Shown here piece by piece: positions 1 through 64,000 of a stretch of DNA of 64,000 nucleotides. Source of the stretch: Sinomonas notoginsengisoli (GTDB taxonomy: Bacteria; Actinomycetota; Actinomycetes; Actinomycetales; Micrococcaceae). The stretch covers positions 1 through 64,000 of the forward strand of contig NZ_JAIZDP010000004.1 in NCBI RefSeq assembly GCF_021554725.1, given 5' to 3'. Made by a program: the position numbers and the translations under genes. Numbering within the stretch: position 1 is the first letter of the stretch; every line of letters begins with the position of its first letter. The notes beneath the pieces were generated by a model. It did no database searches. It had not been told where the DNA came from and saw only the letters and a list, made by a program, of their open reading frames with translations.

Positions 1-111
1 CGCTCGGATTCGCGGAGTCAAACCGGCCGTTCAGTCGGCCACATCTGACCCTGGGATCTTCGAGCTCTGGCGCCATGAGGGAGTGAATCCCCGCCCTTGG
101 CGCGGGACAAA

Positions 112-141
112 ACTATACCACCGTCGGACCGGGATCACCAA
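112..141 (-). promoter_or_regulatory. candidate promoter firing out of the window's left edge
   Basis: On the minus strand there is a TTGGTG hexamer, an 18-nt spacer and a near-consensus TATAGT -10 element. It would transcribe toward position 1. No gene that it would serve is visible inside the window. Otherwise I see no gene in 1-251. Confidence 0.35.
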
Positions 142-202
142 CACACCCCGGTGACGGCAAGAGAGCCCCTGCCTCCGAGGGGTGCCCCCACGAGAACGGG
201 GC

Positions 203-232
203 GGCGACCTGGATCGCACGATCCAGATCGCC
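203..232 (-). terminator. hairpin downstream of the maltokinase-glgB gene
   Basis: A 13-bp stem (203-215 with 220-232, one G-U type pair) closes a 4-nt loop just 20 nt past the stop codon of the fusion gene. There is no long U tract, which is common for GC-rich actinobacterial terminators. Confidence 0.55.
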
Positions 233-251
233 GTCCCGTCGAGCAGGCTGC

Positions 252-3200
252 CTACTCGGGCTCGTCGCCGTCGGTATCGGGGACCAGGTAGACGACGCCA
301 AGCGGGGGCAGGGTCAGCACGGCAGAGGCCGACTTGCCGTCCCACTCCCGCGCCTCAGCCATGACCAGGCCGCCATTGGTCACACCCGAACCTCCGAACT
401 CGCTGGCATCGGTGTTGACCAGCTCACGCCATCGTCCCGTGAGCGGCAGTCCCACCGTGTAGTCGATGTGCGGGTCACCCGCGAAGTTGGCGATGCACAC
501 GAGCGGGGTCTCGTCCTCGGACCACCGGATGAACGAGATGACGTTGCGGTCGGCGTCGTCACCCCGGATCCACTCGTAGCCGGAAGGCTCGTTGTCCTTC
601 TCGTACAGCGCAGGCGTGGCACGGTATGCAGCATTGAGTTCGCGGATGAGGTTCTGCAGACCCTTGTGGGGCTCCAAGTCCGCCATCCACCACTCGAGTC
701 CGTGCTCCTGGTTCCACTCCCCCTCCTGGCCGAACTCGCATCCCATGAAGATGAGCTGCTTGCCGGGGTGAGCCCACTGGAACGCGTAGAAGGCACGGAG
801 GCTCGCCAGCTGCTTCCACCGGTCGCCGGGCATCTTGCGCAGCATGGAGCCCTTGCCATGGACTACCTCGTCATGGCTGATCGGCAGAAGGAAGTTCTCA
901 CTGAACGCGTACACGATCGAGAACGTCATCTTGTTGTGGTGCCACTTGCGATTGACCGGGTCCTCTTCCATGTACTGGAGCGAATCGTGCATCCAGCCCA
1001 TGTTCCATTTGAGCCCAAATCCAAGCCCGTTGAGCGAGGTCGGCTTCGTGACGCCGGGAAATGCGGTGGACTCCTCTGCGATGGTGACTATTCCCGGATT
1101 GCGCTTGTAGGCCGTGGCGTTGGTCTCCTGAAGGAAGGAAATGGCCTCGAGGTTCTCGCGGCCCCCGTACTGGTTAGGCCTCCACTGGCCTTCCTCGCGC
1201 GAGTAGTCGAGGTAGAGCATCGACGCCACGGCATCCACACGCAACCCATCGATGTGGAACTCCTCAAGCCAGTACAGGGCGTTGGCCACGAGGAAGTTGC
1301 GCACCTCGGTGCGGCCGAAGTTGAAGATGAGCGTTCCCCAGTCGGGGTGCTCGCCTAGCTGCGGGTCCTCGTGCTCGTAAAGCGGCTGGCCGTCGAAGTT
1401 GGCGAGCGCCCACTCGTCCTTGGGGAAGTGCGCGGGCACCCAGTCGACGATCACCCCGATGCCGGCCTGATGGAGGCTGTCGACGAGGAAGCGGAAGTCG
1501 TCCGGATGGCCGAAGCGCGAGCTGGGCGCGTAGTACGAGGTGACCTGGTAGCCCCACGATCCACCGAAAGGGTGCTCGGCAACAGGCATGAACTCGACAT
1601 GCGTGAAGCCCATCGACGTCACGTACTCGACAAGCTGCTCGGCGAGTTCCCGATACCCGAGCCCGAGACGCCACGAACCGAGATGCACTTCATACACGCT
1701 CATAGGGGAGCTGTGCGAATCGGCCTTGGCGCGCGCGGCCATCCAGGCGTCGTCCTTGAACGCGTATCGCGACTCAACAACCCGCGAGGCCGTGCGCGGC
1801 GGTACCTCTGTGCCGAAGGCCATCGGATCGGCGCGCTCGACCCACTGGCCGTGCCGCGTGAGGATCCCGAACTTGTAGCACATCCCTGCTACTACGCCCG
1901 GGATGAAGATCTCCCACACCCCTGAGGAGCCAAGGCTGCGCATGGCATGCTCACGCCCGTCCCAGCCGTTGAAGTCGCCCTTGACCTGCACCGCCTGGGC
2001 ATTGGGTGCCCAGACCTTGAAGGACGTCCCTTCGACGTCACCGAGAACCGAATGGTGCCGCTCGACGTGTGCCCCGAGCACACGCCACAGCTCCTCGTGG
2101 CGACCCTCCCCGATGAGATGGAGATCGAGCTCCCCGATGCTGGGCATATAGCGATAGGGGTCATCGACGGTGACGAGATGTCCTTCTCCGTACTCGACCT
2201 CGAGGCGGTAATCGGGCACATGGCCGGACTCCGACTCGGGCGCCGTGCCCACCCACACTCCATGCGCCTCATGGGCCAGCGGAACACGACCGGCCGCGGT
2301 GAGTGCCGTCACACTTGTCGCGAGGTGCTTGAGGGCACGGATGGTCACCGTTCCCTCGCCGTCGAGGTGCGCGCCGAGGATGGCATGGGGCGCATGGAAC
2401 GCGCCGGCTGCAATCTTCGCCAGAACGTCACGGTCTACCGGGATCGGATCCTCCTCCCCCGCACCCGGCAGGGTGTGTTCAGGGGCATCCACGGAACCCC
2501 CGGCCAGGTCCGGTGCTGGGACCGCGCCACCGTGCTCGGCGCCCCCCAGGCCTGGCACGCCTCCCTCCGTTGGGCGGCTCCCCGTTCCCGCTGCATGTTC
2601 TCCGTGTGCCACGTACGTCTCCTCTCCGGGCGGTGATCCCACCGCCCCGACCTCTACCCCGCCCGGCGCCTTCCCAAGCGCACCGGTGAAGCTCTCTCCT
2701 GATGGAACCCAAGTCGCGTCGGGGAGCCAGTCGCCGAGCGCGGTCCGCGCCGCGCGAAGGGGGATCTCGGCCCACGCGGGCCGATTCCGTTCCTCGTAGG
2801 AAACCTCGTACAGCGCCTTGTCGAGCCACAGCGCAGCGAAGAGAGCGGTCCCGAACGGGCTGTCTCCCCCTGCCACAGACGAGTAGCCGTCCCAGTAGGC
2901 CTGCCCTGCCGCCTCTGCCCAGCCGTCCGGCACACGCGCCGCCGGGTCTGTGCGACGGGCCGCACCGGCCGCATAGTCGAACGAACGCAGCATGCCCACC
3001 ACGTCGCGGAGGACGACATCCGGGTGGCTCCGTTCGGCGACCGGGCGGAGCGGTTCACCCTCGAAGTCGAGGATGGCGAATGGACGCTCGCGGTGCGCGA
3101 AATGGAGAATCTGGCCGAGGTGCAGGTCGCCGTGGATCCGCTGGACCGCGAGCCCTCCCTCCCGGGGGCCGGCGAGCGAGGCCAGGAGGCGCTCGAGCGC

Positions 3201-4112
3201 CTCGTCGGGCACGGCAACGCTCGTGCGGACCTCACCCCATGCCTCGCGCAGTCGCTGAGAAAGCCGCTCAACGAAGGCCTCGGCCTCCGCGCCACCGAGC
3301 GTCTTCGTTCCGAGGGTCTGCGCCAGTGCCGTATGGATGCGCGCAGTGGCCGCACCGAGCCCGCGGGCCTCAGACGAGAAGTCTCGGCCCTCAACCGCCG
3401 CATCCAGCGCTACGCGCCACATGTCCGCGCCCCCGCTGAGGAATTCGTGGGCCACGGCGAGTTGACCGCTCACGCTCTCTCCCGACGGCGAGCGCCACTG
3501 GGCATCCACCCAGCCGAGCGCCGTCGGGGCGTCTCTCGTATGGGCGCGGGCCAGGGCGGCTCCGAGTTCCACCTCAGGGTTGAGGCCTTTTGCCATCTGG
3601 CGGAAGACCTTGACCATCGCGTCACCGGACGCCGAGCGGACGATGATCGAGGAGTTGGACTGCTCGCCGCGCAGCACCGATGCCGTGAGTTGGCCCGACG
3701 GAAGCGACCCCTGGCCGCTCGAGGCGCCGGTCGCCGTCGTGCTTTCGCCGTCGACCTGAGCGCGGCGTGCCATGAGGCCCAGCAGCGCGTCGGCGAAGGC
3801 GGGCTCGTGCACTGCGTCGTAAACCCAGAGGGCACGGCCGGCAATGCGGGCACGCCCCACCAAGGCTGCTTCGCCGCCCGCGAGGGGCCCATCGCGCAAG
3901 CTCAGCGGGACATTCAGCACGCTCTCGAGGCGCCCTGCCCGTACGAGCACGAACCGCACCTCGAGACGCGGGCCTCCTTCCGGGCCGGGAAGCTCGAACC
4001 GGCCCGCCGGGGCGAACTGGACCTCGCGGCCCTTGGCGGGGAACCAGCGCTGGCCCGGGAGCCAGTGTTCGAGCAGTGCCTCCAGCGAGGGGAACAGGGA
4101 CGTGTCCGTCAT
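252..4112 (-). CDS. glgB: fused maltokinase (Pep2/Mak) - 1,4-alpha-glucan branching enzyme (GlgB)
   Basis: 1286-residue two-enzyme fusion. The first ~460 residues are a maltokinase, which makes maltose-1-phosphate from maltose and ATP; its kinase-like core shows RIHGDLHLGQ and ILDFEGEP. A Gly/Pro/Ala-rich linker of about 100 residues follows. The last ~730 residues are a GH13 branching enzyme with an N-terminal beta-sandwich (KVWAPNAQAVQVKGDFNGWD), catalytic regions DGLRVDAVASM and IAEESTAFPG, and SHDEVVHGKGS. The start is the ATG at 4112, whose ATGA overlaps the treS stop, implying translational coupling; the open frame continues upstream only as treS antiframe. Last gene of glgE-treS-mak-glgB. 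In many actinobacteria maltokinase is separate or fused to TreS, so fusion to GlgB is notable. Both functions are well supported. Confidence 0.95.
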   Translation of the reverse strand: MTDTSLFPSLEALLEHWLPGQRWFPAKGREVQFAPAGRFELPGPEGGPRLEVRFVLVRAGRLESVLNVPLSLRDGPLAGGEAALVGRARIAGRALWVYDAVHEPAFADALLGLMARRAQVDGESTTATGASSGQGSLPSGQLTASVLRGEQSNSSIIVRSASGDAMVKVFRQMAKGLNPEVELGAALARAHTRDAPTALGWVDAQWRSPSGESVSGQLAVAHEFLSGGADMWRVALDAAVEGRDFSSEARGLGAATARIHTALAQTLGTKTLGGAEAEAFVERLSQRLREAWGEVRTSVAVPDEALERLLASLAGPREGGLAVQRIHGDLHLGQILHFAHRERPFAILDFEGEPLRPVAERSHPDVVLRDVVGMLRSFDYAAGAARRTDPAARVPDGWAEAAGQAYWDGYSSVAGGDSPFGTALFAALWLDKALYEVSYEERNRPAWAEIPLRAARTALGDWLPDATWVPSGESFTGALGKAPGGVEVGAVGSPPGEETYVAHGEHAAGTGSRPTEGGVPGLGGAEHGGAVPAPDLAGGSVDAPEHTLPGAGEEDPIPVDRDVLAKIAAGAFHAPHAILGAHLDGEGTVTIRALKHLATSVTALTAAGRVPLAHEAHGVWVGTAPESESGHVPDYRLEVEYGEGHLVTVDDPYRYMPSIGELDLHLIGEGRHEELWRVLGAHVERHHSVLGDVEGTSFKVWAPNAQAVQVKGDFNGWDGREHAMRSLGSSGVWEIFIPGVVAGMCYKFGILTRHGQWVERADPMAFGTEVPPRTASRVVESRYAFKDDAWMAARAKADSHSSPMSVYEVHLGSWRLGLGYRELAEQLVEYVTSMGFTHVEFMPVAEHPFGGSWGYQVTSYYAPSSRFGHPDDFRFLVDSLHQAGIGVIVDWVPAHFPKDEWALANFDGQPLYEHEDPQLGEHPDWGTLIFNFGRTEVRNFLVANALYWLEEFHIDGLRVDAVASMLYLDYSREEGQWRPNQYGGRENLEAISFLQETNATAYKRNPGIVTIAEESTAFPGVTKPTSLNGLGFGLKWNMGWMHDSLQYMEEDPVNRKWHHNKMTFSIVYAFSENFLLPISHDEVVHGKGSMLRKMPGDRWKQLASLRAFYAFQWAHPGKQLIFMGCEFGQEGEWNQEHGLEWWMADLEPHKGLQNLIRELNAAYRATPALYEKDNEPSGYEWIRGDDADRNVISFIRWSEDETPLVCIANFAGDPHIDYTVGLPLTGRWRELVNTDASEFGGSGVTNGGLVMAEAREWDGKSASAVLTLPPLGVVYLVPDTDGDEPE

Positions 4113-5905
4113 TCGCTCAGCTCCCCCGGTAGGGGCGTTGGCACAATGACCGGCAGTGCCGTGGTCAGGGGGCTCGTCGGGACGGACGCAGCGTTGCGGA
4201 TCCTCAGCCAGAAGTACCCGTGGGCGCCGAGGGTCACATGGAACCGGCCGTCCTGGCCCACCTGCGAGAAAGGCTCGCCACCGAAGACGTCGCGCAGACC
4301 GCGTCCCGCGTACTCCCCGAGGTCCAAGTCCGTCGCGACCGGATGGCCCGCCAGGTTGAAGACGCACAGGATGGCCTCGCCGCGCTGCTCCTGGGCCACG
4401 CTGTCCGGCATCTCCCGCACATAGGCGAGGACCCTCTCGCTGTCCGTCGGAACGTTCCGGTAGCCGCCGAGCCCGAACACGGGGTGGGCGCGCCGGACCC
4501 CGAGGATGTTCCTCATCCAGCGCAGCAGGCTCCCGGAATGCGCCATCTCCGCCTCGACGTTGGCCATGGCGTAGTTGTAGACGAGGGACTGGATCGTGGG
4601 CAGGTAGAGCTTGCCGGGGTCCGCGGTCGAGAAACCGGCGTTGCGGTCAGGGTTCCACTGCATCGGCGTACGGACGGCATCGCGGTCGTCCAGCCAGATG
4701 TTGTCTCCCATCCCGATCTCGTCGCCGTAGTACAGGAACGGGCTGCCCGGCAGCGAGAGGAGGAGCGCGTTGATCAGTTCGATCTCCGCCCGCGAGTTGT
4801 CCAGGAGGGACGCGAGCCTCCGGCGAATGCCGACGTTCGCGCGCATGCGCGGATCCGACGCGTACCAGCCGAGCATGGCCTCGCGTTCCTCGACCGTGAC
4901 CATCTCGAGCGTGAGCTCATCATGGTTGCGCAGGAACGTACCCCACTGGGCGCCTCCAGGAATGGCCGGGGTGTCCACCATCGTGTCGATGATCGGCTGG
5001 GCCCGCTGGTCCCTCAGCGCGTAGTAGAGCCGCGGCATGATCGGAAAGTGGAAGGCCATGTGGCACTCGGGTGCCTCATCGGTGCCGAAGTACTCGACCA
5101 CCTCGTGCGGCGGCTGGTTGGCCTCGGCGATGATGATGCGCCCGGGGTACTTCTGGTCCATGAACTCCCGCAGCTTGGCGAGGAATACGTGGGTCGCGGG
5201 AAGGTTCTCGCAGTTGGTGCCCTCAGCCGCGTAGAGGTACGGGACCGCGTCGGCCCGAATGCCGTCCACTCCCTGGTCAAGCCAGAACTGCACGACGGCG
5301 ACGATCGCCTCCTGGACCTTCGGGTTCTCATAGTTCAGGTCGGGCTGGTGGCTGAAGAAGCGATGCCAGAAGAACTGCCGCCGAATCGGATCGAAGGTCC
5401 AGTTGGACTCCTCCGTGTCGATGAAGATGATGCGGGCGTCCTGGTACTTCTCGTCAGTGTCGCTCCACATGTAGAAGTCGCCGTACGGCCCCTCGGGATC
5501 CCGGCGAGACTCCTGGAACCAGCGGTGCTGGTCAGAGGTGTGGTTCAAGGGGAGGTCGATGATGATCCGCACGCCGCGGGCATGCGCCTCAGCCACGAGG
5601 CGCTGGAAGTCGCTGATCGAGCCGAACTCAGGCAGGACCGACTCATAGTCCGCGACATCGTAGCCGCCGTCGCGGAGCGGCGACTCGAAGAACGGCGGGA
5701 GCCACAGGCAGTCAACCCCGAGCCACTGGAGGTAGTCCAGACGGTCGATGAGCCCCTGGATGTCTCCGGACCCGTCGCCGTTCGCGTCGTTGAACGCACG
5801 CACCAGCACCTCATAGAAAACGGCCTTCTTGTACCAGGCGGTGTCGTGCCTGAGGCCGGGGGCGTTGACATTGAAATTCGGCTGTGCCTGCTGGCCGATG
5901 TTCAT
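4109..5905 (-). CDS. treS: trehalose synthase (maltose alpha-D-glucosyltransferase)
   Basis: 598-residue GH13 enzyme interconverting trehalose and maltose, the entry step of the GlgE pathway. Visible signatures: an N-terminal YKKAVFYEVLVRAFND segment, GIRADAVPYLY with nucleophile Asp about residue 219, IIAEANQPPHE with the acid/base Glu, and RNHDELT. Length is normal for stand-alone TreS; no maltokinase domain is attached because that domain is fused to the downstream GlgB. The ATG at 5905 is preceded by AAGGAGA at about 11 nt. The stop overlaps the next start by 4 nt, and glgE lies 77 nt upstream, so the three genes form one operon. Confidence 0.96.
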   Translation of the reverse strand: MNIGQQAQPNFNVNAPGLRHDTAWYKKAVFYEVLVRAFNDANGDGSGDIQGLIDRLDYLQWLGVDCLWLPPFFESPLRDGGYDVADYESVLPEFGSISDFQRLVAEAHARGVRIIIDLPLNHTSDQHRWFQESRRDPEGPYGDFYMWSDTDEKYQDARIIFIDTEESNWTFDPIRRQFFWHRFFSHQPDLNYENPKVQEAIVAVVQFWLDQGVDGIRADAVPYLYAAEGTNCENLPATHVFLAKLREFMDQKYPGRIIIAEANQPPHEVVEYFGTDEAPECHMAFHFPIMPRLYYALRDQRAQPIIDTMVDTPAIPGGAQWGTFLRNHDELTLEMVTVEEREAMLGWYASDPRMRANVGIRRRLASLLDNSRAEIELINALLLSLPGSPFLYYGDEIGMGDNIWLDDRDAVRTPMQWNPDRNAGFSTADPGKLYLPTIQSLVYNYAMANVEAEMAHSGSLLRWMRNILGVRRAHPVFGLGGYRNVPTDSERVLAYVREMPDSVAQEQRGEAILCVFNLAGHPVATDLDLGEYAGRGLRDVFGGEPFSQVGQDGRFHVTLGAHGYFWLRIRNAASVPTSPLTTALPVIVPTPLPGELSE

Positions 5906-5982
5906 GGGCGAGGTAGTCTCCTTCGCGGCGGGGACACGCTGGTTCAGGTCTAGGCCACGTTAGCGCGGCGCCACGGAACCGG

Positions 5983-8010
5983 CTAGCGACGTACGTGGAG
6001 AACGTGTGCGGGCTCGACGTGGGCGTCGAGCCGCACGTAGTTGTGCTCGCCCCACTGCCAGGACTGGCCGGAGAGGAGGTCGTCGACGCGGAAACGGCCC
6101 TCGAGGTCGAACAGCTCGGGCTCGAGGTCGAGCGCGGCGAGATCGAGGTTGACCGTGCTCTCGCGAGCCGAATGAGGATCGACATTCACCACAACGATGA
6201 TCGTGTCCTTCGTCCCGTCCGGCAGCACCTTGTGCTTGGAGTACACCACGGTGGAGTCGTCGGTGCTCGAGTGCAGCGTCAGGTTCTGCAGGTCCATGAG
6301 CGCAGGGTGGGCGCGGCGGATCTCGTTCAGCCGCGTGATGTACGGCGCCAGGGAACGCCCAGCGGCCTCCTCGCCAGCCCAGTCGCGCTGCTTGTACTCG
6401 TACTTCTCGTTGTCGATGTACTCCTCGGCCCCCGGCCTGGCCACGTGCTCGATGAGCTCGTAACCGGCGTACACGCCCCAGAGGGGGCTCGCGGTCGAGG
6501 CGAGGACGGCCCGCGCTTTGAACGCCGGCTTGCCCCCGAACTGCAGGTACTCGGTGAGGATGTCCGGCGTGTTCACGAACAGGTTGGGCCGGTAGAACGC
6601 GGCCCACTCCTTCGAGATCATGGTGAGGAACTCCTCGAGCTCCTCCCGTGTGTTCCGCCAGGTGAAGTAGCTGTAGGACTGTTGGAATCCCGCCCGGCCG
6701 AGGGCCTTCATCATCGCCGGGCGGGTGAAGGCTTCGGCGAGGAACACGACTTCCGGGTTCTTCTTGGCCACCCTGCCCAGGAGCCACTCCCAGAACCACA
6801 CAGGCTTGGTGTGCGGATTGTCCACGCGGAAAATCTTCACGCCATGGTCGATCCACAGGTTCACGATCCGCAGGATCTCCCTCGACAGGCCCTCGGGATC
6901 GTTGTCGAAGTTGAGCGGATAGATGTCCTGGTATTTCTTGGGCGGGTTCTCGGCGTAGGCGATCGAGCCGTCAACGCGCTTGGTGAACCACTCGGGATGC
7001 GTCCTGACCCAGGGATGGTCCGGGGAGGCCTGCAGGGCGAGGTCGATCGCGACCTCGAGGCCGAGCTCCTCGGCGCGGGATACGAACGCGTCGAAGTCGC
7101 CGAAGGTGCCGAGGTCCGGGTGGATCGCATCGTGGCCGCCCTCAGCGGCGCCGATCGCCCACGGCGAACCCGGGTCACCCGGGCCGGCGTTGAGAGTGTT
7201 GTTCGGCCCCTTGCGGAACGCGCGGCCGATCGGGTGGATCGGAGGCAGGTAGATGACGTCGAAGCCCATTTCGGCGACCCCGGGAAGCCGCTCGGCCGCG
7301 GTCCGGAGAGTGCCGGAGGTCCACTCACCGGTCTCGACATTGCGCACTGCGCCCTCAGAGCGGGGGAAGAACTCGTACCACGCACCGCGCCCCGCGCGCT
7401 CGCGCTCCACCAGGAGCGGGAAGTGCTCGCTCTCGGTGACGAGGTCGCGGATCGGGAGGCGGTCGACGGCGGCACGCACCACCTCGCTCTCGCCTGCCGC
7501 AAAGCGCTCCTCGGCGCTGTGAGACGCGTCCGCGAGGGCATAGGAGGCCGCGCGGAAGGTGCCGCGGTCAGCGTCGGTGCGTGCGTCGTCGTCGGCCGCT
7601 TCCGCCAACAGTGCGGCGCCCTCGGCGAGCATCAGCTCGACATCAATGCCTGCGGGAATCTTGATCGCGGCGTTGTGGTGCCAGGTGCCGTAGCGGTCAT
7701 GCCACGCCTCGATCGTGAACGTCCAGGCACCTTCCTTGGTGGGCGTCAGGACGCCATGCCAGCGGTCCAGGCCTGTGCCGAGCTCCGAGAGCCGGACGCG
7801 CTGCTTCTCCTTGCCCCGGGGCGAGTACAGCACGGCGCTCACCCCGAGCGCATCATGGCCCTCGCGGAACGCGGTGGCCCCGACGTCGATTCCCTCACCC
7901 ACCACTGCCTTGGCGGGGAAGGCGCCGCCCTCCACCACGGGTGAGACGTCGGTGATGGGGAAGCGGCCGAATCGCAGCTTGCCGGGGATGGTCGGCTCGA
8001 GAGCGGGCAC
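5983..8010 (-). CDS. glgE: alpha-1,4-glucan:maltose-1-phosphate maltosyltransferase
   Basis: 675-residue GH13_3 enzyme that extends alpha-glucan with maltosyl units from maltose-1-phosphate. The GTG at 8010 is chosen: it follows an AAAGGA motif at about 8 nt and gives the usual GlgE N-terminus (PGKLRFGRFPITDVSP); the frame is open ~200 codons further but that part does not resemble the family. Catalytic nucleophile is Asp397 in FRVDNPHTKP; acid/base is Glu426 in LAEAFTRP, in positions comparable to characterised Streptomyces GlgE. N-terminal beta-sandwich (~1-110), then helical and catalytic domains. First gene of the operon glgE-treS-mak-glgB, divergent from glgP. Confidence 0.96.
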   Translation of the reverse strand: MPALEPTIPGKLRFGRFPITDVSPVVEGGAFPAKAVVGEGIDVGATAFREGHDALGVSAVLYSPRGKEKQRVRLSELGTGLDRWHGVLTPTKEGAWTFTIEAWHDRYGTWHHNAAIKIPAGIDVELMLAEGAALLAEAADDDARTDADRGTFRAASYALADASHSAEERFAAGESEVVRAAVDRLPIRDLVTESEHFPLLVERERAGRGAWYEFFPRSEGAVRNVETGEWTSGTLRTAAERLPGVAEMGFDVIYLPPIHPIGRAFRKGPNNTLNAGPGDPGSPWAIGAAEGGHDAIHPDLGTFGDFDAFVSRAEELGLEVAIDLALQASPDHPWVRTHPEWFTKRVDGSIAYAENPPKKYQDIYPLNFDNDPEGLSREILRIVNLWIDHGVKIFRVDNPHTKPVWFWEWLLGRVAKKNPEVVFLAEAFTRPAMMKALGRAGFQQSYSYFTWRNTREELEEFLTMISKEWAAFYRPNLFVNTPDILTEYLQFGGKPAFKARAVLASTASPLWGVYAGYELIEHVARPGAEEYIDNEKYEYKQRDWAGEEAAGRSLAPYITRLNEIRRAHPALMDLQNLTLHSSTDDSTVVYSKHKVLPDGTKDTIIVVVNVDPHSARESTVNLDLAALDLEPELFDLEGRFRVDDLLSGQSWQWGEHNYVRLDAHVEPAHVLHVRR

Positions 8011-8191
8011 AGGTGGTCCTTTCGCAGTGCGGGGCGTGGGGCGGGTCTTCTCTCGCGAGGCCCCCTGTCCATCCGTCACGATAGCCCGGGGCGGAGCCGA
8101 TTGCGAAGGAGGCGACGTCGGCGCCAACGTAGTCAGCGTGGGGATCAACCGGCGTGTTGGGTGCAGTTCACCGGCGCGTAACGCGACGCAC

Positions 8192-8230
8192 TTCATCGGC
8201 ACGCGCGGCTCGACTAGTGTGGCGCACGTG
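8192..8230 (+). promoter_or_regulatory. leaderless promoter of glgP
   Basis: TTCATC (8192-8197), 17-nt spacer, TAGTGT (8215-8220), then 7 nt to the GTG at 8228. No Shine-Dalgarno is visible upstream of that GTG, so transcription probably starts at the start codon. The intergenic region 8011-8227 also must hold the glgE promoter. Confidence 0.5.
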
Positions 8231-10849
8231 AAGGCCATCCGTAGATTCACCGTCCGCACCGTGCTCCCGGAGCCCATCGCTGCGCTCGATACGCTCGCCA
8301 CGAACCTGCGCTGGTCCTGGCACCAGCCCACGCGCGAACTGTTCGAGAGCCTCGACCCTGTGCTGTGGGAGGAGAGCCGCCACGACCCGGCCGGCTTGCT
8401 CGGCCTGGTCACGCGCGAGCAGCTGCAGCGGCTTGCCCTCGACACGGACGTGGTGGAGCGGGTCCGCGCCGCGGAGGAGGACCTGCGCCGGTACCTCGAG
8501 GAGCCGCGCCGGTACCAGGAGCTCGGCGAGGACGTGCCCCAGTGCATCGCGTACTTCTCGCCCGAGTACGGCATCACGGAGGTTCTCCCCCAGTACTCCG
8601 GCGGCCTCGGCATCCTCGCGGGCGACCACCTCAAGAGTGCCTCCGACCTCGGCGTGCCGCTGATCGGCGTGGGCCTCCTGTACCAGGCCGGCTACTTCAA
8701 GCAGTCGCTCTCGCGCGACGCGTGGCAGCAGGAGACGTACCCCGTCCTGGACCCGGACGCTTTGCCCCTGACCCTCCTGAGGGAAGCGGACGGCACGGCA
8801 TGCGTCGTGACGCTCCCCCTGCCCAATGGGCGCAAGCTGCACGCCAACATCTGGCGGGCCGACGTGGGACGCGTGCCGCTCCTCCTCCTGGACTCGAACA
8901 TGCCGGCGAACGACGACGGCGCGCGCTCGATCACCGATCGCCTGTATGGCGGCGGCGGGGACCACCGCCTCCAGCAGGAGATCCTCCTCGGCATGGGTGG
9001 CGTGAAGGCACTGCGGATTTTCCAGAGGCTCACGGGCAGGCCGGCCCCCGAGGTGTTCCACACGAACGAGGGCCACGCAGGATTCCTCGGAATCGAGCGG
9101 ATCCAGGAGCTCATGTCCGGCCCGGCGCCGCTGACGTGGGACGAGGCTCTGGTCACGGGCCGCGCCTCCACGGTCTTCACGACCCACACCCCCGTGGAAG
9201 CAGGCATCGACCGGTTCGACGCCGCGCAGATCAAGTACTTCTTCGACGCGGGGCTCGCGCCCGATGTCCCCACCGCCAAGGTGCTCGAGCTTGGCCGCGA
9301 GAGCTACGAGGGCGGCGACCCCTCGGTCTTCAACATGGCCGTCATGGGCCTCCGCCTGGCCCAGCGGGCGAACGGGGTGGCGAAGCTCCACGGGCGGGTG
9401 TCCCGGGAGATGTTCTCCGGCCTGTGGCCCGGATTCGACCACTCGGAGGTCCCGATCACGTCAGTGACGAACGGCGTGCATGTGCCCACGTGGGTGGACC
9501 CGCAGATCGAGGCCATGGCCGAGGAACTCGCTCCCGGCGGCACGGTCGGCGCCCGCTGGGACGTGGTCTTCAACGTTCCGGACGAGAAGATCTGGGAGAT
9601 ACGCCGCCAGCTGCGAGGACGCCTCATCGAGGATGTGCGACGCCGTGTGCGCGCCGCGTGGGGCAAGCGAGGCGCAGGGGAGGCGGAGCTCACCTGGACG
9701 GACTCGGTCCTGAACCCGGATGTGCTCACCATCGGATTCGCGCGCCGCGTGCCCACCTACAAGCGCCTCACCCTCATGCTCCGCGACCCGGCACGGCTCA
9801 AGCGCCTCCTCCTGCACCCCGAGCATCCCATCCAGATCGTGATCGCCGGCAAGTCACACCCGGCGGACGATGCCGGCAAGAAGATGATCCAGGACCTCGT
9901 GCACTTCACGGATGATCCCGAGGTGCGCCACCGCATCGCATTCCTGCCGAACTACGACATCGCCATGGCGCGCACCCTGTTCCCGGGGTGCGATGTGTGG
10001 CTCAACAACCCCTTGCGTCCGCTCGAGGCATGCGGCACGTCGGGGATGAAGGCCGCGATCAACGGCTCGCTCAACCTCTCCGTCCTCGATGGCTGGTGGG
10101 ACGAGATGTACGACGGCGCGAACGGCTGGGCCATCCCGACAGCAGGCGGCAGCTCAAGCCCCCAAGAGCGGGACGCCGTTGAGGCGGCCGCCTTGTACGA
10201 GCTCCTCGAGACCCAGATCGCCCCGCGCTTCTACGGCGCCTCCGGCACAGGCGCGGGCGCGGAGTCCGCCGGAGCGGCTGGCCCGTCCATCGAGCGGCGC
10301 GGCCCCGAAGGCGTGCCGGTGCACTGGATTTCGATGATCAAGCACACGCTCTCGCACCTCGGGCCGGCCGTCTCAGCCGACAGGATGGTCCTCGACTACA
10401 TCAGGGAGCTCTACACCCCGGCAGCCAAGGCAGGGCGGGCCGTGAGGGCCGAGGACTACCGGTTGGGCCGCGAACTGGCAGCCTGGACCAAGCACGTGCG
10501 CAGCAACTGGTCCCAGGTGCATGTGGAGCACATCGACTCCGGCGGCCTTTCAGAAGTACCGCAGGTCGGTGACAAGCTGGCAGTGAATGCTTATCTGAAC
10601 CTCGGCGTCCTGGGCCCTGCCGACGTCCTCGTTGAGCTCGCCTACGGCAAGGTCGACGAGTCGGACCAGCTCAACGGGGTGGGCCTGGCCGAGCTCGAGC
10701 CGAGCGAAAACCTCGGCAACGGCCGCTACAAGTTCTCCGGTGCCGTGACGATCGAGCACTCGGGGGCGTTCGGGTACACCGTTCGCGTGATCCCACGGCA
10801 TAAGGGGCTGGCCTCGAAGGCCGAGCTGGGGCTGGTGGTCAACGCCTGA
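8228..10849 (+). CDS. glgP: alpha-glucan (glycogen/maltodextrin) phosphorylase
   Basis: 873-residue GT35 phosphorylase that releases glucose-1-phosphate from alpha-glucan. The N-terminal ~100 residues are the DUF3417-type domain of actinobacterial GlgP, then SPEYGITEVLPQYSGGLGILAGDH. The PLP-binding lysine is Lys608 in EACGTSGMKAAINGS. The start at GTG 8228 is chosen because the family N-terminus (TVLPEPIAALDTLATNLRWS) begins there; the earlier open frame is not family-like. No ribosome-binding site is seen, consistent with leaderless initiation. Divergent from glgE, so synthesis and breakdown of the same glucan share one intergenic region. Confidence 0.95.
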   Translation: MKAIRRFTVRTVLPEPIAALDTLATNLRWSWHQPTRELFESLDPVLWEESRHDPAGLLGLVTREQLQRLALDTDVVERVRAAEEDLRRYLEEPRRYQELGEDVPQCIAYFSPEYGITEVLPQYSGGLGILAGDHLKSASDLGVPLIGVGLLYQAGYFKQSLSRDAWQQETYPVLDPDALPLTLLREADGTACVVTLPLPNGRKLHANIWRADVGRVPLLLLDSNMPANDDGARSITDRLYGGGGDHRLQQEILLGMGGVKALRIFQRLTGRPAPEVFHTNEGHAGFLGIERIQELMSGPAPLTWDEALVTGRASTVFTTHTPVEAGIDRFDAAQIKYFFDAGLAPDVPTAKVLELGRESYEGGDPSVFNMAVMGLRLAQRANGVAKLHGRVSREMFSGLWPGFDHSEVPITSVTNGVHVPTWVDPQIEAMAEELAPGGTVGARWDVVFNVPDEKIWEIRRQLRGRLIEDVRRRVRAAWGKRGAGEAELTWTDSVLNPDVLTIGFARRVPTYKRLTLMLRDPARLKRLLLHPEHPIQIVIAGKSHPADDAGKKMIQDLVHFTDDPEVRHRIAFLPNYDIAMARTLFPGCDVWLNNPLRPLEACGTSGMKAAINGSLNLSVLDGWWDEMYDGANGWAIPTAGGSSSPQERDAVEAAALYELLETQIAPRFYGASGTGAGAESAGAAGPSIERRGPEGVPVHWISMIKHTLSHLGPAVSADRMVLDYIRELYTPAAKAGRAVRAEDYRLGRELAAWTKHVRSNWSQVHVEHIDSGGLSEVPQVGDKLAVNAYLNLGVLGPADVLVELAYGKVDESDQLNGVGLAELEPSENLGNGRYKFSGAVTIEHSGAFGYTVRVIPRHKGLASKAELGLVVNA

Positions 10850-10872
10850 GGCTGGCCTCGAGGATCAGGGGG

Positions 10873-10905
10873 TCCTGGCGAGGGGTCACCGGCGTCTCGC
10901 CAGGA
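10873..10905. terminator. bidirectional hairpin between glgP and glgX
   Basis: Perfect 10-bp stem TCCTGGCGAG / CTCGCCAGGA with a 13-nt loop between two converging stop codons (10849 and 10919). Confidence 0.6.
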
Positions 10906-10918
10906 TGCCCCTCTTCGA

Positions 10919-13003
10919 TCACCGGACGTTTCGGGCCCGGTAGATCGACACGGAGTAGGGCTCGGCGACCTCAGCCTCGCCGGACGCGAACACCGTTCCG
11001 ATCCGATGCTCGGTCTGCGTGGCGGTGGAGTAGCGGAGCTCGAATTCCATCCCGCGTCCCTTCGCCTCGGGGAACGTCACGTCCAGCTTCTCCGGTCCGC
11101 CGTTGATGACCACGAGGCCGTCCAGATACCCCGCCTTCGAGCCGAGGAGGAACTGGAGGAGCCGCTCGCGCGGATCCTGCCAGCGGTCAGGGTCCATGGG
11201 CGTTCCGTCCGCGCCGAACCAGTGGAAGTAGTTGCTCTCCTCCCGCTCCGGGTAGCTCGTAGGCTGGCGGGCCAGGAAGTCCTTCCGGATGCGGATCAGC
11301 CATGCCGTGTGCTCGAGCATGGCCTGACGCGTGAGGTCGAGGTTCCAGTTGAGCCACGTGACCTCGTTATCCTGGCAGTAGGCGTTGTTGTTGCCCTGCT
11401 GGGAACGGCCGAACTCGTCGCCCGCGGTGATCATGGGCACGCCGAGGGAGACCATGAGGGTGGCCATGAGGTTCTTCGCCGTCTGGAGCCTCGCCGCAAT
11501 GATCGAGTCGACCTCTGTCGGGCCCTCGATGCCGTGGTTGTACGAACGGTTGTGGGTCGCACCGTCCCGGTTCTGCTCGCCGTTGGCCTCATTGTGCTTG
11601 CGGTGGTAGGACGTGAGGTCCGCAAGGGTAAAGCCGTCGTGCGCCGCGAAGAAGTTCACGGATGCGAGGGCCGTGCGCCCGGACGCCGCGAACAGTCCGT
11701 GTGAGCCGGAGACCGCGTCGGCGAGGCGCGCGGTCGGGCCTCCCAGCCCTCCTGAGTCGAGCTCGGCGCGGTCGACGAGCCAGAAGTCGCGGACCGTGTC
11801 GCGGTAGTGGTCGTTCCAGTCCGCCCACCCCAAAGGGAAGCGCCCGGTCTGCCAGCCGCCGAATCCGAGGTCCCACGGCTCGGCGATGAGCTTGGTCTGC
11901 GAGATCACCGGGTCCGCCGCAGCCGCAACAAGGAACGGATGCGCGGGCGTGAAGGAATGCTGGCCGTCGCGGCACAGCGAGACGGCCAGATCGAACCGGA
12001 AGCCGTCGATCCGGTACTCCTCAGCCCACAGCCGAAGGGAGTCGAGGGCCAGCTGGACTACACGGGGGTTGGAGAAATCGATCGTGTTGCCGCAGCCGGT
12101 CGTGTCGATGTACCGGCCCTCGGGGTCGGAGCGGTAGTACTCCCGGTCCCCCAGGCCCCGGAAGCTGATCGTCGGGCCGCCCGCGCCCTCCTCCGCGGAG
12201 TGGTTGTAGACGACGTCGAGGAACACCTCGAGACCGGCCATGTGGAGGAGCTTGACCATGCCCTTGAACTCGTCCTGCACGGCCTGCGGGCCGGCCGCCC
12301 GTGCGGCCTTGGTCGCGTACGCCGGATGCGGGGCGAAGAAGGCCGCCGTGTTGTACCCCCAGTAGTTCGTCAGGCCCACGTCCTGGAGGTGGGACTCGTC
12401 GAGGTGGAAGTGCACGGGCAGGAGCTGGATGCTCGTCACGCCCAGCCGGTGGAAGTGCTCGATCATCGCGGGGTGGGCAAGTCCCGCGTAGGTACCGCGG
12501 AGCTCTGCCGGGACCTCTGGGTTGAGCATTGACTGGCCCTTGACGTGGGCCTCGTAGACGATCGTGTCCCGCATGGGGACCGCGGGGCGCCCCACCGTTC
12601 CCCAGTCGAAATCCTGGTGCACGCGAACGTTGAGCCAGCGTGTCCCCACCCGGTCCACGGCTCGGCCGTATGGATCGAGGAGGAGGCTTCCGCGGCCCGG
12701 CTCGGGGGGCACCCCATCCGCGCCGAGGCGGGCAGCGAAGGCATAGTGCGTGCCCTCCGGCATCCCCGTCACGAGGCCATGGTGGACCCCGTTCGTGTAC
12801 TCGGGCAGGGGATCCTTGCGCCACGCACCCGTCTGGTCAACGAAATGGACGTCCACAGCGTCGAGCCCGGGGGCGTAAACGGCCAGGTTGACGGTGTGGC
12901 TGGCCTGCTGCTCCGCTGAACGGGCTGGCGTGAGGCCGAGCGGGAACGGCTGCGACGGCGTCACCACGAAGGCCAGGGGCATCGTCATGTTGCTCATGCT
13001 CAT
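10919..13003 (-). CDS. glgX: glycogen debranching enzyme / isoamylase-type
   Basis: 694-residue GH13_11 enzyme that removes alpha-1,6 branches, usually acting on limit dextrins left by phosphorylase. An N-terminal CBM48-like domain (residues ~20-130) precedes the barrel. Catalytic regions: DGFRFDLAVSL (nucleophile), KLIAEPWDLG (acid/base) and FFAAHDGFTL; also YNTAAFFAPHPAYAT and DEFGRSQQGNNNAYCQDN. Several in-frame ATGs lie in the first eight codons and no strong ribosome site distinguishes them; the first is used here. Converges with glgP. Assignment is secure; substrate preference (GlgX versus TreX) is inferred. Confidence 0.93.
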   Translation of the reverse strand: MSMSNMTMPLAFVVTPSQPFPLGLTPARSAEQQASHTVNLAVYAPGLDAVDVHFVDQTGAWRKDPLPEYTNGVHHGLVTGMPEGTHYAFAARLGADGVPPEPGRGSLLLDPYGRAVDRVGTRWLNVRVHQDFDWGTVGRPAVPMRDTIVYEAHVKGQSMLNPEVPAELRGTYAGLAHPAMIEHFHRLGVTSIQLLPVHFHLDESHLQDVGLTNYWGYNTAAFFAPHPAYATKAARAAGPQAVQDEFKGMVKLLHMAGLEVFLDVVYNHSAEEGAGGPTISFRGLGDREYYRSDPEGRYIDTTGCGNTIDFSNPRVVQLALDSLRLWAEEYRIDGFRFDLAVSLCRDGQHSFTPAHPFLVAAAADPVISQTKLIAEPWDLGFGGWQTGRFPLGWADWNDHYRDTVRDFWLVDRAELDSGGLGGPTARLADAVSGSHGLFAASGRTALASVNFFAAHDGFTLADLTSYHRKHNEANGEQNRDGATHNRSYNHGIEGPTEVDSIIAARLQTAKNLMATLMVSLGVPMITAGDEFGRSQQGNNNAYCQDNEVTWLNWNLDLTRQAMLEHTAWLIRIRKDFLARQPTSYPEREESNYFHWFGADGTPMDPDRWQDPRERLLQFLLGSKAGYLDGLVVINGGPEKLDVTFPEAKGRGMEFELRYSTATQTEHRIGTVFASGEAEVAEPYSVSIYRARNVR

Positions 13004-13160
13004 AGCACCATCGGCCCATTGCCCGGGCCGGAGTCCTTCCTCGTCGCGGACAGGGTCGACATCGCTGCGGCCTCCCTCGGCACGCTCATCCTAGTATCAG
13101 CCGGAAAGCCGCGCTGCTTCACACGCGCCATCTGAACGGCCCGTCGGACATACTGGTCCC

Positions 13161-13955
13161 ATGCGGATCGCACTCGCCCAGCTGACCTCGTCCCGTTCCC
13201 TCGACGACAACCTCGGCCTCGTCCGGTCGACCCTGGCCGAAGCGGGCCGGCGGCGTGCCGACGTCGTCGTCCTCCCCGAGGCCACCATGCGGGCCTTCGG
13301 CAACTCCCTGACCGACATCGCCGAGCCCCTCGACGGTCCCTGGGCCACCGCGGTGCGCGCCGCGGCGGACGAGGCCGGCGTGGTCGTCGTGGTCGGGATG
13401 TTCACCCCGGGCGTACCGGGGACAGTGCGCAACACCCTCCTCGTCCATGGCCGGGGCGTTGAGACGCATTACGACAAGATCCATCTGTATGACGCCTTCG
13501 GCTTCCTCGAGTCGGACACCGTGACCGCAGGCAAAGAGCCCGTGACGTTCACGGTGGACGGTGTCACGTTCGGCCTCGCGACGTGCTATGACGTCCGGTT
13601 CCCGGACCTCTTCACCGCGACAGCGGAGGACGGCGCCCAGATCCAGCTCGTCTGCGCCTCCTGGGGCGCCGGGCCCGGCAAAGCCGAACAGTGGGACCTG
13701 CTCGTGCGGGCACGCGCCGTGGACTCCACGTGCTTTGTGGTGGCCGTGGGGCAGTCCGATCCCGAGGCCGCCGGAGTTGAGGCGCACCATGGAGCTCCCA
13801 CCGGGATCGGCCGGTCCGCGGTGGTGAACCCGTTCGGGCACCTCGTGGAACGCCTCGGTTCAGGGCCCGACATCCTGTATGTGGACCTCGACGTCGCTGC
13901 GGTCGAGAAGGCCCGGGAGGTTCTGCCGGTCCTGGCCAACCGCGTCCGGCTCTGA
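13161..13955 (+). CDS. nitrilase-superfamily carbon-nitrogen hydrolase
   Basis: 264-residue amidohydrolase of the Nit/omega-amidase branch. The catalytic triad is visible: Glu40 in VVLPEATM, Lys106 in HYDKIHLYD, Cys142 in ATCYDVRFPDLF. Likely cleaves a small amide such as deaminated glutathione or an alpha-ketoacid amide; the exact substrate cannot be read from sequence. A CATACT element lies 6 nt upstream of the ATG, so it may be leaderless. Divergent from glgX, and its stop is 32 nt from the converging rlmB stop. Confidence 0.9.
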   Translation: MRIALAQLTSSRSLDDNLGLVRSTLAEAGRRRADVVVLPEATMRAFGNSLTDIAEPLDGPWATAVRAAADEAGVVVVVGMFTPGVPGTVRNTLLVHGRGVETHYDKIHLYDAFGFLESDTVTAGKEPVTFTVDGVTFGLATCYDVRFPDLFTATAEDGAQIQLVCASWGAGPGKAEQWDLLVRARAVDSTCFVVAVGQSDPEAAGVEAHHGAPTGIGRSAVVNPFGHLVERLGSGPDILYVDLDVAAVEKAREVLPVLANRVRL

Positions 13956-13987
13956 GCCTGAGGCCCTGAACCGGGGCCGCCGACGAG

Positions 13988-14998
13988 TCAGCTGGCGCTT
14001 CCCTCGGCGGCGGCGCGTCGGGTCGAGACCTCGTACAGGGAGATCGCCACGGCCATACCGGCGTTGAGAGACTCCATATCGGAATCGATCGGGATCGAGA
14101 CGATCTGGTCGCACAGCTCGCGGGTGAGCCGCGAGAGTCCCTTGCCCTCCGAGCCCACCACGAGGCACACGGGGTCCGTCGCGAGTGCGAGGCCCGGCAG
14201 CCTCACGTCGCCGCCGCCGTCGAGCCCGAGGACGAAGATCCCCAGCTCCTTCATCTGCCGCAGCACGGTGTTGAGGTTAGGGGCCTTGGCCACCGGGACG
14301 CGCACGGCGGCACCGGCGGACGTCTTCCACGCGGAGGCCGTCATGCCCACTGAACGCCTCTCCGGCACGATGACGCCGTGTCCTGAGAACGCGGACACCG
14401 AGCGGATGATCGCACCGAGGTTGCGAGGGTCGGTGATGCCGTCGAGCGCCACAAAGAGGGGCGCATTCGCAACGTGCCCCCGCCGCCATTTCTCGTAGGT
14501 ATCCTCGGCGAGCTCGAACGCGTCGGGGTACTCGTAGGGAGGCACCTGGAGCGCCAGCCCCTGGTGGATCGCGTCGTCGGTCATGCGGTCCAGCTCGGGC
14601 TTCTGGGCCTCCAGCAGTGGCACACCTGCCTCGGCGGCGAGCTTCATGGCCTCGCGCACACGATCGTCCATCTCGATGCGCACCGCGACGTACAGCGCCT
14701 TGGCGGGCACCCCCGCACGCAGCGCCTCCACCACCGAGTTGCGCCCCGTGACCATCTCCTCAGCACCCCGCGCGCGCCCGGTCCCACCGCGGCCCGCGGC
14801 GAGGCGGCCTGGCTGGCCCGCACGCTTCGCGACGGAACGCTCGGCGAGCTGCTTGGCCCGGTAGGCCTTGTGGTACACGCGGTCCTCTGCCTTGGGTGTG
14901 GGTCCCTTGCCCTCGAGGGCCTGGCGGCCGTGGCCTCCGGTCCCGACGGACGGGCCCTTCTTGCCCTTCGCGGCTCCTGGGCGTCCCTTGCCGGCCAT
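13988..14998 (-). CDS. rlmB: 23S rRNA (guanosine-2'-O-)-methyltransferase RlmB, SpoU family
   Basis: 336-residue TrmH/SpoU methyltransferase, probably modifying the peptidyl-transferase region of 23S rRNA. The N-terminal ~85 residues are a Gly/Lys/Arg-rich basic tail seen in actinobacterial RlmB; next come a substrate-binding domain (GRNSVVEALRAG) and the knotted catalytic domain with DGITDPRNLGAIIRS, VVGSEGKGLSRL and IPIDSDMESLNAGMA. The ATG directly abuts the cysS stop with GGGAG upstream, so it is co-transcribed with cysS. The cysS-rlmB pair is conserved in actinobacteria. Confidence 0.95.
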   Translation of the reverse strand: MAGKGRPGAAKGKKGPSVGTGGHGRQALEGKGPTPKAEDRVYHKAYRAKQLAERSVAKRAGQPGRLAAGRGGTGRARGAEEMVTGRNSVVEALRAGVPAKALYVAVRIEMDDRVREAMKLAAEAGVPLLEAQKPELDRMTDDAIHQGLALQVPPYEYPDAFELAEDTYEKWRRGHVANAPLFVALDGITDPRNLGAIIRSVSAFSGHGVIVPERRSVGMTASAWKTSAGAAVRVPVAKAPNLNTVLRQMKELGIFVLGLDGGGDVRLPGLALATDPVCLVVGSEGKGLSRLTRELCDQIVSIPIDSDMESLNAGMAVAISLYEVSTRRAAAEGSAS

Positions 14999-16516
14999 CT
15001 ATGCTCCCGTTCCGTTGGTCCGTGCTGGCTGTGACGCGGCGAGGCTCCATGTGGCCCCGTCCGCTGAATCCTCAACGACGACTCCCGCACCTGCGAGCAG
15101 TTCCCGAATGGCATCCGCCGCGGCCCAGTCCTTCGAGGCCCGGGCGGCTGCGCGCGCGGTGAGCTGCGCGTCGACGAGCGCGGACAGCGCGTGGTGAGCG
15201 GCGCCGTCGGACGACGGCGCGTGGCCACCGGCGGCGTCCAGGCCCAGGACGCGCGTCATGGCCAGCACTGCGTCCACGGCTCGGCTGGCGGCCACCGGGT
15301 CGCCGGCGGCGAGGGCGGTGTTGCCTTCGCGCACGGTCTCATGCAGGACGGCGAGGCCCTGGGGGATGTTGAGGTCGTCATCCATGGCTGCCGCGAAGGC
15401 GTCCGGGACCTGAGCGTCAGGGGCAATAGCGGTCGAATCCTGCGCGCCCCGGGCGCCGGAGAACGAGCGGCCCTCGTACTTGGCGAGCGCCTTGGCAATG
15501 AACCCGTCAATGCGTTCCACCGCGGCCGCCGCCTCCTGCAGGGAGGTGGGCCTATAGTCGAGGACCGAGCGGTAGTGGGCCTGGCCCAGGTAGTACCGGA
15601 CCACGCGCGGGCTCGCGAGCGCGAGCATCTCCGCTGGCGAGACGACATTGCCGATCGACTTCGACATCTTTTCGCCCTCGTAGGTCACCATCCCGTTGTG
15701 CATCCAGAAGTTCGCGAACCCGTCCCCGGCTGCGGTGGACTGGGCGAGCTCGTTCTCGTGGTGCGGGAAGCGGAGGTCAAGGCCCCCGCCATGGACGTCG
15801 AAGCGCGGGCCAAGGTACTTCGTGGCCATCGCGGAGCACTCGAGGTGCCAGCCGGGCCGGCCGCGGCCCCATGGGGACGGCCACGACGCCGTCTCGGGTT
15901 CGTCGGACTTGTGGCCCTTCCACAGGGCAAAGTCACGCGGGTCGCGCTTGCCGCGCGGATCGGAGTCCGTCGCCGCCTGCATCTCGTCGATGCTCTGATG
16001 GGTCAGAGACCCGTACTCGGGCCACGAGCGCACGTCGAAGTACACGTCTCCCGAGCCGTCCTCGGCCGGGTACGCGTGCCCGCGCTCGATGAGCCGGGCT
16101 ATGAGCTCGTGCATTTCGGTGATGTGCCCGGTCGCACGGGGCTCGTAGGTGGGGCGCTGGACGCCGAGCACCTCGTAGGCGGCCTCGAACTCCTGCTCGT
16201 AGCGGTAGGCGAGCGCGAACCACTCCTCACGCGGAATATAGGTCCCCTCCGGAGTGAAGTCCGGGGCGAAGCTGGCCTCGGACTTGGCCAGGATCTTGTC
16301 GTCGATGTCGGTGACGTTGCGGACCACGGTGGTCGCGAAGCCCCTGTACTGCAGCCAGCGCGTGAGCTGGTCGAAGACGATGGCCGAGCGCACGTGCCCC
16401 ACGTGCGGCGAACCCTGCACGGTGGCGCCACAGTAGTACACCGAGGCCTTGCCGGGCTCGAGCGGGACGAAGTCACGGACTTCGGCGGTGGCGGAATCGT
16501 AGAAGCGCAGGGTCAC
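14999..16516 (-). CDS. cysS: cysteinyl-tRNA synthetase
   Basis: 505-residue class I synthetase charging tRNA-Cys. Signatures: [18 protein letters not shown] (HIGH motif, zinc Cys), [11 protein letters not shown] with HHENELAQS (further zinc ligands), and KMSKSIGN. The start is GTG 16516, which lies 6 nt after TACCCT and lacks a ribosome-binding site, so it looks leaderless. The mycobacterial order carD-ispD-ispF-cysS-rlmB is interrupted here, because four accessory genes separate cysS from ispF. Confidence 0.97.
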
Positions 16517-16528
16517 TGGATAAGGGTA
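16514..16528 (-). promoter_or_regulatory. leaderless -10 element of cysS
   Basis: TACCCT (16523-16528 on minus), 6-nt gap, GTG start at 16516. No ribosome site lies between. Confidence 0.5.
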
Positions 16529-16597
16529 TACGGGTGGGCGGCTGGGACGACGAGCGCCCCGGCCGCCGCGCGGGTACGCACGACGGCGCGTGGTGGG

Positions 16598-16930
16598 CTA
16601 GTTTCCGCAGACCTTGCCGATGCTGTTCAGCGCGTCCGTGAACTGCTTCTGCTGCTGGGGGGTGGCCACAGCGGTTGAGGAATCGGCGACCTTCTTCTGC
16701 AGGTCCGCCATGCCCTGGATGAGTGTGCCGACGGAGGGGTCGACCTTGGTGGCCATGTCCGCGTAGTGGTCGGCAACCTGCTTGGCCTGCTGGGCCTGAT
16801 TGCCCGTGGGCTTGAACTGGTCGCTGTTGAGGAGTTTGCAGCTCTCGGCAACGCTGAGCCGGCCGTCCGAACCGCATGCGGTGAGCAGCATGGTGGCCGC
16901 GAGGGCGGTGGCGAGCAGGCCTTTCTTCAC
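16598..16930 (-). CDS. small secreted lipoprotein, function unknown
   Basis: 110 residues with a clear lipoprotein signal: KKG at the N-terminus, a hydrophobic stretch and the lipobox LTAC, lipidated Cys about residue 19. The mature part is short, helical and rich in Gln/Lys/Ala with two further cysteines (SCKLL, KVCGN) that could form a disulfide. GTG start with AGGAG 7 nt upstream. I do not recognise the family. It sits in the block separating cysS from ispF. Confidence 0.8.
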   Translation of the reverse strand: MKKGLLATALAATMLLTACGSDGRLSVAESCKLLNSDQFKPTGNQAQQAKQVADHYADMATKVDPSVGTLIQGMADLQKKVADSSTAVATPQQQKQFTDALNSIGKVCGN

Positions 16931-16955
16931 GCAGAACTCCTGGGGGTCGAGAGCA

Positions 16956-16987
16956 GGATGGCCGGCCCCGAGCGGGGCCAGCCATCC
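16956..16987 (-). terminator. hairpin after the frameshifted membrane-protein gene
   Basis: 14-bp stem (16956-16969 with 16974-16987, one G-U type pair) and a 4-nt loop, 37 nt beyond the stop of the membrane protein and upstream of the lipoprotein gene. Confidence 0.5.
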
Positions 16988-17024
16988 ATTCTAGTCGATT
17001 TGTTTGCGCGAGCCTGGCCGCACC

Positions 17025-18349
17025 TCAGCCGAGCGCACCGCCGGTGGGGGCGGGCGTCGTCGTGCGTATCCCGCTGGCGCGGCGGCCGCGCACGACGCCG
17101 GCGAGCGCACCTTGCGCGCGCAGCACACCGTACGCGAGCCACGCCACCGCGACGAGGCCCACGAGCATCTGGCCGACCGCGACGAGGCCGGTCGGATGGA
17201 TCTGGCCGACGACTGCGAACGCGGCGGCGAGCACCAGCGGTGCCCACGAGACGGTGCCTGCGCGCCAGAGCGCGGCGGCGAAGGCGACCATCATGAGGTT
17301 CTCGACGAGGAACAGCGGCATAAACGCGGGGAACAAGATGGCGCCGAGCGGGCCGAACACGGCGGACCCTGCATGCGAGGCTCCGAGGGCCGCGGTGAGG
17401 AAGTCGAGCACGCCCATGGCTGCAATCGAGACGGCACCGGCGCAGCCGAGCACTGTGCCGGCGATCGCGAGCCCGCTCCCCCGCTCCCGGACGGCCCCGG
17501 CGAAGAAGGCCGCCGCGCCGCCGAACAGGACGGCGATCCCGAGCGCCATGAGGCCTTCGGTGACGAAAGGTACAGGGCTCGATCCCGCGGCGGTCATTGC
17601 GGAGTCTGGGTCATCGGCCCCGGGGAACAGGACTTCTTTCGCCACACTCAGGACCAGGAGCGCTACCGCGCACGCCGCGCCCGCCCACACGCGGTGCGCC
17701 GGCGTGGGCACCTCGGCCCAGCCCGTCGCCGCGCGGCGGCGCACGATCGCGGCACACGCATACCCCATCGCCGCCAACGCCAATCCCAGGGACACGGGGC
17801 CGGACCAGGCAGAGGGCAGCAGAGCGACGACAACCACCAGCGCGGTCGCTGCGGGGACCCACCAGTGCACCGTCCCGGAGCGCCATAGGGCGAGGCCGAA
17901 GAGGGTGATCGCGAGGCTCTGGGCCGTCATGAGCGGCAGGATGAGCCATCCGCCGAGGCTGTCGAGGGCATCCATGGTCGCGGCCGCCGGGCCGGTCTCG
18001 GTCTGGGCGAGCGCGGCGGTGATCAGCGCGTGCATGGCGATCATCGCGGTCCCGGCCGTCCCGAGGAGGCCCGTTACGACGCCCGCGGACCCCCACCCGG
18101 ATCCCCGGCCGCGCGTTGCACCTGCGAGGAACAGGACGCCGCCGAGGAAGAGCCCGGCGATGAGCATCAGCAGCCACCCGATCAGGATGGTGCGTCCTGT
18201 GTCCGCTGCGGCCGCGCGGGCACTGAGCCGCTGTCGGGCCCGGAGTCGCCGAAGAGGAAGGACGTGACGAGGGTGGCGAATAGGGCCGTGAGGAGCGCTG
18301 CGGCGCCGGAATACGTGCGGAGCCGCGCCGCGCGTGATGCTGTCTTCAT
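17025..18349 (-). pseudogene. polytopic membrane protein with internal duplication, apparent frameshift
   Basis: Two open frames together make one ~441-residue membrane protein. The N-terminal piece starts at ATG 18349 (AAGGA upstream), has one membrane segment (ALLTALFATLVTSFLFG) and ends at a TGA near 18182. The rest is in the -1 frame, starts without a good start codon and runs to 17025. The C-terminal half repeats the N-terminal half: RGSG and ALWRSGTVHWWVP reappear as RGSG and ALWRAGTVSWAP. In the second copy, the segment matching the 55-residue piece is continuous (AACAVALLVLSVAKEVLFPG), showing that the pieces belong together. One base is missing around 18190-18245. Real mutation or sequencing error cannot be told apart. 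Function unknown; divergent from a two-component system. Confidence 0.75.
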
Positions 18350-18533
18350 GATGGGTCCTTGAGATGCTGGAGGGTGGAACTGACCCCGCAACCGTAAGAT
18401 TCTGCGGCCCCGCGGCGGATCCGATCGGAGGCCCGGACCGGCGGCCGCCGGAATGACATCGCGTGCCCGACACTCCTCCCGGGGGATGAGCCGGGTCCTC
18501 CCCCGGTCCATAGTGCGCATGGGAGGGCGGGCG

Positions 18534-18548
18534 TATGGTCGTGCCATG
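18534..18548 (+). promoter_or_regulatory. leaderless -10 element of the NarL-type histidine kinase
   Basis: TATGGT (18534-18539), 6-nt gap, ATG at 18546. No properly spaced ribosome site precedes this ATG. Confidence 0.5.
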
Positions 18549-19764
18549 GATGCGGCCGCCGCTCGTGTCTCAGCCCAGCGCATGGCCATCGCGCCGCGCG
18601 TGGGCACCGCGCGGCTGCGGGCGCTGTTCACGGGGCCCCTCAGCCATTGGTGGGGCGATGCGGCCATGGCTGCGCTCGCGGTGGCCTTCGGGATCATCGA
18701 AGGGCTTGGGCATGTCACCGCGTGGACTCCCGTCCAGCGCGTGCTCATCCTTGGCGCCCTTGCGATCGGAGTGCTGGCCCGGAGCCGCTACCCCTATGCG
18801 GCGGCGGTCATCATGGGCGCTGTGTTCGGCGCCGGGCCGGCCCTCGGCTATGCGATGGACAACTCGACCGCCACCCTCGTTGGCGGACTCGCTGTCATCT
18901 GGGCCCTCGGGGCGCGTCTCCCCCTCGCGCATGCAGTGTGGGGCACGGTGATCCTGCTGGTCACCGTCTCGGTCGGCTTCGCAGACCCCGTGGGATCCTT
19001 CCTCTGGAACGCGGGCCGTCATGTTAGCCGTGCTGCTCATCTCCCGTCTGCTGGCCTCGAGGAAGCGTGCCCTGGTCGCGCTCGCCGCGACGGCGCAGGA
19101 CCTCGAGGCCTCTCGCGACGCCGAGGCGCGCGCCCAGGTGGAGCTCGAGCGGACGCGGATCTCGCGGGAGCTGCATGATGTTGTCGCGCACGCCGTGAGC
19201 GTCATGGTTGTCCAGGCCGGTGCCGCACAGAGCGTCCTGGACACCGACCGGGCCCGTGCGCAGAAGGCCCTCACGGCTGTCCAGGATACGGGCCGCGAAG
19301 CACTGCTCGAGCTCCGGACCATGCTGTCCACGCTGCGCCCCGAGGACGGCGTCCCCGCCCTCGCGCCCCAGCCCGGTCTGGCGGACGTGCCCGCGCTCGT
19401 CGCGCGCGTACGCGAAGGCGGGCTCGCCGTCCGCGTCGAGACAGAGGGGCAGCCGCGCGCGCTCACGCCCGCAGCGGACCTCGCCGCCTACCGCGTGGTC
19501 CAAGAGTCCCTCACCAATGTGGTCAAGCACGCCGAGGCAACCGCAGCGCGCATCGCCTACCGTTATGGGCGCGAGAATCTGGTCATCGACATCGAGGACG
19601 ACGGCGCAGCGCACCCTGCTGCCTCCCGCACGGCCGGCAGCGGGCTGGGGCTGACCGGCATGCGCGAGCGGATCGAGCTGTGCGGTGGCACCCTCGAGGC
19701 CGGTCCGATGCCGGGCCGCGGCTTCCGCGTCCGAGCCTCCCTCCCGGTGGTGATGGCAGCATGA
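18546..19764 (+). pseudogene. NarL-family sensor histidine kinase, apparent frameshift
   Basis: Would encode ~405 residues. The first frame (from 18546) carries about five hydrophobic segments (AALAVAFGIIEGLGHV, VLILGALAIGVLA, AVIMGAVFGAGPALGY and others) and then runs off into a meaningless frame. From about 19013 the +1 frame supplies the last membrane helix (LAVLLISRLLA), the phosphoacceptor ISRELHDVVAHAVSVMVVQ (His about 210) and an ATPase domain (GSGLGLTGMRERI). Removing one G or C in GCGGGCCGTC would join them. Its stop overlaps the response regulator start (ATGA). Without repair the kinase core could only be made from the internal ATG at 19021, without its sensor region. Confidence 0.8.
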
Positions 19765-20441
19765 GCGGGCACAGCGAGGGGACCACCGCCACCTCGGTCC
19801 TCGTGGTGGACGACCAGGCCCTCGTGCGGGACGGCTTCGCGATGATCCTCGATTCGCAGCCAGATCTGGCGGTGGTGGGCACGGCCGCGGACGGCGCGCA
19901 AGCGGTGAGCGAGTGCGCGCGGCTCGCACCCAACGTCGTACTCATGGACGTCCGGATGCCGGTCATGGACGGGATCGAGGCGACCCGGCGGATCTGCGCA
20001 GCGGGGTCCGCGAAGGTACTCATGCTCACCACCTTCGACCTCGACGAGTACGTCTACGATGCAATCCGCGCTGGCGCGAGCGGATTCCTCCTCAAGGACG
20101 TCCCTGCCTCCGAGCTAGGCCATGGCGTGCGCGCCGTGGCCGCGGGCGAGACGCTCCTCGCCCCGACCGTGACACGCCGGCTCATCGAGCAGTTCGTGAG
20201 GCGCCCGGCGCCGGGACGGCCAGCAGAGCGCCTCACGGGACTCACCCCGCGTGAACTCGAAGTCCTCGCCGCGGTGGGCCGAGGACTCTCCAATACCGAG
20301 GTCGCCTCGGAGCTGTTCCTCTCCGAAACCACCGTCAAGACCCATCTAGGGCGCGTTCTGGCGAAGCTGGGCCTGCGGGACCGGGTCCAGGCCGTGGTGC
20401 TCGCGTACGAATCGGGGCTCATCGAGCCCGGCTTCCACTGA
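19761..20441 (+). CDS. NarL/FixJ-family response regulator
   Basis: 226 residues. Receiver domain (~12-130) with phosphoacceptor Asp63 in VVLMDVRMPVMDG, acidic pocket VVDDQ and conserved Lys in FLLKDV. C-terminal LuxR-type helix-turn-helix (LTPRELEVLAAVGRGLSNTE, then SETTVKTHLGRVLAKL). Translationally coupled to the kinase by ATGA. The likely target is the divergent membrane-protein gene at 17025-18349, as in many pairs of this type; this is inference. It converges on ispF with only 4 nt between stops. Confidence 0.93.
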   Translation: MSGHSEGTTATSVLVVDDQALVRDGFAMILDSQPDLAVVGTAADGAQAVSECARLAPNVVLMDVRMPVMDGIEATRRICAAGSAKVLMLTTFDLDEYVYDAIRAGASGFLLKDVPASELGHGVRAVAAGETLLAPTVTRRLIEQFVRRPAPGRPAERLTGLTPRELEVLAAVGRGLSNTEVASELFLSETTVKTHLGRVLAKLGLRDRVQAVVLAYESGLIEPGFH

Positions 20442-20445
20442 AGCT

Positions 20446-20943
20446 TCAGGCGGTCGGATACACGAGCGCCGTCGCGATCGCCGCGATGCCCTCCGTGCGG
20501 CCGGTGAAGCCGAGGTGGTCCGTCGTGGCGGCCGTGACGCCCACAGGGGCGCCCGCCGCCTCGGACAGCACGGCCTCGGCCTCGGCTCGACGGGGACCGA
20601 ACTTGGGCCGCTGGCACACAAGCTGCACGGCAATGTTGCCGATCTCGAAGCCGGCCTCCCGCACGATCCGCGCGGCCTCCGACAGGAGCGTTGTGCCGGA
20701 GGCACCTGCGTACTCGGGACGATCGGTGCCGAAATGCGTGCCGAGGTCGCCGAGGCCGGCAGCAGAGAAGAGCGCGTTGGCCGCGGCGTGGGCCACCGCG
20801 TCCGCATCGGAGTGGCCGGCGAGGCCGCGCTCGCCCTCCCACTCCAGGCCGCCAAGCCAGAGGGGACGTGGGGCATCGCCGGGGGCGAAGGCGTGGACAT
20901 CCACGCCGATCCCCGTACGGGGAATGGGACCCTGAATGACCAT
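20446..20943 (-). CDS. ispF: 2-C-methyl-D-erythritol 2,4-cyclodiphosphate synthase
   Basis: 165 residues, full length. MEP pathway step that forms the cyclic diphosphate. Metal-binding region GIGVDVHAF (Asp and His), [16 protein letters not shown], and [16 protein letters not shown] at the C-terminus. Starts 7 nt after the ispD stop, so it is co-transcribed with ispD. Ends 4 nt from the stop of the convergent response regulator. Confidence 0.96.
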
Positions 20944-20949
20944 GGTCCT

Positions 20950-21717
20950 TCAGCCCCCCTGCGCGGCGACAAGCGTTTCGGCGAAGTGCAGGTCCATCGG
21001 GGTCGTGACCTTGAACGACTGGAGGTCGCCCGGCACCACATAGACAGGCGTGCCGAGCGACTCGACGAGCATCGCGTCGTCGGTGATGGCTGCTGCCTGA
21101 TCGGGCTCCCACCGGGAGGCAACCTCATGGGCGCGCAGAAGGGTGCCGACGTCGAATCCCTGGGGCGTCTGGACCGCGCGGAGCTGCTCGCGCACGGCGG
21201 TGCCCGTGACCACCTCGGCGGCGATCGAGGCGGCGTCGCCCTCGGTCGGGGCCGTGGACTTGATGGTGTCCACGACCGGCATGGCGGGGATGACGGCGAG
21301 TGCACCCCGGTTGAGCGCCTCCGCGACGCGATGGAAGACCTCCGGCGGCGTGAGCGGCCGCGCGGCGTCGTGCACCAGGACGTGCACGGTCCCTGGAGCG
21401 AGCGCGGCGAGCGCGGCCCGGACGGAGTCCGCCCTCGTCGCCCCGCCCTCGACGACGTCGATCTCGGGCCCGGCGTCGCCGAGCTCCTCTGCGAAGGTGT
21501 GGCAGAACTCCGTGAGCTCGGCGTCAGCCGGAGGGACAGCCACGCAGATCTGCTGCGCCACGCCCGAGCCCGCCGCGCCGCGGAGGGCGTGCAGCAGCAG
21601 AGGAGCCTCGGCGAGCGGCACCAGCGCCTTAGGGAGGCCGTGGCCGAGCCGCGTCCCGGATCCCGCTGCCACGATCACGACGGCGGTCGGGACGGCGGGA
21701 GGAGGCGCGTCAGTCAT
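20950..21717 (-). CDS. ispD: 2-C-methyl-D-erythritol 4-phosphate cytidylyltransferase
   Basis: 255 residues; activates MEP with CTP in isoprenoid synthesis. N-terminal nucleotide-binding loop VVIVAAGSGTRLGHGLPKAL, then VLVHDAARPLT and TDDAMLVESLG. Upstream of ispF, downstream of carD as in mycobacteria. The ATG lies 6 nt after TAGGCT, so the ispD-ispF pair probably has its own leaderless promoter. Confidence 0.96.
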   Translation of the reverse strand: MTDAPPPAVPTAVVIVAAGSGTRLGHGLPKALVPLAEAPLLLHALRGAAGSGVAQQICVAVPPADAELTEFCHTFAEELGDAGPEIDVVEGGATRADSVRAALAALAPGTVHVLVHDAARPLTPPEVFHRVAEALNRGALAVIPAMPVVDTIKSTAPTEGDAASIAAEVVTGTAVREQLRAVQTPQGFDVGTLLRAHEVASRWEPDQAAAITDDAMLVESLGTPVYVVPGDLQSFKVTTPMDLHFAETLVAAQGG

Positions 21718-21729
21718 GGCCCCAGCCTA
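21715..21729 (-). promoter_or_regulatory. leaderless -10 element of ispD
   Basis: TAGGCT (21724-21729 on minus), 6-nt gap, ATG at 21717. Confidence 0.5.
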
Positions 21730-21778
21730 GACGACGGCGCGAAGGCCCCCTGAAACCCGCCGGCGCCCTGTGAACGCA

Positions 21779-21808
21779 CGAAGGCCCCGGCGCTTGCCGG
21801 GGCCTTCG
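21779..21808 (-). terminator. strong hairpin after carD
   Basis: Perfect 13-bp stem CGAAGGCCCCGGC / GCCGGGGCCTTCG with a 4-nt loop, starting 16 nt beyond the carD stop. It separates carD transcription from ispD, which has its own -10 element. Confidence 0.75.
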
Positions 21809-21823
21809 TCTACTTCTGCTGCC

Positions 21824-22306
21824 TCAGGAGGCGAGGACCTCATCTAGCACGGTCGCCGCCTGCTCCTCGTCGGTCTTCTCTGCGAGCGCGAGCTCGGAGA
21901 TGAGGATCTGGCGGGCCTTGGCCAGCATGCGCTTCTCGCCGGCGGAGAGTCCACGGTCCTGATCGCGGCGCCACAGGTCGCGGACGACCTCGGCGACCTT
22001 GATGACATCGCCGGAGGCCAGTTTCTCGAGGTTCGCCTTGTAGCGGCGGGACCAGTTGGTCGGCTCCTCGGTGAACTCGGCACGGAGAACATCGAACACG
22101 TGCTCGAGGCCTTCCTTGCCCACGACGTCGCGGACCCCGACAAGGTCCACATTCTCGGCCGGTACTTCAATCGTCAGGTCACCCTGAGCCACTTTGAGCT
22201 TGAGATACATCTTCTCTTCGCCCTTGATGGTGCGCATTTTGATCTCTTCGATCTTGGCTGCACCGTGGTGGGGGTAAACAACCGTCTCGCCAACCTCAAA
22301 AACCAT
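21824..22306 (-). CDS. carD: CarD-family RNA polymerase-binding regulator
   Basis: 160 residues. The N-terminal RNAP-interacting domain begins [20 protein letters not shown]; the C-terminal helical DNA-binding domain includes [17 protein letters not shown] and [16 protein letters not shown]. Stabilises open complexes at rRNA and other promoters in actinobacteria. Ribosome site AAAGGGGA about 8 nt upstream; a TAGACT -10 (22333-22338 on minus) lies further up. Divergent from an LpqE-like lipoprotein, an arrangement also known in mycobacteria. Confidence 0.96.
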
Positions 22307-22505
22307 GTGGACATTCCCCTTTCCCGCAGACTAGTCTACCACGTCCAGCGTCTCGGCTGGCTCCCATCACCCCTCGAGAAGCCCGGAATGACGCGGAACT
22401 GCGGCCTTCCACACCGTAGGATGGGGTTGACCAGGAGCGAAAAGGATGCTTCATGTCCGCGGGCGCGCGCGCTCGGTCACACAGAATCAGGGCAAGCGCG
22501 CCGAA

Positions 22506-22535
22506 TCTACAGAACGTCGAAGTTGGGGATACGCT
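22506..22535 (+). promoter_or_regulatory. candidate promoter of the LpqE-like lipoprotein
   Basis: TCTACA (4 of 6 matches to -35), 18-nt spacer, TACGCT (-10), giving a start near 22541 and a ~35-nt leader that contains the AGGAG ribosome site. Confidence 0.5.
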
Positions 22536-22576
22536 AGGGGCGACCAGACATCCTCCACCCTCTTCAGGAGCCAGCT

Positions 22577-23230
22577 GTGCGTTTTTCTGCAACGAAGCCG
22601 GCCAAGCGCGTCGCCCTCGTCGCCGCGCTGGGCGCCGGCCTGCTGACCGCCACGGGCTGCGGCTACATCAACGCCCAGCAGACCGCCCACACGTACTCCG
22701 CGTCAGACGGCATCCGTGCGGACATCGGTTCGGTGCAGTTGCGTAACATGCTCATCGTCACGTCCGGCACCACGGGCTCCTCCAGCAGTGCGGATGCGCC
22801 CGGCCGTCTGATCGGCACCGTCTTCAACACCTCGGGCCAGGACATCACCGTCACCCTCAAGAATGACGCGAAGACCGTGCGCGTCAACGTCCCGAAGAAG
22901 GGTGAGACTGACCTCTCGAAGTCGAGCACGGACACGATCCTGCCCAAGACGGGCGCGGCACCCGGCGCCATGGCGAAGGTCACCGTGACCGCCGAGGGCA
23001 CCACTCAGGACGTGCAGATCCCGGTCGTCGACGCCACGCTCCCCGAGTACCGCTCGTACGTCCCGACCCCCGCCGCCAGCTCGAGCGCCTCCGGTTCGGC
23101 GTCGGCGTCCGGTTCGGCTTCCAGTTCCGCTTCGGGCTCTGCCTCCGGGTCCGCTTCGGCGTCCGGGTCCACTTCGACGTCCGGCACCGGTTCCGCCTCC
23201 GCGTCCCCCTCTGCGACCTCGAGCCGCTAA
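22577..23230 (+). CDS. LpqE-like lipoprotein with Ser/Ala/Gly-rich tail
   Basis: 217 residues. Lipoprotein signal with lipobox TATGC; the mature protein begins at the Cys in GCGYINAQQTAH. The core (about residues 30-155: IRADIGSVQLRNMLIV, LIGTVFNTSGQDITVTLK) looks like a beta-sandwich domain. The last ~50 residues are an almost pure Ser/Ala/Gly repeat (SASGSASASGS) that probably spans the wall. GTG start with AGGAG 6 nt upstream. LpqE is suggested by position next to carD and by the IGSVQLRNM region; its role is not established. Confidence 0.75.
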   Translation: MRFSATKPAKRVALVAALGAGLLTATGCGYINAQQTAHTYSASDGIRADIGSVQLRNMLIVTSGTTGSSSSADAPGRLIGTVFNTSGQDITVTLKNDAKTVRVNVPKKGETDLSKSSTDTILPKTGAAPGAMAKVTVTAEGTTQDVQIPVVDATLPEYRSYVPTPAASSSASGSASASGSASSSASGSASGSASASGSTSTSGTGSASASPSATSSR

Positions 23231-23280
23231 TCCTCCCCCCGCGGGACCTGCCCCGGGCGGGCCCGCACGTGATGCACGAC

Positions 23281-23313
23281 GTCGGCCGCTCACCTGTGAG
23301 GTGAGCGGCCGAC
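23281..23313. terminator. bidirectional terminator between the lipoprotein gene and regX3
   Basis: Perfect 14-bp stem (GTCGGCCGCTCACC / GGTGAGCGGCCGAC) with a 5-nt loop between converging genes. Its left side shares ACGACGTCGGCCGC with the terminator at 26119. Confidence 0.75.
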
Positions 23314-23374
23314 GCTGTGCTCAAGACCTCCGGTCCGGTCGCGCCTGAAGGGGCGGTCCCGGACCGGTGGAGCG

Positions 23375-24055
23375 TCACGGCTCGAACTTGTAGCCCAGAC
23401 CGCGCACAGTGACGAGATAGCGGGGGCTTGAAGGGTCGGGCTCGATCTTGGAGCGAAGGCGCTTCACGTGCACGTCCAAAGTCTTGGTGTCCCCCACGTA
23501 GTCCGAGCCCCAGACCCGGTCAATGAGCTGCCCACGCGTGAGCACGCGGCCCGAGTTGCGCAGCAGCATCTCCAGGAGCTCGAATTCCTTCAGCGGGAGG
23601 GACACCTGCTGGCCGTCCACGCTCACCACGTGCCGCTCGACGTCCATACGGACCGGGCCGGCCTGGACGGTCGAGGAGATAAGTTCCTCGGGCTCGCCGT
23701 GGCGGCGCAGGACGGCCCGTACCCGGGCTACCAGCTCACGGGACGAATACGGCTTGGTCACGTAGTCGTCCGCACCGAGTTCGAGGCCCACAACCTTGTC
23801 GATCTCCGAGTCCTTCGCCGTGAGCATGATGACGGGCACGCTCGAGCGCGCACGCAGCTGACGGCACACCTCAGTCCCGGGGGTTCCGGGGAGCTGCAGG
23901 TCGAGCAGCACGAGGTCGGCGCCGTTGCGGTCGAATTCGACGAGCGCGTCGCTGCCGTTGTCCACGACCTCGACCTCGTAGCCCTCCTTTGCCAGGAGGA
24001 ACGAGAGGGGGTCGCTGAACGACTCCTCATCCTCGACGATCAGGATCCTGCTCAA
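23375..24055 (-). CDS. regX3: OmpR-family response regulator RegX3/PhoP-type
   Basis: 226 residues. Receiver with phosphoacceptor Asp52 (LVLLDLQLPG), acidic pair VEDEE, Lys in VTKPYSSREL; C-terminal winged helix with LPLKEFELLEMLLRNSGRVL and DVHVKRLRSKIEPDP. Its ATG overlaps the senX3 stop (ATGA). With senX3 and the divergent phoU it is the probable phosphate-starvation regulator; a PHO-box-like repeat lies upstream of senX3. Confidence 0.94.
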   Translation of the reverse strand: MSRILIVEDEESFSDPLSFLLAKEGYEVEVVDNGSDALVEFDRNGADLVLLDLQLPGTPGTEVCRQLRARSSVPVIMLTAKDSEIDKVVGLELGADDYVTKPYSSRELVARVRAVLRRHGEPEELISSTVQAGPVRMDVERHVVSVDGQQVSLPLKEFELLEMLLRNSGRVLTRGQLIDRVWGSDYVGDTKTLDVHVKRLRSKIEPDPSSPRYLVTVRGLGYKFEP

Positions 24056-25275
24056 GCCATCGCTCCTTGCTCGGGCGTCCGCCCGGCCATCCGGTCATGC
24101 CGTTTCTCCCCCGCTGGGGTGTCCCCTGCAGGGCTGTTCCCTTCCGGGTCCTCTTCCATCTCGGGCAGCCTCACCGTGAAGGTGGAGCCCTTGCCCAGCT
24201 GCGACCACAGCGTCACCTCGCCGCCGTGGTTCTCCACAACATGCTTGACGATGCTCAGTCCCAGACCCGTGCCACCGGTCTGCCGCGAACGTGCCGCGTC
24301 CACGCGGTAGAACCTCTCGAACACGCGCTCCTGGTCCTCCGGCGTCATGCCCTCTCCCTGATCCGTGACGGACACGGACACCAGGCCGTCCTTGTGCCTG
24401 AGGCCGATCCCGATCTTGGTGCCCTCGGGCGAGTAGCGGATCGCGTTGTCGATCAGGTTGCGGAACGCGTTCGTGAGGAGATCCGGGTCGCCGAACACGG
24501 GGACGTCCACGCGCCCGCCCACGCGCACCTCGATCCTCTTCGCCTCGGCGGCGAGGCGGGAGCGGTCCACTGCGTCGGCCACGACCTCGTTGAGGTCCAC
24601 GGCCCTGCCCCGGTGCACGACGTCGGCGCCCTGGAGGCGGGAGAGTTCGATGATGTCCTGGACGAGCGCGGCGAGGCGGCTGGCCTCCTTGCGCATCCGC
24701 GCAGCAAAGCGCCGAACGGCGTCCTCGTCGTCTGGACTGGCCTCGAGGGCCTCGGCGAGGAGGGAGATGGCGCCGACCGGCGTCTTGAGCTCATGGGAGA
24801 CGTTCGCGACGAAGTCATTGCGGATGCGCTCGGTGCGGGTGATTTCCGTGCGGTCATCTGCCAGCAGGAGGATGTACTCGTCACCGAGCACGGCGGCCCG
24901 GACGTTGACGATGATGGTCCCCTGGCCGAGCGGGCCGCGTGGCAGCTCGAACTGCTTCTCGAGGATCACGCCGTTGCCGCGCACCTTGGCCGTCATCTTC
25001 AGGAGCTCGCGGTGCACCACCGTGTGCCCGCGCACCAGCCCGTAGGCGTAGGCAGCCGGGCTGGCCCGGACCACGCCATCGATCGCGTCGACCACCACGA
25101 ACGCCTTGCCGAGGACCGAGAGCACGTCCGCCGCCCCGTCAGGGAACCCCGGATCGCTCGCGGGGCCCTCGAGGAGGCGGCGCTGGCGCTGGCTCGCCCG
25201 GAACGCGAGCACGCCGAACGCGCCGAAGGACAGGCCGATCAGGCCCGCCACAATGCCGACGACGAGTGGATCCAC
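24052..25275 (-). CDS. senX3: SenX3/PhoR-type sensor histidine kinase
   Basis: 407 residues. One N-terminal membrane segment (VVGIVAGLIGLSFGAFGVLA), a PAS-like region (~50-140), HisKA with His161 in FVANVSHELKTPVGAIS, then the ATPase domain with NLIDNAIRYSPEG, DQGEGMTPED and GTGLGLSIVKHVVENHGG. Lack of a large extracellular loop fits SenX3/PhoR, which read transporter/PhoU status. The start is GTG 25275, 7 nt after TAAGCT, with no ribosome site. Confidence 0.94.
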   Translation of the reverse strand: MDPLVVGIVAGLIGLSFGAFGVLAFRASQRQRRLLEGPASDPGFPDGAADVLSVLGKAFVVVDAIDGVVRASPAAYAYGLVRGHTVVHRELLKMTAKVRGNGVILEKQFELPRGPLGQGTIIVNVRAAVLGDEYILLLADDRTEITRTERIRNDFVANVSHELKTPVGAISLLAEALEASPDDEDAVRRFAARMRKEASRLAALVQDIIELSRLQGADVVHRGRAVDLNEVVADAVDRSRLAAEAKRIEVRVGGRVDVPVFGDPDLLTNAFRNLIDNAIRYSPEGTKIGIGLRHKDGLVSVSVTDQGEGMTPEDQERVFERFYRVDAARSRQTGGTGLGLSIVKHVVENHGGEVTLWSQLGKGSTFTVRLPEMEEDPEGNSPAGDTPAGEKRHDRMAGRTPEQGAMA

Positions 25276-25288
25276 AGTAGCTAGCTTA
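25273..25288 (-). promoter_or_regulatory. leaderless -10 element of senX3
   Basis: TAAGCT (25283-25288 on minus), 7-nt gap, GTG start at 25275. It lies about 50 nt from the phased repeat at 25337-25380. Confidence 0.5.
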
Positions 25289-25336
25289 GGCCGCGCGGAC
25301 CCCGCACTCAGACGGGCGGCTGGATGCGGACCGCCG

Positions 25337-25380
25337 GTTCAACTAACGTTCACCTCGAGGCGGGCAACAATTCACCCGCC
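25337..25380 (+). promoter_or_regulatory. PHO-box-like 11-nt direct repeats
   Basis: GTTCAACTAAC (25337-25347) and GTTCACCTCGA (25348-25358) are adjacent; one 11-nt unit is degenerate (25359-25369), then ATTCACCCGCC (25370-25380) is back in phase. Streptomyces PhoP sites are 11-nt repeats headed by GTTCACC. It is placed to control phoU and senX3-regX3. Confidence 0.65.
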
Positions 25381-25451
25381 GCTGAGAGTGTGACGAGTCG
25401 GAGCGCCCGACTGCGCTCCTGACTCGTGAACCCCTGTGAAAGGACGCCGCC

Positions 25452-26111
25452 GTGCGAAAGGTATTCCAGGAGGAGCTGCAGAAGGTCCACGAGGATCTCG
25501 TCGAGATCTCGCGCCTCGTGGCCGCCGCGCTCGAGAGGGCCGTCGAGTCGCTCACGAACGCCGACGTCGAGCTGGCCCAAGAGGTCATCGCGGGCGACGC
25601 CCGCATCGACTTCCTACAGACCGCCCTCGATGAGAAGGCCATCGAAATCCTGGCGCTCCAGGGCCCCGTCGCATCGGACCTGCGCATCATCGTGGGCTCG
25701 CTCCGCATGAGCGCCTCCCTCGAGCGAATGGGCGACCTCGCCCGCCACGTGGCCCAGCTGACCCGCCTCCGCTACCCCGAGAACGCCGTCCCCGACTCGC
25801 TGACGAAGACGTTCGCCCGCATGGCCGAGCTCGACGCGACGATCATCGACGAGGTGACCGCCCTTCTCGAGGACCACGACCTGACCCGCACGAGCAAGAT
25901 CCAGGCTGCCAACGCCGAGCTCGACGAGCTGCACGCGGGCATCTTCCGATCCATCGCGGACCCCCAGTGGGCTGAATCGCCGGCCGTCGCGGTCGATGCA
26001 GCGCTCCTCAGCCGCTACTTCGAGCGCTTCGCGGACCACGGCGTGTCCGTGAGCCGCAAGGTGTCCTACCTCGTCACCGGCGAGTGGGACGGGGACAACA
26101 CCTCGAACTGA
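25452..26111 (+). CDS. phoU: phosphate transport system regulator PhoU
   Basis: 219 residues, two repeats of the three-helix PhoU domain. Conserved metal-binding helices: ASLERMGDLARHVAQL in the first repeat and SRYFERFADHGVSVSRKV in the second. It mediates repression of the SenX3/PhoR kinase when phosphate is plentiful. GTG start preceded by AAAGGA at 8 nt. Divergent from senX3 with the PHO-box-like repeats between them. Confidence 0.96.
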   Translation: MRKVFQEELQKVHEDLVEISRLVAAALERAVESLTNADVELAQEVIAGDARIDFLQTALDEKAIEILALQGPVASDLRIIVGSLRMSASLERMGDLARHVAQLTRLRYPENAVPDSLTKTFARMAELDATIIDEVTALLEDHDLTRTSKIQAANAELDELHAGIFRSIADPQWAESPAVAVDAALLSRYFERFADHGVSVSRKVSYLVTGEWDGDNTSN

Positions 26112-26118
26112 CCCGAGC

Positions 26119-26166
26119 ACGACGTCGGCCGCCCATCCCAGCGGCGGGGTGGGCGGCCGACGTCGT
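26119..26166. terminator. bidirectional terminator between phoU and gpmA
   Basis: Perfect 17-bp stem (26119-26135 with 26150-26166) around a 14-nt loop, between converging stop codons. Confidence 0.8.
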
Positions 26167-26191
26167 CCGTGAGGCGATCCTGCCGGAACCC

Positions 26192-26938
26192 CTACTTGCG
26201 TCCCTGGTTCTTGACCGCCTCGATCGAGGCCGCGGCCGCCTCGGGGTCCAGATAGGTACCGCCCGCGTTGGTGGGCTGGAAGTCCTCGTCGAGCTCGTAG
26301 ACGAGCGGGATCCCGGTGGGGATGTTCAGGCCTGCGATGTCATCGTCGCTGATGCCATCGAGGTGCTTCACGAGCGCACGCAGCGAGTTGCCGTGGGCGG
26401 TGACGAGCACCGTTTTCCCAGCCGCGAGGTCTGCCTTGATGTCCGACTCCCAGTACGGCATGAGCCGCTCGAGGACGTCCTTGAGGCACTCGGTGCGCGG
26501 AATGTCGTCGCCGAGGTCTGCGTAGCGGGGGTCGCCGACCTGCGAGAACTCCGAATCGTCGGGGAGCCCGGGCGGCGGCGTGTCATAGGAGCGGCGCCAG
26601 ACCATGAACTGCTCCTCGCCGAACTCCTCGCGGATCTGGGCCTTGTCCTTGCCCTGCAGCGCGCCGTAGTGACGCTCATTGAGGCGCCAGGAGCGCTTGA
26701 CGTCGATCCAGCCGCGGTCCGCGACATCCAGGGCGATGTTCGCGGTGTTGATCGCGCGCTTGAGGCGGGAAGTGTAGAGGATGTCCGGCAGGAGGCCCTT
26801 GTCCGCGAGCATCTGACCGCCGCGGCGGGCCTCCTCGCGGCCCTGATCGTTCAGGTCCACGTCCACCCAGCCGGTGAACAGGTTCTTAGCGTTCCACTCG
26901 CTGTGCCCATGGCGCAGCAGGATGAGGGTGTAGGTCAT
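26192..26938 (-). CDS. gpmA: 2,3-bisphosphoglycerate-dependent phosphoglycerate mutase
   Basis: 248 residues; glycolytic interconversion of 3- and 2-phosphoglycerate. Phosphohistidine motif [10 protein letters not shown] (His10), [18 protein letters not shown] and [11 protein letters not shown] (second catalytic His). ATG at 26938 lies 6 nt after TAGCAT with no ribosome site. In mycobacteria gpm1 is next to senX3-regX3, as here with phoU between. Confidence 0.97.
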
Positions 26939-26950
26939 GGGCCAATGCTA
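26936..26950 (-). promoter_or_regulatory. leaderless -10 element of gpmA
   Basis: TAGCAT (26945-26950 on minus), 6-nt gap, ATG at 26938. Confidence 0.5.
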
Positions 26951-27040
26951 TCGGCAGTGGCGAGACACCGGCGTTTCCGTGACGCCGCCGAGGTCGGGCA
27001 CAGCGATGCCGAAATCGGGGCCTGCAAGCCCGAGGTCGGG

Positions 27041-27865
27041 TCAGCGGATCCCGCCCGGTGCCACGGCCTCCCAGGCAACGGTGATCTCTCCGAGCCGCCA
27101 CCGGCTCGGGCCATGGAACACGGGCCAACCCTCAGCCTTGACCGCCCGGCACACGGCGAGCCAGCGCTGCCGCACCCCGAAGGGAGCGAGCGGAGCGGCG
27201 GCCAGCCATGCGGCGTCGAGCGCGGAGAGGAAGGCGTGCACGGGCTCGCCGGGGACGTTGCGGTGGATGAGCGCCTTGGGGAGACGTTCGGCAACATCAG
27301 AGGGCCGCTCGAACGAGCCGAAGCACACCGCGAGGGAGAGCGCCCGGGGGCGGGCGGCGTCGAGCGTCACCCATGCCGCACGGCGGCCGATCTCATCGCA
27401 GGTGCCCTCGACGAAGATGCCGTCGGGAGCGAGCCGTGACCGGACGAGGCCCCAGATGCCGGGAACGTCGCCCTCCTCGTACTGCCGAAGGACGTTGAAC
27501 GCGCGCACAAGCACCGGCCGTCCCGCGACCGGCAGCTCGAAGCCGCCCACTCGGAAGTCCAGGCCCTCGCGCTCGAGGGGTTTGGCGGCCGCCACTCGAC
27601 CCGGATCGATCTCGATTCCCGTGAGGCGCACATCGGGGCGGACGGCACGGAGACGGGTGAACAGCTCGAGGGCCGTGACAGGGGAGGCACCGTAGCCGAG
27701 GTCGACGGCGTGCGGTGCGTGCCCGTGGGCCAGGAGCCTGCGCGCCTGCGTCCCGGTGATCCAGCGGTCCACGCGGCGCATCCGGTTCGGGTTCGTGGTG
27801 CCGCGGGTGACGTTGCCGACGGCGCCGCCCCGCACCACACGCACGGGCCTCGCCTTCTGCACCAC
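27041..27865 (-). CDS. class I SAM-dependent methyltransferase-like protein
   Basis: 274 residues. A Rossmann-type methyltransferase core: motif I AVDLGYGASPVTALEL (~50-65), acidic residue at the end of strand 2 in LTGIEIDPGRV, then FVEGTCDEIGRRAAW. The N-terminus is basic. Substrate unknown. The start is GTG 27865, 7 nt after TAGGCT. It lies upstream of gpmA with about 100 nt between, so they may be transcribed together or separately. Confidence 0.8.
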   Translation of the reverse strand: MVQKARPVRVVRGGAVGNVTRGTTNPNRMRRVDRWITGTQARRLLAHGHAPHAVDLGYGASPVTALELFTRLRAVRPDVRLTGIEIDPGRVAAAKPLEREGLDFRVGGFELPVAGRPVLVRAFNVLRQYEEGDVPGIWGLVRSRLAPDGIFVEGTCDEIGRRAAWVTLDAARPRALSLAVCFGSFERPSDVAERLPKALIHRNVPGEPVHAFLSALDAAWLAAAPLAPFGVRQRWLAVCRAVKAEGWPVFHGPSRWRLGEITVAWEAVAPGGIR

Positions 27866-27878
27866 GCAAGACAGCCTA
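27863..27878 (-). promoter_or_regulatory. leaderless -10 element of the methyltransferase gene
   Basis: TAGGCT (27873-27878 on minus), 7-nt gap, GTG at 27865. Confidence 0.45.
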
Positions 27879-27934
27879 GCCTCGTGCGCGGCCTGCCTTC
27901 GCGCTCACACGACCCGACCTCAGGCGGGGAGCGA

Positions 27935-28258
27935 TCAGCGGTGGGCCACCGCGGGGCGCACGTCGGCGAGGTAGACGCCCGCGGCAGTCACGGCCGCAAT
28001 GTTGAACAGGCCGTATCCGCCGAAGCCGAAGATGAACCCGCTGCCCTGAGGCAGGAGCAGTCCGAGAAGCGTCACGAGGGCGGCCCCGCCGGTGACCCCG
28101 AGCCAGAAGCCCTTGGTGCGCTTGGAGTTCGCCTCGAACGCGGGACCTCTGCGGATCACGCAGTCCAGGAACGACCACACGGCAACGGCCGCACAGATGA
28201 ACCCGGTCACGTAGAACGTGGCCAACTGGATCCAGGAGATGAGGAATTTGCCGTCCAC
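27935..28258 (-). CDS. DUF2516-type membrane protein
   Basis: 107 residues with three hydrophobic segments (QLATFYVTGFICAAVAVWSF, FWLGVTGGAALVTLLGLLL, FGFGGYGLFNIAAVTAAGVY). This layout and the CVIRRGPAFEANSKRTKGFW loop fit the actinobacterial DUF2516 family, whose role is unknown. GTG start 6 nt after TAGGCT, whose -10 box overlaps the end of the upstream gene. Confidence 0.75.
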   Translation of the reverse strand: MDGKFLISWIQLATFYVTGFICAAVAVWSFLDCVIRRGPAFEANSKRTKGFWLGVTGGAALVTLLGLLLPQGSGFIFGFGGYGLFNIAAVTAAGVYLADVRPAVAHR

Positions 28259-28270
28259 GGGACCAGCCTA
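28256..28270 (-). promoter_or_regulatory. leaderless -10 element of the DUF2516 gene
   Basis: TAGGCT (28265-28270 on minus), 6-nt gap, GTG at 28258; the hexamer overlaps the stop codon of the upstream PLP enzyme. Confidence 0.45.
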
Positions 28271-29437
28271 CAGCCCGGCGTCGAGCGCCCGGCGCAGGTC
28301 CTCCCACAGGTCCTCGACGTTCTCGATCCCCACACTCAGGCGCACGAGCCCCTCGGGCACGGTGAGCGGCTCGGCGGCGTGCCGGCGACGGCGCTCGATC
28401 GTCGACTCGACACCGCCGAGGCTCGTGGCGGGGAGCCACAGCGCGAGGCGGCCCACGAATGCGTCGGCGGCCGCGGCGCCGTCGAGCTCCACGCTCACGA
28501 TTGAGCCGAAACCCGTCAGCTGCGCGGCTGCGCGCTCGTGGCCGGGATCCGAGGGGAGCCCCGGGTACCGCACCCGTACGACGGCGGGGTGGGCATCCAA
28601 CCGGCGCGCGAGCTCACCGGCTGTGGCCTGGGACCGCTCGACGCGCAGCGCAAGCGTGCGCAGGCCGCGCAGCCCGAGCCAGGCCTCGACCGGGCCGGCG
28701 ATCGCGCCGTGGAGGGTGCGGTGCTGGTGCAGGCGCGAGCGCAGCTGCTCGGTCGCGGCGACGGCAACACCGAGGAGCACATCAGAGTGCCCGGCCAGGT
28801 ACTTCGTCGCCGAGTGCACGACGACGTCCGCGCCCACCGCGAGCGGCTTCTGCCCCAGCGGGGTCGAGAACGTGTTGTCGACGATCACGAGCACTCCGGC
28901 GGCCTGCGCGGCGGCGACGAGCGCGGGCAGGTCGGCGACCTCCATCATCGGGTTGGTGGGGCTCTCGACCCACAGGGCGTCGGCACCGTCCAGGGCAGCG
29001 ACCGTGGCCTCGGTGTCGTCGATGTCCACCTCGAGGAGCGTGAGCTCCCCGCGCTCCGCCTTCAGCTGGGCCAGGCCGAGCGTTCCAGAGTACGAGTGCC
29101 GCGGGGCCACGAGCACTCCGCCGACCGGCACCAGGCTCATGGCCGCGGCGATGGCCGCCATGCCGGAGCCGAAGAGGAGCGCGGGGAACCGTGAGCCCTC
29201 GAGCTTTCCCACCGCGTCCTCGAACGGATCCCACGTGGGGTTCGAGAACCGCGCATAGCCCCTCGAGCCTTCGCCGACCCCGCCGAGCCCCACAAAGGTG
29301 GAGGAGAGGACGATCTCGGGGTTCACCGGGGAATCCGGCCCGCGCTCTGGACGGCCGGCGGCGACGGCGAGCGTCTCGGGGGCAAGGGCGGCGAATGCCG
29401 CGTCGTCGAGGTGGGGATACGCGGGGTCAGAGGTCAT
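28268..29437 (-). CDS. cystathionine gamma-synthase-like PLP enzyme (Cys/Met metabolism)
   Basis: 389 residues, fold-type I transsulfuration family. Signatures: GYARFSNPTWDPFEDAVGKL, LFGSGMAAIAAAMSL, VIVDNTFSTP, and PLP lysine Lys212 in VVHSATKYLAGHSD; C-terminal SLGGVESTIERR and RLSVGIENVEDLWEDL. It could be cystathionine gamma-synthase, gamma-lyase or homocysteine synthase; the residues visible do not decide. ATG 29437 is 7 nt after TAGATT. Divergent from tmk. Confidence 0.9.
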   Translation of the reverse strand: MTSDPAYPHLDDAAFAALAPETLAVAAGRPERGPDSPVNPEIVLSSTFVGLGGVGEGSRGYARFSNPTWDPFEDAVGKLEGSRFPALLFGSGMAAIAAAMSLVPVGGVLVAPRHSYSGTLGLAQLKAERGELTLLEVDIDDTEATVAALDGADALWVESPTNPMMEVADLPALVAAAQAAGVLVIVDNTFSTPLGQKPLAVGADVVVHSATKYLAGHSDVLLGVAVAATEQLRSRLHQHRTLHGAIAGPVEAWLGLRGLRTLALRVERSQATAGELARRLDAHPAVVRVRYPGLPSDPGHERAAAQLTGFGSIVSVELDGAAAADAFVGRLALWLPATSLGGVESTIERRRRHAAEPLTVPEGLVRLSVGIENVEDLWEDLRRALDAGL

Positions 29438-29450
29438 GCCTTCCAATCTA
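29435..29450 (-). promoter_or_regulatory. leaderless -10 element of the Cys/Met PLP enzyme gene
   Basis: TAGATT (29445-29450 on minus), 7-nt gap GGAAGGC, ATG at 29437. The gap also looks like a ribosome site but is too close to the start for one. Confidence 0.45.
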
Positions 29451-29539
29451 GCGGTGTGGCGCTCGCCCCAAGGCCGCGGTTTGTCCACAGGGGTCCGCGC
29501 TGTCCAGCCTGCTGTGACGGAGAGTGCCAGCGCCGCCGG

Positions 29540-29555
29540 TACCCTTGAAGTGGTG
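29540..29555 (+). promoter_or_regulatory. leaderless -10 element of tmk
   Basis: TACCCT (29540-29545), 7-nt gap, GTG at 29553. This decides between the adjacent GTG codons at 29550 and 29553. Confidence 0.5.
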
Positions 29556-30239
29556 AACTTCCCCCGTCCTGTCCCGTCCAGCCCCGGCCCGAGTTCCGCC
29601 CCGGGGCTCTTTGTCGCGTTCGAGGGCGGCGACGGCGCCGGAAAGTCCACGCAGGCCCGGCTCCTCGCCGACGCGCTGCTCGCTGACCGGCGCGAAGTGC
29701 TCCTCACCCGCGAACCGGGCGGTACCCAGATTGGCGAGAAGCTGCGCGGCCTCGTGCTCGAGCATGGCCACGGCGAGATCGATGCGCGCACCGAGGCGCT
29801 CATCTTCGCCGCCGCCCGCGCCGCCCACGTCGCGCAGGCCATCCGCCCCGCGCTCGCGCGGGGCGCCGTCGTCATCACAGACCGCTACATCGGCTCCTCG
29901 ATCGTGTATCAGGGGATAGCGCGCGGGCTCGGAGCGCGGGACGTGCGCGGGCTCAACGAATGGGCCACCGAGGGGCTCTGGCCGGACCTGACCGTAGTGC
30001 TCGATGTCGACGAAGCGGAGGGACGGACCCGCCGCACCGCCGGGAACACGGCTGAGGACCGTCTGGAGTCCGAGCCCGATGCCTTCCATCGCAGCGTCCG
30101 GGAGGCGTTCCTGGACCTCGCCTCCGGACCTCCCGACCGCTACATCGTGCTCGACGCGGGCCGCCCCGCCACGGAACTCGCCGCCGAGATCGCCGAGCGC
30201 GTGCGCGCGGTGCTGCCTGCAGGCGAGGTGCCGGCATGA
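29553..30239 (+). CDS. tmk: thymidylate kinase
   Basis: 228 residues; phosphorylates dTMP to dTDP. P-loop FEGGDGAGKSTQ (about 23-34), LLTREPGGTQIGEKLR with the catalytic Arg, TDRYIGSSIVYQG, and lid region DEAEGRTRR. The first ~18 residues (Pro/Ser-rich) extend beyond the core. The stop overlaps the holB start by 4 nt (ATGA), an actinobacterial tmk-holB pair. Confidence 0.96.
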   Translation: MNFPRPVPSSPGPSSAPGLFVAFEGGDGAGKSTQARLLADALLADRREVLLTREPGGTQIGEKLRGLVLEHGHGEIDARTEALIFAAARAAHVAQAIRPALARGAVVITDRYIGSSIVYQGIARGLGARDVRGLNEWATEGLWPDLTVVLDVDEAEGRTRRTAGNTAEDRLESEPDAFHRSVREAFLDLASGPPDRYIVLDAGRPATELAAEIAERVRAVLPAGEVPA

Positions 30240-31378
30240 CGGTCTGGGATGAGCTGCGAGGCCAGGCTGCGATCGTGGAACAGCTGCGGCGAGCGGCGGC
30301 CGGCGAAGGCCTGACCCATGCCTGGCTGTTCACCGGGCCGCCCGGGTCCGGCCGGTCTACCGCTGCCAAGGCGTTCGCTGCGGCATTGAACTGCGAGGTC
30401 GAGGACGTCACCGCGCGCGGCTGCGGTGTGTGCGCGGGGTGCAGGGCGGTGCTCGCCGAGTCCCACCCGGACGTCCAGTTCGTGCGCACCGAGAAGGTCA
30501 CGATCACCATTGAAGAGGCACGGGAGATGGTCGCCAAGGCCGGTGACCGGCCCCAGAGCGGGCGTTACCGCATCATCGTGGTCGAGGACGCGGACCGCAT
30601 GGCCGAGCGCACCACGAATGTGCTCCTGAAGGCCATCGAGGAGCCTACTCCGCGGACCGTCTGGATGCTGTGCGCCCCCTCCCCGGCGGACGTCCTCGTG
30701 ACCATCCGCTCGCGCTGCCGGCCGGTCGGCCTGCGGCTTCCTCCGGTCGCGGACGTCGCGGCGCTGCTCGTGGAGCGCGACGGCGCCGACCCCCACCTCG
30801 CGCTCGAGTCGGCCCGCGCCGCGCAGAGCCACATCGGGATCGCCCGGCGCCTCGCCCACGATGAGGCGGCTCGGGCACGGCGATCTGACACGGTCCGCGC
30901 GCCCCTGTCGCTCAGGACGGTCTCGCAGGCAGTGGTGCTCGCCGAACGGCTCGTGAAGACCGCCACCGACGAGGCAAACGCTTCCAACGACGAGCGCGAC
31001 GCGGCCGAGCGTGCCCGCCTCCTCGCAACCCTCGGGGTGGCCGAGGGGGACAGACTTCCGCCCTCCCTGCGGTCGCAGCTGCGCCAGCTCGAGGAGGACC
31101 AGAAGCGCCGCGCCAAGCGCTCCGTGACGGACTCGCTCGACCGCACGCTCACGGACCTCCTCTCGTTCTACCGGGACGTGCTGATGCTCCAGCTCGATGG
31201 AGGGGTCGAGCCCGTCAACACCGAACTGGCCGCCGAGGTCCGCGAGTTCGCCGCGGCATCGACCCCCGAGGCCACTCTGGCCCGGATGGATGCCATCAAC
31301 ACCACCCGCCAGCGCATCACCACCACGAACGTCGCCCCGCTCCTCGCGGTCGAGGCGATGGCCGTTGCCCTGATCTGA
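30236..31378 (+). CDS. holB: DNA polymerase III delta' subunit
   Basis: 380 residues; clamp-loader subunit. AAA+ domain with Walker A LFTGPPGSGRSTAAKAF, zinc-binding cysteines in CGVCAGCRAV, a Walker-B-like VVEDADRM and the sensor region VLLKAIEEPTPRTVW. The tail is a helical collar domain. Walker A keeps GSGRS rather than GKT, as is common in delta', which is not the main ATPase. Translationally coupled to tmk. Confidence 0.94.
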   Translation: MTVWDELRGQAAIVEQLRRAAAGEGLTHAWLFTGPPGSGRSTAAKAFAAALNCEVEDVTARGCGVCAGCRAVLAESHPDVQFVRTEKVTITIEEAREMVAKAGDRPQSGRYRIIVVEDADRMAERTTNVLLKAIEEPTPRTVWMLCAPSPADVLVTIRSRCRPVGLRLPPVADVAALLVERDGADPHLALESARAAQSHIGIARRLAHDEAARARRSDTVRAPLSLRTVSQAVVLAERLVKTATDEANASNDERDAAERARLLATLGVAEGDRLPPSLRSQLRQLEEDQKRRAKRSVTDSLDRTLTDLLSFYRDVLMLQLDGGVEPVNTELAAEVREFAAASTPEATLARMDAINTTRQRITTTNVAPLLAVEAMAVALI

Positions 31379-31386
31379 GGAGACCT

Positions 31387-33063
31387 GTGACGTTCCCTGC
31401 TTCCCTGCGCCCTGACGGCGGAGCCGAGGACCACTCGCCCGCCGCATCGGCGCGGAAGGCGAGCGGCGCCGTCGTGGGTCGGAGCGTGCGGGTGCGGCGG
31501 ACGCAGCGGGTACGCCGGACGGTGCGAGGACGCGGAAGCTTCCGCACGCGGCTGGGCGCGGTGCTTGCCGCGGTGGCCACGGCCGTGCTGGTGCTCACGG
31601 GGTGCACGCCGTTCGGCGCACCCGGCGCGCAGCCGAGCAGCGACCCGGCGGCAACCCAGGGGGCGCCGCCCGGGCTCGAGCGCTTCTACACGCAGGACGT
31701 CGCCTGGCAGCCTTGCGAGGGTGGGAAGTTCGAGTGCGCCACGGTGTCGGTGCCGATCGACTACGCCAGCCCGTCCGGGGACACGGCCAAGCTCGCCCTC
31801 ATCCGGCTCGCGGGCCGCAACGCGAAGGCCAATCTCGTGGTGAACCCCGGCGGCCCCGGCGGCTCGGGGTACGACATGGTGAAGGACTCGGCCCAGACCA
31901 TGTTCTCGGCCAAACTCCTCGATGCCTACACCGTGATCGGATTCGATCCGCGCGGTGTGAAGCGCTCGGCGCCCGTGACGTGCGTGGGCGACACCGAGCG
32001 CGACGCGCTGCGGCAGGAGACCTTCGATCCGAACACCGCCGCAGGGCTGGCTGCCCAGTTCGCGGCGCAGAAGAAACTCGTCGACGCGTGTGAGGCCAAT
32101 ACCGGGCCCATCCTCGCCCACGCCGACACCGTCTCCGCGGCGAAAGACCTCGACATCATCCGCGCCGCGGCCGCCCACCAAGTGCACCTCGACTACCTCG
32201 GCTACTCCTACGGGACTTTCCTCGGCTCGACGTACGCCAGCCTGTTCCCGGACCGGGTAGGGCGCATGGTGCTCGACGGCGCACTCGACCCCTCTCTGGG
32301 CAACCACGAGATCACCCGCGGCCAGGCGAAGGCCTTCGAGATGGCCATCCACGCGTACGTGCGCTCATGCCTCTCCAAATCCGACTGTCCCTTGGCCGGC
32401 CCGGAGGACAATGCCGTGGCCCAGATCCGCTCGCTCGTGACCTCAACGAAGGAGCGGCCGCTGTCCACGAGCAGCGGCCGGATCCTGAACAGCACGGACT
32501 TCGTCAACGGCTTCATCCTGCCCCTGTACAACGACAGCAACTACCCCGCCCTGTCCCAGGGCCTCAAGGGTGCGCTGCGCGGCGACGGCAGCAGCATGCT
32601 CCGCCTGGCCGACATCGCCGCGGACCGAGAGCAGGACGGTACGTACAGCTCCAACAGCACGTTCGCCTTCACGGCGTACAACTGCCTCGACTACCCCACT
32701 GACGCGGACCCTGCCGCCATGCGGGCCGAGGACGCGGAGCTGCGGCGGGACTCCCCCACACTCGGCGAGTTCTTCGCGTACGGCGGGGTGAACTGCCGCG
32801 ACTGGCCCTACAAGCCCGTCCGCACACCCGCGCCAGCGCACTATACGGGCCAGAGCCCCATCCTTGTAGTGGGCACTACGGGAGACCCGGCTACGCCCGT
32901 GCAGTGGGCGGGCAACCTCCGCGACCAGCTGGGCAACGCCGCGCTCCTGACATGGAAGGGCGAGGGGCACACCGCGTACGGGCGCGGATCAAAGTGCGTC
33001 GACAACGCGGTCGACTCCTACCTTGTGGACCGCAAGGCGCCTACGGATCGCGCACAGTGCTGA
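31387..33063 (+). CDS. secreted lipoprotein alpha/beta hydrolase, tripeptidyl aminopeptidase-type
   Basis: 558 residues. An unusually long, Arg-rich N-terminal tail (~55 residues) precedes the lipoprotein signal (AAVATAVLVLTGC). The hydrolase has LVVNPGGPGGSGYDMV (oxyanion region), the nucleophile Ser in YLGYSYGTFLGSTYA, Asp in VVGTTGDPATPVQWA and His in GEGHTAYGRG near the end, matching proline iminopeptidase/SlpD-type secreted peptidases with a TAP-like C-terminal domain. GTG 31387 has GGAG upstream, 8 nt after the holB stop; a later start that shortens the Arg-rich tail is possible. Confidence 0.88.
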   Translation: MTFPASLRPDGGAEDHSPAASARKASGAVVGRSVRVRRTQRVRRTVRGRGSFRTRLGAVLAAVATAVLVLTGCTPFGAPGAQPSSDPAATQGAPPGLERFYTQDVAWQPCEGGKFECATVSVPIDYASPSGDTAKLALIRLAGRNAKANLVVNPGGPGGSGYDMVKDSAQTMFSAKLLDAYTVIGFDPRGVKRSAPVTCVGDTERDALRQETFDPNTAAGLAAQFAAQKKLVDACEANTGPILAHADTVSAAKDLDIIRAAAAHQVHLDYLGYSYGTFLGSTYASLFPDRVGRMVLDGALDPSLGNHEITRGQAKAFEMAIHAYVRSCLSKSDCPLAGPEDNAVAQIRSLVTSTKERPLSTSSGRILNSTDFVNGFILPLYNDSNYPALSQGLKGALRGDGSSMLRLADIAADREQDGTYSSNSTFAFTAYNCLDYPTDADPAAMRAEDAELRRDSPTLGEFFAYGGVNCRDWPYKPVRTPAPAHYTGQSPILVVGTTGDPATPVQWAGNLRDQLGNAALLTWKGEGHTAYGRGSKCVDNAVDSYLVDRKAPTDRAQC

Positions 33064-33136
33064 TCCCGGGCCAGCCCGCCGCTGCCTGAACCCGACCGCT
33101 GCGGTGAGGGGCGGCGTCGTGCGTCTGGGATGAGGG

Positions 33137-33856
33137 TCAGCCGAAGGCGGAGCTCCGGGCCGGCCACAGGATCCCGGGAACGTCCGCAATGGAGGGCACG
33201 ACGGCGCCAGCGCCGGCGGCTTCCAGCTCACCGGCGGCGTTCGCTCCCGTCAGCACCCCGATCGCCAGGCCGGCACCGGCCCGCCGGCCCGAGGCGATGT
33301 CCGCCGCGGTGTCCCCCACCACCACAACGTCCCGCACGTCCGAGATATCGAGGGCGAGGACGGCCGTGAGCACCATGTCCGGGTACGGGCGTCCTCGCCC
33401 GGCGTCCTCAGAGCAGAGGGACAGATCGGCCAGTCCCATCCAGCCCAGGGCCTCGAGGATGCTGTTCTGGGTGTGCCGGCCGAACCCCGTGGCAAAACAC
33501 ACCTTGACCCCGCGGTCCCGCAGGAGGTGGACCGTCTCCTCCGCCCCCGGGATGGGCTGCACGGCGCCTCCCGCAATCATCGAGTCGTAGGCTGCGGCAA
33601 AGGCGCGCCCAGCAGCCTGGGCTGCGGCGGCGTCCTCCGCGAAGACCCGCGCGAACAGCTCCGTACGGTCCAGACCCGCGCTGCGGCGCGACTGGGCGAG
33701 AGCGTCCTCGAGCCGCTGCCCCTGCACTCCTCCGGCACGGAGCGCCTGGTCGACGGCGCGCTCAGCGGCGCCGCCGTCCGTCACCGTGGTGCCGTTCATG
33801 TCCAGCACGGCCAAGCGCACGGTGCTCTCTGGTGCAGGCCGCCAATGCAGCGTCAC
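33137..33856 (-). CDS. phosphonatase-like HAD hydrolase
   Basis: 239 residues. HAD motif I is LAVLDMNGTTV, where Asn replaces the usual Ala/Asp of DxxGT; motif II FATGFGRHTQ; Lys is replaced by Arg in GRGRPYPDMV; motif IV VVGDTAADIASG. This arrangement fits the phosphonatase-like branch. Substrate unknown. The GTG at 33856 with AGAGG 8 nt upstream is chosen over an open but non-family extension. Converges with the peptidase gene. Confidence 0.85.
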   Translation of the reverse strand: MTLHWRPAPESTVRLAVLDMNGTTVTDGGAAERAVDQALRAGGVQGQRLEDALAQSRRSAGLDRTELFARVFAEDAAAAQAAGRAFAAAYDSMIAGGAVQPIPGAEETVHLLRDRGVKVCFATGFGRHTQNSILEALGWMGLADLSLCSEDAGRGRPYPDMVLTAVLALDISDVRDVVVVGDTAADIASGRRAGAGLAIGVLTGANAAGELEAAGAGAVVPSIADVPGILWPARSSAFG

Positions 33857-34010
33857 GGATGGGACCTCTTTCCACTCGCCGGCCGGGCCTCTGCCCGGGC
33901 TCCCGGCTCTGCCCGGGCCTGCCGAGCATCCCAGACGGGCTCGTCGGGTTCCTGAACGCACCGGGTACGCCGGGTGAACACGCTCACAGCGGCAAGCGGC
34001 CGACTACGTT

Positions 34011-34040
34011 TTGACCGAGGATGCGGGACTCGATTAGAGT
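34011..34040 (+). promoter_or_regulatory. promoter of tRNA-Thr
   Basis: TTGACC (34011-34016), 18-nt spacer, TAGAGT (34035-34040); transcription would begin about 30 nt before the mature tRNA. One of the best housekeeping-type promoters in the window. Confidence 0.65.
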
Positions 34041-34076
34041 TGTTTCCCGGTGGTTCGCCTCGCGGATCGCAGGAAT

Positions 34077-34149
34077 GCCTCCCTAGCTCAGACGGTAGAG
34101 CGTCTCACTCGTAATGAGAAGGTCAGCGGTTCGATCCCGCTGGGAGGCT
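34077..34149 (+). tRNA. tRNA-Thr (anticodon CGT)
   Basis: 73 nt. Acceptor GCCTCCC pairs with GGGAGGC, D arm GCTC...GAGC, anticodon stem TCTCA/TGAGA around CTCGTAA (anticodon CGT, codon ACG), T arm AGCGG TTCGATC CCGCT. Discriminator T; CCA is not encoded. Confidence 0.95.
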
Positions 34150-34162
34150 CCGGTGCAGCAGC

Positions 34163-34200
34163 AGGCCTCGCTTCCCTTGTACCACTGGGAAGCGGGGCCT
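34163..34200 (+). terminator. terminator of tRNA-Thr
   Basis: 14-bp stem (34163-34176 with 34187-34200, one G-U type pair), 10-nt loop, followed by TTGTT. Begins 14 nt after the tRNA. Confidence 0.65.
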
Positions 34201-34276
34201 TGTTGCGTCCCCGATCCGCGACGTCCACGTGAGCGAAGAGTCGGGGGGCGGCCCGCACAAGACCCGCACAAGAAAG

Positions 34277-34300
34277 GGCCGCGGCCCGAAGGCCGCGGCC
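34277..34300 (-). terminator. terminator of the SPW-repeat protein gene
   Basis: 10-bp stem GGCCGCGGCC repeated around CGAA. On the minus strand it is followed by CTTTCTT, a U-rich tail, 19 nt past the stop. Confidence 0.65.
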
Positions 34301-34318
34301 TGTGTGAGGATGACTCGC

Positions 34319-34678
34319 TCAGTGCGAGGGCATCACCCGATGGTGCCTGGCGTCGTTGGCCGGTTTGAAGGCCGCAGCTGTCACTCCAGCGGCGATGATG
34401 CCGGCGATCCACGATGTCCAGGACGCACCCGTGTGGCTGGTGTACGCGCCTATCCACGGGGACACGAACAGCAGGATGCCGAGTGCACACTGCACATATT
34501 CGAGCCACGGTGTACCGGGCAGCGACAGGTTGAGGACGCCCGAAACGATCAACAGGACCCCGAACACGAGCATGAGCGACGTCGACGACGCAGTCTGCGC
34601 CGTCCACATCGTTGCGAGCGCCGCGTAGAGGCCAGCCACGATCGCGACGTAGTCCTCCCAGCGCGTCCACTTCTTCAT
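34319..34678 (-). CDS. SPW-repeat membrane protein
   Basis: 119 residues with four hydrophobic segments (YVAIVAGLYAALATMW, LMLVFGVLLIVSGVLNLSL, YVQCALGILLFVSPWIGAY, WIAGIIAAGVTAAAF). The two-fold WxxY and SPWIGAY features fit SPW-repeat proteins, which are often found near stress genes; function unknown. GGAGGAGAG lies upstream of the ATG. It sits between tRNA-Thr and a universal stress protein. Confidence 0.8.
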   Translation of the reverse strand: MKKWTRWEDYVAIVAGLYAALATMWTAQTASSTSLMLVFGVLLIVSGVLNLSLPGTPWLEYVQCALGILLFVSPWIGAYTSHTGASWTSWIAGIIAAGVTAAAFKPANDARHHRVMPSH

Positions 34679-34829
34679 GGGTTGCTCTCTCCTCCCAACT
34701 CTCTACCCCCGGTCCCCCCGGGGGGATCGGTCAGTGCTAGTGTTGGTCGGTGCATGCGCGCCGGCGCCCGAAGCGCTGGCCGATTCCAGTACACCCCCGA
34801 GAGTGGATGCTGTAAAGAGCATGAACGCC

Positions 34830-35333
34830 CTAGTGCGCGGCCATTTTTCCAGACTCCACACGTTCCCCTGACTGCTCGTCTCCCTGCGCGTGCAGCACCA
34901 TGACGGGGCATGCCGCGTGTTCGGCGCACGCGCGGCTCACAGACCCCAGCAGCATGCCCATGAATCCGCCCAGACCACGTGATCCAACGATGAGCATGGC
35001 GGCGTCTCGACTCGCCTCGACGAGTACTCGCGCGGCGCGCCCCTCCACGGTTCGTGCACTCAGGCCTTCGGGCCGCTCGTCACCGTACGCGTCGTTGAGC
35101 GCCTCCTCGAGTACGGTGGCCGCGTCCTGCTCCGGGTTCCATTCGATCCCGGAGTACTGGAGGTACCCAGCAGAGCTCGTGGGAAGATGCCACGCTGCGA
35201 TGGCGGCAATCGGGCCGCCCACTGTGGGCTGGAGGCGCGCAGCCCACTTCAGGGCCTCGATCGAGAGTGGCGAACCGTCGACGCCGACGACGATCCCGTG
35301 TGGCTGACGGGCAGAATCCTGTGCTTCGCTCAT
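34830..35333 (-). CDS. universal stress protein (UspA family)
   Basis: 167 residues, one Usp domain. Start GIVVGVDGSPLSIEALKWA; ATP-binding loop IVGSRGLGGFMGMLLGSVS fits the G-2x-G-9x-G-S/T pattern. Such proteins act under starvation or low oxygen. ATG 35333 is 6 nt after TACCCT without a ribosome site. It lies in a run of stress-type genes. Confidence 0.92.
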   Translation of the reverse strand: MSEAQDSARQPHGIVVGVDGSPLSIEALKWAARLQPTVGGPIAAIAAWHLPTSSAGYLQYSGIEWNPEQDAATVLEEALNDAYGDERPEGLSARTVEGRAARVLVEASRDAAMLIVGSRGLGGFMGMLLGSVSRACAEHAACPVMVLHAQGDEQSGERVESGKMAAH

Positions 35334-35345
35334 AGCCCGAGGGTA
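35331..35345 (-). promoter_or_regulatory. leaderless -10 element of the universal stress gene
   Basis: TACCCT (35340-35345 on minus), 6-nt gap, ATG at 35333. Confidence 0.5.
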
Positions 35346-35373
35346 CGGCGGGACTCTGGGACCGCCTAGGGAC

Positions 35374-36297
35374 TTAGGCCCGTGACCTCCACCATGCCAC
35401 CGTGGCCGAGGCCGCCTCCTCGAGCGCCGTCGGCGCCAGGCCGAGCCTGTCCTGCGTGATGCTGGAGTCCATGACGAACGGCCGGGCGAACTGGTACGCC
35501 GTCTCCCCCACCTCGCGAAGCAGGGGAACGACGAGTCCACCGGCGCGGACGAGCCAGGCAGGCAGCACGCGGATCGGCGGCAGCTCCACGCCCGCGGCGT
35601 GTGCGAACGCCGCGGCCAACTCTCGCTGGCTGAGTGCAGGGAGGCTCGGAGCGTGGTGCATGCGGCCCCACTGCTTCGGATCTCGGGCCACCGCGATCAT
35701 GGCCACCGCGAGGTCCTGTACGTAGGTGAAGGTATGCGGCTGGTCCGCGCTTCCGATCAGGTCGAGGGGCTTGCCTGCGAGGATCCGCGGCAGCATGCGG
35801 TCGCCGGCGTGGGAGGCGAGGACACGCGGCCCAAAGAAGTCGCTCGCGGCAACGCTCGCGCTCCGAGCGGGGTGCGCCTGGCGCTCTCGGATGAGCTGCG
35901 CCCGCACTCCGCGCTTCCCACCTACTGCGTTGCGTTCGGAGTCCTCGGCCATCGGCAGGTCCGGCCGCGGGTAGGCGTAGAGGTTCTCAACGAAGACGAC
36001 GACGGCGCCCGCGGCCTCGGCGGCGTCGAGCACCGAGCGCTGGGCGCGGGGCAGTTCCCGTGCCCAGGCCGCCGCGGAGTAGGCGGTGCTCAGGGTGTAG
36101 AACACGGCGGAGGTGCCGTCGAGCTCGCGGGCGAGCAGCGCGCCGTCGTTCACGTCCACAGCCCTGAGATCGATGAGGGGATGTGCGGGACCGTTGCCCG
36201 AGCGGGTGATCACCTTTGCCCGCTCCCCCTGCTGTGCGAGCTTCTGGGCAACGGTCCAGCCGGCCACGCCGGATCCGATCACCGCGTACCGCTGCAT
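35374..36297 (-). CDS. NAD-dependent epimerase/dehydratase-like protein (atypical SDR)
   Basis: 307 residues. N-terminal nucleotide-binding loop YAVIGSGVAGWTVAQKLAQQ has GxGxxG spacing rather than the extended-SDR GxxGxxG; ENLYAYPRPD holds a Tyr where the catalytic Tyr usually is; FTYVQDLAVAMIAVARD is typical of the family. Substrate unknown. Although near the heptose cluster, it is not clearly an HldD. A purine-rich GGGAGAGGGG lies upstream of the ATG. A 7-bp inverted repeat (CCTAGTG/CACTAGG) is in the promoter region at 36315-36354. Confidence 0.8.
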   Translation of the reverse strand: MQRYAVIGSGVAGWTVAQKLAQQGERAKVITRSGNGPAHPLIDLRAVDVNDGALLARELDGTSAVFYTLSTAYSAAAWARELPRAQRSVLDAAEAAGAVVVFVENLYAYPRPDLPMAEDSERNAVGGKRGVRAQLIRERQAHPARSASVAASDFFGPRVLASHAGDRMLPRILAGKPLDLIGSADQPHTFTYVQDLAVAMIAVARDPKQWGRMHHAPSLPALSQRELAAAFAHAAGVELPPIRVLPAWLVRAGGLVVPLLREVGETAYQFARPFVMDSSITQDRLGLAPTALEEAASATVAWWRSRA

Positions 36298-36404
36298 TCG
36301 AGGCCCCTCTCCCGCCTAGTGGAACCGTGGCCGCTCCCTCGCCACCACACTAGGCCGCCGTGGTTCGGCGTACAGAACCATGAAGCGGGCTCCCCGTGGG
36401 AAGC

Positions 36405-37007
36405 CTATCGGCCCTGGTCACGCCGGAGGCGGACCGCCTTGCGTCCGTGCCCGGGCCGGCCCTCGCTCTCAGGTCTGACGGTCTCCGTCTCAGGGAGCTT
36501 GGTGGGTTCTGGGAAGCGGGAGATCATCGCGGGGACCGCCAGGAACGTGAGGATGCACAGTAGTCCGAGGCCTCCTCCGGCCACCCAGGACTGCCAGCGG
36601 CCGAGCACGACATCGAAGATGAGCGACGACGTGCCGACAATCAGGACCGCGGCGAGTCCGAGCGCTACCTTCGCCGCCCATGAGCCGCTCGCGACCAAAC
36701 GGTCCTTCACCTGTTTGCGGAAGAGCCATCGGTGGACACTCAACGGCGTCAGCACCACGAGCAGCGCGATGGCGGCGGTCACGACCATGATGAGGTAGAG
36801 CGCGCGCGAGTAGTCGTCCAGCGCGGCGAAGCGCGATTGGAAGGGCAGTGTCAACAGGAAGCCCGCAACGAGCTGGAGCCCCGTCTGGAGGATGCGCAGC
36901 TCTTGAAGGATCTCGGCCCAGTTCCTGTCCAGCTTCTCGGCATAGGTCTCCCGGCGGTGGTAGAGGGCGGAGCGCTGAGGGGACCGTTCAGTGGCTCCGG
37001 ATGCCAT
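36405..37007 (-). CDS. DUF6328-type membrane protein
   Basis: 200 residues. ETYAEKLDRNWAEILQELRI is the soluble start of the family, followed by four hydrophobic segments (LQLVAGFLLTLPF, ALYLIMVVTAAIALLVVLTPL, KVALGLAAVLIVGTSSLIF, LGLLCILTFLAVPAM) and a charged tail. Function unknown. The assigned ATG has no clear ribosome site, whereas a 12-codon frame beginning at 37026 has AAAGGA and overlaps it, so translation may be coupled or the true start may differ. Confidence 0.75.
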   Translation of the reverse strand: MASGATERSPQRSALYHRRETYAEKLDRNWAEILQELRILQTGLQLVAGFLLTLPFQSRFAALDDYSRALYLIMVVTAAIALLVVLTPLSVHRWLFRKQVKDRLVASGSWAAKVALGLAAVLIVGTSSLIFDVVLGRWQSWVAGGGLGLLCILTFLAVPAMISRFPEPTKLPETETVRPESEGRPGHGRKAVRLRRDQGR

Positions 37008-37101
37008 CGATCTGCTCGCTACTCATGGCCGTGATCCTTTCCGCGCCGCGCACCGACCAACCGGGGCCCGCGTAGACTTCTGTTTCCCCTTCAGCTGCGG
37101 T

Positions 37102-37992
37102 TCACACGTCGGAACGGGCTGCGCCCTCAGCGAGGACCTCTGACGCCTCGGCACTGCGGTCGGTCACGGTGGTGGGGCTCTCGAGGTGGACCGCCTGTGA
37201 GGGGATGATTCCGGCACCGCCGAATCTCTCCATGACACGCCACTGCGCAACGACATCCTCCCCCGAATGGCCAGGAGGAAGGTCGCGCCAGAAACCGAAG
37301 CCGCCGCACACCTCGAGCGCGTCCCGGCGGTACAGGACGCACCCGCCGATCCATGCCACGCGATAAGGCAGCCACTCTCCCGGCTGCAGCCTGCCCTCCT
37401 TGCTCAGGTCGGCGGCGAGATGTGCGAGGTTCGCGGCGTTGTGGAGCCGCCATCGCTCAAAGCCCGGCGTCCCTCGGTCCAGGTGTTCGGGCTGCACCGG
37501 TCCATCCCACAGCGAGAATTCCCGGACCTCGTCGGGACGCCGATCGTCCAAGTAGGAGAGGCCTTGGACCGCCATCCCCACAAACCCGCAACCGAGCGTC
37601 ACGAGTGCTTGGTCCAGCGTGCGCACGGCAGAAGGAGCCAGCCACACGTCGTCGTCCAGAAAGAGGATGCGCGGCGCAGAGGAGGCTTCGAGGAGGGTCT
37701 GGCGGTGCTCCGCCAGACCCCGGGGCGGGCGGTGCTGCTGGACCCGCACAGCGCGGCCCTGGGCCTCGAGGACCCGCAGCATGGCCTCCGCGGCGGGGTG
37801 CGCCCAGTCCGGCGAGCCGTCGCTCTGGTCGCTCACGATGACGCCGAAGTCCTCCGCGTCCTGTGCCGCGAGCCCGGCGAGGGTCGCGGCGAGCTCCGCG
37901 GGCCGATGGCGCGTGGGGATGAGGACCTCGAGTGCCGGGGGCGTGGCACACGGTGCGGTGGCAGCCCACTCCTGGGGCCCTCGCCGCGTCAT
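37102..37992 (-). CDS. family 2 glycosyltransferase
   Basis: 296 residues, GT-A fold. EVLIPTRHRPAELAATL at the start, nucleotide/metal motif ILFLDDDVWL (DxD), acceptor region VAWIGGCVLYRRDALEV and HSGEDVVAQWR. No membrane segments, so cytoplasmic. Its ATG overlaps the stop of the upstream HldE-like gene (ATGA). Likely adds a sugar to the glycan built by this cluster; donor unknown. Confidence 0.88.
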   Translation of the reverse strand: MTRRGPQEWAATAPCATPPALEVLIPTRHRPAELAATLAGLAAQDAEDFGVIVSDQSDGSPDWAHPAAEAMLRVLEAQGRAVRVQQHRPPRGLAEHRQTLLEASSAPRILFLDDDVWLAPSAVRTLDQALVTLGCGFVGMAVQGLSYLDDRRPDEVREFSLWDGPVQPEHLDRGTPGFERWRLHNAANLAHLAADLSKEGRLQPGEWLPYRVAWIGGCVLYRRDALEVCGGFGFWRDLPPGHSGEDVVAQWRVMERFGGAGIIPSQAVHLESPTTVTDRSAEASEVLAEGAARSDV

Positions 37993-39434
37993 CGCTCGGC
38001 CCGCTCGTCGACCGGCTGGGCCAAGCCCCGCTCAACGTATCCGAGCATTTCGAGGCGGCCGCCGACGGCCTCGACCGCGCTCGCCTCGGCGAGCATCTCC
38101 GGCAGGTAGTCCCCGCCCTTCACGTAGACATCCGGCTCGAGGACCTCGATGAGCGGGACGGCAGTCTCCGAGTCGAAGATCAGGGCATGGTCCACCGAGG
38201 CCAGTGCAGCGACGACCGCTGCACGGTCATCCTCCGCCATCTCAGGGGCCACACCGTGGAGACGCCGAGCCGACTCGTCCGAATTCACGCCCACCACGAG
38301 CAGGCCTCCGAGCCGGGACGCCTCCTCGAGGAAGGCGGTGTGCCCGCGATGCAGGCCGTCGAATACCCCATTGGTGAGCACGACGGCGCGTCCCTCCGCC
38401 CGCGCCCGGCGTGCGCCTGCGCGCGCGGTGTCGAGGGCACTGACGGACCGGACCGGTCCGCCCGAGAGCGCCACAGCGAGGCGCTCGCCGCTGCACGCCG
38501 TCGTGCCGCGGGTCTCCACGACGACGTCCGCCGCGGCTTGGCCCACGTCTGCGGCGACCTCGATCGGCAGTCCTACCGCGAGGGCGTAGGCGAGCCCGGC
38601 CACGAACGTGTCGCCCGCACCGACCGCATTCTGCTCCGGTGCTGGGCGGGCACTCGTGGTGTGCGGGGAGCCCGAGCGGCCGAGGAGGATCGTTCCGTCC
38701 GTGTCAAGTGTCACGAGCGTGTGCTTGGCTCCTGTGGCGGCTTCGAGTTCGCGGGAACGGGCGGCCGCCCACTCCCGGCGATCGCCACGGGGGCTCGGCT
38801 CGCCGAGCAGCGCGGCGGCTTCCTCGGCGTTCGGGGTGGCCACGTCCGCTCCGAGGCTCGTCCAACCGGCGAAGTGCCGCGCGTCCACGACGAGGGCGCG
38901 TGCACCACGCCGCAGGGCCACCCGGTCCAGCGCGGCGAGCGCGCCGAGGCCGTAGTCGCACACCACCACCGCGTCCGCTGTGTCCAACACCGCGAGGGCC
39001 CGGTCAGCGACCTCCCTCGCCTCGTCCTCGTCAGCGGGCCTGCATGAATCGACGCGCAGGAGAAGGTGCTCCTGGGCGAGCATGCGCGCCTTGACCGACG
39101 TCGTCTTCCCGGGCCGGCGCACGAGGCCCCCCGCGCCGTCGCCCGCGCCGACCCCCGCCCCTGAGAGGCACGACGACAGCGCCTCGCCGGGCTCGTCGTC
39201 GCCCGCAACCCCGATGAGCACCACCTCGGCTCCGAGCGCCGCGAGGTTGGCAGCCGTATTCGCCGCACCGCCGGGGGCATCGACGGTCCGCTCGATGTCG
39301 AGCACTGGTACGGGGCCCTCACGGCACAGCCGGTCGGCCTCGCCCTCGCACCACCGGTCGAGGATCACGTCCCCGAGGACCAGGACCTTGGGCCGACGCG
39401 CCGCGAGGGCGGAGACGATGTGGTCTGGGTTCAT
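37989..39434 (-). CDS. HldE-like bifunctional heptose-7-phosphate kinase / heptose-1-phosphate adenylyltransferase, copy 1
   Basis: 481 residues, close to E. coli HldE (477). The N-terminal PfkB-type kinase (~1-320) shows VLGDVILDRWCEG, DAPGGAANTAANLAALGAEV and the ATP/anion site NAVGAGDTFVAGLAYA. The C-terminal cytidylyltransferase-fold domain (~345-475) shows VLTNGVFDGLHRGHTAFL (HxGH motif), GVNSDESARRL and DVYVKGGDYLPE. Predicted to make heptose-1,7-bisphosphate and ADP-heptose. ATG 39434 is used; an in-frame TTG at 39467 is less likely. It begins 1 nt after the stop of an aldehyde-dehydrogenase-like remnant and has no strong ribosome site, so it may rely on reinitiation. A second copy is at 41965. 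Confidence 0.88.
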   Translation of the reverse strand: MNPDHIVSALAARRPKVLVLGDVILDRWCEGEADRLCREGPVPVLDIERTVDAPGGAANTAANLAALGAEVVLIGVAGDDEPGEALSSCLSGAGVGAGDGAGGLVRRPGKTTSVKARMLAQEHLLLRVDSCRPADEDEAREVADRALAVLDTADAVVVCDYGLGALAALDRVALRRGARALVVDARHFAGWTSLGADVATPNAEEAAALLGEPSPRGDRREWAAARSRELEAATGAKHTLVTLDTDGTILLGRSGSPHTTSARPAPEQNAVGAGDTFVAGLAYALAVGLPIEVAADVGQAAADVVVETRGTTACSGERLAVALSGGPVRSVSALDTARAGARRARAEGRAVVLTNGVFDGLHRGHTAFLEEASRLGGLLVVGVNSDESARRLHGVAPEMAEDDRAAVVAALASVDHALIFDSETAVPLIEVLEPDVYVKGGDYLPEMLAEASAVEAVGGRLEMLGYVERGLAQPVDERAER

Positions 39435-39435
39435 C

Positions 39436-39881
39436 TCATACCACCGTTCTGTAATCCGTACGGGCAACGACTGGAGGTTCGAGGTGGACTACCTTGGGGC
39501 GGCTCAGCTCGTCGAGCAGCCGGGGCCCGAAGCCCACGGGGCTCCCTGCCTGCGGGAGTCCCGGCGCGTCTGTTCCCGTGGCTCCTTGTGCGAGGCCGTT
39601 GACGACCGGAAGCTCCGCCGCAGCGATCTGCGCGTGCGCGATGTCCCGTGTGAGGACGATCCCCAAGGCCCCGCACGGGTACTCGGCGGCCTCGGCAATG
39701 GCCTCGTCGAAGCTGTGGACCCGGATCACGGCGAGGACCAGCCCGCGCAGCTCAGCGGCAACCGCCTCCATTGACACTGCGGGGCCGGCCTGGGTGGCCT
39801 TGCCGGGGCCTCATCCTGTTCGTTCTCGGATCCGCGCAGTGCTCCTGCGCTCTCTGCCTTCTCCGGCAAAGTGGCGCTCAT
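39436..39881 (-). pseudogene. aldehyde dehydrogenase-like remnant, internally deleted and frameshifted
   Basis: Only the C-terminal ~100 residues of an aldehyde dehydrogenase are recognisable (LVLAVIRVHSFDEAIAEAAE, IVLTRDIAHAQ, ELPVVNGLA); the catalytic Cys region is missing. A very good ribosome site (AGGAGG, 39884-39895 region) precedes an ATG at 39881 that opens a different frame for about 35 codons (MSATLPEKAE) before the recognisable part resumes at about 39777. I read this as one gene that lost its middle. Alternatively the 3' part is a small protein in its own right. The stop is 1 nt from the hldE copy 1 start. Confidence 0.55.
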
Positions 39882-39914
39882 GGCATTCCTCCTGATCAGA
39901 CGTGCAGACGGCTA

Positions 39915-39939
39915 TTACCCCGAGGGCCGGCGTCCAAGC
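39915..39939 (-). promoter_or_regulatory. SigB/SigF-type promoter, hldE copy 1 operon
   Basis: GCTT (36-39 of 39900 block), 15-nt spacer, GGGTAA at 39915-39920 on the minus strand, 33 nt before the ATG at 39881. Fits GNNT-N14-16-GGGTA. Confidence 0.45.
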
Positions 39940-39986
39940 CGCCTCGCCGCGCCCCCCCACCGCTGGGGGCCGTACGTGGTGCAGGC

Positions 39987-40012
39987 GTTTGCCGAAGAGC
40001 ACCCTCGGGTAG
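39987..40012 (+). promoter_or_regulatory. SigB/SigF-type promoter of the first GT9 gene
   Basis: GTTT (39987-39990), 16-nt spacer, GGGTAG (40007-40012), 35 nt before the ATG at 40048. It is back to back with the minus-strand element at 39915. Confidence 0.5.
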
Positions 40013-40047
40013 CGCGTGGGAGACAGGACCGCGAAGGAAGGCAGGCC

Positions 40048-41169
40048 ATGGTAGACCGGGACGAACCGTTCAGAGACGTCGCGAGGCGCTTCGAGGACAT
40101 CAGGAGGATCGCGGTACTCCGCGGAGGCGGCATCGGCGACCTGCTCTCGGCATTCCCGGCGCTCGTGGCACTTAGGGCCACGTATCCCGGCGTGCACATC
40201 ACACTTCTGACGACGCCGCTCCTCGCTGGCCTGCTCGACGGCCGGCCCGGCCCCTACGACTCCGTGAGGATCGTGCCGGTCTTTCCGGAGGCACCGGCCC
40301 CCGAGCGCGTGTTCTGGCGCGACGATCAGGCAACCCTGCGCCTCGTGGACGAGCTCCAGGCCGAACGGCTGGACCTCGCGATCCAGATGCACGGCGGCGG
40401 CCGCAACTCCAATCCGTTCGTCCTCGCGCTTGGCGCCGCCCACGCGGTGGGCTGCTCCACGCCCGACGCGCCCCGTCTCGACCGCCAGCTCCCGCACGTC
40501 TACTACCAGCGTGAAGTGGAGCGCTGGCTTGAGGTCGCTGGCCTCGCCGGTGCCGCCGTGCAGGACCACGAGCCGCGGTTCCTCACAGTGGGCGAGGACC
40601 GAGATGCCGCCCAGCCGTGGCTGGACCCGGAGGCGAGAGGCCTCGTCATCGTGCATCCCGGGGCGAGCGACCCGCGCCGGCGTTGGCCCGCGGAACGGTT
40701 CGCGGAGATCGTCGCAGCCCTCGCCCAGGAGGAGTGGCAGGTGCTCCTGGTCGGTGACACCGGCGAGAAGGCGCTTGCGGAGGGGATTGCGGACGACGCC
40801 GCCAGGGCGGCTCCCAGCGCGGCGCACCGCATCGGCTCGGCAGCCGGCCGCACCGACCTGCACGGCCTGGTCGGCCTGCTCGACGCCGCACGGCTCGTGA
40901 TCGCCAATGACAGCGGGCCGCGGCACCTGGCCCAAGCGCTGGGAACGCCCACGGCGTCGGTGTACTGGGGCCCCAATCTCGTCAACGCCGGGCCCCCGCA
41001 GCGGCGGCACCATCGGGTGCAGGTGTCGTGGCGGCAGCTCTGCCCGGTGTGCGGCGCGGACGGGACCGACCCCCTGGGCCGGTCCTGCCCCCACGAACAG
41101 CCTTGGGTCGCCGACGTGCCTGCCGAGGGCGTGCTCGCGGACGCCCATGACCTGCTGAACGGAGATTAG
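40048..41169 (+). CDS. family 9 glycosyltransferase (heptosyltransferase-like)
   Basis: 373 residues, GT-B fold. IAVLRGGGIGDLLSAFPALVALR is the N-terminal GT9 signature; C-terminal nucleotide-binding features are VIVHPGASDPRRRWPAERF and VIANDSGPRHLAQALGTPT. A Cys-containing segment near the end (LCPVCGADGTDP, RSCPHEQ) resembles the Cys cluster of WaaF-type heptosyltransferases. ATG 40048 is chosen for GAAGGAAGG at about 8 nt; the frame is open upstream. Its stop overlaps the stop of the converging SDR gene (TTAG). Confidence 0.9.
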   Translation: MVDRDEPFRDVARRFEDIRRIAVLRGGGIGDLLSAFPALVALRATYPGVHITLLTTPLLAGLLDGRPGPYDSVRIVPVFPEAPAPERVFWRDDQATLRLVDELQAERLDLAIQMHGGGRNSNPFVLALGAAHAVGCSTPDAPRLDRQLPHVYYQREVERWLEVAGLAGAAVQDHEPRFLTVGEDRDAAQPWLDPEARGLVIVHPGASDPRRRWPAERFAEIVAALAQEEWQVLLVGDTGEKALAEGIADDAARAAPSAAHRIGSAAGRTDLHGLVGLLDAARLVIANDSGPRHLAQALGTPTASVYWGPNLVNAGPPQRRHHRVQVSWRQLCPVCGADGTDPLGRSCPHEQPWVADVPAEGVLADAHDLLNGD

Positions 41170-41900
41170 GGCCAGGAATCCTCCATGGAGCCGGCGACCA
41201 GGAGTTCGCGGACCTCGCAGCCGGGAGGCTGGGAGAGCGCGAACAGCACGGAGCGGGCCACGTCCGAGGGCCGATTGAGCGTGGTCCTGTCGTGGGGCTT
41301 GTACTCCTCGGGGCGGTCGTCGAAAAACGGTGTGTCCATGCCGCCGGGAATGAGGGTCGTGACACCCACTCGGCCCTTGAGCTCTGCGGCAAGGGCGCGG
41401 CTGAACCCGATGATGCCGAATTTCGAGGCGCAATAGGCGGTGGCGCCGGCGGCGCCACGCAGGCCGAGAGTAGAGGCTACCGTCACGACACGCCCGTGCG
41501 ACCTGGTGAGGTGCGGCAGGGCAGCGCGCACGACTGCGGCGGTCCCCAGGAGGTTGACAGCGATGACGCGCTCCCATTCCTCCCCGGGTACCTCGCTGAG
41601 TTCGCCGCAACGGTCCATCCCCGCCGCGCACACCACGGCATCGAGGCCGCCGGTCTCCTCAACGGCGCGCGCTACCGCGGCTTCCGCCGCCTCGCGCTGG
41701 GAGAGGTCCACCGTCCATGCCTTCACTCCCTCCGCGGCCGGCTGCCGGTCCAGGACGAGCGGGTGAGCGCCCTCGGCAGAAGCCGCGGCGACGATGGCGG
41801 CGCCGAGCCCCGATGCGCCCCCGGTCACGAGGATGCGGGCACCCCGCAGCGGGCTCTGGGCGTCCTGGATCTGCTGGTTCTGGGTCACGGTCTGGGTCAT
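41166..41900 (-). CDS. short-chain dehydrogenase/reductase in the heptose cluster
   Basis: 244 residues, classical SDR. VTGGASGLGAAIVAAAS (NAD(P) loop), AAGMD, catalytic Ser in VASTLGLRG and YCASK (Tyr/Lys). It is a classical rather than extended SDR, so it is unlikely to be HldD itself; it could reduce or oxidise a sugar intermediate. AAGGAAGGA is 6 nt upstream. Last gene of the minus-strand operon starting with gmhB. Confidence 0.88.
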   Translation of the reverse strand: MTQTVTQNQQIQDAQSPLRGARILVTGGASGLGAAIVAAASAEGAHPLVLDRQPAAEGVKAWTVDLSQREAAEAAVARAVEETGGLDAVVCAAGMDRCGELSEVPGEEWERVIAVNLLGTAAVVRAALPHLTRSHGRVVTVASTLGLRGAAGATAYCASKFGIIGFSRALAAELKGRVGVTTLIPGGMDTPFFDDRPEEYKPHDRTTLNRPSDVARSVLFALSQPPGCEVRELLVAGSMEDSWP

Positions 41901-41964
41901 CAGGATCCTTCCTTGGTGGTGATGTGGTCAGGTTGTTCCGGTACGGGCCGATCCGGGCCGCGTC

Positions 41965-43389
41965 TCAGCTGAGGCTGGCGATCGCCGTGGCGAGGCCCGT
42001 CGTCGACCGCCCCGGCTCGAGGGGAATGGTGACTACCTCGCCGCCCCAGCGGCGCAGCAGCTGGGTTTCGGGCAGCTTGCTGGCCTCGTAGTCGGCACCC
42101 TTCACCCAGATGTCCGGGCGGAGTTCGCGCAGCAGCTGCTCCGGGGTGTCTTCGGCGAAGACCTCGACCGCGTCCACGCAGCTCAGGCCGAGGAGGAGCT
42201 CCACACGGTCCTGCTGGGACATGAGGGGACGGCTCTCGCCCTTGAGGCGGCGGATCGAGTCGTCGGAGTTGACGCAGACGATGAGACAGTCGCCGAGGTC
42301 GCGCGCCGCCTCGAGGAGTCGAAGGTGCCCGGCATGGAGGAGATCGAAGCATCCTCCGGCAGCCACGACGCGGCCGCCGAGGCTTTGGACCCTCCGGGCG
42401 AGGGAGAATGCCGGCGCTTCCTCTGCCTCGGCGGAGGGCCCGGCCACGAGGCGTGCAGCGCCCTGCGACCCTGCGCCGTCGGCTGCGGCGGGCGGACGGG
42501 TCAAGCTGCCCGCGCCGAGCGAGGACACTCCGCCGCGGGCGAGGAACGATGCGGATGCCGAGACAGCCGCCTCGACAGCCGCTTCGATTCCCTTCCCGTC
42601 GGCCAGGGCCACCGCGAGCGAGGCCGCGAAGCGATCCCCGGCGCCGCAGGAATCCTCGATCCGCAGACCCGTCGAGGGCGCTGCAATGTGCGTGTCGGCA
42701 TCGGGGCCGCAGACGAGCGCGCCGCGCTCGGCCAGGGTCACGATGAGCGAGTCTGCCTTCCACTGCAGCCGAAGCTTTCCGGCCGCGCTGGCCACTGCGT
42801 CGAGCCCGCTCGCTGCGCGACCCGAGAAGGCGAGCAGCTCGGGCAGGTTCGGCGTCACGGCCGCGGCATGGCTGATGGGGGGCGCACCCTGAGGATGCGG
42901 GTCCCAGACCACGGGAACGTGGCGCGCCGCGTCTTCGAGCGCTGCCCGCATCGTCGGGTCGTCTGCGAGGCGGCGCCCGTAGTCGGCCACGACGATGGCG
43001 CCGGCATCCGCGAGAGAATCGAGCATCGCATGGTCCACCAGCGGGAAGGGCCGGGGACCGCAGCCCTCATCGATGCGGGCGATCCGCTGGCCGTCCGCGG
43101 TGACCCTCATCTTCACGGGGGTCGGACCCTGGAGCTCGCCCGCGCTCAGGTGCACGCGATCCAGCAGCGCACGGAGGCGTTCCGAAGCGTGATCATCGGA
43201 AAGCGCGGTCAGGAGCTCGACCTCGTGACCGTCGTCGGCGAGCATGGTTGCCACGAGGCCCGCTCCCCCGGCGCGTTCCTGCCGGTGCGCCACGTCGATG
43301 ACGGGCGCAGGCGCGTCAGGGCACAGCCGGCCTGCGTGCCCGGTCACGTCGATGTCCATGAGCGTATCGCCCACTACGGCAACTTTCAC
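41965..43389 (-). CDS. HldE-like bifunctional kinase/nucleotidyltransferase, copy 2
   Basis: 474 residues. PfkB-type kinase domain (~1-300) with VVGDTLMDIDVTG, ERAGGAGLVATMLADDG and EDSCGAGDRFAASLAVA; an Ala/Gly linker (~300-335); nucleotidyltransferase domain (~340-470) with VVAAGGCFDLLHAGHLRLLE (HxGH), CVNSDDSIRRLKG and DIWVKGADYE. Both active sites look intact, as in copy 1. GTG start with GGAGG 6 nt upstream and only 1 nt from the gmhA stop. Its pairing with gmhA makes it the better candidate for the main heptose pathway. Confidence 0.87.
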   Translation of the reverse strand: MKVAVVGDTLMDIDVTGHAGRLCPDAPAPVIDVAHRQERAGGAGLVATMLADDGHEVELLTALSDDHASERLRALLDRVHLSAGELQGPTPVKMRVTADGQRIARIDEGCGPRPFPLVDHAMLDSLADAGAIVVADYGRRLADDPTMRAALEDAARHVPVVWDPHPQGAPPISHAAAVTPNLPELLAFSGRAASGLDAVASAAGKLRLQWKADSLIVTLAERGALVCGPDADTHIAAPSTGLRIEDSCGAGDRFAASLAVALADGKGIEAAVEAAVSASASFLARGGVSSLGAGSLTRPPAAADGAGSQGAARLVAGPSAEAEEAPAFSLARRVQSLGGRVVAAGGCFDLLHAGHLRLLEAARDLGDCLIVCVNSDDSIRRLKGESRPLMSQQDRVELLLGLSCVDAVEVFAEDTPEQLLRELRPDIWVKGADYEASKLPETQLLRRWGGEVVTIPLEPGRSTTGLATAIASLS

Positions 43390-43390
43390 G

Positions 43391-44128
43391 TCAGTCCTCC
43401 CGTAGTCCCGAGGGCCTCTCGGCGCCCGAGTATTCGCCTGCTACGCAGGCGTCGAAGCATGCACAGAGTGCATGGATGGCGACGAGCTGCGATTCCTGCA
43501 CGTGGCAGTTCGGCCCGTCGAGGACGAGCGCTTCGTCGACAACGACAGAGAGCGGGTTCGGCCCGGGCCCCGTGAGGGCCCATGTCAGTGCGCCGCACTC
43601 GCGGGCTGCACCAGCGGCGGCGAGCAGATTCTGGCTCTTGCCGGAGGTGGAGAGCAAGATGAGGATGTCCCCGGCCCTCGCATGGGCCCGTACCTGACGT
43701 GCGAACACCTCGTGGTAGCCGTAGTCATTTCCGATGGCGGTCATGGCGGAGCTGTCGCCGTGGAGCGCGATGGCGGAGAACGGTTGCCGCTCCCCGTCAT
43801 ATCGGCCCACGATCTCAGCCGTGAGGTGCTGGGCCTCCGCGGCGGACCCGCCGTTGCCCGCGGCGAGGAGCCGCGCGCCGCCCGTGAGGCGCTCGGCCAG
43901 CAGTCGCCCCCATCTGGCCAGCATCGGCGAGTGGTCCTTGAGCAGCTCGAGGACCTCCATGGACGTGCCGATGTGGGAGGCGACGTCCTGCGCCAGGGAC
44001 GCCGTTCGATCGGGGCCGGTTAGGGCCAAGGGGGAACCGACGCTCACGACGCCGGGCACGGGCCTGAGGGCGGTACGCCCTCGTCCTGCTGTCTGGGCGC
44101 TGTTCACGCCGCGGTGCAGTGGACGCAT
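43391..44128 (-). CDS. gmhA: SIS-domain sedoheptulose-7-phosphate isomerase (GmhA-like)
   Basis: 245 residues; about 45 extra N-terminal residues before the SIS domain. LLAAGNGGSAAEAQHLTAEIVGRY matches the GmhA substrate loop (NGGSAADAQH), followed by ILILLSTSGKSQNLLAAAGA and C-terminal HVQESQLVAIHALC (HxxQE). Converts sedoheptulose-7-phosphate to D-glycero-D-manno-heptose-7-phosphate, first step of the ADP-heptose pathway. Starts 2 nt after the upstream GT4 stop; AGGAAGGGAG upstream. Confidence 0.9.
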   Translation of the reverse strand: MRPLHRGVNSAQTAGRGRTALRPVPGVVSVGSPLALTGPDRTASLAQDVASHIGTSMEVLELLKDHSPMLARWGRLLAERLTGGARLLAAGNGGSAAEAQHLTAEIVGRYDGERQPFSAIALHGDSSAMTAIGNDYGYHEVFARQVRAHARAGDILILLSTSGKSQNLLAAAGAARECGALTWALTGPGPNPLSVVVDEALVLDGPNCHVQESQLVAIHALCACFDACVAGEYSGAERPSGLRED

Positions 44129-44130
44129 CC

Positions 44131-45417
44131 TCAGCTCCCTTCCTCAACGCGCCGAAGCCTCCGCCTGGACCTGGCGACCTCCGGCTCGGGCTGTTCCCAG
44201 TGGTCACGCATCGCGCGGTAGATGTGCTCGGTGTCCCCGGCGATCCTGTCCCACGTGTACCGTGCCCGGGCGCGTTCCACGCCAGCCTCGCCGAACCTGG
44301 ACCGGAGCTGGGGATCATCCGCGAGCGTGCAAATGGCCTCGGCGAGCGCCGCGGGATCCTTCGGCGGCACGTGGAGGCCGGTGACGCCATCGACCGTTGT
44401 CTCGGCGAGCCCGCCGACGGCGGCGACGATGGTAGGAACGCCACTGGCCATCGCCTCAAGGGGCACGATGCCGAAGGGCTCGTACCACGGGCAGCACACG
44501 GCAGCGTCCAGGCTCCGCGTGAGAGCCGGCATCTCGTCCCGCGGGACCTGCCCCGTGAAAATGACCTGACGGGAGACTCCGAGCGAGTCGGCGAGGTCGC
44601 GGAGCCTGCGCACCTCGGGGTCAGAGGCGACGTGGTCTTTCGTCAGCGACCCGCCCACCACGAGGAGTTCGATGTCAGTTCGGCCGGAGGCGGCGAGGCG
44701 GCCAAGCGCCTCGATCACGGTGTCCACTCCCTTGCGCGGCACGAGGCGTCCAATGGTCGCGATCCTGAAACGGTGTCCGCGCTCGCGGACCGGCCCGTCT
44801 GGCCTGAAGACCTGAGTATCGACACCACAGGGCGCGATGGAGATACGCTTACGGCCCACGCCCAGCGCACGCAGCTCGAAGGCTTCGTCAGGGCAGGTCG
44901 CGATGACCCGGTCCACCGAGCGAGCGACCCACGGCTCGAGGAACTCGCGCTCCGGCGGGCTCGTGTCTGCGACGCCCTGATGCCTGCGCTTGACGATTCC
45001 CAGCGCGTGGAAGGTCTCAGCCACGGCCGGCGGCTGGAAGCCCCGGTCCTGAAGCTTCGCGACCCCTTCGATGCAGGCCACGCCCGACATCCAGAAGTGC
45101 CCGTGGACAACATCGGGGACGTTCTCGGCCCAGTAGTCCGCGAGGTGGTCACCGAACTCGGGGATGAAGGGAAGGATCTTGTCCTTGACAATCTCACGGG
45201 GAGGACCGGCATCGACGTTGACGAGGCAGACTCCGTTCGAGAGCATCTGCTCCCAATGGAGCCGCGCGCTGTCACGGCGTGTGAACACGGTGACCGAGTG
45301 GCCACGTCTGACCAGCGCGGCGGAGAGTTCCGCCACGTGCACGTTCTGCCCGCCAGCATCCTCTCCGCCGATCGCGGCGAGTGGACTGGCATGCTCCGAG
45401 ACCATTGAGATCTTCAT
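44131..45417 (-). CDS. family 4 glycosyltransferase
   Basis: 428 residues, GT-B fold. N-terminal SEHASPLAAIGGEDAGGQNV is typical of the sucrose-synthase/MshA-like GT4 branch; C-terminal IATIGRLVPRKGVDTVIEAL and PWYEPFGIVPLEAMASGVPT (E-x7-E) bind the nucleotide sugar. AAGGAG lies 7 nt upstream. It is between gmhA and a second GT4. Donor and acceptor unknown. Confidence 0.92.
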   Translation of the reverse strand: MKISMVSEHASPLAAIGGEDAGGQNVHVAELSAALVRRGHSVTVFTRRDSARLHWEQMLSNGVCLVNVDAGPPREIVKDKILPFIPEFGDHLADYWAENVPDVVHGHFWMSGVACIEGVAKLQDRGFQPPAVAETFHALGIVKRRHQGVADTSPPEREFLEPWVARSVDRVIATCPDEAFELRALGVGRKRISIAPCGVDTQVFRPDGPVRERGHRFRIATIGRLVPRKGVDTVIEALGRLAASGRTDIELLVVGGSLTKDHVASDPEVRRLRDLADSLGVSRQVIFTGQVPRDEMPALTRSLDAAVCCPWYEPFGIVPLEAMASGVPTIVAAVGGLAETTVDGVTGLHVPPKDPAALAEAICTLADDPQLRSRFGEAGVERARARYTWDRIAGDTEHIYRAMRDHWEQPEPEVARSRRRLRRVEEGS

Positions 45418-45462
45418 GGTTGTTCTCCTTCCGGCTTGAAGGCGTCCATAGGCGCGTCCATC

Positions 45463-46491
45463 TCACCGGACCTCCGCACGGGCTGGGATCAATGGGCTGC
45501 CCGACGAGGCCGGCGCGGTGCGTCGCCCGAGCACCACGTCACTGAGCACCTCATCCCAGTCCTTGAGGAACCGTCCGAGTCCGTAGCGGGCCAAGGCGGC
45601 TTCACGGGCGATCAGACCTGCCTCGCGGGCCTTGTTCGGGTGCGAGAGCAGGCGCTGTGCGGCGGCGGCGAGCTCACCAGGGTCCGAGCTCACGCAACCG
45701 GCCCCGGCGGGCACCGCACGCCAGACCTCGGTGGCACCGATGGCGAGCACCGGCATGGCCAGCATCATGGCCTCTATGAGGGCGAGGCCGAGCGAGGTCC
45801 AGCGGAAGGGGTGCAGGTAGGCCCGGCGCCGGGCGAGCTCGAGGTGCAGGCGGTCTGGGGCGAGGTCTCCGGCCCAGGACAGCCGCCCCGCCGCGATTCC
45901 CGCGGCCGCTTCCAGCCCGTCACCGGCCATGCCGAAGACGTCCAGCGGTGAGACCTCGGCGAATCGCGGGAGCAGGTCGGTGCCTGCGACCCTGCCGCGC
46001 CGCACGGGCTCGTTCACCACGACGCCGAGCCGGGCGAGCTCCCCGGTGTACATCGGCCCTGGATCCTGGACTCCGTGTTCGACGACGTACACCGGGGCAC
46101 GTCCGCTGTCCCACATGAGGGCGTTGAAGTGGGTCACATGCACGATCGGGATCTCCGCTTGGCCCGCCAAGGGGTGGCGGGTATCGGGAACTCCCCCTCG
46201 CGGGGTGTTGTGCTCGACGTACACCGCTGGCAGGTCGGCCCCCGGCAGCCGACCTGTCAGCGAGCGTACGAGTTCAATCTCGTCGAGCCGCTGGAGCACC
46301 ACGGCGTCGATCCGGCCCGCGCTCTCGGCGAGCTGTTCCGCTGTGGCCTCCACAGCGGAGGGCCATTGCCTCCCTGCGATGCCAAGGCCTTTGGCGCTGT
46401 CCTGGGGGTCAACGGGCAGGATGTACTCGTGGCTTCCGCGGACGAATCCGTCCATCCAGCCGCCGTGCATGTGCCACGCAAGAATGCGCAT
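45463..46491 (-). CDS. GT4-like glycosyltransferase
   Basis: 342 residues. Start MRILAWHMHGGWMDGFVRGS; later ADLPAVYVEHNTPRGGVP, VNEPVRRGR, and the C-terminal donor-site region HPFRWTSLGLALIEAMMLAM, which fits the E-x7-E pattern loosely. The ATG shares its A with the upstream TAA (TAATG), so coupled to the GT9 gene. The frame is open far upstream but that part is the antiframe of the GT9 gene. Donor unknown. Confidence 0.85.
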   Translation of the reverse strand: MRILAWHMHGGWMDGFVRGSHEYILPVDPQDSAKGLGIAGRQWPSAVEATAEQLAESAGRIDAVVLQRLDEIELVRSLTGRLPGADLPAVYVEHNTPRGGVPDTRHPLAGQAEIPIVHVTHFNALMWDSGRAPVYVVEHGVQDPGPMYTGELARLGVVVNEPVRRGRVAGTDLLPRFAEVSPLDVFGMAGDGLEAAAGIAAGRLSWAGDLAPDRLHLELARRRAYLHPFRWTSLGLALIEAMMLAMPVLAIGATEVWRAVPAGAGCVSSDPGELAAAAQRLLSHPNKAREAGLIAREAALARYGLGRFLKDWDEVLSDVVLGRRTAPASSGSPLIPARAEVR

Positions 46492-47516
46492 TAGGCCACC
46501 GCCCCGGTCTCGGCGCCCAAGAGTTCCCGAACGGCGGTCAGAACATGTTCGGCGCGGACGTCGCTGAGGCACGGATGCCCAGGAATCGGACAGATCCGAG
46601 CGCGGGTGCCCGAGCATGCAGCGGTCTGGTCGCCGAGCACCACGACTGGTGCTCCCCTCGGCTTCCATACTCCCGGGGGCACGACGGGCGCGAAGAGGCT
46701 CACCACGGGTGTGCGCGTCGCCGCCGCCAGATGGGCCGGGCCGGTGTTTCCTGCCACGACCACGCTCGCGCCTTCCAAGAGGTCCACGAGGGCGGGCAGG
46801 CTCGTACGGCCTCCGAGGTCGATCCCCTGGGAGCCTGCCACCCGGGCGGTGAGCGCCCGCTCGTCGGGGCCGCCGGTGACGACGACCTGCATGCCGGTGG
46901 CCGCGAGCAGTTCGACTAGCGCTGCGCAATGTTCGGCGGGCCAAGCCCGGGCAGGGGCATCCGCGCCAGGGTGGACAACGACATATGCGCCGGTCGGTCG
47001 GATCCCGCTGTGGCGCTGGGGAGCGAGGGCCGGGAGCCCGTCGTCGTCCGCGGGCAGTGAGAAGCCCGCCGCGGCCGCGATGCCGAGGGCACGGTCCACC
47101 TCGTGGACAGACCACGGGAGCTGGCGGGTAGTCACGCGAACGTCGATGAGCGAGCCCGGGTAGTCCTCGGAGAGAGCGGTGATGCGAGGCACCCCGCACA
47201 GCCTCAGTTCGAGGGCCAGAGGCAGCGGTGACTGGTGGAAAGAGGTGAAGATGACTGCCTCATCAGGGGCTATGTCGGTGATGAGGCGCTCGAGCCGGCG
47301 CAGGTGGCGCGGGCTTGCCTCGGCGGCAGGGTTGCCGATCCAGGGGCAGTCCCACTCGCTGACGTGCTGCACGTGCGGCAACAACCGCGCAGCGGCCGCT
47401 CCGCGCGGACCTGTCAGCAGGAACGGCTCGGCCCGGGTCGCGATCGCCCGGACAGCCGGGCCTGCCATGACCACGTCTCCAAGGCTGTCGAGCCTGACCG
47501 CGAGGACCCGCTTCAT
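46491..47516 (-). CDS. family 9 glycosyltransferase
   Basis: 341 residues. MKRVLAVRLDSLGDVVMAGP is the classic ADP-heptose:LPS heptosyltransferase-type N-terminus; YVVVHPGADAPARAWPAEH and VVAGNTGPAHLAAATRTPV form the nucleotide site; a C-terminal Cys pair (ACSGTRARICPIPGHPCL) recalls heptosyltransferases. The ATG overlaps the gmhB stop (ATGA). Confidence 0.91.
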   Translation of the reverse strand: MKRVLAVRLDSLGDVVMAGPAVRAIATRAEPFLLTGPRGAAAARLLPHVQHVSEWDCPWIGNPAAEASPRHLRRLERLITDIAPDEAVIFTSFHQSPLPLALELRLCGVPRITALSEDYPGSLIDVRVTTRQLPWSVHEVDRALGIAAAAGFSLPADDDGLPALAPQRHSGIRPTGAYVVVHPGADAPARAWPAEHCAALVELLAATGMQVVVTGGPDERALTARVAGSQGIDLGGRTSLPALVDLLEGASVVVAGNTGPAHLAAATRTPVVSLFAPVVPPGVWKPRGAPVVVLGDQTAACSGTRARICPIPGHPCLSDVRAEHVLTAVRELLGAETGAVA

Positions 47517-48121
47517 GCGGCACTGCTCATCGCGGAAGCACCACTGTCGGGGTCCGGGGATGCGGCTGCGGAGGCCATGTCGGGTCCGAGCGCGAGGGTC
47601 AGGGCAGACCACAGGTCGCCCGCCACGGCCGGCGCGTCGAGGACTTCGCGACGCAGGGTAGTGGGGCTGGGCACCATGATGCCGCGGGCACCGGCGCGCA
47701 GTGCGGCCGTCATGTCCGCACCGATGTCCCCGATGACGACAACCTCCTTGGGGCTCACGCCGAGGTCACGGCAGGCGGCAAGCACAAGTCCCGGACGCGG
47801 CTTGCGGCAGGCACAGCCGTCGTCAGGAGCGTGCGGGCAGACCTGCCACGTGTCGAACGGGCCCAGGATCTCCTCGACACGGGCATTGACGGAGCGCATG
47901 TCATCCATGCCGATCTTGCCGAGGGCCACCGCGGACTGATTCGTGACGACACCCGTGCGCAGGCCGAGTGAACGCAGACGCTCGAGTGTCTGCTGGGCCC
48001 CGGGCATCGGGGTCACGAGCTCAGGGTCCCCGTTGTAGGGGACGTCCACGACAAGCGTGCCGTCGCGGTCAAAGAGCACCGCAGCGGGAGTCAGCTTGCG
48101 TTCATGGTCCATCATCTTCAT
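47513..48121 (-). CDS. gmhB: D-glycero-D-manno-heptose-1,7-bisphosphate 7-phosphatase (GmhB-like, HAD-IIIA)
   Basis: 202 residues. HAD motif I VLFDRDGTLVVDVPYNG, motif II VVTNQSAVALGKI, a zinc loop CPHAPDDGCACRKPRPG with the conserved CxH/CxC layout and the catalytic Lys, and motif IV VVIGDIGADMTAAL. It removes the 7-phosphate between the two HldE reactions. Three ATGs lie in the first four codons; the first is used. TAGTCT -10 is about 30 nt upstream. First gene of the gmhB-GT9-GT4-GT4-gmhA-hldE-SDR operon. Confidence 0.91.
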   Translation of the reverse strand: MKMMDHERKLTPAAVLFDRDGTLVVDVPYNGDPELVTPMPGAQQTLERLRSLGLRTGVVTNQSAVALGKIGMDDMRSVNARVEEILGPFDTWQVCPHAPDDGCACRKPRPGLVLAACRDLGVSPKEVVVIGDIGADMTAALRAGARGIMVPSPTTLRREVLDAPAVAGDLWSALTLALGPDMASAAASPDPDSGASAMSSAA

Positions 48122-48233
48122 GGAGAAGAAGTGCCCGAGCCGCAGTAGACTAAACGGATCTGACGGGAGTTCTCCTCCTTCTAGCTCAAGCCGCGGGCAC
48201 AGATTGTTGCGTCGTTTGCCTCAAGGAGTTGCC

Positions 48234-49178
48234 GTGGACAAGCCTCATCGACCCGTTCTCCTCGTCCTCCGTGCGCTCAAGCTCGGGGATCTCCTCGTCG
48301 CGGTCCCAGCGCTCCGCGGCCTCAGGCGAGGCTTTCCCGATCACGAACTCGTGCTCGCGGTCCCGGGCTGGCTCAGCCCCGTGCTGCCACTCATCGGAGG
48401 CATCAACCGGCATCTGGCTACGCCGGGCCTCGATGATCCTCTGCCTTGGGAGGGCACGGTAGACGTGGCGGTCAACCTCCACGGCAACGGTCCCGAGAGC
48501 CGCGGGCGTCTCGAACAGCTCTCTCCGACGTATCGGATCGGACACGCGGCGCCGGGCTGGAGCGGTCCCACCTGGGATGACGATCTCCACGAGCGGGACC
48601 GCTGGGTTCGTCTGGTGAACTGGCACGGCCTCGCTGCAGAGGCGAATGACTACCGCCTGTGCCCGCCGGAGGTGTCGGCACCTCTCGAGGATGCGACCCT
48701 CCTCCACGTCGGCGCCGCACACGGGAGCCGCCAGTGGCCCGTCGAACGGTTCGCCGATGTCGCGGCGGTCCTGGCCCTGCGCGGGCACCGGGTCGTGATC
48801 ACCGGCGGCCGCCAGGACCTGCTCCGGGCGACGGCCGTGGCCAAAACCGCCGGACTTCCGGAAAGCGCCTGCGTGGCCGGGCGCTGGGAGCTCGATGAGT
48901 TCGCGGCAGCCATTGCCGCAGCACGGTTGGTCATCACGGCGGACACCTCGGCCGGCCATCTGGCCACCGCCTATGGAACGCCGTCAGTGGTCCTGTTCGG
49001 CCCCGCCGCGCCAGAGCACTGGGGCCCGCCAGCCGATGGACCGCACATCGTCTTGACCGACGCCGAGGTACGGGCCGGCGAACCGTTCGCAGAAGTACCC
49101 GACCCGGCGATCCTGGCCGTCCTTCCGGGGCACGTTCTCGACGCGGTGGACAGCCTTGAGGCGCACGACGCCGCATGA
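48234..49178 (+). CDS. family 9 glycosyltransferase
   Basis: 314 residues. VLLVLRALKLGDLLVAVPALRG N-terminal GT9 signature; LLHVGAAHGSRQWPVERFAD and VITADTSAGHLATAYGTPS in the donor domain. GTG 48234 has AAGGAG 6 nt upstream. Divergent from gmhB across 112 nt. Third GT9 of the cluster; it lacks the Cys cluster seen in the first. Confidence 0.9.
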   Translation: MDKPHRPVLLVLRALKLGDLLVAVPALRGLRRGFPDHELVLAVPGWLSPVLPLIGGINRHLATPGLDDPLPWEGTVDVAVNLHGNGPESRGRLEQLSPTYRIGHAAPGWSGPTWDDDLHERDRWVRLVNWHGLAAEANDYRLCPPEVSAPLEDATLLHVGAAHGSRQWPVERFADVAAVLALRGHRVVITGGRQDLLRATAVAKTAGLPESACVAGRWELDEFAAAIAAARLVITADTSAGHLATAYGTPSVVLFGPAAPEHWGPPADGPHIVLTDAEVRAGEPFAEVPDPAILAVLPGHVLDAVDSLEAHDAA

Positions 49179-49251
49179 TCACCGCGGGGGCAGGCCGCCC
49201 CTTCTGACACATCACCTCCGCTGAGGCAGCATTCTCCGGCCCGCCGACACA

Positions 49252-49290
49252 AATGACGGGAGCGAGCCCTGAGGCTCGGCTCCCGTCATT
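49252..49290. terminator. bidirectional terminator between the GT9 gene and sigF
   Basis: Stem of 17 bp (AATGACGGGAG...CTCCCGTCATT core) with one bulged base and a 4-nt loop, between converging genes. Confidence 0.75.
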
Positions 49291-49331
49291 CAGCGCTCGT
49301 TCTTCCAGCGCCTTGTCCTTCAGGTGTCCTG

Positions 49332-50162
49332 CTAGGCGGCCATGCGCCGACGCAGCCTGTCGAGCAGCCGCTTGAGGAGGCGGGAGACCTGCATTTGGCT
49401 GACACCCAGCTCCGCCGCGATCTGGTCCTGGGTCATCTCGTTCACGAAGCGAAGCTGCAGAAGGCGCCTGTCGTCCACGGACGCGTCCGAGAGGGCCGCC
49501 TCAAGGGCATCAATCTGCTCGACACGCTCGTAGCCAGGGTCCTCCCCGCCGAGGATCACCATGACCCGGCGTTCCTCAGGATCATCGGACATGTCGCCAT
49601 GCTCGACCGGTTGGCCGACCATGGCCGCGTCTGCAATCTGGGCGTCCGCGACATCGCTTGCCGGCACTCCGGCCGCCGTGCTCAGCTCCGCAGTGGACGG
49701 TTCGTGGCCGAGCTCCTGTGCGAGCCCCGGCCGGAGAGCGTTGACCTTGAGCCGGAGTTCCTGAAGGGCCCGGGGCGGCCGGACCACCCATGACTGGTCG
49801 CGCAGGTAGCGCTTCAGTTCACCGTTGATGGTTGGGACCGCATAGGGCACAAATCCGTGGCCCAGGGATTCCTTGTACCGCTGGGCGGCCTTGATGAGCC
49901 CTAGTCGAGCCACCTGGCGCAGGTCATCGGCATCGTGCCCTACACACCGGAACCGTCTGGCGAGGGCATCTGCCACTCCGAGGTACTCGAGCGCCAGCTT
50001 TCCCGCTGCCCGTGCGCTGGCCGGCGTCAATGGCGAAATGGACGAGCGAACGGCGGAGGTCGGCAGCGGCCGGCTCCTGAGAGCATCCTCGGGCACACCG
50101 GCGATGACCGGATCGAATGGAACTGCCGACAGGTCGCCCTGCCGCTTCTCAACATTTTTCAT
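49332..50162 (-). CDS. sigF: RNA polymerase sigma factor, SigB/SigF (group 3 general stress) type
   Basis: 276 residues. Region 2 DADDLRQVARLGLIKAAQRYK and FVPYAVPTINGELKRYLRDQ; region 3 VRPPRALQELRLKV; region 4 RRLLQLRFVNEMTQDQIAAELGVSQMQVSRLLKRLL. The SVPTI/AVPTINGELKR stretch and VSQMQVSRLL are characteristic of the SigB/SigF group rather than SigA. AGGAGG about 10 nt upstream of the ATG. No anti-sigma (RsbW) or anti-anti-sigma gene is adjacent, unlike most such loci. Probable regulator of the SigF-type promoters listed around it. Confidence 0.92.
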   Translation of the reverse strand: MKNVEKRQGDLSAVPFDPVIAGVPEDALRSRPLPTSAVRSSISPLTPASARAAGKLALEYLGVADALARRFRCVGHDADDLRQVARLGLIKAAQRYKESLGHGFVPYAVPTINGELKRYLRDQSWVVRPPRALQELRLKVNALRPGLAQELGHEPSTAELSTAAGVPASDVADAQIADAAMVGQPVEHGDMSDDPEERRVMVILGGEDPGYERVEQIDALEAALSDASVDDRRLLQLRFVNEMTQDQIAAELGVSQMQVSRLLKRLLDRLRRRMAA

Positions 50163-50259
50163 TGCGAGTTTCCTCCTCGCTGGGGTCAGAAAAAACCTAT
50201 GGAACGCTAGGCCGACCCTCCTCAGAATCGACGATCCGCGCCACAGAAATCACGGATCC

Positions 50260-50298
50260 GGAGATTAGGGCTCGAGTGGGGGGAGATTAAGGCTCGAG
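50260..50298. repeat. 17-nt direct repeat with 22-bp period upstream of sigF
   Basis: GGAGATTAGGGCTCGAG (50260-50276) and GGAGATTAAGGCTCGAG (50282-50298) differ at one base. The 22-bp period is two helical turns, so a protein could bind both on one face. About 100-135 nt upstream of the sigF start. Confidence 0.6.
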
Positions 50299-50646
50299 AG
50301 CGGACTGATGGCCAGAAATGCTTGGGCGTCAAACACCGAGGCAGGTTCCGCCAGTGATGAGGATGCGGCGGCCTTCGAGTCGCGCCGCTTCAGGGGTGGA
50401 GACGATGAACTCCAATGTCAGCGGCCAACAATTTCTACTTTCGGCTGCGAAGGTGGACGCCAACTGCTTGACTCCAACTCAACAGTAGGCACACTCGCAC
50501 TCAGCCTTCAAGGGTTCGAGGAGAAGTGTCACTGGCCCTCGCTGCCCCTGAGAGGACCACTACTGGCGGCGTTTCCCAGTTTGCGCACATTTCTACTGGT
50601 GCAGATCCATCGCTGGCTAGGGCACAAATCCGCTCGAGCTGAGGGG

Positions 50647-50673
50647 GTTTTGAGGAGGCGGCATCGCGGGTAT
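50647..50673 (+). promoter_or_regulatory. SigB/SigF-type promoter
   Basis: GTTT (50647-50650), 17-nt spacer, GGGTAT (50668-50673), 9 nt before the ATG at 50683, which would give a nearly leaderless message. Confidence 0.55.
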
Positions 50674-50682
50674 TAGGTACCA

Positions 50683-51012
50683 ATGATGCAGGACAACGCG
50701 CCCCACGAGCCCGAGCAGCTAGCCACTGACGGCCGGGCTGGAAAGCCCGTCCCACGTCCCAAGGACGACGCCGTGACGTCGCCAGAGGACGTCACACCGT
50801 CGTCCCAGGGCCTCGGTGCCGTCTACGGAGATGCCAACCGCACCCCCCACCCAGGCCCCGTCAAACCACCGAGCCCCGAGGATCAGGAGCGCATGGACGC
50901 TATCGCCGAAGAGTACGTGGTCGAGACGACCGAGGACGGCGAAGCTTACCTCTTCCCTCGCGATGCCGATACTGAGTCGCCAGCAACCACGGATCAGTAC
51001 CCTGACAGCTAG
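50683..51012 (+). CDS. small acidic hypothetical protein
   Basis: 109 residues, Pro/Asp/Glu-rich and probably unstructured; DQERMDAIAEEYVVETTEDG is the only part with helix/strand character. No signal peptide, membrane segment or known family. Placed just after a SigF-type promoter and across from sigF, so it may be a general-stress protein. Third positions are GC-rich, supporting coding. Confidence 0.65.
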   Translation: MMQDNAPHEPEQLATDGRAGKPVPRPKDDAVTSPEDVTPSSQGLGAVYGDANRTPHPGPVKPPSPEDQERMDAIAEEYVVETTEDGEAYLFPRDADTESPATTDQYPDS

Positions 51013-51150
51013 CCGGGCTGACCAGAGGTACCCCCTTATACCGGTGCCTGGCCGGGGGCTGGGGCTTCGGCCAGGCACCACTCTTCACCTCTCATCGCAC
51101 GTCCGCCTCTCCGCTCGTGCTTCGCGGGCGAGGACACCTGCGGGTACCTC

Positions 51151-52131
51151 TCAGGTGCCCGGGCCCGTGCGCGGCGACGAGGCTAGGGTCTTGGCCAATT
51201 CGGCGTCCGAGACCTTGCCCGCCCGACCTGCAAGCTTGGTCCCCTCGTGATACGCCAAGAGCAGTCTGGGGTCCACGTAGGAGCCGCGGGCGACGGCCGA
51301 GGTGTTGTGCAGCCACTCAGCGGCGGCCCCGATAGCAGCGCGCCAGGCCTGGTCCGCGTCGGAACCTTTCTCCCGCTCACGGGCCAGAGTTTCGGCGGCC
51401 ACCACCGTCCCTCGCCACGTGCGGAGGTCCTTCGCGCTGACCCCCATGCCGGCTCGGCCCCTCAGGTAGCCGTTGAGGGCCTCGGCGCTGATCGGCTGAA
51501 CGCCGTTGCCCTCCTCGAAGCCAATGGCGCGGCTTGTGCGAGAGCCGTCGGCGCGTTCGGCGAAGTAGGCGGCCAGATCGGCATCGTGCAGATCGACAGC
51601 CCACCGCATTCCCGACTTGCCCGGGAATCGGAAGGTAACCACCGCGCCATCGACGCTCACGTGCCGGCGCTGCAATGTCGTGACCCCGAACGAGCCATTC
51701 TGCTGAACGTAGCGCCGGCTTCCCACGCGGAAACCCGCCCGGTCCACGAGACGCAGGGCGACCGCAAGTGCTTGCTCCCTTGCACCGTGCCGGCCGCGCA
51801 GATCCTCGGTGACGGCACGGCGGATCGCCGGCAGGCGCCGGGCAAGCGCAAGAGCGCGGTCGAACTTCCGCGCGTCCTGCCGGGCGCGCCAAGCATGGTG
51901 GTAGAGGTACTGCTTGCGCCCCGCGGCGTCGATTCCAGTGGCCTGGATGCGGGCCTGTTCGGACCCGGCGATCCGCACATGCCGCCAGGCCGGTGGAATG
52001 GCGAGCGCGTCGATCCGCGCCAACACCTCGGGCGCGTCGACGCGCTCGCCCTCCTCATCCCGATAGATGAACCCTTTTCCGGCGCGGCGTCGGATGAACA
52101 CGCCGCGCGCCGATCGACTGCGACGCGTCAT
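51151..52131 (-). CDS. DNA topoisomerase IB (poxvirus/bacterial type)
   Basis: 326 residues. Relaxes supercoils by a 3'-phosphotyrosyl nick. N-terminal domain (~1-90) with GKGFIYRDEEGERV and IPPAWRHVRI; catalytic domain with RFPGKSGMRW, SAKDLRTWRGTVVAA (Arg), WLHNTSAVARGSYVDPRLL (His/Asn region and the Tyr nucleophile in SYVDP). ATG 52131 is taken; the upstream frame is open but overlaps the divergent SDR promoter. Accessory in bacteria, often in stress-related neighbourhoods. Confidence 0.93.
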   Translation of the reverse strand: MTRRSRSARGVFIRRRAGKGFIYRDEEGERVDAPEVLARIDALAIPPAWRHVRIAGSEQARIQATGIDAAGRKQYLYHHAWRARQDARKFDRALALARRLPAIRRAVTEDLRGRHGAREQALAVALRLVDRAGFRVGSRRYVQQNGSFGVTTLQRRHVSVDGAVVTFRFPGKSGMRWAVDLHDADLAAYFAERADGSRTSRAIGFEEGNGVQPISAEALNGYLRGRAGMGVSAKDLRTWRGTVVAAETLAREREKGSDADQAWRAAIGAAAEWLHNTSAVARGSYVDPRLLLAYHEGTKLAGRAGKVSDAELAKTLASSPRTGPGT

Positions 52132-52141
52132 GGACGCACTA

Positions 52142-52167
52142 CTACCCCTAGCCCGACCAGCACAATC
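52142..52167 (-). promoter_or_regulatory. SigB/SigF-type promoter of topoisomerase IB
   Basis: GATT (52164-52167 on minus), 16-nt spacer, GGGTAG (52142-52147 on minus), 10 nt before the ATG at 52131. Confidence 0.4.
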
Positions 52168-52181
52168 CGAAAGGAACACCT

Positions 52182-53066
52182 GTGGACACATCCCAGCCGG
52201 AGGACCCCCGTCAAGCCCGCGACACCGGAAGCATGCCTGAGCAGCAGCAGGAGCCGCCGGGCACCACCGAGGCAACGGTTCCGCATCCTGACCACGGAGA
52301 GCGCACGTACAAGGGACACGGCCGCCTCGAGGGCCGCTCGGCCCTCATCACCGGAGGCGATTCGGGGATCGGCCGCGCCGTGGCCATCGCCTTCGCGCGC
52401 GAGGGTGCGGATGTAGCCCTCACGTACCTGCCGGAGGAGGCCAAGGATGCTGCCGAAGTGGCCGACCAGGTCCGAGAAGCCGGCGCCCGTGCCGAACTGC
52501 TCGAGGGCGATCTGAGGGACGAGGGCTGGACGTCCTCGCTGCCAGAGCGCGTACTCGACTCGCTCGGCAAACTTGACATCGTCGTCCTGAATGCGGCCTA
52601 TCAGCAAGAGCGGGACGGGATCGACGCGGTGCCCACCGAAGAGTTCGATCGGGTGCTCCGCACGAATCTCTACAGCCAGTTCTGGATCCTGCGCTCAGCC
52701 ATACCGCACCTGAAGGCGGGTGCCTCGATCATCATCACCAGCTCTATCCAGGCCGTGCAACCCTCGCCGACGCTGTTCGACTACGCGATGACCAAGGCAG
52801 CCCAGGTAGCCCTCGTGAAGGCGCTCGCACCCGTGCTCGGCGAGAAGGGCATCCGCATCAACGCGGTGGCCCCTGGGCCCGTATGGACCCCGCTGATTCC
52901 CGCGACCGGGTGGCCAGGACACGTCCCGGAGTTCGGCAAGGATTCACCGCTCGGGCGGCCCGCACAGCCGGCGGAGCTCGCGCCCGCGTATGTCCTGCTC
53001 GCCTCCGAGGAGGCAAGCTACATCTCCGGGTCCGTGTACCCGGTGACCGGCGGAAAACCGTTCTGA
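52182..53066 (+). CDS. SDR oxidoreductase, YghA/GsiB-linked glucose dehydrogenase-like
   Basis: 294 residues with a ~45-residue polar N-terminal extension (SMPEQQQEPPGTTE) typical of the stress-induced YghA/YhdF-type SDRs. ALITGGDSGIGRAVAIAFA, NAAYQ in place of NAG, IITSSIQAVQ and YAMTKAAQVAL give cofactor and catalytic sites. GTG start with AAAGGA upstream. Divergent from topoisomerase IB across 50 nt. Confidence 0.9.
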   Translation: MDTSQPEDPRQARDTGSMPEQQQEPPGTTEATVPHPDHGERTYKGHGRLEGRSALITGGDSGIGRAVAIAFAREGADVALTYLPEEAKDAAEVADQVREAGARAELLEGDLRDEGWTSSLPERVLDSLGKLDIVVLNAAYQQERDGIDAVPTEEFDRVLRTNLYSQFWILRSAIPHLKAGASIIITSSIQAVQPSPTLFDYAMTKAAQVALVKALAPVLGEKGIRINAVAPGPVWTPLIPATGWPGHVPEFGKDSPLGRPAQPAELAPAYVLLASEEASYISGSVYPVTGGKPF

Positions 53067-53091
53067 CGCCAGTCTTCGCTTGACCATGAGA

Positions 53092-53120
53092 GAGCGCCGG
53101 CCCCGACGGGACCGGCGCTC
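53092..53120. terminator. bidirectional terminator after the SDR gene
   Basis: 9-bp stem GAGCGCCGG / CCGGCGCTC extended by two pairs after one mismatch, between converging genes. Confidence 0.6.
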
Positions 53121-53165
53121 CTCACGTCAGCTCAGCGGGACACCCGCCCAGCGAGCACTGAGCGC

Positions 53166-53444
53166 TCACCCCGCGTCAAAGCGATCTCCTCCGCGCTCAG
53201 CCTCGTCGCCCGTGTCGGAACGGTCCTCTGAGCTGCGCTCCGGATGGTTGCCGGCATCGGAAATGGCCTGGCTCACCTCGGTCGGCTTGGCGTAGGAGCC
53301 GTCCGGGATGCCGATGAGCGCCCGCAGCACGTTGCTGTCTGCGCCCTGCTGCTTCGCGGCGTCGACGAGGGTCGACTTCTCGGCAGGGTAGTCGACCCCC
53401 GCTAGGAACTTCTGGATTTGGATTGGATTCTCGGTGTTGCTCAT
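53166..53444 (-). CDS. DUF2795-domain protein
   Basis: 92 residues. QKFLAGVDYPAEKSTLVDAA and VLRALIGIPDGSYAKPTEVSQAI match DUF2795, a small helical domain of unknown role often induced under stress; the last ~25 residues are charged and disordered. AGGAAGGA upstream of the ATG; 11 nt after the stop of the upstream gene, so same operon. Confidence 0.82.
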   Translation of the reverse strand: MSNTENPIQIQKFLAGVDYPAEKSTLVDAAKQQGADSNVLRALIGIPDGSYAKPTEVSQAISDAGNHPERSSEDRSDTGDEAERGGDRFDAG

Positions 53445-53455
53445 AGGGTCCTTCC

Positions 53456-54058
53456 TCAGCGATGGTCTCGGTTCTGGCGAACGTCGTGCGCGCCGTCGTC
53501 GCGAGTCGCCTCTGTGGGCCGGTCTTCGCGGACAACGCGCTCGCGGTCGTCACCCTTCGTGCTAGCGTCACGGTCGTTCGGCCGGTCGCCCTCACGCGGG
53601 ACGCTGCGGTCGGTGTCATGCCGGATGCCGCGATCGCGCCCGTCCGGCGCCGTGCGGTCGGCGTCGTCTGGGACGGCACGACGACCATGGGTCCCGCGCC
53701 GGTCGCTGTCGTCACCCGACCGGTCGGGGTCGATCTCGTCGGCCTTGCGGCGCTGCTCGTCGATCCGCTCGCGATCGCTTCGCGCGCTCTCATTGCGCTC
53801 ATGAGCCTGCTGGCGGAGGCGGGCGGCCTCCACTTCGGCGCGCTCGGCCCGTGCCTGCGCCTCGTGGCTCTTCGCCTCCCGTTCGCGCACGTCGAGCTCA
53901 CGGGCGTGGGCCTCGGCCCGAAGATCATTGGCCTTCTCGCGCTGTTGCCGGCGGTGTGCCTCAGAGCGCCGGCGCGAAACCATGACCGCGACGACGATCG
54001 CGATGATCACGATGATCGCGACGATGACGATGAGCCAGGTCAGCTGGGTGGGATCCAT
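53456..54058 (-). CDS. single-pass membrane protein with coiled coil and charged tail
   Basis: 200 residues. One N-terminal membrane helix (WLIVIVAIIVIIAIVVAVMV), an Arg/Glu/Ala coiled coil (about 40-110: EAHARELDVREREAKSHEAQ), then a very hydrophilic Asp/Arg-rich tail (DRSGDDSDRRGT). ATG 54058 has a perfect AGGAGGT 6 nt upstream. No known family. Function unknown; lies behind a SigF-type promoter with DUF2795. Confidence 0.8.
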   Translation of the reverse strand: MDPTQLTWLIVIVAIIVIIAIVVAVMVSRRRSEAHRRQQREKANDLRAEAHARELDVREREAKSHEAQARAERAEVEAARLRQQAHERNESARSDRERIDEQRRKADEIDPDRSGDDSDRRGTHGRRAVPDDADRTAPDGRDRGIRHDTDRSVPREGDRPNDRDASTKGDDRERVVREDRPTEATRDDGAHDVRQNRDHR

Positions 54059-54091
54059 CGAGTACCTCCTGGGGTAGACCTCTTGCACTGT

Positions 54092-54116
54092 TTACCCCCC
54101 GCCGGGAGAACCAATC
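54092..54116 (-). promoter_or_regulatory. SigB/SigF-type promoter of the coiled-coil/DUF2795 operon
   Basis: GATT (54113-54116 on minus), 15-nt spacer, GGGTAA (54092-54097 on minus), leader of about 25 nt to the ATG at 54058. Confidence 0.5.
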
Positions 54117-54137
54117 ACTCCCCGTCGAGAGCCAGGC

Positions 54138-54695
54138 CTAGGGTCGATGTTCCCTCACGGCAGCTGCGATCGCTTCGGCCACCTGGCCCGGGTCCTCGTG
54201 GCTCCAGAAGCGGAGCACCTGCCAGCCGGAGGCGGCGAGCGCCGCGGTGGTCTCGATGTCCCGTTCCCGATTGCGTGCGATCTTGGGCCGCCAGTAGTCC
54301 ACATTGCTCGCAGGCTCGATGTAGTGCTCTGGGCAGCCATGCCAGTAGCACCCGTCGATGAATACTGCGACGCGCGCCCGTGTGAACACGAGGTCGGCGG
54401 TGCGGCGGAGGGCTGGCTCGGGCCGGCGATCGACGCGGTACCGCAGCCCCATCGCGTGCACTGCGCGGCGCACCCTGAGCTCGGGGGCGGTATCCCGCGA
54501 GCGGTTGCCGAGCATGGTCTTGCGGACCGCAGGAGTCGTGGCCCAGGAGGGCGCCCCTGCGGTTCCCCGGCCCGTGCCGACCGTTCCCCGGCCCGTGTCA
54601 GCCATCCCATCGGGAGAGGACGACGCCGGTGACCGACCCGCGGCGGACGGCCCAACGGCGTCGTGCGTCCCTTCCGGCGCTCCAGCCTGGCTCAT
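54138..54695 (-). CDS. vsr: very short patch repair (Vsr) endonuclease
   Basis: 185 residues with ~50 polar N-terminal residues before the domain. LGNRSRDTAPELRVRRAVHA, ADLVFTRARVAVFIDGCYWH and GCPEHY carry the metal-dependent active site and zinc ligands; IARNRERDIETTAALAASGW follows. It nicks at T:G mismatches arising from 5-methylcytosine deamination. No C5-cytosine methyltransferase is in the window. ATG 54695 is 6 nt after TACGCT; an internal ATG 30 codons on is an alternative. Confidence 0.92.
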   Translation of the reverse strand: MSQAGAPEGTHDAVGPSAAGRSPASSSPDGMADTGRGTVGTGRGTAGAPSWATTPAVRKTMLGNRSRDTAPELRVRRAVHAMGLRYRVDRRPEPALRRTADLVFTRARVAVFIDGCYWHGCPEHYIEPASNVDYWRPKIARNRERDIETTAALAASGWQVLRFWSHEDPGQVAEAIAAAVREHRP

Positions 54696-54707
54696 GCGGC
54701 CAGCGTA
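54693..54707 (-). promoter_or_regulatory. leaderless -10 element of vsr
   Basis: TACGCT (54702-54707 on minus), 6-nt gap, ATG at 54695. Confidence 0.45.
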
Positions 54708-54750
54708 CGCCGGCCCGGCGATCCCATTCCGCGATGGGTGAGACCGACCC

Positions 54751-54775
54751 GTTTCGGGGGGCCCCGCCGGGGTAT
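54751..54775 (+). promoter_or_regulatory. SigB/SigF-type promoter of the sugar-acid operon
   Basis: GTTT (54751-54754), 15-nt spacer, GGGTAT (54770-54775): an exact match to the GTTT-N15-17-GGGTAT form known for mycobacterial SigF. The first gene starts 59 nt downstream. Confidence 0.6.
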
Positions 54776-54834
54776 GCAGGAAAAAAGAGGCAGGCCGGAA
54801 GGCCACACCCATCCGCAGTGAAAGGAAGGGCTCC

Positions 54835-55287
54835 ATGAATGCCGTCAGTGCACATGCGCCCCGCGGAATCCAGCGGCTCGTTCGCAACGTCGAGACCGGC
54901 CGGTTCGAGCGCACACTCTCTGGGCTCACCGCGGCAGGCGCGCTCGTGACCGCAGCCGAGATCTACCTTGAGCACGACCGGGCGAGCTTCGGCAATCCTT
55001 GGATGTGGGCTCCCGTGGTTCTCGGGCCGATTGGTGCGGCCGCGGGGGTTGCCGGTGTGGTCAGCGCCCGGATGGCGCACACCGCTCTTCCGCTCGCAAG
55101 CGCGGCGATCATCGCGAACGGGCTCCAGGGCACCTACCTGCACCTGAGGGGCATCGCCCAACGTCCGGGAGGATTCAGGGAGTTCCGCTACAACGCCGAG
55201 GTGGGGCCGCCGCTTCTCGCCCCGCTGCTCGTGACCCTCGTCGGTGGGATGGGCCTCCTTGCGTCCATCCTGAGGCGGGAACCGTGA
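54835..55287 (+). CDS. small membrane protein, first gene of the sugar-acid operon
   Basis: 150 residues with about four hydrophobic segments (LSGLTAAGALVTAAEIYL, WAPVVLGPIGAAAGVAGVV, ALPLASAAIIANGLQGTYL, LLAPLLVTLVGGMGLLASIL). No known family. The ATG has AAAGGAAGGG upstream. Its stop overlaps the next start (GTGA). It may anchor the dehydrogenase subunits to the membrane in place of the usual cytochrome c subunit; that is inference from position. Confidence 0.75.
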   Translation: MNAVSAHAPRGIQRLVRNVETGRFERTLSGLTAAGALVTAAEIYLEHDRASFGNPWMWAPVVLGPIGAAAGVAGVVSARMAHTALPLASAAIIANGLQGTYLHLRGIAQRPGGFREFRYNAEVGPPLLAPLLVTLVGGMGLLASILRREP

Positions 55288-55934
55288 GCCTGACGCTCGG
55301 TGCGAGCGACGAGGGCGGTCGCTTTCCCGGCCAGAATTCCCTCGATCAGCGGGACCACTGGGACGAGACGACTGCAGCGCTCATCCTCGCCCGGACCGAC
55401 CATCCTCCTGAGGTGTGCTTCTTCACCGCCGAAGAGGAGGGCGTCGCATCCGCCCTCCTGGACTGCCTCGTGGGTCAAGACCACGCGGACCCCGACTCCT
55501 CCGACGGGATGTCGGCTGCACCGCACGTGCCCCTCGTCAACCTCGTCGATGCGCGTCTGGCGGCCGGTGAGACGGACGGCTGGCATTATGCGAATCTCCC
55601 CGAGGATGAGGAGGTGTGGCGCCGCACCGTCCGCTACCTCGACGAGGATTCGCGCGAGCGCTACGGTGCCGGGTTCGCCGGAGTCACGCGTGAGCAGCAG
55701 GAGGCCCTCCTCGAAGCCGTGCACTCGTCCGCGGACACCTGGCATGGCCTTCCTACGCGGCGGCTCTGGGACCTGTGGCTGCGGTATGCGTGCACGGCGT
55801 TCTACTCCCACCCCTCGCTGTGGGACGAGATCGGCTTCCCCGGCCCGGCCTATCCGCGCGGGTACGGGAATCTGGGGCTCGACCGCCGCGAACGATTTGA
55901 GGTGCCGGACGCCCGTCCGGGTGAGCAGGCGTGA
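55284..55934 (+). CDS. gluconate 2-dehydrogenase subunit 3-like protein
   Basis: 216 residues. FFTAEEEGVASALLDCLVGQ, RYGAGFAGVTREQQEALLEA, TRRLWDLWLRYACTAFYSHP and DEIGFPGPAYPRGYGNLGL match the gamma subunit of membrane gluconate dehydrogenases. No Tat signal is visible at the N-terminus, unlike many relatives. GTG start overlapping the previous stop, and its own stop overlaps the next start: tightly coupled with the GMC subunit. Confidence 0.88.
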   Translation: MSLTLGASDEGGRFPGQNSLDQRDHWDETTAALILARTDHPPEVCFFTAEEEGVASALLDCLVGQDHADPDSSDGMSAAPHVPLVNLVDARLAAGETDGWHYANLPEDEEVWRRTVRYLDEDSRERYGAGFAGVTREQQEALLEAVHSSADTWHGLPTRRLWDLWLRYACTAFYSHPSLWDEIGFPGPAYPRGYGNLGLDRRERFEVPDARPGEQA

Positions 55935-57589
55935 GCTCCCTGAGTTCGGTTCGCGCCCGCAACGCCTCGGCGTGGCTCCTGTCCCCGGCGAGCCCCGACC
56001 TGACGGAAGGCATGCGGCGGTTCGCGGACGAGGACGTCGTGGACCTCGTGATCGTGGGCAGCGGCGCGGGCGGGTCCACCCTCGCACAGCGCCTCGCACG
56101 CGCGGGCTGGAGCGTCGTGGTGCTCGAAGCGGGCCCGTTCTGGAACCCCGACCGTGACTGGGTGAGCGACGAGGCCGGGTCCCACCGGCTCTATTGGACC
56201 GAGCCACGAGTGATCGACGGCGAGGACCCGGTACCGCTCGGCTCCAACAACTCCGGCCGTGGTGTGGGCGGATCCATGGTGCACTTCGCCGGCTACACAC
56301 CACGGTTCCACCCAAGCGACTTCCAGACGCAGACCCTCGACCGCGTCGGGGCCGACTGGCCGGTGGCCTACGAGGACCTGCGCCCGTACTACGCGGACAT
56401 CGAGGAGGAGCTCCCGGTGGCCGGGCAGGACTGGCCGTGGGGCGATCCACACCGCTACCCGCACTCGCCGCACCCGGTGGGCGGCAATGGAGAGGTGCTC
56501 CTGCGGGGGGCGCAAGCCTGCGGAATCGAGGCCCGTGTCGGCCCTGTGGCAATCTCCAACGGCCGTTTCGGCCACCGCCGGCACTGCATCTACCGTGGCT
56601 TCTGCCTCCAGGGCTGCAAAGTCGATGCGAAGGCCTCGCCCCTCGTGACCCACGTCCCGGATGCGATCGCGCACGGCGCGGAGATCCGGGCCGATTCGAC
56701 GGTGACCCGGATCGAGGTCGACCCGCGCATCGGGCTGGCGACGGGAGCGCATTACGTGCACGGCGGCGTCGACCGCTTCCAGAAGGCCCGCAATGTGGCC
56801 ATTGCGGCGTACTCGATCGAGACGCCGCGCCTCCTGCTGAACTCGGCGTCGACGCGCTTCCCCGACGGGCTGTGCAACGACCATGACCTCGTGGGCCGTT
56901 ACCTCATGGTCCAGGGTGCACCGCAGACGGGCGGCCGCTTCGAAAAGGAGGTGCGCATGTACAAGGCGCCACCTCCCGAGGTGAGCACGGAGGAGTACTA
57001 CGAGACGGACCCGTCCAAGCCCTACAAACGCGGCTACTCGATTCAGACCGTCTCCCCCCTTCCCATCACCTGGGCCGAGCACATCGCGGCACAGGGCCAC
57101 TGGGGAAAGGAGCTGCGGCGGAGGATGACGGACTACCTGCACTGGGCCTGTCTGGGCGCGCTGTGCGAATTCCTCCCGCTGCCCGATAACCGGGTCACGC
57201 TCGACTCCGAGACTGACCGCCGTGGCATGCCCGTTGCCCGGTTCACCTACAGCCGCTGCGGCAATGACCGCCGACTCATGACCGCTGCACGAGAGACGAT
57301 GGAGCAGATCCTCAAGGCAGCGGGCGCGAGTGATGTGGTCACGATCGAACGGTACGCGCACCTCGTCGGAGGAGCCCGCATGGCGCGGGATGAGCAGCAC
57401 GGCGTGGTCGACGCCGACTCCCGCACTTTCGCCGTACCGAACCTTCTCATCACGGACGGCAGCATCCTTCCCACCCAGGGAAGCGCCAACCCCGCCCTGA
57501 CCATCATGGCCCTCGCGGCGCGGACGGCCGCCCGGCTCGTTGCCGGCGCCCGGGTTGGCACGCGTCAACCAGTAAAGGAGAGCAGCTGA
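55931..57589 (+). CDS. GMC-family flavin oxidoreductase (gluconate dehydrogenase large-subunit-like)
   Basis: 552 residues. FAD-binding VIVGSGAGGSTLAQRLARAG, NNSGRGVGGSMVHFAGYTPR, CIYRGFCLQGCKVDAKASPL, and C-terminal DGSILPTQGSANPALTIMAL with the active-site Asn. Matches the catalytic subunit of gluconate/2-keto-gluconate-type dehydrogenases. GTG start overlapping the subunit-3 stop. No cytochrome subunit follows, so the electron acceptor is unknown. Confidence 0.92.
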   Translation: MSSLSSVRARNASAWLLSPASPDLTEGMRRFADEDVVDLVIVGSGAGGSTLAQRLARAGWSVVVLEAGPFWNPDRDWVSDEAGSHRLYWTEPRVIDGEDPVPLGSNNSGRGVGGSMVHFAGYTPRFHPSDFQTQTLDRVGADWPVAYEDLRPYYADIEEELPVAGQDWPWGDPHRYPHSPHPVGGNGEVLLRGAQACGIEARVGPVAISNGRFGHRRHCIYRGFCLQGCKVDAKASPLVTHVPDAIAHGAEIRADSTVTRIEVDPRIGLATGAHYVHGGVDRFQKARNVAIAAYSIETPRLLLNSASTRFPDGLCNDHDLVGRYLMVQGAPQTGGRFEKEVRMYKAPPPEVSTEEYYETDPSKPYKRGYSIQTVSPLPITWAEHIAAQGHWGKELRRRMTDYLHWACLGALCEFLPLPDNRVTLDSETDRRGMPVARFTYSRCGNDRRLMTAARETMEQILKAAGASDVVTIERYAHLVGGARMARDEQHGVVDADSRTFAVPNLLITDGSILPTQGSANPALTIMALAARTAARLVAGARVGTRQPVKESS

Positions 57590-57590
57590 C

Positions 57591-59378
57591 ATGGCTCAGA
57601 ATGTCGCGGAGTACCTCCTCGAGCGGCTCAAGGCGTGGGATGTCTCCACGGTCTTCGGCTACCCGGGCGACGGCATCAACGGAATCGTCACCGCCCTCGG
57701 CAAGGGGGACGGGCCCCGGTTCGTCCAGGCAAGGCACGAGGAGATGGCCGCCTTCGAAGCCGTGGGCTACGCCAAATTCACAGGACGGGTCGGCATCTGC
57801 ATGGCCACGTCCGGCCCCGGCGCCATCCACCTCCTCAATGGCCTCTACGACGCCAAGCTCGACCATGTGCCCGTGGTGGCCATTGTGGGGCAGGCGGCCC
57901 GGAGCTCGATCGGCGGCTCCTACCAGCAGGAAGTGGACCTGCCCACGCTGTTCAAAGACGTCGCCTCGGACTACGTCCAGCTCGTCACCGTCCCCGAGCA
58001 GCTGCCGAACGTCATTGACCGCGCCATCAAAGTGGCCGCCGCGCGCCAGGCCCCTACGGCGGTGATCATCCCCTCCGACGTCCAGGACCTCGAGTACTCG
58101 GCACCAACGCACGAGATGAAGATGGTTCCCTCGAGCCTGGGCATCGAGTGGCCGGATATCCGGCCGGACATGGCGGCGGTCCGGCGTGCGGCCGAGGTGC
58201 TCAACAAGGGCGAGAAGGTCGCGATCCTCATCGGCCACGGAGCGCGCAATGCCGCCGCGGAAGTGCAGGAGGTCGCCGATCTTCTGGGCGCCGGCGTAGC
58301 CAAGGCACTGCTCGGTAAGGACTCCCTGCCGGACACCCTGCCCTTCGTCACCGGCTCGATCGGCCTGCTCGGCACGAGGCCGAGCTTCGAGATGATGCGC
58401 GACTGCGACACGGTCCTGACGGTCGGCTCGAACTTCCCCTATGTGCAGTTCATGCCCGAGCCGGGCCAGGCACGTGGGGTGCAGATCGATATCGATCCCA
58501 CCATGATCGGCCTGCGCTTCCCGTATGAGGTCAATCTGGTGGCCGATGCGGGTGAGGCCCTGCGGGCGCTCATCCCCCTGCTCGTGCGCAAGGAAGACCG
58601 CAGTTGGCGCGAGCACATCGAGGACAAGGTCTCCCGGTGGTGGGAGACGATGCGCAGCGAGGCGATGGTCGAGGCGGACCCGGTCAATCCGCTCAGGGTC
58701 TTCTCCGAATGCTCGGACCGGCTGCCCGCGAGCGCCATGGTCACCTCCGATTCCGGGACCGCCGCGAACTGGTATGCGCGCCAGCTGAGATTCGCGGCCG
58801 GCGTTCGCGGGAGCCTCTCCGGGAACCTCGCGACCATGGGCGCCGCGGTCCCGTACGCCATCGGCGCCAAGTTCGGGCACCCGGACCGTCCCGCCATCGC
58901 CTTCGAGGGCGACGGTGCCATGCAGATGAACGGGCTCGCGGAGCTCATCACCGTTTCCCGGTACTGGCAGCAGTGGGAGGACCCCCGGCTCGTCGTCGTG
59001 GTGCTCCACAACAACGACCTCAACCAGGTCACATGGGAGCTGCGCGCCTTCAGCGGCTCCCCAACCGTGCCCATGACCCAGGAGTTGCCGGACGTCAGCT
59101 ACGCGGATTTCGCCGCGAGCTTGGGCCTCGGTGCGATCTCCGTGGACAACCCAGAGGATCTCGGCTCGGCATGGGATGCCGCGCTCACGGCCACACGGCC
59201 CACGGTGCTCGACGTCCGGACCGATCCAAATGTGCCGCCCATCCCACCGCACGCAACGCTCAAGGAGGCCATGAACATGGCCAAGAGCGTGGTCCGCGGC
59301 GACGACAACGCCTGGGGCTTCATCAAGGAGGGCATCAAGACGAAAGTCCAGGAGATCCTGCCGGGGCACCATCAATGA
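57591..59378 (+). CDS. thiamine-diphosphate enzyme, pyruvate oxidase/acetolactate synthase-like
   Basis: 595 residues. N-terminal VFGYPGDGINGIVTAL and the catalytic Glu in FVQARHEEMAAFEAVGYAKF; C-terminal TPP motif FEGDGAMQMNGLAELITVS...NN. Closest in pattern to PoxB-type pyruvate dehydrogenase (quinone) enzymes; the long tail (GFIKEGIKTKVQEILPG) could bind lipid but is not clearly amphipathic. ATG 1 nt after the GMC stop; stop overlaps the next start. Confidence 0.88.
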   Translation: MAQNVAEYLLERLKAWDVSTVFGYPGDGINGIVTALGKGDGPRFVQARHEEMAAFEAVGYAKFTGRVGICMATSGPGAIHLLNGLYDAKLDHVPVVAIVGQAARSSIGGSYQQEVDLPTLFKDVASDYVQLVTVPEQLPNVIDRAIKVAAARQAPTAVIIPSDVQDLEYSAPTHEMKMVPSSLGIEWPDIRPDMAAVRRAAEVLNKGEKVAILIGHGARNAAAEVQEVADLLGAGVAKALLGKDSLPDTLPFVTGSIGLLGTRPSFEMMRDCDTVLTVGSNFPYVQFMPEPGQARGVQIDIDPTMIGLRFPYEVNLVADAGEALRALIPLLVRKEDRSWREHIEDKVSRWWETMRSEAMVEADPVNPLRVFSECSDRLPASAMVTSDSGTAANWYARQLRFAAGVRGSLSGNLATMGAAVPYAIGAKFGHPDRPAIAFEGDGAMQMNGLAELITVSRYWQQWEDPRLVVVVLHNNDLNQVTWELRAFSGSPTVPMTQELPDVSYADFAASLGLGAISVDNPEDLGSAWDAALTATRPTVLDVRTDPNVPPIPPHATLKEAMNMAKSVVRGDDNAWGFIKEGIKTKVQEILPGHHQ

Positions 59379-60478
59379 CCGGGACGCCCATCGCCTCGGT
59401 GGCGGCCGATGCGTACCGGATCCCCACCGACGCTCCGGAGGCCGATGGGACCTTCGCCTGGGATTCGACGACGATCGTGGTCGTCCAGGTCACCACCGGC
59501 GAGGCCACGGGCGTCGGCTATACGTACGGCCCCGCGGCGCTCGTGGGATTCATCACTGAACTGCTCGAGCCCGCGGTGCGCGGCATGGACGCCCTCGCCG
59601 TGCCCGCCTGTGCCGAAGCCATGGCGCGTGCCCTGCGGAACGCCGGGCAGTCCGGGGCCGGTGCATACGCGGCGTCGGCCGTGGACTGCGCCCTGTGGGA
59701 CCTCGCCGCCCGACTGAACGGCATGCCCCTGCACACACTCCTCGGCGCCGCCCGCGCTGAGGTTCCCGTCTACGGAAGCGGTGGCTTCACGAGCTACTCG
59801 GACGAGCAGCTCACGGACCAGCTGACGGGCTGGACCCGTGAGGAGCGGATTCCTCGGGTGAAGATCAAGATTGGCGAGGACCGTGGGCAGGAGGAGGCCC
59901 GCGACATCGAACGCATGCTGCTCGCCCGGGATGCGATCGGCACCGACGCCGAGCTTTTCGTCGACGCGAACGGCGCCTATACCCCTAAGCAGGCGATGAG
60001 GGTGGCCCGCGCCGCGGGCGAGGCGGGCATCTCCTGGTTCGAGGAGCCGGTCTCGAGCGAGGACCTTTCCGGACTCAGGCAGGTGCGCGAGTCCGTCGGC
60101 GTGGACGTCGCCGCAGGCGAGTACCTCACCCGGCTCGCGGACGCGGAGCGGATGTGCGCCTCCCGTGCAGTCAACTGCCTGCAGGCGGACGTGACGCGCT
60201 GCGGCGGGATCACCATCTGGCTGCGCATCGCCGCCGTCGCGCAAGCGCACGGGCTGGGCTTCTCAGGCCACTGCGCGCCCGCCATCTCCGCAGCGCCTGC
60301 TGCGGCCGCCCCGGGCCTGCGGCATCTTGAGTGGTTCCACGACCACGTGCGGGTCGAGGAGATGCTCTTCGATGGAACCCTTGATCCCACCGGCGGCATG
60401 ATCGCTCCGGACCCAGACATTCCGGGGAACGGGCTGGTCTTCCGCTCCGCCGACGCCGAGCAGTACCGGGTGGTATGA
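59375..60478 (+). CDS. enolase-superfamily (mandelate racemase/muconate lactonizing) enzyme
   Basis: 367 residues. Catalytic pattern of the superfamily is complete: KxK in VKIKIGEDRG, metal ligands Asp in LFVDANGAY, Glu in SWFEEPVSS and Glu in AAGEYLTRL, and His in FSGHCAPAIS. The His general base suggests a sugar-acid dehydratase (MR subgroup), but substrate is not determinable. Translationally coupled to the TPP enzyme; last gene of the operon. Confidence 0.88.
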   Translation: MTGTPIASVAADAYRIPTDAPEADGTFAWDSTTIVVVQVTTGEATGVGYTYGPAALVGFITELLEPAVRGMDALAVPACAEAMARALRNAGQSGAGAYAASAVDCALWDLAARLNGMPLHTLLGAARAEVPVYGSGGFTSYSDEQLTDQLTGWTREERIPRVKIKIGEDRGQEEARDIERMLLARDAIGTDAELFVDANGAYTPKQAMRVARAAGEAGISWFEEPVSSEDLSGLRQVRESVGVDVAAGEYLTRLADAERMCASRAVNCLQADVTRCGGITIWLRIAAVAQAHGLGFSGHCAPAISAAPAAAAPGLRHLEWFHDHVRVEEMLFDGTLDPTGGMIAPDPDIPGNGLVFRSADAEQYRVV

Positions 60479-60529
60479 CCAACGAGGGCGGCTTGGGACC
60501 GTCGTTCGTGAGACTGTCCCGGCCAGACC

Positions 60530-60576
60530 CACGACGCCGGTGGCCCGCCCACGGCGGGCGAGTCACCGGCGTCGTG
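60530..60576. terminator. bidirectional terminator after the sugar-acid operon
   Basis: Outer 13-bp stem CACGACGCCGGTG / CACCGGCGTCGTG and inner 7-bp stem GCCCGCC / GGCGGGC, separated on one side by a 4-nt bulge. Between converging stops. Confidence 0.75.
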
Positions 60577-60592
60577 CGCACCACGGTGCGGA

Positions 60593-61447
60593 TCAGGCGA
60601 AGTCTGAGACCGCCGGGTCCGGTCCGATGCGGCCCGCCCCACCCTTGTCCAGGGCGCTGATGGCCGCGATCTCCTCCGCGTCCAGCTCGAGGGCGAGCGC
60701 CGTCCAGTTCTGCGCGAGGCGTTCCGGGTTGACGGACTTGGGGATCACGACGTTGCCGATGGCCAAGTGCCAGCCGAGCACCACGTTCGGGATGCTCACA
60801 CCGTGGGCGTTCGCGATGCGGCCGAGCACCGGGTCCGCCAGGAGGTCCTTGCCTTGGCCGAGCGGCGACCACGCCTCATGCAGGATGCCCTTGGACTCCT
60901 CATACGCCCGCAGCTCGTCCTGCTGGAAGTACGGGTGTGTCTCGACCTGGTTGATCACCGGCAGGACGCCGGTCTCGCGCTCGACCTCGCCCAGCGCCTC
61001 GATCGTGAAGTTGGAGACCCCGATCGAGCGGACGCGACCGGACTCCTTGAGCTTGGCCAGCTCCTCCCACGTTTGGAGGTACAGGCCGCGCTTCGGCTGG
61101 AGCCAGTGGATAAGGTACAGGTCCACGTAGTCAAGGCCGAGGTTCTCCAGGGACGCCTCGAACGCGTCAGCCGTCGTCTCGCGGCCCTGATCCGCGTTCC
61201 AGAGCTTGGTGGTGATGAAGAGGTCCTCGCGCTCCAGATCGGAGGAGGCGATTGCGCGCCCCACGCCCTTCTCGTTGCGGTACGCGGCCGCCGTGTCGAT
61301 GTGGCGGTAGCCCACACGGAACGCCTCGCCGACAACGTGCTCGGCGACCGCGTCCTCCACCTGCCACACCCCGTAGCCGAGCTGCGGGATGGTGTGGCCG
61401 TCGTGGAAGGTGAGCACAGGGGAAGTCAGTGTCTGCCCAGAAGTCAT
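60593..61447 (-). CDS. aldo/keto reductase (2,5-diketo-D-gluconate reductase-like)
   Basis: 284 residues, AKR5-type. GYRHIDTAAAYRNEKGVGRA (Asp/Tyr), FITTKLWNADQGRE (Lys), YLIHWLQPKRGLY (His), SIGVSNFTIEAL and VVIPKSVNPERL (NADPH site). ATG 61447 with AGGA about 8 nt upstream; an in-frame ATG at 61456 is the alternative. It converges on the sugar-acid operon, and its family reduces keto-gluconates, so a metabolic link is plausible but not shown. Confidence 0.9.
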   Translation of the reverse strand: MTSGQTLTSPVLTFHDGHTIPQLGYGVWQVEDAVAEHVVGEAFRVGYRHIDTAAAYRNEKGVGRAIASSDLEREDLFITTKLWNADQGRETTADAFEASLENLGLDYVDLYLIHWLQPKRGLYLQTWEELAKLKESGRVRSIGVSNFTIEALGEVERETGVLPVINQVETHPYFQQDELRAYEESKGILHEAWSPLGQGKDLLADPVLGRIANAHGVSIPNVVLGWHLAIGNVVIPKSVNPERLAQNWTALALELDAEEIAAISALDKGGAGRIGPDPAVSDFA

Positions 61448-61549
61448 GCGGTCCATCCTGCCACCGGAAGCGGCGCAGACCACGGGTTCTGCACGAATTC
61501 CCAGCAGACTTCGCCCAGCGCGAACTCTGGAATATCTACGGGCCCGGCG

Positions 61550-61990
61550 TCAGCGGTGCATGAGCTCCTCGGCCTCTTGGACATGCTCGGACACGGTCGC
61601 GGCCCGGCGCTGCACCGACAACGCGCCCACGGGGACCGGGCCGACGGCTAGGCGCGCCATCGCGGCGGCCTCGGCCGTGGTGGCCAGGGCGTTGCCGGCA
61701 CGGGACAGCGCGCGGTGCACCGCGGCGAACTCGCCCGGGATGTCGAGCCCCTCGCTGGGCGCGCGCTTCTGCGCCTCCATGCAGACCGCCCGCACACGCG
61801 GCAGGAGCTTGGCCAGGCCGTTGCCGATCACGAGCAGCTCACTGTAGAGCACGTCGTCGTCGATGCCCTCGAGGATCTGGTGGTACCGGTCGAGTCCGCG
61901 GCGGAAGCGGTCGTGCGCGCGTCGCCACAGGCCCTTGCCGAGTTCGGCGTCATCGCGCCGGTTCGCGAGTGCGGACTTGATGAACCCCAT
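61550..61990 (-). CDS. conserved-looking hypothetical helical protein
   Basis: 146 residues, predicted all-helical, no membrane segment or signal. MGFIKSALANRRDDAELGKG, RFRRGLDRYHQILEGIDDDV and SVQRRAATVSEHVQEAEELM are the clearest segments. I do not recognise a family. It begins 7 nt after the bpa stop, so is co-transcribed with the proteasome activator; a link to protein turnover is only positional. Confidence 0.75.
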   Translation of the reverse strand: MGFIKSALANRRDDAELGKGLWRRAHDRFRRGLDRYHQILEGIDDDVLYSELLVIGNGLAKLLPRVRAVCMEAQKRAPSEGLDIPGEFAAVHRALSRAGNALATTAEAAAMARLAVGPVPVGALSVQRRAATVSEHVQEAEELMHR

Positions 61991-61997
61991 CGGGCGT

Positions 61998-62687
61998 TTA
62001 GAGGTACTGGCCCGGGCCGTGCTCCGGGCGATTCGGGTCGCCGGGGCGTTGGCCGGCGCCCTGAGCTGCCCGCTGCGGCTCGCCGTTCTCGCCGATGACC
62101 ACGCCGGGGGCGATCATCGTCCCGGGCGGGAGCTGGCGAAGCTGCACCTGGGCGGCCGCGAGCTGGTGGGCGGCCTGCTGCGCCGCGATGGCCGTCTGGA
62201 TGCCGTGGAACAGGCCCTCGAGCCAGCCGACGAGCTGTGCTTGGGCCACGCGGAGCTCGGGCTCCGAGGGGACCGACTCGTCGGAGAACGGCAGGGAGAT
62301 GCGGTGCAGCTCGTCAACAAGCTCGGGTGCGAGACCGTCCTCGAGCTCGGCGATGGAGCGCTCGTGGATCTCGGCGAGGCGCTCGCGTGCTGCCTCGTCC
62401 AGCGGGGCGCCCTTCACCTCCTCGAGAAGCTGGCGGATCATCGTTCCGATCCGCATCACCTTGGCGGGCTGGTCCACGAGCTCCTGAAGGTTGGCCCGCT
62501 TGGCGGGCTGCTGGGCGGACGACGCCGCGTGGTCGGCGTCCGCACTCGGGGCGCCGTCGCGCGGGGCCTGGCCGGCGAACCCGTGGCCAGGAGCATGGTG
62601 CGCGGCGCCGTCAATGGGGGTTCCCTCAACCGGTTCCTCGGCGCGGTTGCCCGCTCCTGGCATGTGCTCGCTCCCCGCTGCAGTCAT
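61998..62687 (-). CDS. bpa: bacterial proteasome activator Bpa/PafE
   Basis: 229 residues. Disordered N-terminus (~1-65), a conserved helical core (ELVDQPAKVMRIGTMIRQLL, ERLAEIHERSIAELEDGLAP, LVGWLEGLFHGIQTAIAAQQ) and a flexible tail that ends exactly in GQYL, the motif that docks on the 20S proteasome alpha ring. Forms an ATP-independent ring that feeds proteins to the proteasome. Proteasome genes are not in this window. ATG 62687; a GAGTAT box is 6 nt upstream. Confidence 0.93.
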   Translation of the reverse strand: MTAAGSEHMPGAGNRAEEPVEGTPIDGAAHHAPGHGFAGQAPRDGAPSADADHAASSAQQPAKRANLQELVDQPAKVMRIGTMIRQLLEEVKGAPLDEAARERLAEIHERSIAELEDGLAPELVDELHRISLPFSDESVPSEPELRVAQAQLVGWLEGLFHGIQTAIAAQQAAHQLAAAQVQLRQLPPGTMIAPGVVIGENGEPQRAAQGAGQRPGDPNRPEHGPGQYL

Positions 62688-62765
62688 GTCGCCATACTCT
62701 CACGGGCGCCGGACAACCTCGACTGGGACGGGGCGCAAGGCCGGCCGCGCGCCGTCGTGCGCCGG

Positions 62766-63749
62766 TCAGATGGTGAGAAGGATCTTGCCCACGTGCTCGC
62801 CCGAGTCGAAGTACTCGTGTGCGGCCACGACGTTGGCGAGGGGGAAGGTCTTGTCGACGAGCGGCTTGATGCGACCGTCTGCGACGAGGGGCCAGACGTG
62901 CTCCTTGACGGCCGCCATGATCGCCCCCTTCTCCTCCACGGGGCGGGGACGGAGCGACGTCGCAATGACGGCGGCGCGCTTGTTCATGAGCATGCCGAGG
63001 TTGAGCTCGGCCTTCGCCCCGCCCTGGAGGCCGATGATGACGAGCCGGCCGTAGGTCGCGAGCGCCTCGACATTCCGCTCGAGGTACTTCGCACCCACCA
63101 CATCGAGGATCACGTCCGCGCCGTGGCCGTCAGTCGCCTCGCGGAGTGCCTCGACGAAGTCCTGCTCCTTGTAGTTGATGGCAATGTCCACGCCCAGGAA
63201 CGCGCGCGCCGCCGAGACTTTCTCCTCCGTGCCGGCCGTCGCCGCGACCCGAACCCCGTAGGCCCTGGCCATCTGGACCGCCATGGTCCCGATGCCGCCC
63301 GTGGCGCCGTGGACGAGAAGGAGTTCACCCGGCTGCAGCTGGGCCGTCATGAAGAGGTTGGAGTACACGGTGGCGGCCGTCTCGGCGAGGGCGGCTGCGG
63401 TCACCACGTCCACGCCCTGGGGGATGCGCACCACCTGTTCGGCCCGCACGGCGACCTTTTCGGCGTAACCGCCTCCTGCCAGGAGTGCCATGACCTTGTC
63501 CCCAACGGAGAAAGGCCGGGTCACGTCGGGCCCGAAGGCAGCGATGCGCCCTGAGACCTCGAGTCCGGGGATCTCGGACGCTCCGGGCGGCGGCGGGTAG
63601 AAGCCGCGGCGCTGCTGGACATCGGCCCGGTTGATGCCCGCGGCCACAACGTCGATGAGCACCTCCCCCGGACCGGGCACGGGAGCGTCGACCTCGCGGA
63701 CCTGCAGGACCTCCGGCCCCCCTGGCTCAGTGATGAAAACGGCCTTCAT
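62766..63749 (-). CDS. zinc-free NAD(P)H:quinone oxidoreductase (MDR/zeta-crystallin type)
   Basis: 327 residues. GroES-like N-terminal domain with VVAAGINRADVQQRRGFYPP and PGLEVSGRI; cofactor domain with LLVHGATGGIGTMAVQMARA and a Tyr in NYKEQDF typical of NADPH-dependent quinone oxidoreductases. No zinc-ligand Cys pattern. ATG 63749 with GGAGGAG about 10 nt upstream. Substrate probably quinones or other enones. Confidence 0.92.
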   Translation of the reverse strand: MKAVFITEPGGPEVLQVREVDAPVPGPGEVLIDVVAAGINRADVQQRRGFYPPPPGASEIPGLEVSGRIAAFGPDVTRPFSVGDKVMALLAGGGYAEKVAVRAEQVVRIPQGVDVVTAAALAETAATVYSNLFMTAQLQPGELLLVHGATGGIGTMAVQMARAYGVRVAATAGTEEKVSAARAFLGVDIAINYKEQDFVEALREATDGHGADVILDVVGAKYLERNVEALATYGRLVIIGLQGGAKAELNLGMLMNKRAAVIATSLRPRPVEEKGAIMAAVKEHVWPLVADGRIKPLVDKTFPLANVVAAHEYFDSGEHVGKILLTI

Positions 63750-63823
63750 ACTTGTGCTGCTCCTCCCCCGCTGGGGCGTCGGTTTCACGAGGTCACTGCA
63801 CTGTGAAACACTACTAGGCACAA

Positions 63824-63911
63824 GGAAGGTTGTCCGAGCGGCCGATGGAGCTGGTCTTGAAAACCAGTGTGCGGTAACCCCGTACCAAGGGTTCAAATCC
63901 CTTACCTTCCG
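63824..63911 (+). tRNA. tRNA-Ser (anticodon TGA)
   Basis: 88 nt with the long variable arm of class II tRNAs (TGTGCGGTAACCCCGTACCAA region). Acceptor GGAAGGT/ACCTTCC, anticodon stem CTGGT/ACCAG around CTTGAAA (anticodon TGA, codon TCA), T arm GGGTTCAAATCCC, discriminator G. CCA not encoded. Confidence 0.95.
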
Positions 63912-63917
63912 CTGGAA

Positions 63918-63953
63918 CAGGAACGGCGCCCCGCATCTGGGGCGCCGTTCCTG
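63918..63953 (+). terminator. terminator of tRNA-Ser
   Basis: Perfect 15-bp stem (CAGGAACGGCGCCCC / GGGGCGCCGTTCCTG) with a 6-nt loop, 6 nt after the tRNA. Confidence 0.75.
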
Positions 63954-64000
63954 CGTAACGGGACCCTCGGCGTCGAGACCCCCTTGAAAAGTGTCGGAAC

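Follow-up and report, generated by a model that had tools for sequence, protein, structure and literature searches.

A predicted Micrococcaceae-type variant of the cwg-type heptose glycan cluster of actinobacteria in Sinomonas notoginsengisoli

The gene cluster at positions 37102-49178 of the window, the whole stretch of 64,000 nucleotides of Sinomonas notoginsengisoli DNA that was analysed, is by its predicted genes a Micrococcaceae-type variant of the actinobacterial cwg-type heptose glycan cluster. The cwg operon of Streptomyces coelicolor is itself one form of a heptose cluster present in many actinobacteria. At the level of sequence, the cluster has the seven-gene core common to cwg, the full set of NDP-heptose enzyme families and, in front of its main operon, a SigB-type promoter-like site that is conserved. 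As the best explanation of the whole we regard it as probable that this cwg-type variant has an NDP-heptose pathway, is switched by stress and makes a surface-bound or exported glycan. An earlier note on this DNA had proposed a heptose-containing glycan, a reading that is partly supported, but did not recognise the relation to cwg.

Gene content and the predicted heptose pathway

The cluster comprises genes for GmhA, a GmhB-like phosphatase, two HldE-like proteins, three GT9, two GT4 and one GT2 glycosyltransferases and one SDR. Gene starts were corrected using conservation and sequence, and all eleven genes of the earlier inventory were confirmed in two minus-strand operons and two plus-strand GT9 genes. 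One of the two HldE-like proteins of that inventory lacks an STT motif, and a remnant of an aldehyde dehydrogenase gene had been overlooked.

The first minus-strand operon (48121 to 41166) has the order GmhB-GT9-GT4-GT4-GmhA-HldE_B-SDR. It begins with the GmhB-like HAD-IIIA phosphatase (47513-48121; TIGR01662, 103.5 bits, above the cut-off; NF006506, 97.7 bits, below the cut-off of 178), which was aligned to PDB entry 4pnh through CPH and CxCRKP. This gene is followed by GT9_b of the heptosyltransferase family (46491-47516; PF01075, 87.7 bits; PDB 1psw, 47 bits) and by GT4_b (45463-46491; PF13692, 31.8 bits; no NCBIfam match at 1e-6), which served as the hallmark of the cluster in searches. 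The other GT4 (44131-45417) is a relative of MshA and sucrose-phosphate synthase (PDB 6kih, 183 bits; 3c4q, 154 bits); it was rejected as the MshA of this genome, with about 209 bits against a TIGR03449 cut-off of 462.5 and an over-cut-off match elsewhere (G000:C1:1018761). GmhA, of the sedoheptulose-7-phosphate isomerase family (43391-44128; TIGR00441, 140.1 bits, below the cut-off of 209.45; PDB 5i01, 136 bits), is the single match in the whole genome. The operon ends with HldE_B, a predicted kinase/heptose-1-P nucleotidyltransferase (41965-43389; PDB relatives 5x9q and 4e84), and a classical SDR oxidoreductase (41166-41900; PF00106, 146 bits; YCASK in the translation).

The second minus-strand operon (about 39434 to 37102) encodes HldE_A (37989-39434; NF008454, 296.9 bits, and TIGR02198, 207 bits, both below the cut-off), with heptose-7-P kinase and nucleotidyltransferase domains, and the GT2 enzyme (37102-37992; PF00535, 41.2 bits). 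The latter occurs in 14 of the 17 Micrococcaceae-type loci versus 2 of the 32 others and has no match at the places of cwgC, K and L. Next to HldE_A on the same strand lies the aldehyde dehydrogenase remnant (39436-39777; PF00171, 24.6 bits, cut-off 23), a C-terminal part only that matches residues 380-487 of 488 in tblastn (42%). GT9_a (40048-41169; PF01075, 96.7 bits) and GT9_c (about 48234-49178; TIGR02193, 63.8 bits, below the cut-off; PDB 3tov, 62 bits), both heptosyltransferase family members, are on the plus strand. GT9_a is present in 16/17 Micrococcaceae-type loci versus 0/32 others, and GT9_c is a relative of the tenth cwg operon gene (47%). The genome has three PF01075 (GT9) matches, all inside the cluster.

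GmhA, HldE kinase, GmhB and HldE nucleotidyltransferase are all present with the motifs of NDP-beta-D-manno-heptose biosynthesis, and for GmhA, GmhB and the kinase domain of HldE_B the best relatives in the PDB are heptose enzymes. What the motif residues do is, STTR5 apart, general background on NDP-heptose enzymes. These data support the heptose pathway proposed before, each step having a family match and the expected motifs. A profile search of the SIS and PfkB genes, which the earlier note had named as able to move them to another pathway, returned heptose families, but only one domain exceeded the cut-off of an NCBIfam equivalog model for heptose enzymes, namely the HldE_B nucleotidyltransferase domain (TIGR02199, 182.4 bits, cut-off 181.5). 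Since most equivalog cut-offs were missed, the exact reactions are assigned from family, motifs and synteny. HldE_A has kept GAGD and HxGH and lacks STT; in Sinomonas it probably supplies kinase activity only. No HldD 6-epimerase was recognised in the cluster, and the family is absent from the best 25 of 201 families; an HldD-like role of the SDR was rejected by family, its best NCBIfam matches being SDR/FabG-type models. HddA of the GDP-alpha-heptose route (HddA/HddC) is a GHMP-type kinase. That route was rejected as well: there is no GHMP kinase within the cluster, whose kinases are of the PfkB type.

In the proposed mechanism the 1,7-bisphosphate would come from the kinase domain of HldE_A, of HldE_B or of both, GmhB would take off the 7-phosphate, and the HldE_B nucleotidyltransferase would produce ADP-heptose and, to judge from its STTR5 motif, perhaps CDP- or UDP-heptose as well. 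The three GT9 enzymes would then attach heptose, the two GT4 enzymes and GT2 would attach other sugars in the cytoplasm, and the SDR would alter a sugar. A sigma factor of the SigB/F type, probably the neighbouring one, would turn the main operon on in general stress. The product would most likely be a surface-bound or exported heptose glycan, for whose completion export genes outside the cluster would serve.

Conserved gene order and a SigB-type promoter-like site

The six-gene order GmhB-GT9-GT4-GT4-GmhA-HldE is kept in 29 of 49 mapped stretches, that of the window included, and exceeds chance. Because 48 of the 49 stretches were fetched by a match to GmhA, GT4_b or HldE_B, only the order and not the presence of genes is informative. 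The denominator of 49 retains three loci that are not of the cwg type (L034, L085, L095), four that are truncated at a contig end or start (L022, L036, L039, L080) and seven in which core genes are missing or rearranged (L077, L078, L084, L088, L091, L092, L094); L016 and L017 were omitted, being from the same genomes as L024 and L026. With a score of at least 300 bits, GT4_b is present in 61 of 246 class genomes, the window's own included, and, in a set of 246 genomes taken from the phylum, in 18 that lie outside the class; at an E value of 0.001 the class count is 96/246. All seven core families were present in 12 of the 20 fetched GT4_b places of the class.

A recent horizontal island was rejected. 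Judged without a tree, repeated loss of the cluster fits better than recent horizontal gain, because the identities of cluster and flanks look alike. Six Sinomonas have no GmhA match: in three of them (G001, G003, G014) the flanking sigma factor and DUF6328 genes are 0.34-0.64 kb apart, two (G002, G012) hold broken remnants and one (G008) has no DUF6328 match.

A SigB-type promoter-like site, GTTTAG-N13-GGGCAC (48131-48155, minus strand), lies in front of the main operon with the GmhB ATG 9 bases downstream. Sites of the form GTTT-N15/16-GGG[AC]A were found upstream of GmhB in 16/16 related loci, at a distance of 20-67 bases from the extrapolated start of the gene, compared with a background of 0.008 per 120 bases in which these GmhB-start sites are counted. 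Ten of the 16 loci come from one genus; as all are related, they do not count as 16 independent cases. The conserved site at the GmhB start is newly described here. In 27 other loci a site was present at operon heads in 11 (random mean 1.3) and missing in 16. Among 255 gene starts of these loci 15 had a site, all within five families (115 starts), versus none of the 140 starts of the six remaining families; random placement gave a mean of 1.4 and a maximum of 7 (1000 draws), and controls with other spacings or the reversed motif gave 0-2. Many heptose clusters of actinobacteria have such a site. In the window a second one, GTTT-N16-GGGTA (39987-40011, plus strand), precedes GT9_a.

According to passages of PMC8346170, SigB-family promoters have the consensus GTTT, then GGG with A at the fifth position of the -10 box. 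The window shares the GTTT and GGG-x-A boxes with those of S. coelicolor, and its -10 sequence GGGCAC is that of rrnEp2 given there. We infer that the window site acts as a promoter; the DNA suggests that a general stress regulator turns the cluster on. Control of the window operon by sigma-E was rejected: AAC-N15-18-CGTC was found in 1 of 16 GmhB upstream regions, which is not the window's. A gene for a SigB/SigF/SigG-family sigma factor (49332-50162, minus strand; TIGR02980, 203.8 bits, below the cut-off of 234.35) lies beside the cluster; as it is missing from the stretches around the clusters of four Sinomonas (L028-L031), this sigma factor is a candidate only.

The nature of the product

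The absence of a flippase, polymerase or initiator, claimed in the earlier note, is correct for the cluster but not for the genome, which elsewhere has two matches to PF00953 (MraY/WecA-type) and six to ABC-2 membrane proteins; lipid-linked export may therefore occur. No flippase or transporter, polymerase, initiator or ligase family was common to at least 4 of the 41 stretches compared, and no genome match to Polysacc_synt (Wzx) passes the Pfam cut-off, an argument against an exported polymer of the ordinary kind.

A different product, possible though unlikely in our judgement, would be a soluble cytoplasmic heptose oligosaccharide or glycoside that serves under stress as a protectant or reserve and not as a wall glycan. 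Synthesis would begin with the MshA/sucrose-phosphate-synthase-like GT4 acting on a small phosphorylated acceptor, and further sugars would be added by the remaining transferases. Sucrose-phosphate synthase and MshA use such acceptors, and the GT4 is closest to MshA and to the sucrose-phosphate synthase 6kih. At the positions of the MshA contacts K78 and R154 the cluster GT4s have K in 40/43 and R in 43/43; the position of T134 is A in 43/43, and that of Y110 is F in 33, Y in 2 and not found by the pattern in 8. The lack of a shared membrane transporter family, the SigB-type sites and the increase of cwgA, the first cwg gene, by salt in S. coelicolor (passages of PMC13011467) likewise agree with a soluble product. 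The AF2 model of GT4_b (pLDDT 81) can be read either way: its fold matches are of the generic GT-B kind (TM about 0.67) and indicate neither donor nor acceptor, the best including 7qsg and BshA with small or cytosolic acceptors but also PimB', PimA and TarM with lipid- or wall-bound ones. However, the GT9 enzymes of known function use membrane-bound LPS acceptors, cwg responds to cell-wall antibiotics via sigma-E, and the PF00953 and ABC-2 proteins elsewhere in the genome would fit an export route.

Doubtful, too, is the broadest form of this idea: a conserved Actinomycetota cluster, of which S. coelicolor cwg would be one variant, would build a cytoplasmically assembled heptose glycoside or oligosaccharide in a SigB-type general stress response, and through this NDP-heptose (ADP, CDP or UDP) many LPS-free bacteria would be sources of ALPK1 agonists. 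NDP-heptoses are sensed by vertebrate ALPK1 according to passages of the reviews PMC11461863 and PMC11573728; the earlier remark on ALPK1 agrees with these and is silent on the behaviour of the soil bacterium itself.

It is very unlikely that the genes form a secondary-metabolite cluster that places heptose on a small molecule. Septacidin of Streptomyces fimbriatus does derive from NDP-heptose (passages of PMC11461863 and PMC11573728), and a Streptomyces plasmid (L095) has a heptose cluster of another kind that includes radical SAM and P450 genes, but the present cluster is without a scaffold-making gene and the occurrence of GT4_b in 61 class genomes and 18 beyond the class is wide for one metabolite. 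That the PfkB and SIS genes belong to a different sugar pathway and the cell makes no heptose, as might be indicated by the mostly missed equivalog cut-offs and by the best PDB match for the nucleotidyltransferase domain of HldE_B, which is named only 'putative cytidylyltransferase', is most improbable given four pathway families together with three GT9 genes, closest PDB relatives among heptose enzymes for GmhA, GmhB and the HldE_B kinase, and motifs that are kept.

Comparison with known heptose systems

Viewing the cwg operon as one form of a heptose cluster of many actinobacteria widens the set of bacteria expected to contain NDP-heptoses. All enzyme families of the NDP-heptose pathway are also in the window cluster. 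Compared with the LPS core genes of Gram-negative bacteria, the cluster of this Gram-positive genus, whose cells have no outer membrane, is without a recognised HldD and has two HldE proteins, one of them lacking STT. The STTR5 motif has been tied to ADP-, CDP- and UDP-heptose synthesis (Tang et al. 2024, via passages of PMC11461863 and PMC11573728). HldE_B likewise carries it as LEPGRSTT and its substrate range is a prediction, the motif being not retained in every HldE_B relative.

The cwg operon (SCO6179-SCO6190) has 12 genes, is controlled by sigma-E and induced by vancomycin, and its product, a cell wall glycan, is predicted only (passages of PMC6767563, which cite its description as a sigma-E target in 2002). 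SCO6186 is labelled a putative phosphoheptose isomerase (PMC5839063) and cwgE a putative heptosyl transferase (PMC5882110), each in passages of these papers. The sugar of the product is not stated in passages of PMC5839063, PMC4630627, PMC6767563, PMC13011467, PMC3902916, PMC3123327, PMC5882110 and PMC8346170, nor in titles and abstract openings of the papers listed for cwg, heptose and actinobacteria and for Sinomonas; the portions of cwg papers searched for words beginning with 'heptose' contained none. For an operon known since 2002 with a product that is only predicted, the view of cwg as a heptose cluster makes this gap simply testable.

For the comparison we used G751 and L093, in which the cwg promoter or the set of 12 genes is present. 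In G751 the published cwg sigma-E promoter (PMC6767563) was found letter for letter, followed by 12 recognisable genes. Three of six genomes with this promoter were fetched: G751 and G631 hold the 12 genes, some in pieces in G631, and G648 has only two of them in the fetched stretch. None of the five genes at the positions of cwgA, B, C, K and L occurs in any of the 17 Micrococcaceae-type loci, and the window cluster is therefore filed as a variant and not as the cwg operon. It differs in having no epimerase, carbamoyltransferase or three other transferases, in a SigB-type site in place of the sigma-E promoter, and in the addition of the SDR, a second HldE, a third GT9, another GT2 and the aldehyde dehydrogenase stump. 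What the window shares with the cwg operon is GmhB, GT9, GT4, GT4, GmhA, HldE and GT9 in this order, and these seven genes of G751 are 46-65% identical to their counterparts in the window.

Genes of the proposed heptose pathway and their enzymes

All eleven genes that the earlier note had claimed at 37102-49178 were found in the window. The main operon, on the minus strand, comprises GmhB, GT9_b, GT4_b (the hallmark GT4 of the cluster), a second GT4 related to MshA and sucrose-phosphate synthase (MshA-like GT4), GmhA, HldE_B and an SDR gene. The pair HldE_A-GT2 forms a second minus-strand operon, and GT9_a and GT9_c lie on the plus strand. The genome of this strain (3.59 Mb) holds a single GmhA match and three matches to GT9, the heptosyltransferase family, every one inside the cluster. 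Stress-type genes are present in the flanks (34830-53444), namely a universal stress protein (34830-35540), a DNA topoisomerase IB (51151-52275), an SDR (52182-53066), a DUF6328 membrane protein and DUF2795; CsbD, STAS, GAF-ANTAR and PP2C genes surround the cluster of a Streptomyces plasmid relative (NZ_CP071045.1).

The proposed heptose pathway stands, as each step shows a family match and the expected motifs. GmhA aligns to solved phosphoheptose isomerases, the PfkB kinase motif GAGD and the nucleotidyltransferase motif HxGH are present, and the HAD phosphatase GmhB aligns to D,D-heptose 1,7-bisphosphate phosphatase (4pnh) via the CPH and CxCRKP blocks. It counts against the pathway that the heptose enzymes of the cluster do not reach the curated equivalog cut-offs, with the sole exception of the HldE_B nucleotidyltransferase (182.4 vs 181.5).

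HldE_B carries the STTR5 motif as LEPGRSTT, a motif linked to the synthesis of ADP-, CDP- and UDP-heptose in the available text of two reviews (PMC11461863, PMC11573728). Some members of the HldE_B family lack the motif: STT is replaced by STS, SST or SSS in the relatives from L020, L033, L096, L074, L080, L081, L084 and L092. In HldE_A, STT is missing from the window copy and from all eight other Sinomonas copies with a readable C-terminus (the L025 copy, cut by a frame change, is outside this count), and it is kept in the remaining copies of the window's variant, the Micrococcaceae-type (L032, L033, L035, L036, L073, L096). Because the motif is missing, the Sinomonas HldE_A is probably a kinase only.

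L041 has an apparent GT2-GmhB fusion (14157-15686, minus strand) in a single frame of 509 residues, and L034 (genome G022) has a second GmhA-like gene 19 kb off the cluster, with the other cluster genes absent from its stretch. The Streptomyces sp. F8 plasmid pFRL5 (NC_023285.1, L095) carries a different heptose cluster, likely for a natural product, in which the 1962-base rfaE2 gene has a GmhA match as well, along with genes for radical SAM, P450, serine hydroxymethyltransferase and carbamoyltransferase.

A SigB-type site upstream of GmhB

The most useful addition to the heptose reading is a SigB-type promoter-like site. According to the available text of PMC6767563, the cwg operon of Streptomyces coelicolor, a predicted cell wall glycan operon, is a sigma-E target. 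A sigma-E-type site upstream of GmhB was found in one of 16 Micrococcaceae-type loci and not in the window. Alignment of these upstream regions revealed conserved GTTT and GGG boxes; SigB-family promoters are described, in the accessible part of PMC8346170, with a GTTT box and a -10 box that has GGG and, as its fifth base, A. A site of the form GTTT-N14-17-GGG[ACT]A lies 20-67 bases upstream of the extrapolated start of GmhB in 16/16 loci (ten Sinomonas, six others; related and hence not independent), with a spacing of 15 or 16, against a background of 51 matches in 740,296 strand positions, GmhB sites counted in (0.008 per 120 bases). In the window, the GmhB ATG lies 9 bases past the -10 box. 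The window and five other Sinomonas loci have another such site ahead of GT9_a; GT9_c, the sigma gene, HldE_A, GT2 and the DUF6328 gene gave no match upstream in the pattern search of Micrococcaceae-type loci. This sigma gene, which adjoins the cluster, encodes a SigB/SigF/SigG-family factor (203.8 bits vs a cut-off of 234.35) and is present around the cluster in 12/17 Micrococcaceae-type loci.

Among 27 other loci, the site occurs at 15 of 255 gene starts, spread over 11 loci. All 15 lie at relatives of cwgA, cwgB, cwgC, GmhB or GT4_b (115 starts); the six remaining families, with 140 starts, have none. When sites were placed at random in these loci, the mean was 1.4 and the maximum 7; among the controls, no site was found with the reversed motif or with spacings of 10-13 and 18-21, and two each with spacings of 4-7 and 24-27. 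The 16 of 27 loci with no site count against universality. From these counts, and from the lack of a site in the stretches of three Streptomyces genomes with the sigma-E promoter (G751, G631, G648), it appears that a SigB-type link to the cluster is widespread and that sigma-E control is the form taken in Streptomyces.

Distribution and product

All seven core families are present in 35 of 49 mapped stretches, window counted, and the exact order GmhB-GT9-GT4-GT4-GmhA-HldE in 29. GT4_b reaches at least 300 bits in 61/246 genomes of the class sample (own genome counted), and 12 of 20 fetched places of this kind carry all seven families. In the phylum sample, GT4_b was matched at E 1e-30 in 27/246 genomes, of which 18 do not belong to the class (three weaker, with 35-37% identity).

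The cluster is a dispensable trait in Sinomonas. GmhA, taken as its proxy, is present in 9/15 genomes, the window's included. Among the six without it, a gap of 0.34-0.64 kb separates the flanking sigma gene from the DUF6328 gene in three (G003, G014, G001), and no DUF6328 match was found in G008. Two have decayed clusters: in G002 (L097) GmhB, GT9_c and the MshA-like GT4 remain and the reading frame of HldE_B is broken, and G012 (L098) has the MshA-like GT4 plus fragments of HldE_B and GT9_c. In both, the MshA-like GT4 is nearly full length (74-76% identity) despite the broken HldE_B.

At the positions that we take to be phosphate contacts of MshA, the MshA-like GT4s have K in 40/43 and R in 43/43; the position of MshA T134 is A in 43/43. 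The earlier note had seen no flippase, polymerase or sugar-lipid initiator. This holds for the cluster-shared families, as no transporter, polymerase or ligase was seen by hydropathy and labels among families common to at least 4 of 41 stretches, and does not extend to the genome, where PF00953 is matched twice and ABC-2 six times outside the cluster. No Polysacc_synt (Wzx) match in the whole genome exceeded the cut-off (best 24.5 vs 28.2; 13/14 controls did). Since the cwg operon responds to envelope stress, we favour a surface or exported glycan as the product, with a soluble stress glycoside as a serious alternative. The available parts of the cwg literature covered identify no product of the cwg cluster.

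Relation to the cwg operon

The cluster is a conserved, real system and a variant of the known cwg cluster. Plasmid NZ_CP071045.1 carries 12 genes in the order epimerase, carbamoyltransferase, GT, HAD, GT9, GT, GT, SIS, rfaE2, GT9, GT, GT. This set fits the annotation of SCO6179-6190 in the available text of PMC5839063, where cwgB, C, E, G and J are transferases, cwgD a dehydratase, cwgH a phosphoheptose isomerase and cwgI a bifunctional synthase/transferase; we gave letters to the other genes by position. The published sigma-E promoter, as given in the accessible part of PMC6767563, was matched with up to 2 mismatches in 6 of 392 Streptomyces genomes, exactly in G751 alone, and stretches were fetched from three of the six. 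G751, which we infer to be S. coelicolor or closely related to it, has 12 recognisable genes downstream of the promoter, arranged in the plasmid order; seven of them match window genes (46-65% identity). G631 has the same 12 genes, some in pieces, and G648 just two within the fetched stretch.

The SDR gene is found in 17/17 Micrococcaceae-type loci and in 20/32 others. An aldehyde dehydrogenase match covers most of the protein in 12 of the 16 other Micrococcaceae-type loci, and about the last 108 residues only in the window (39436-39777, minus strand). The cwg genes of positions A, B, C, K and L are found in 0/17 Micrococcaceae-type loci, which, unlike the cwg operon, carry GT9_a (16/17), HldE_A (16/17) and another GT2 (14/17).
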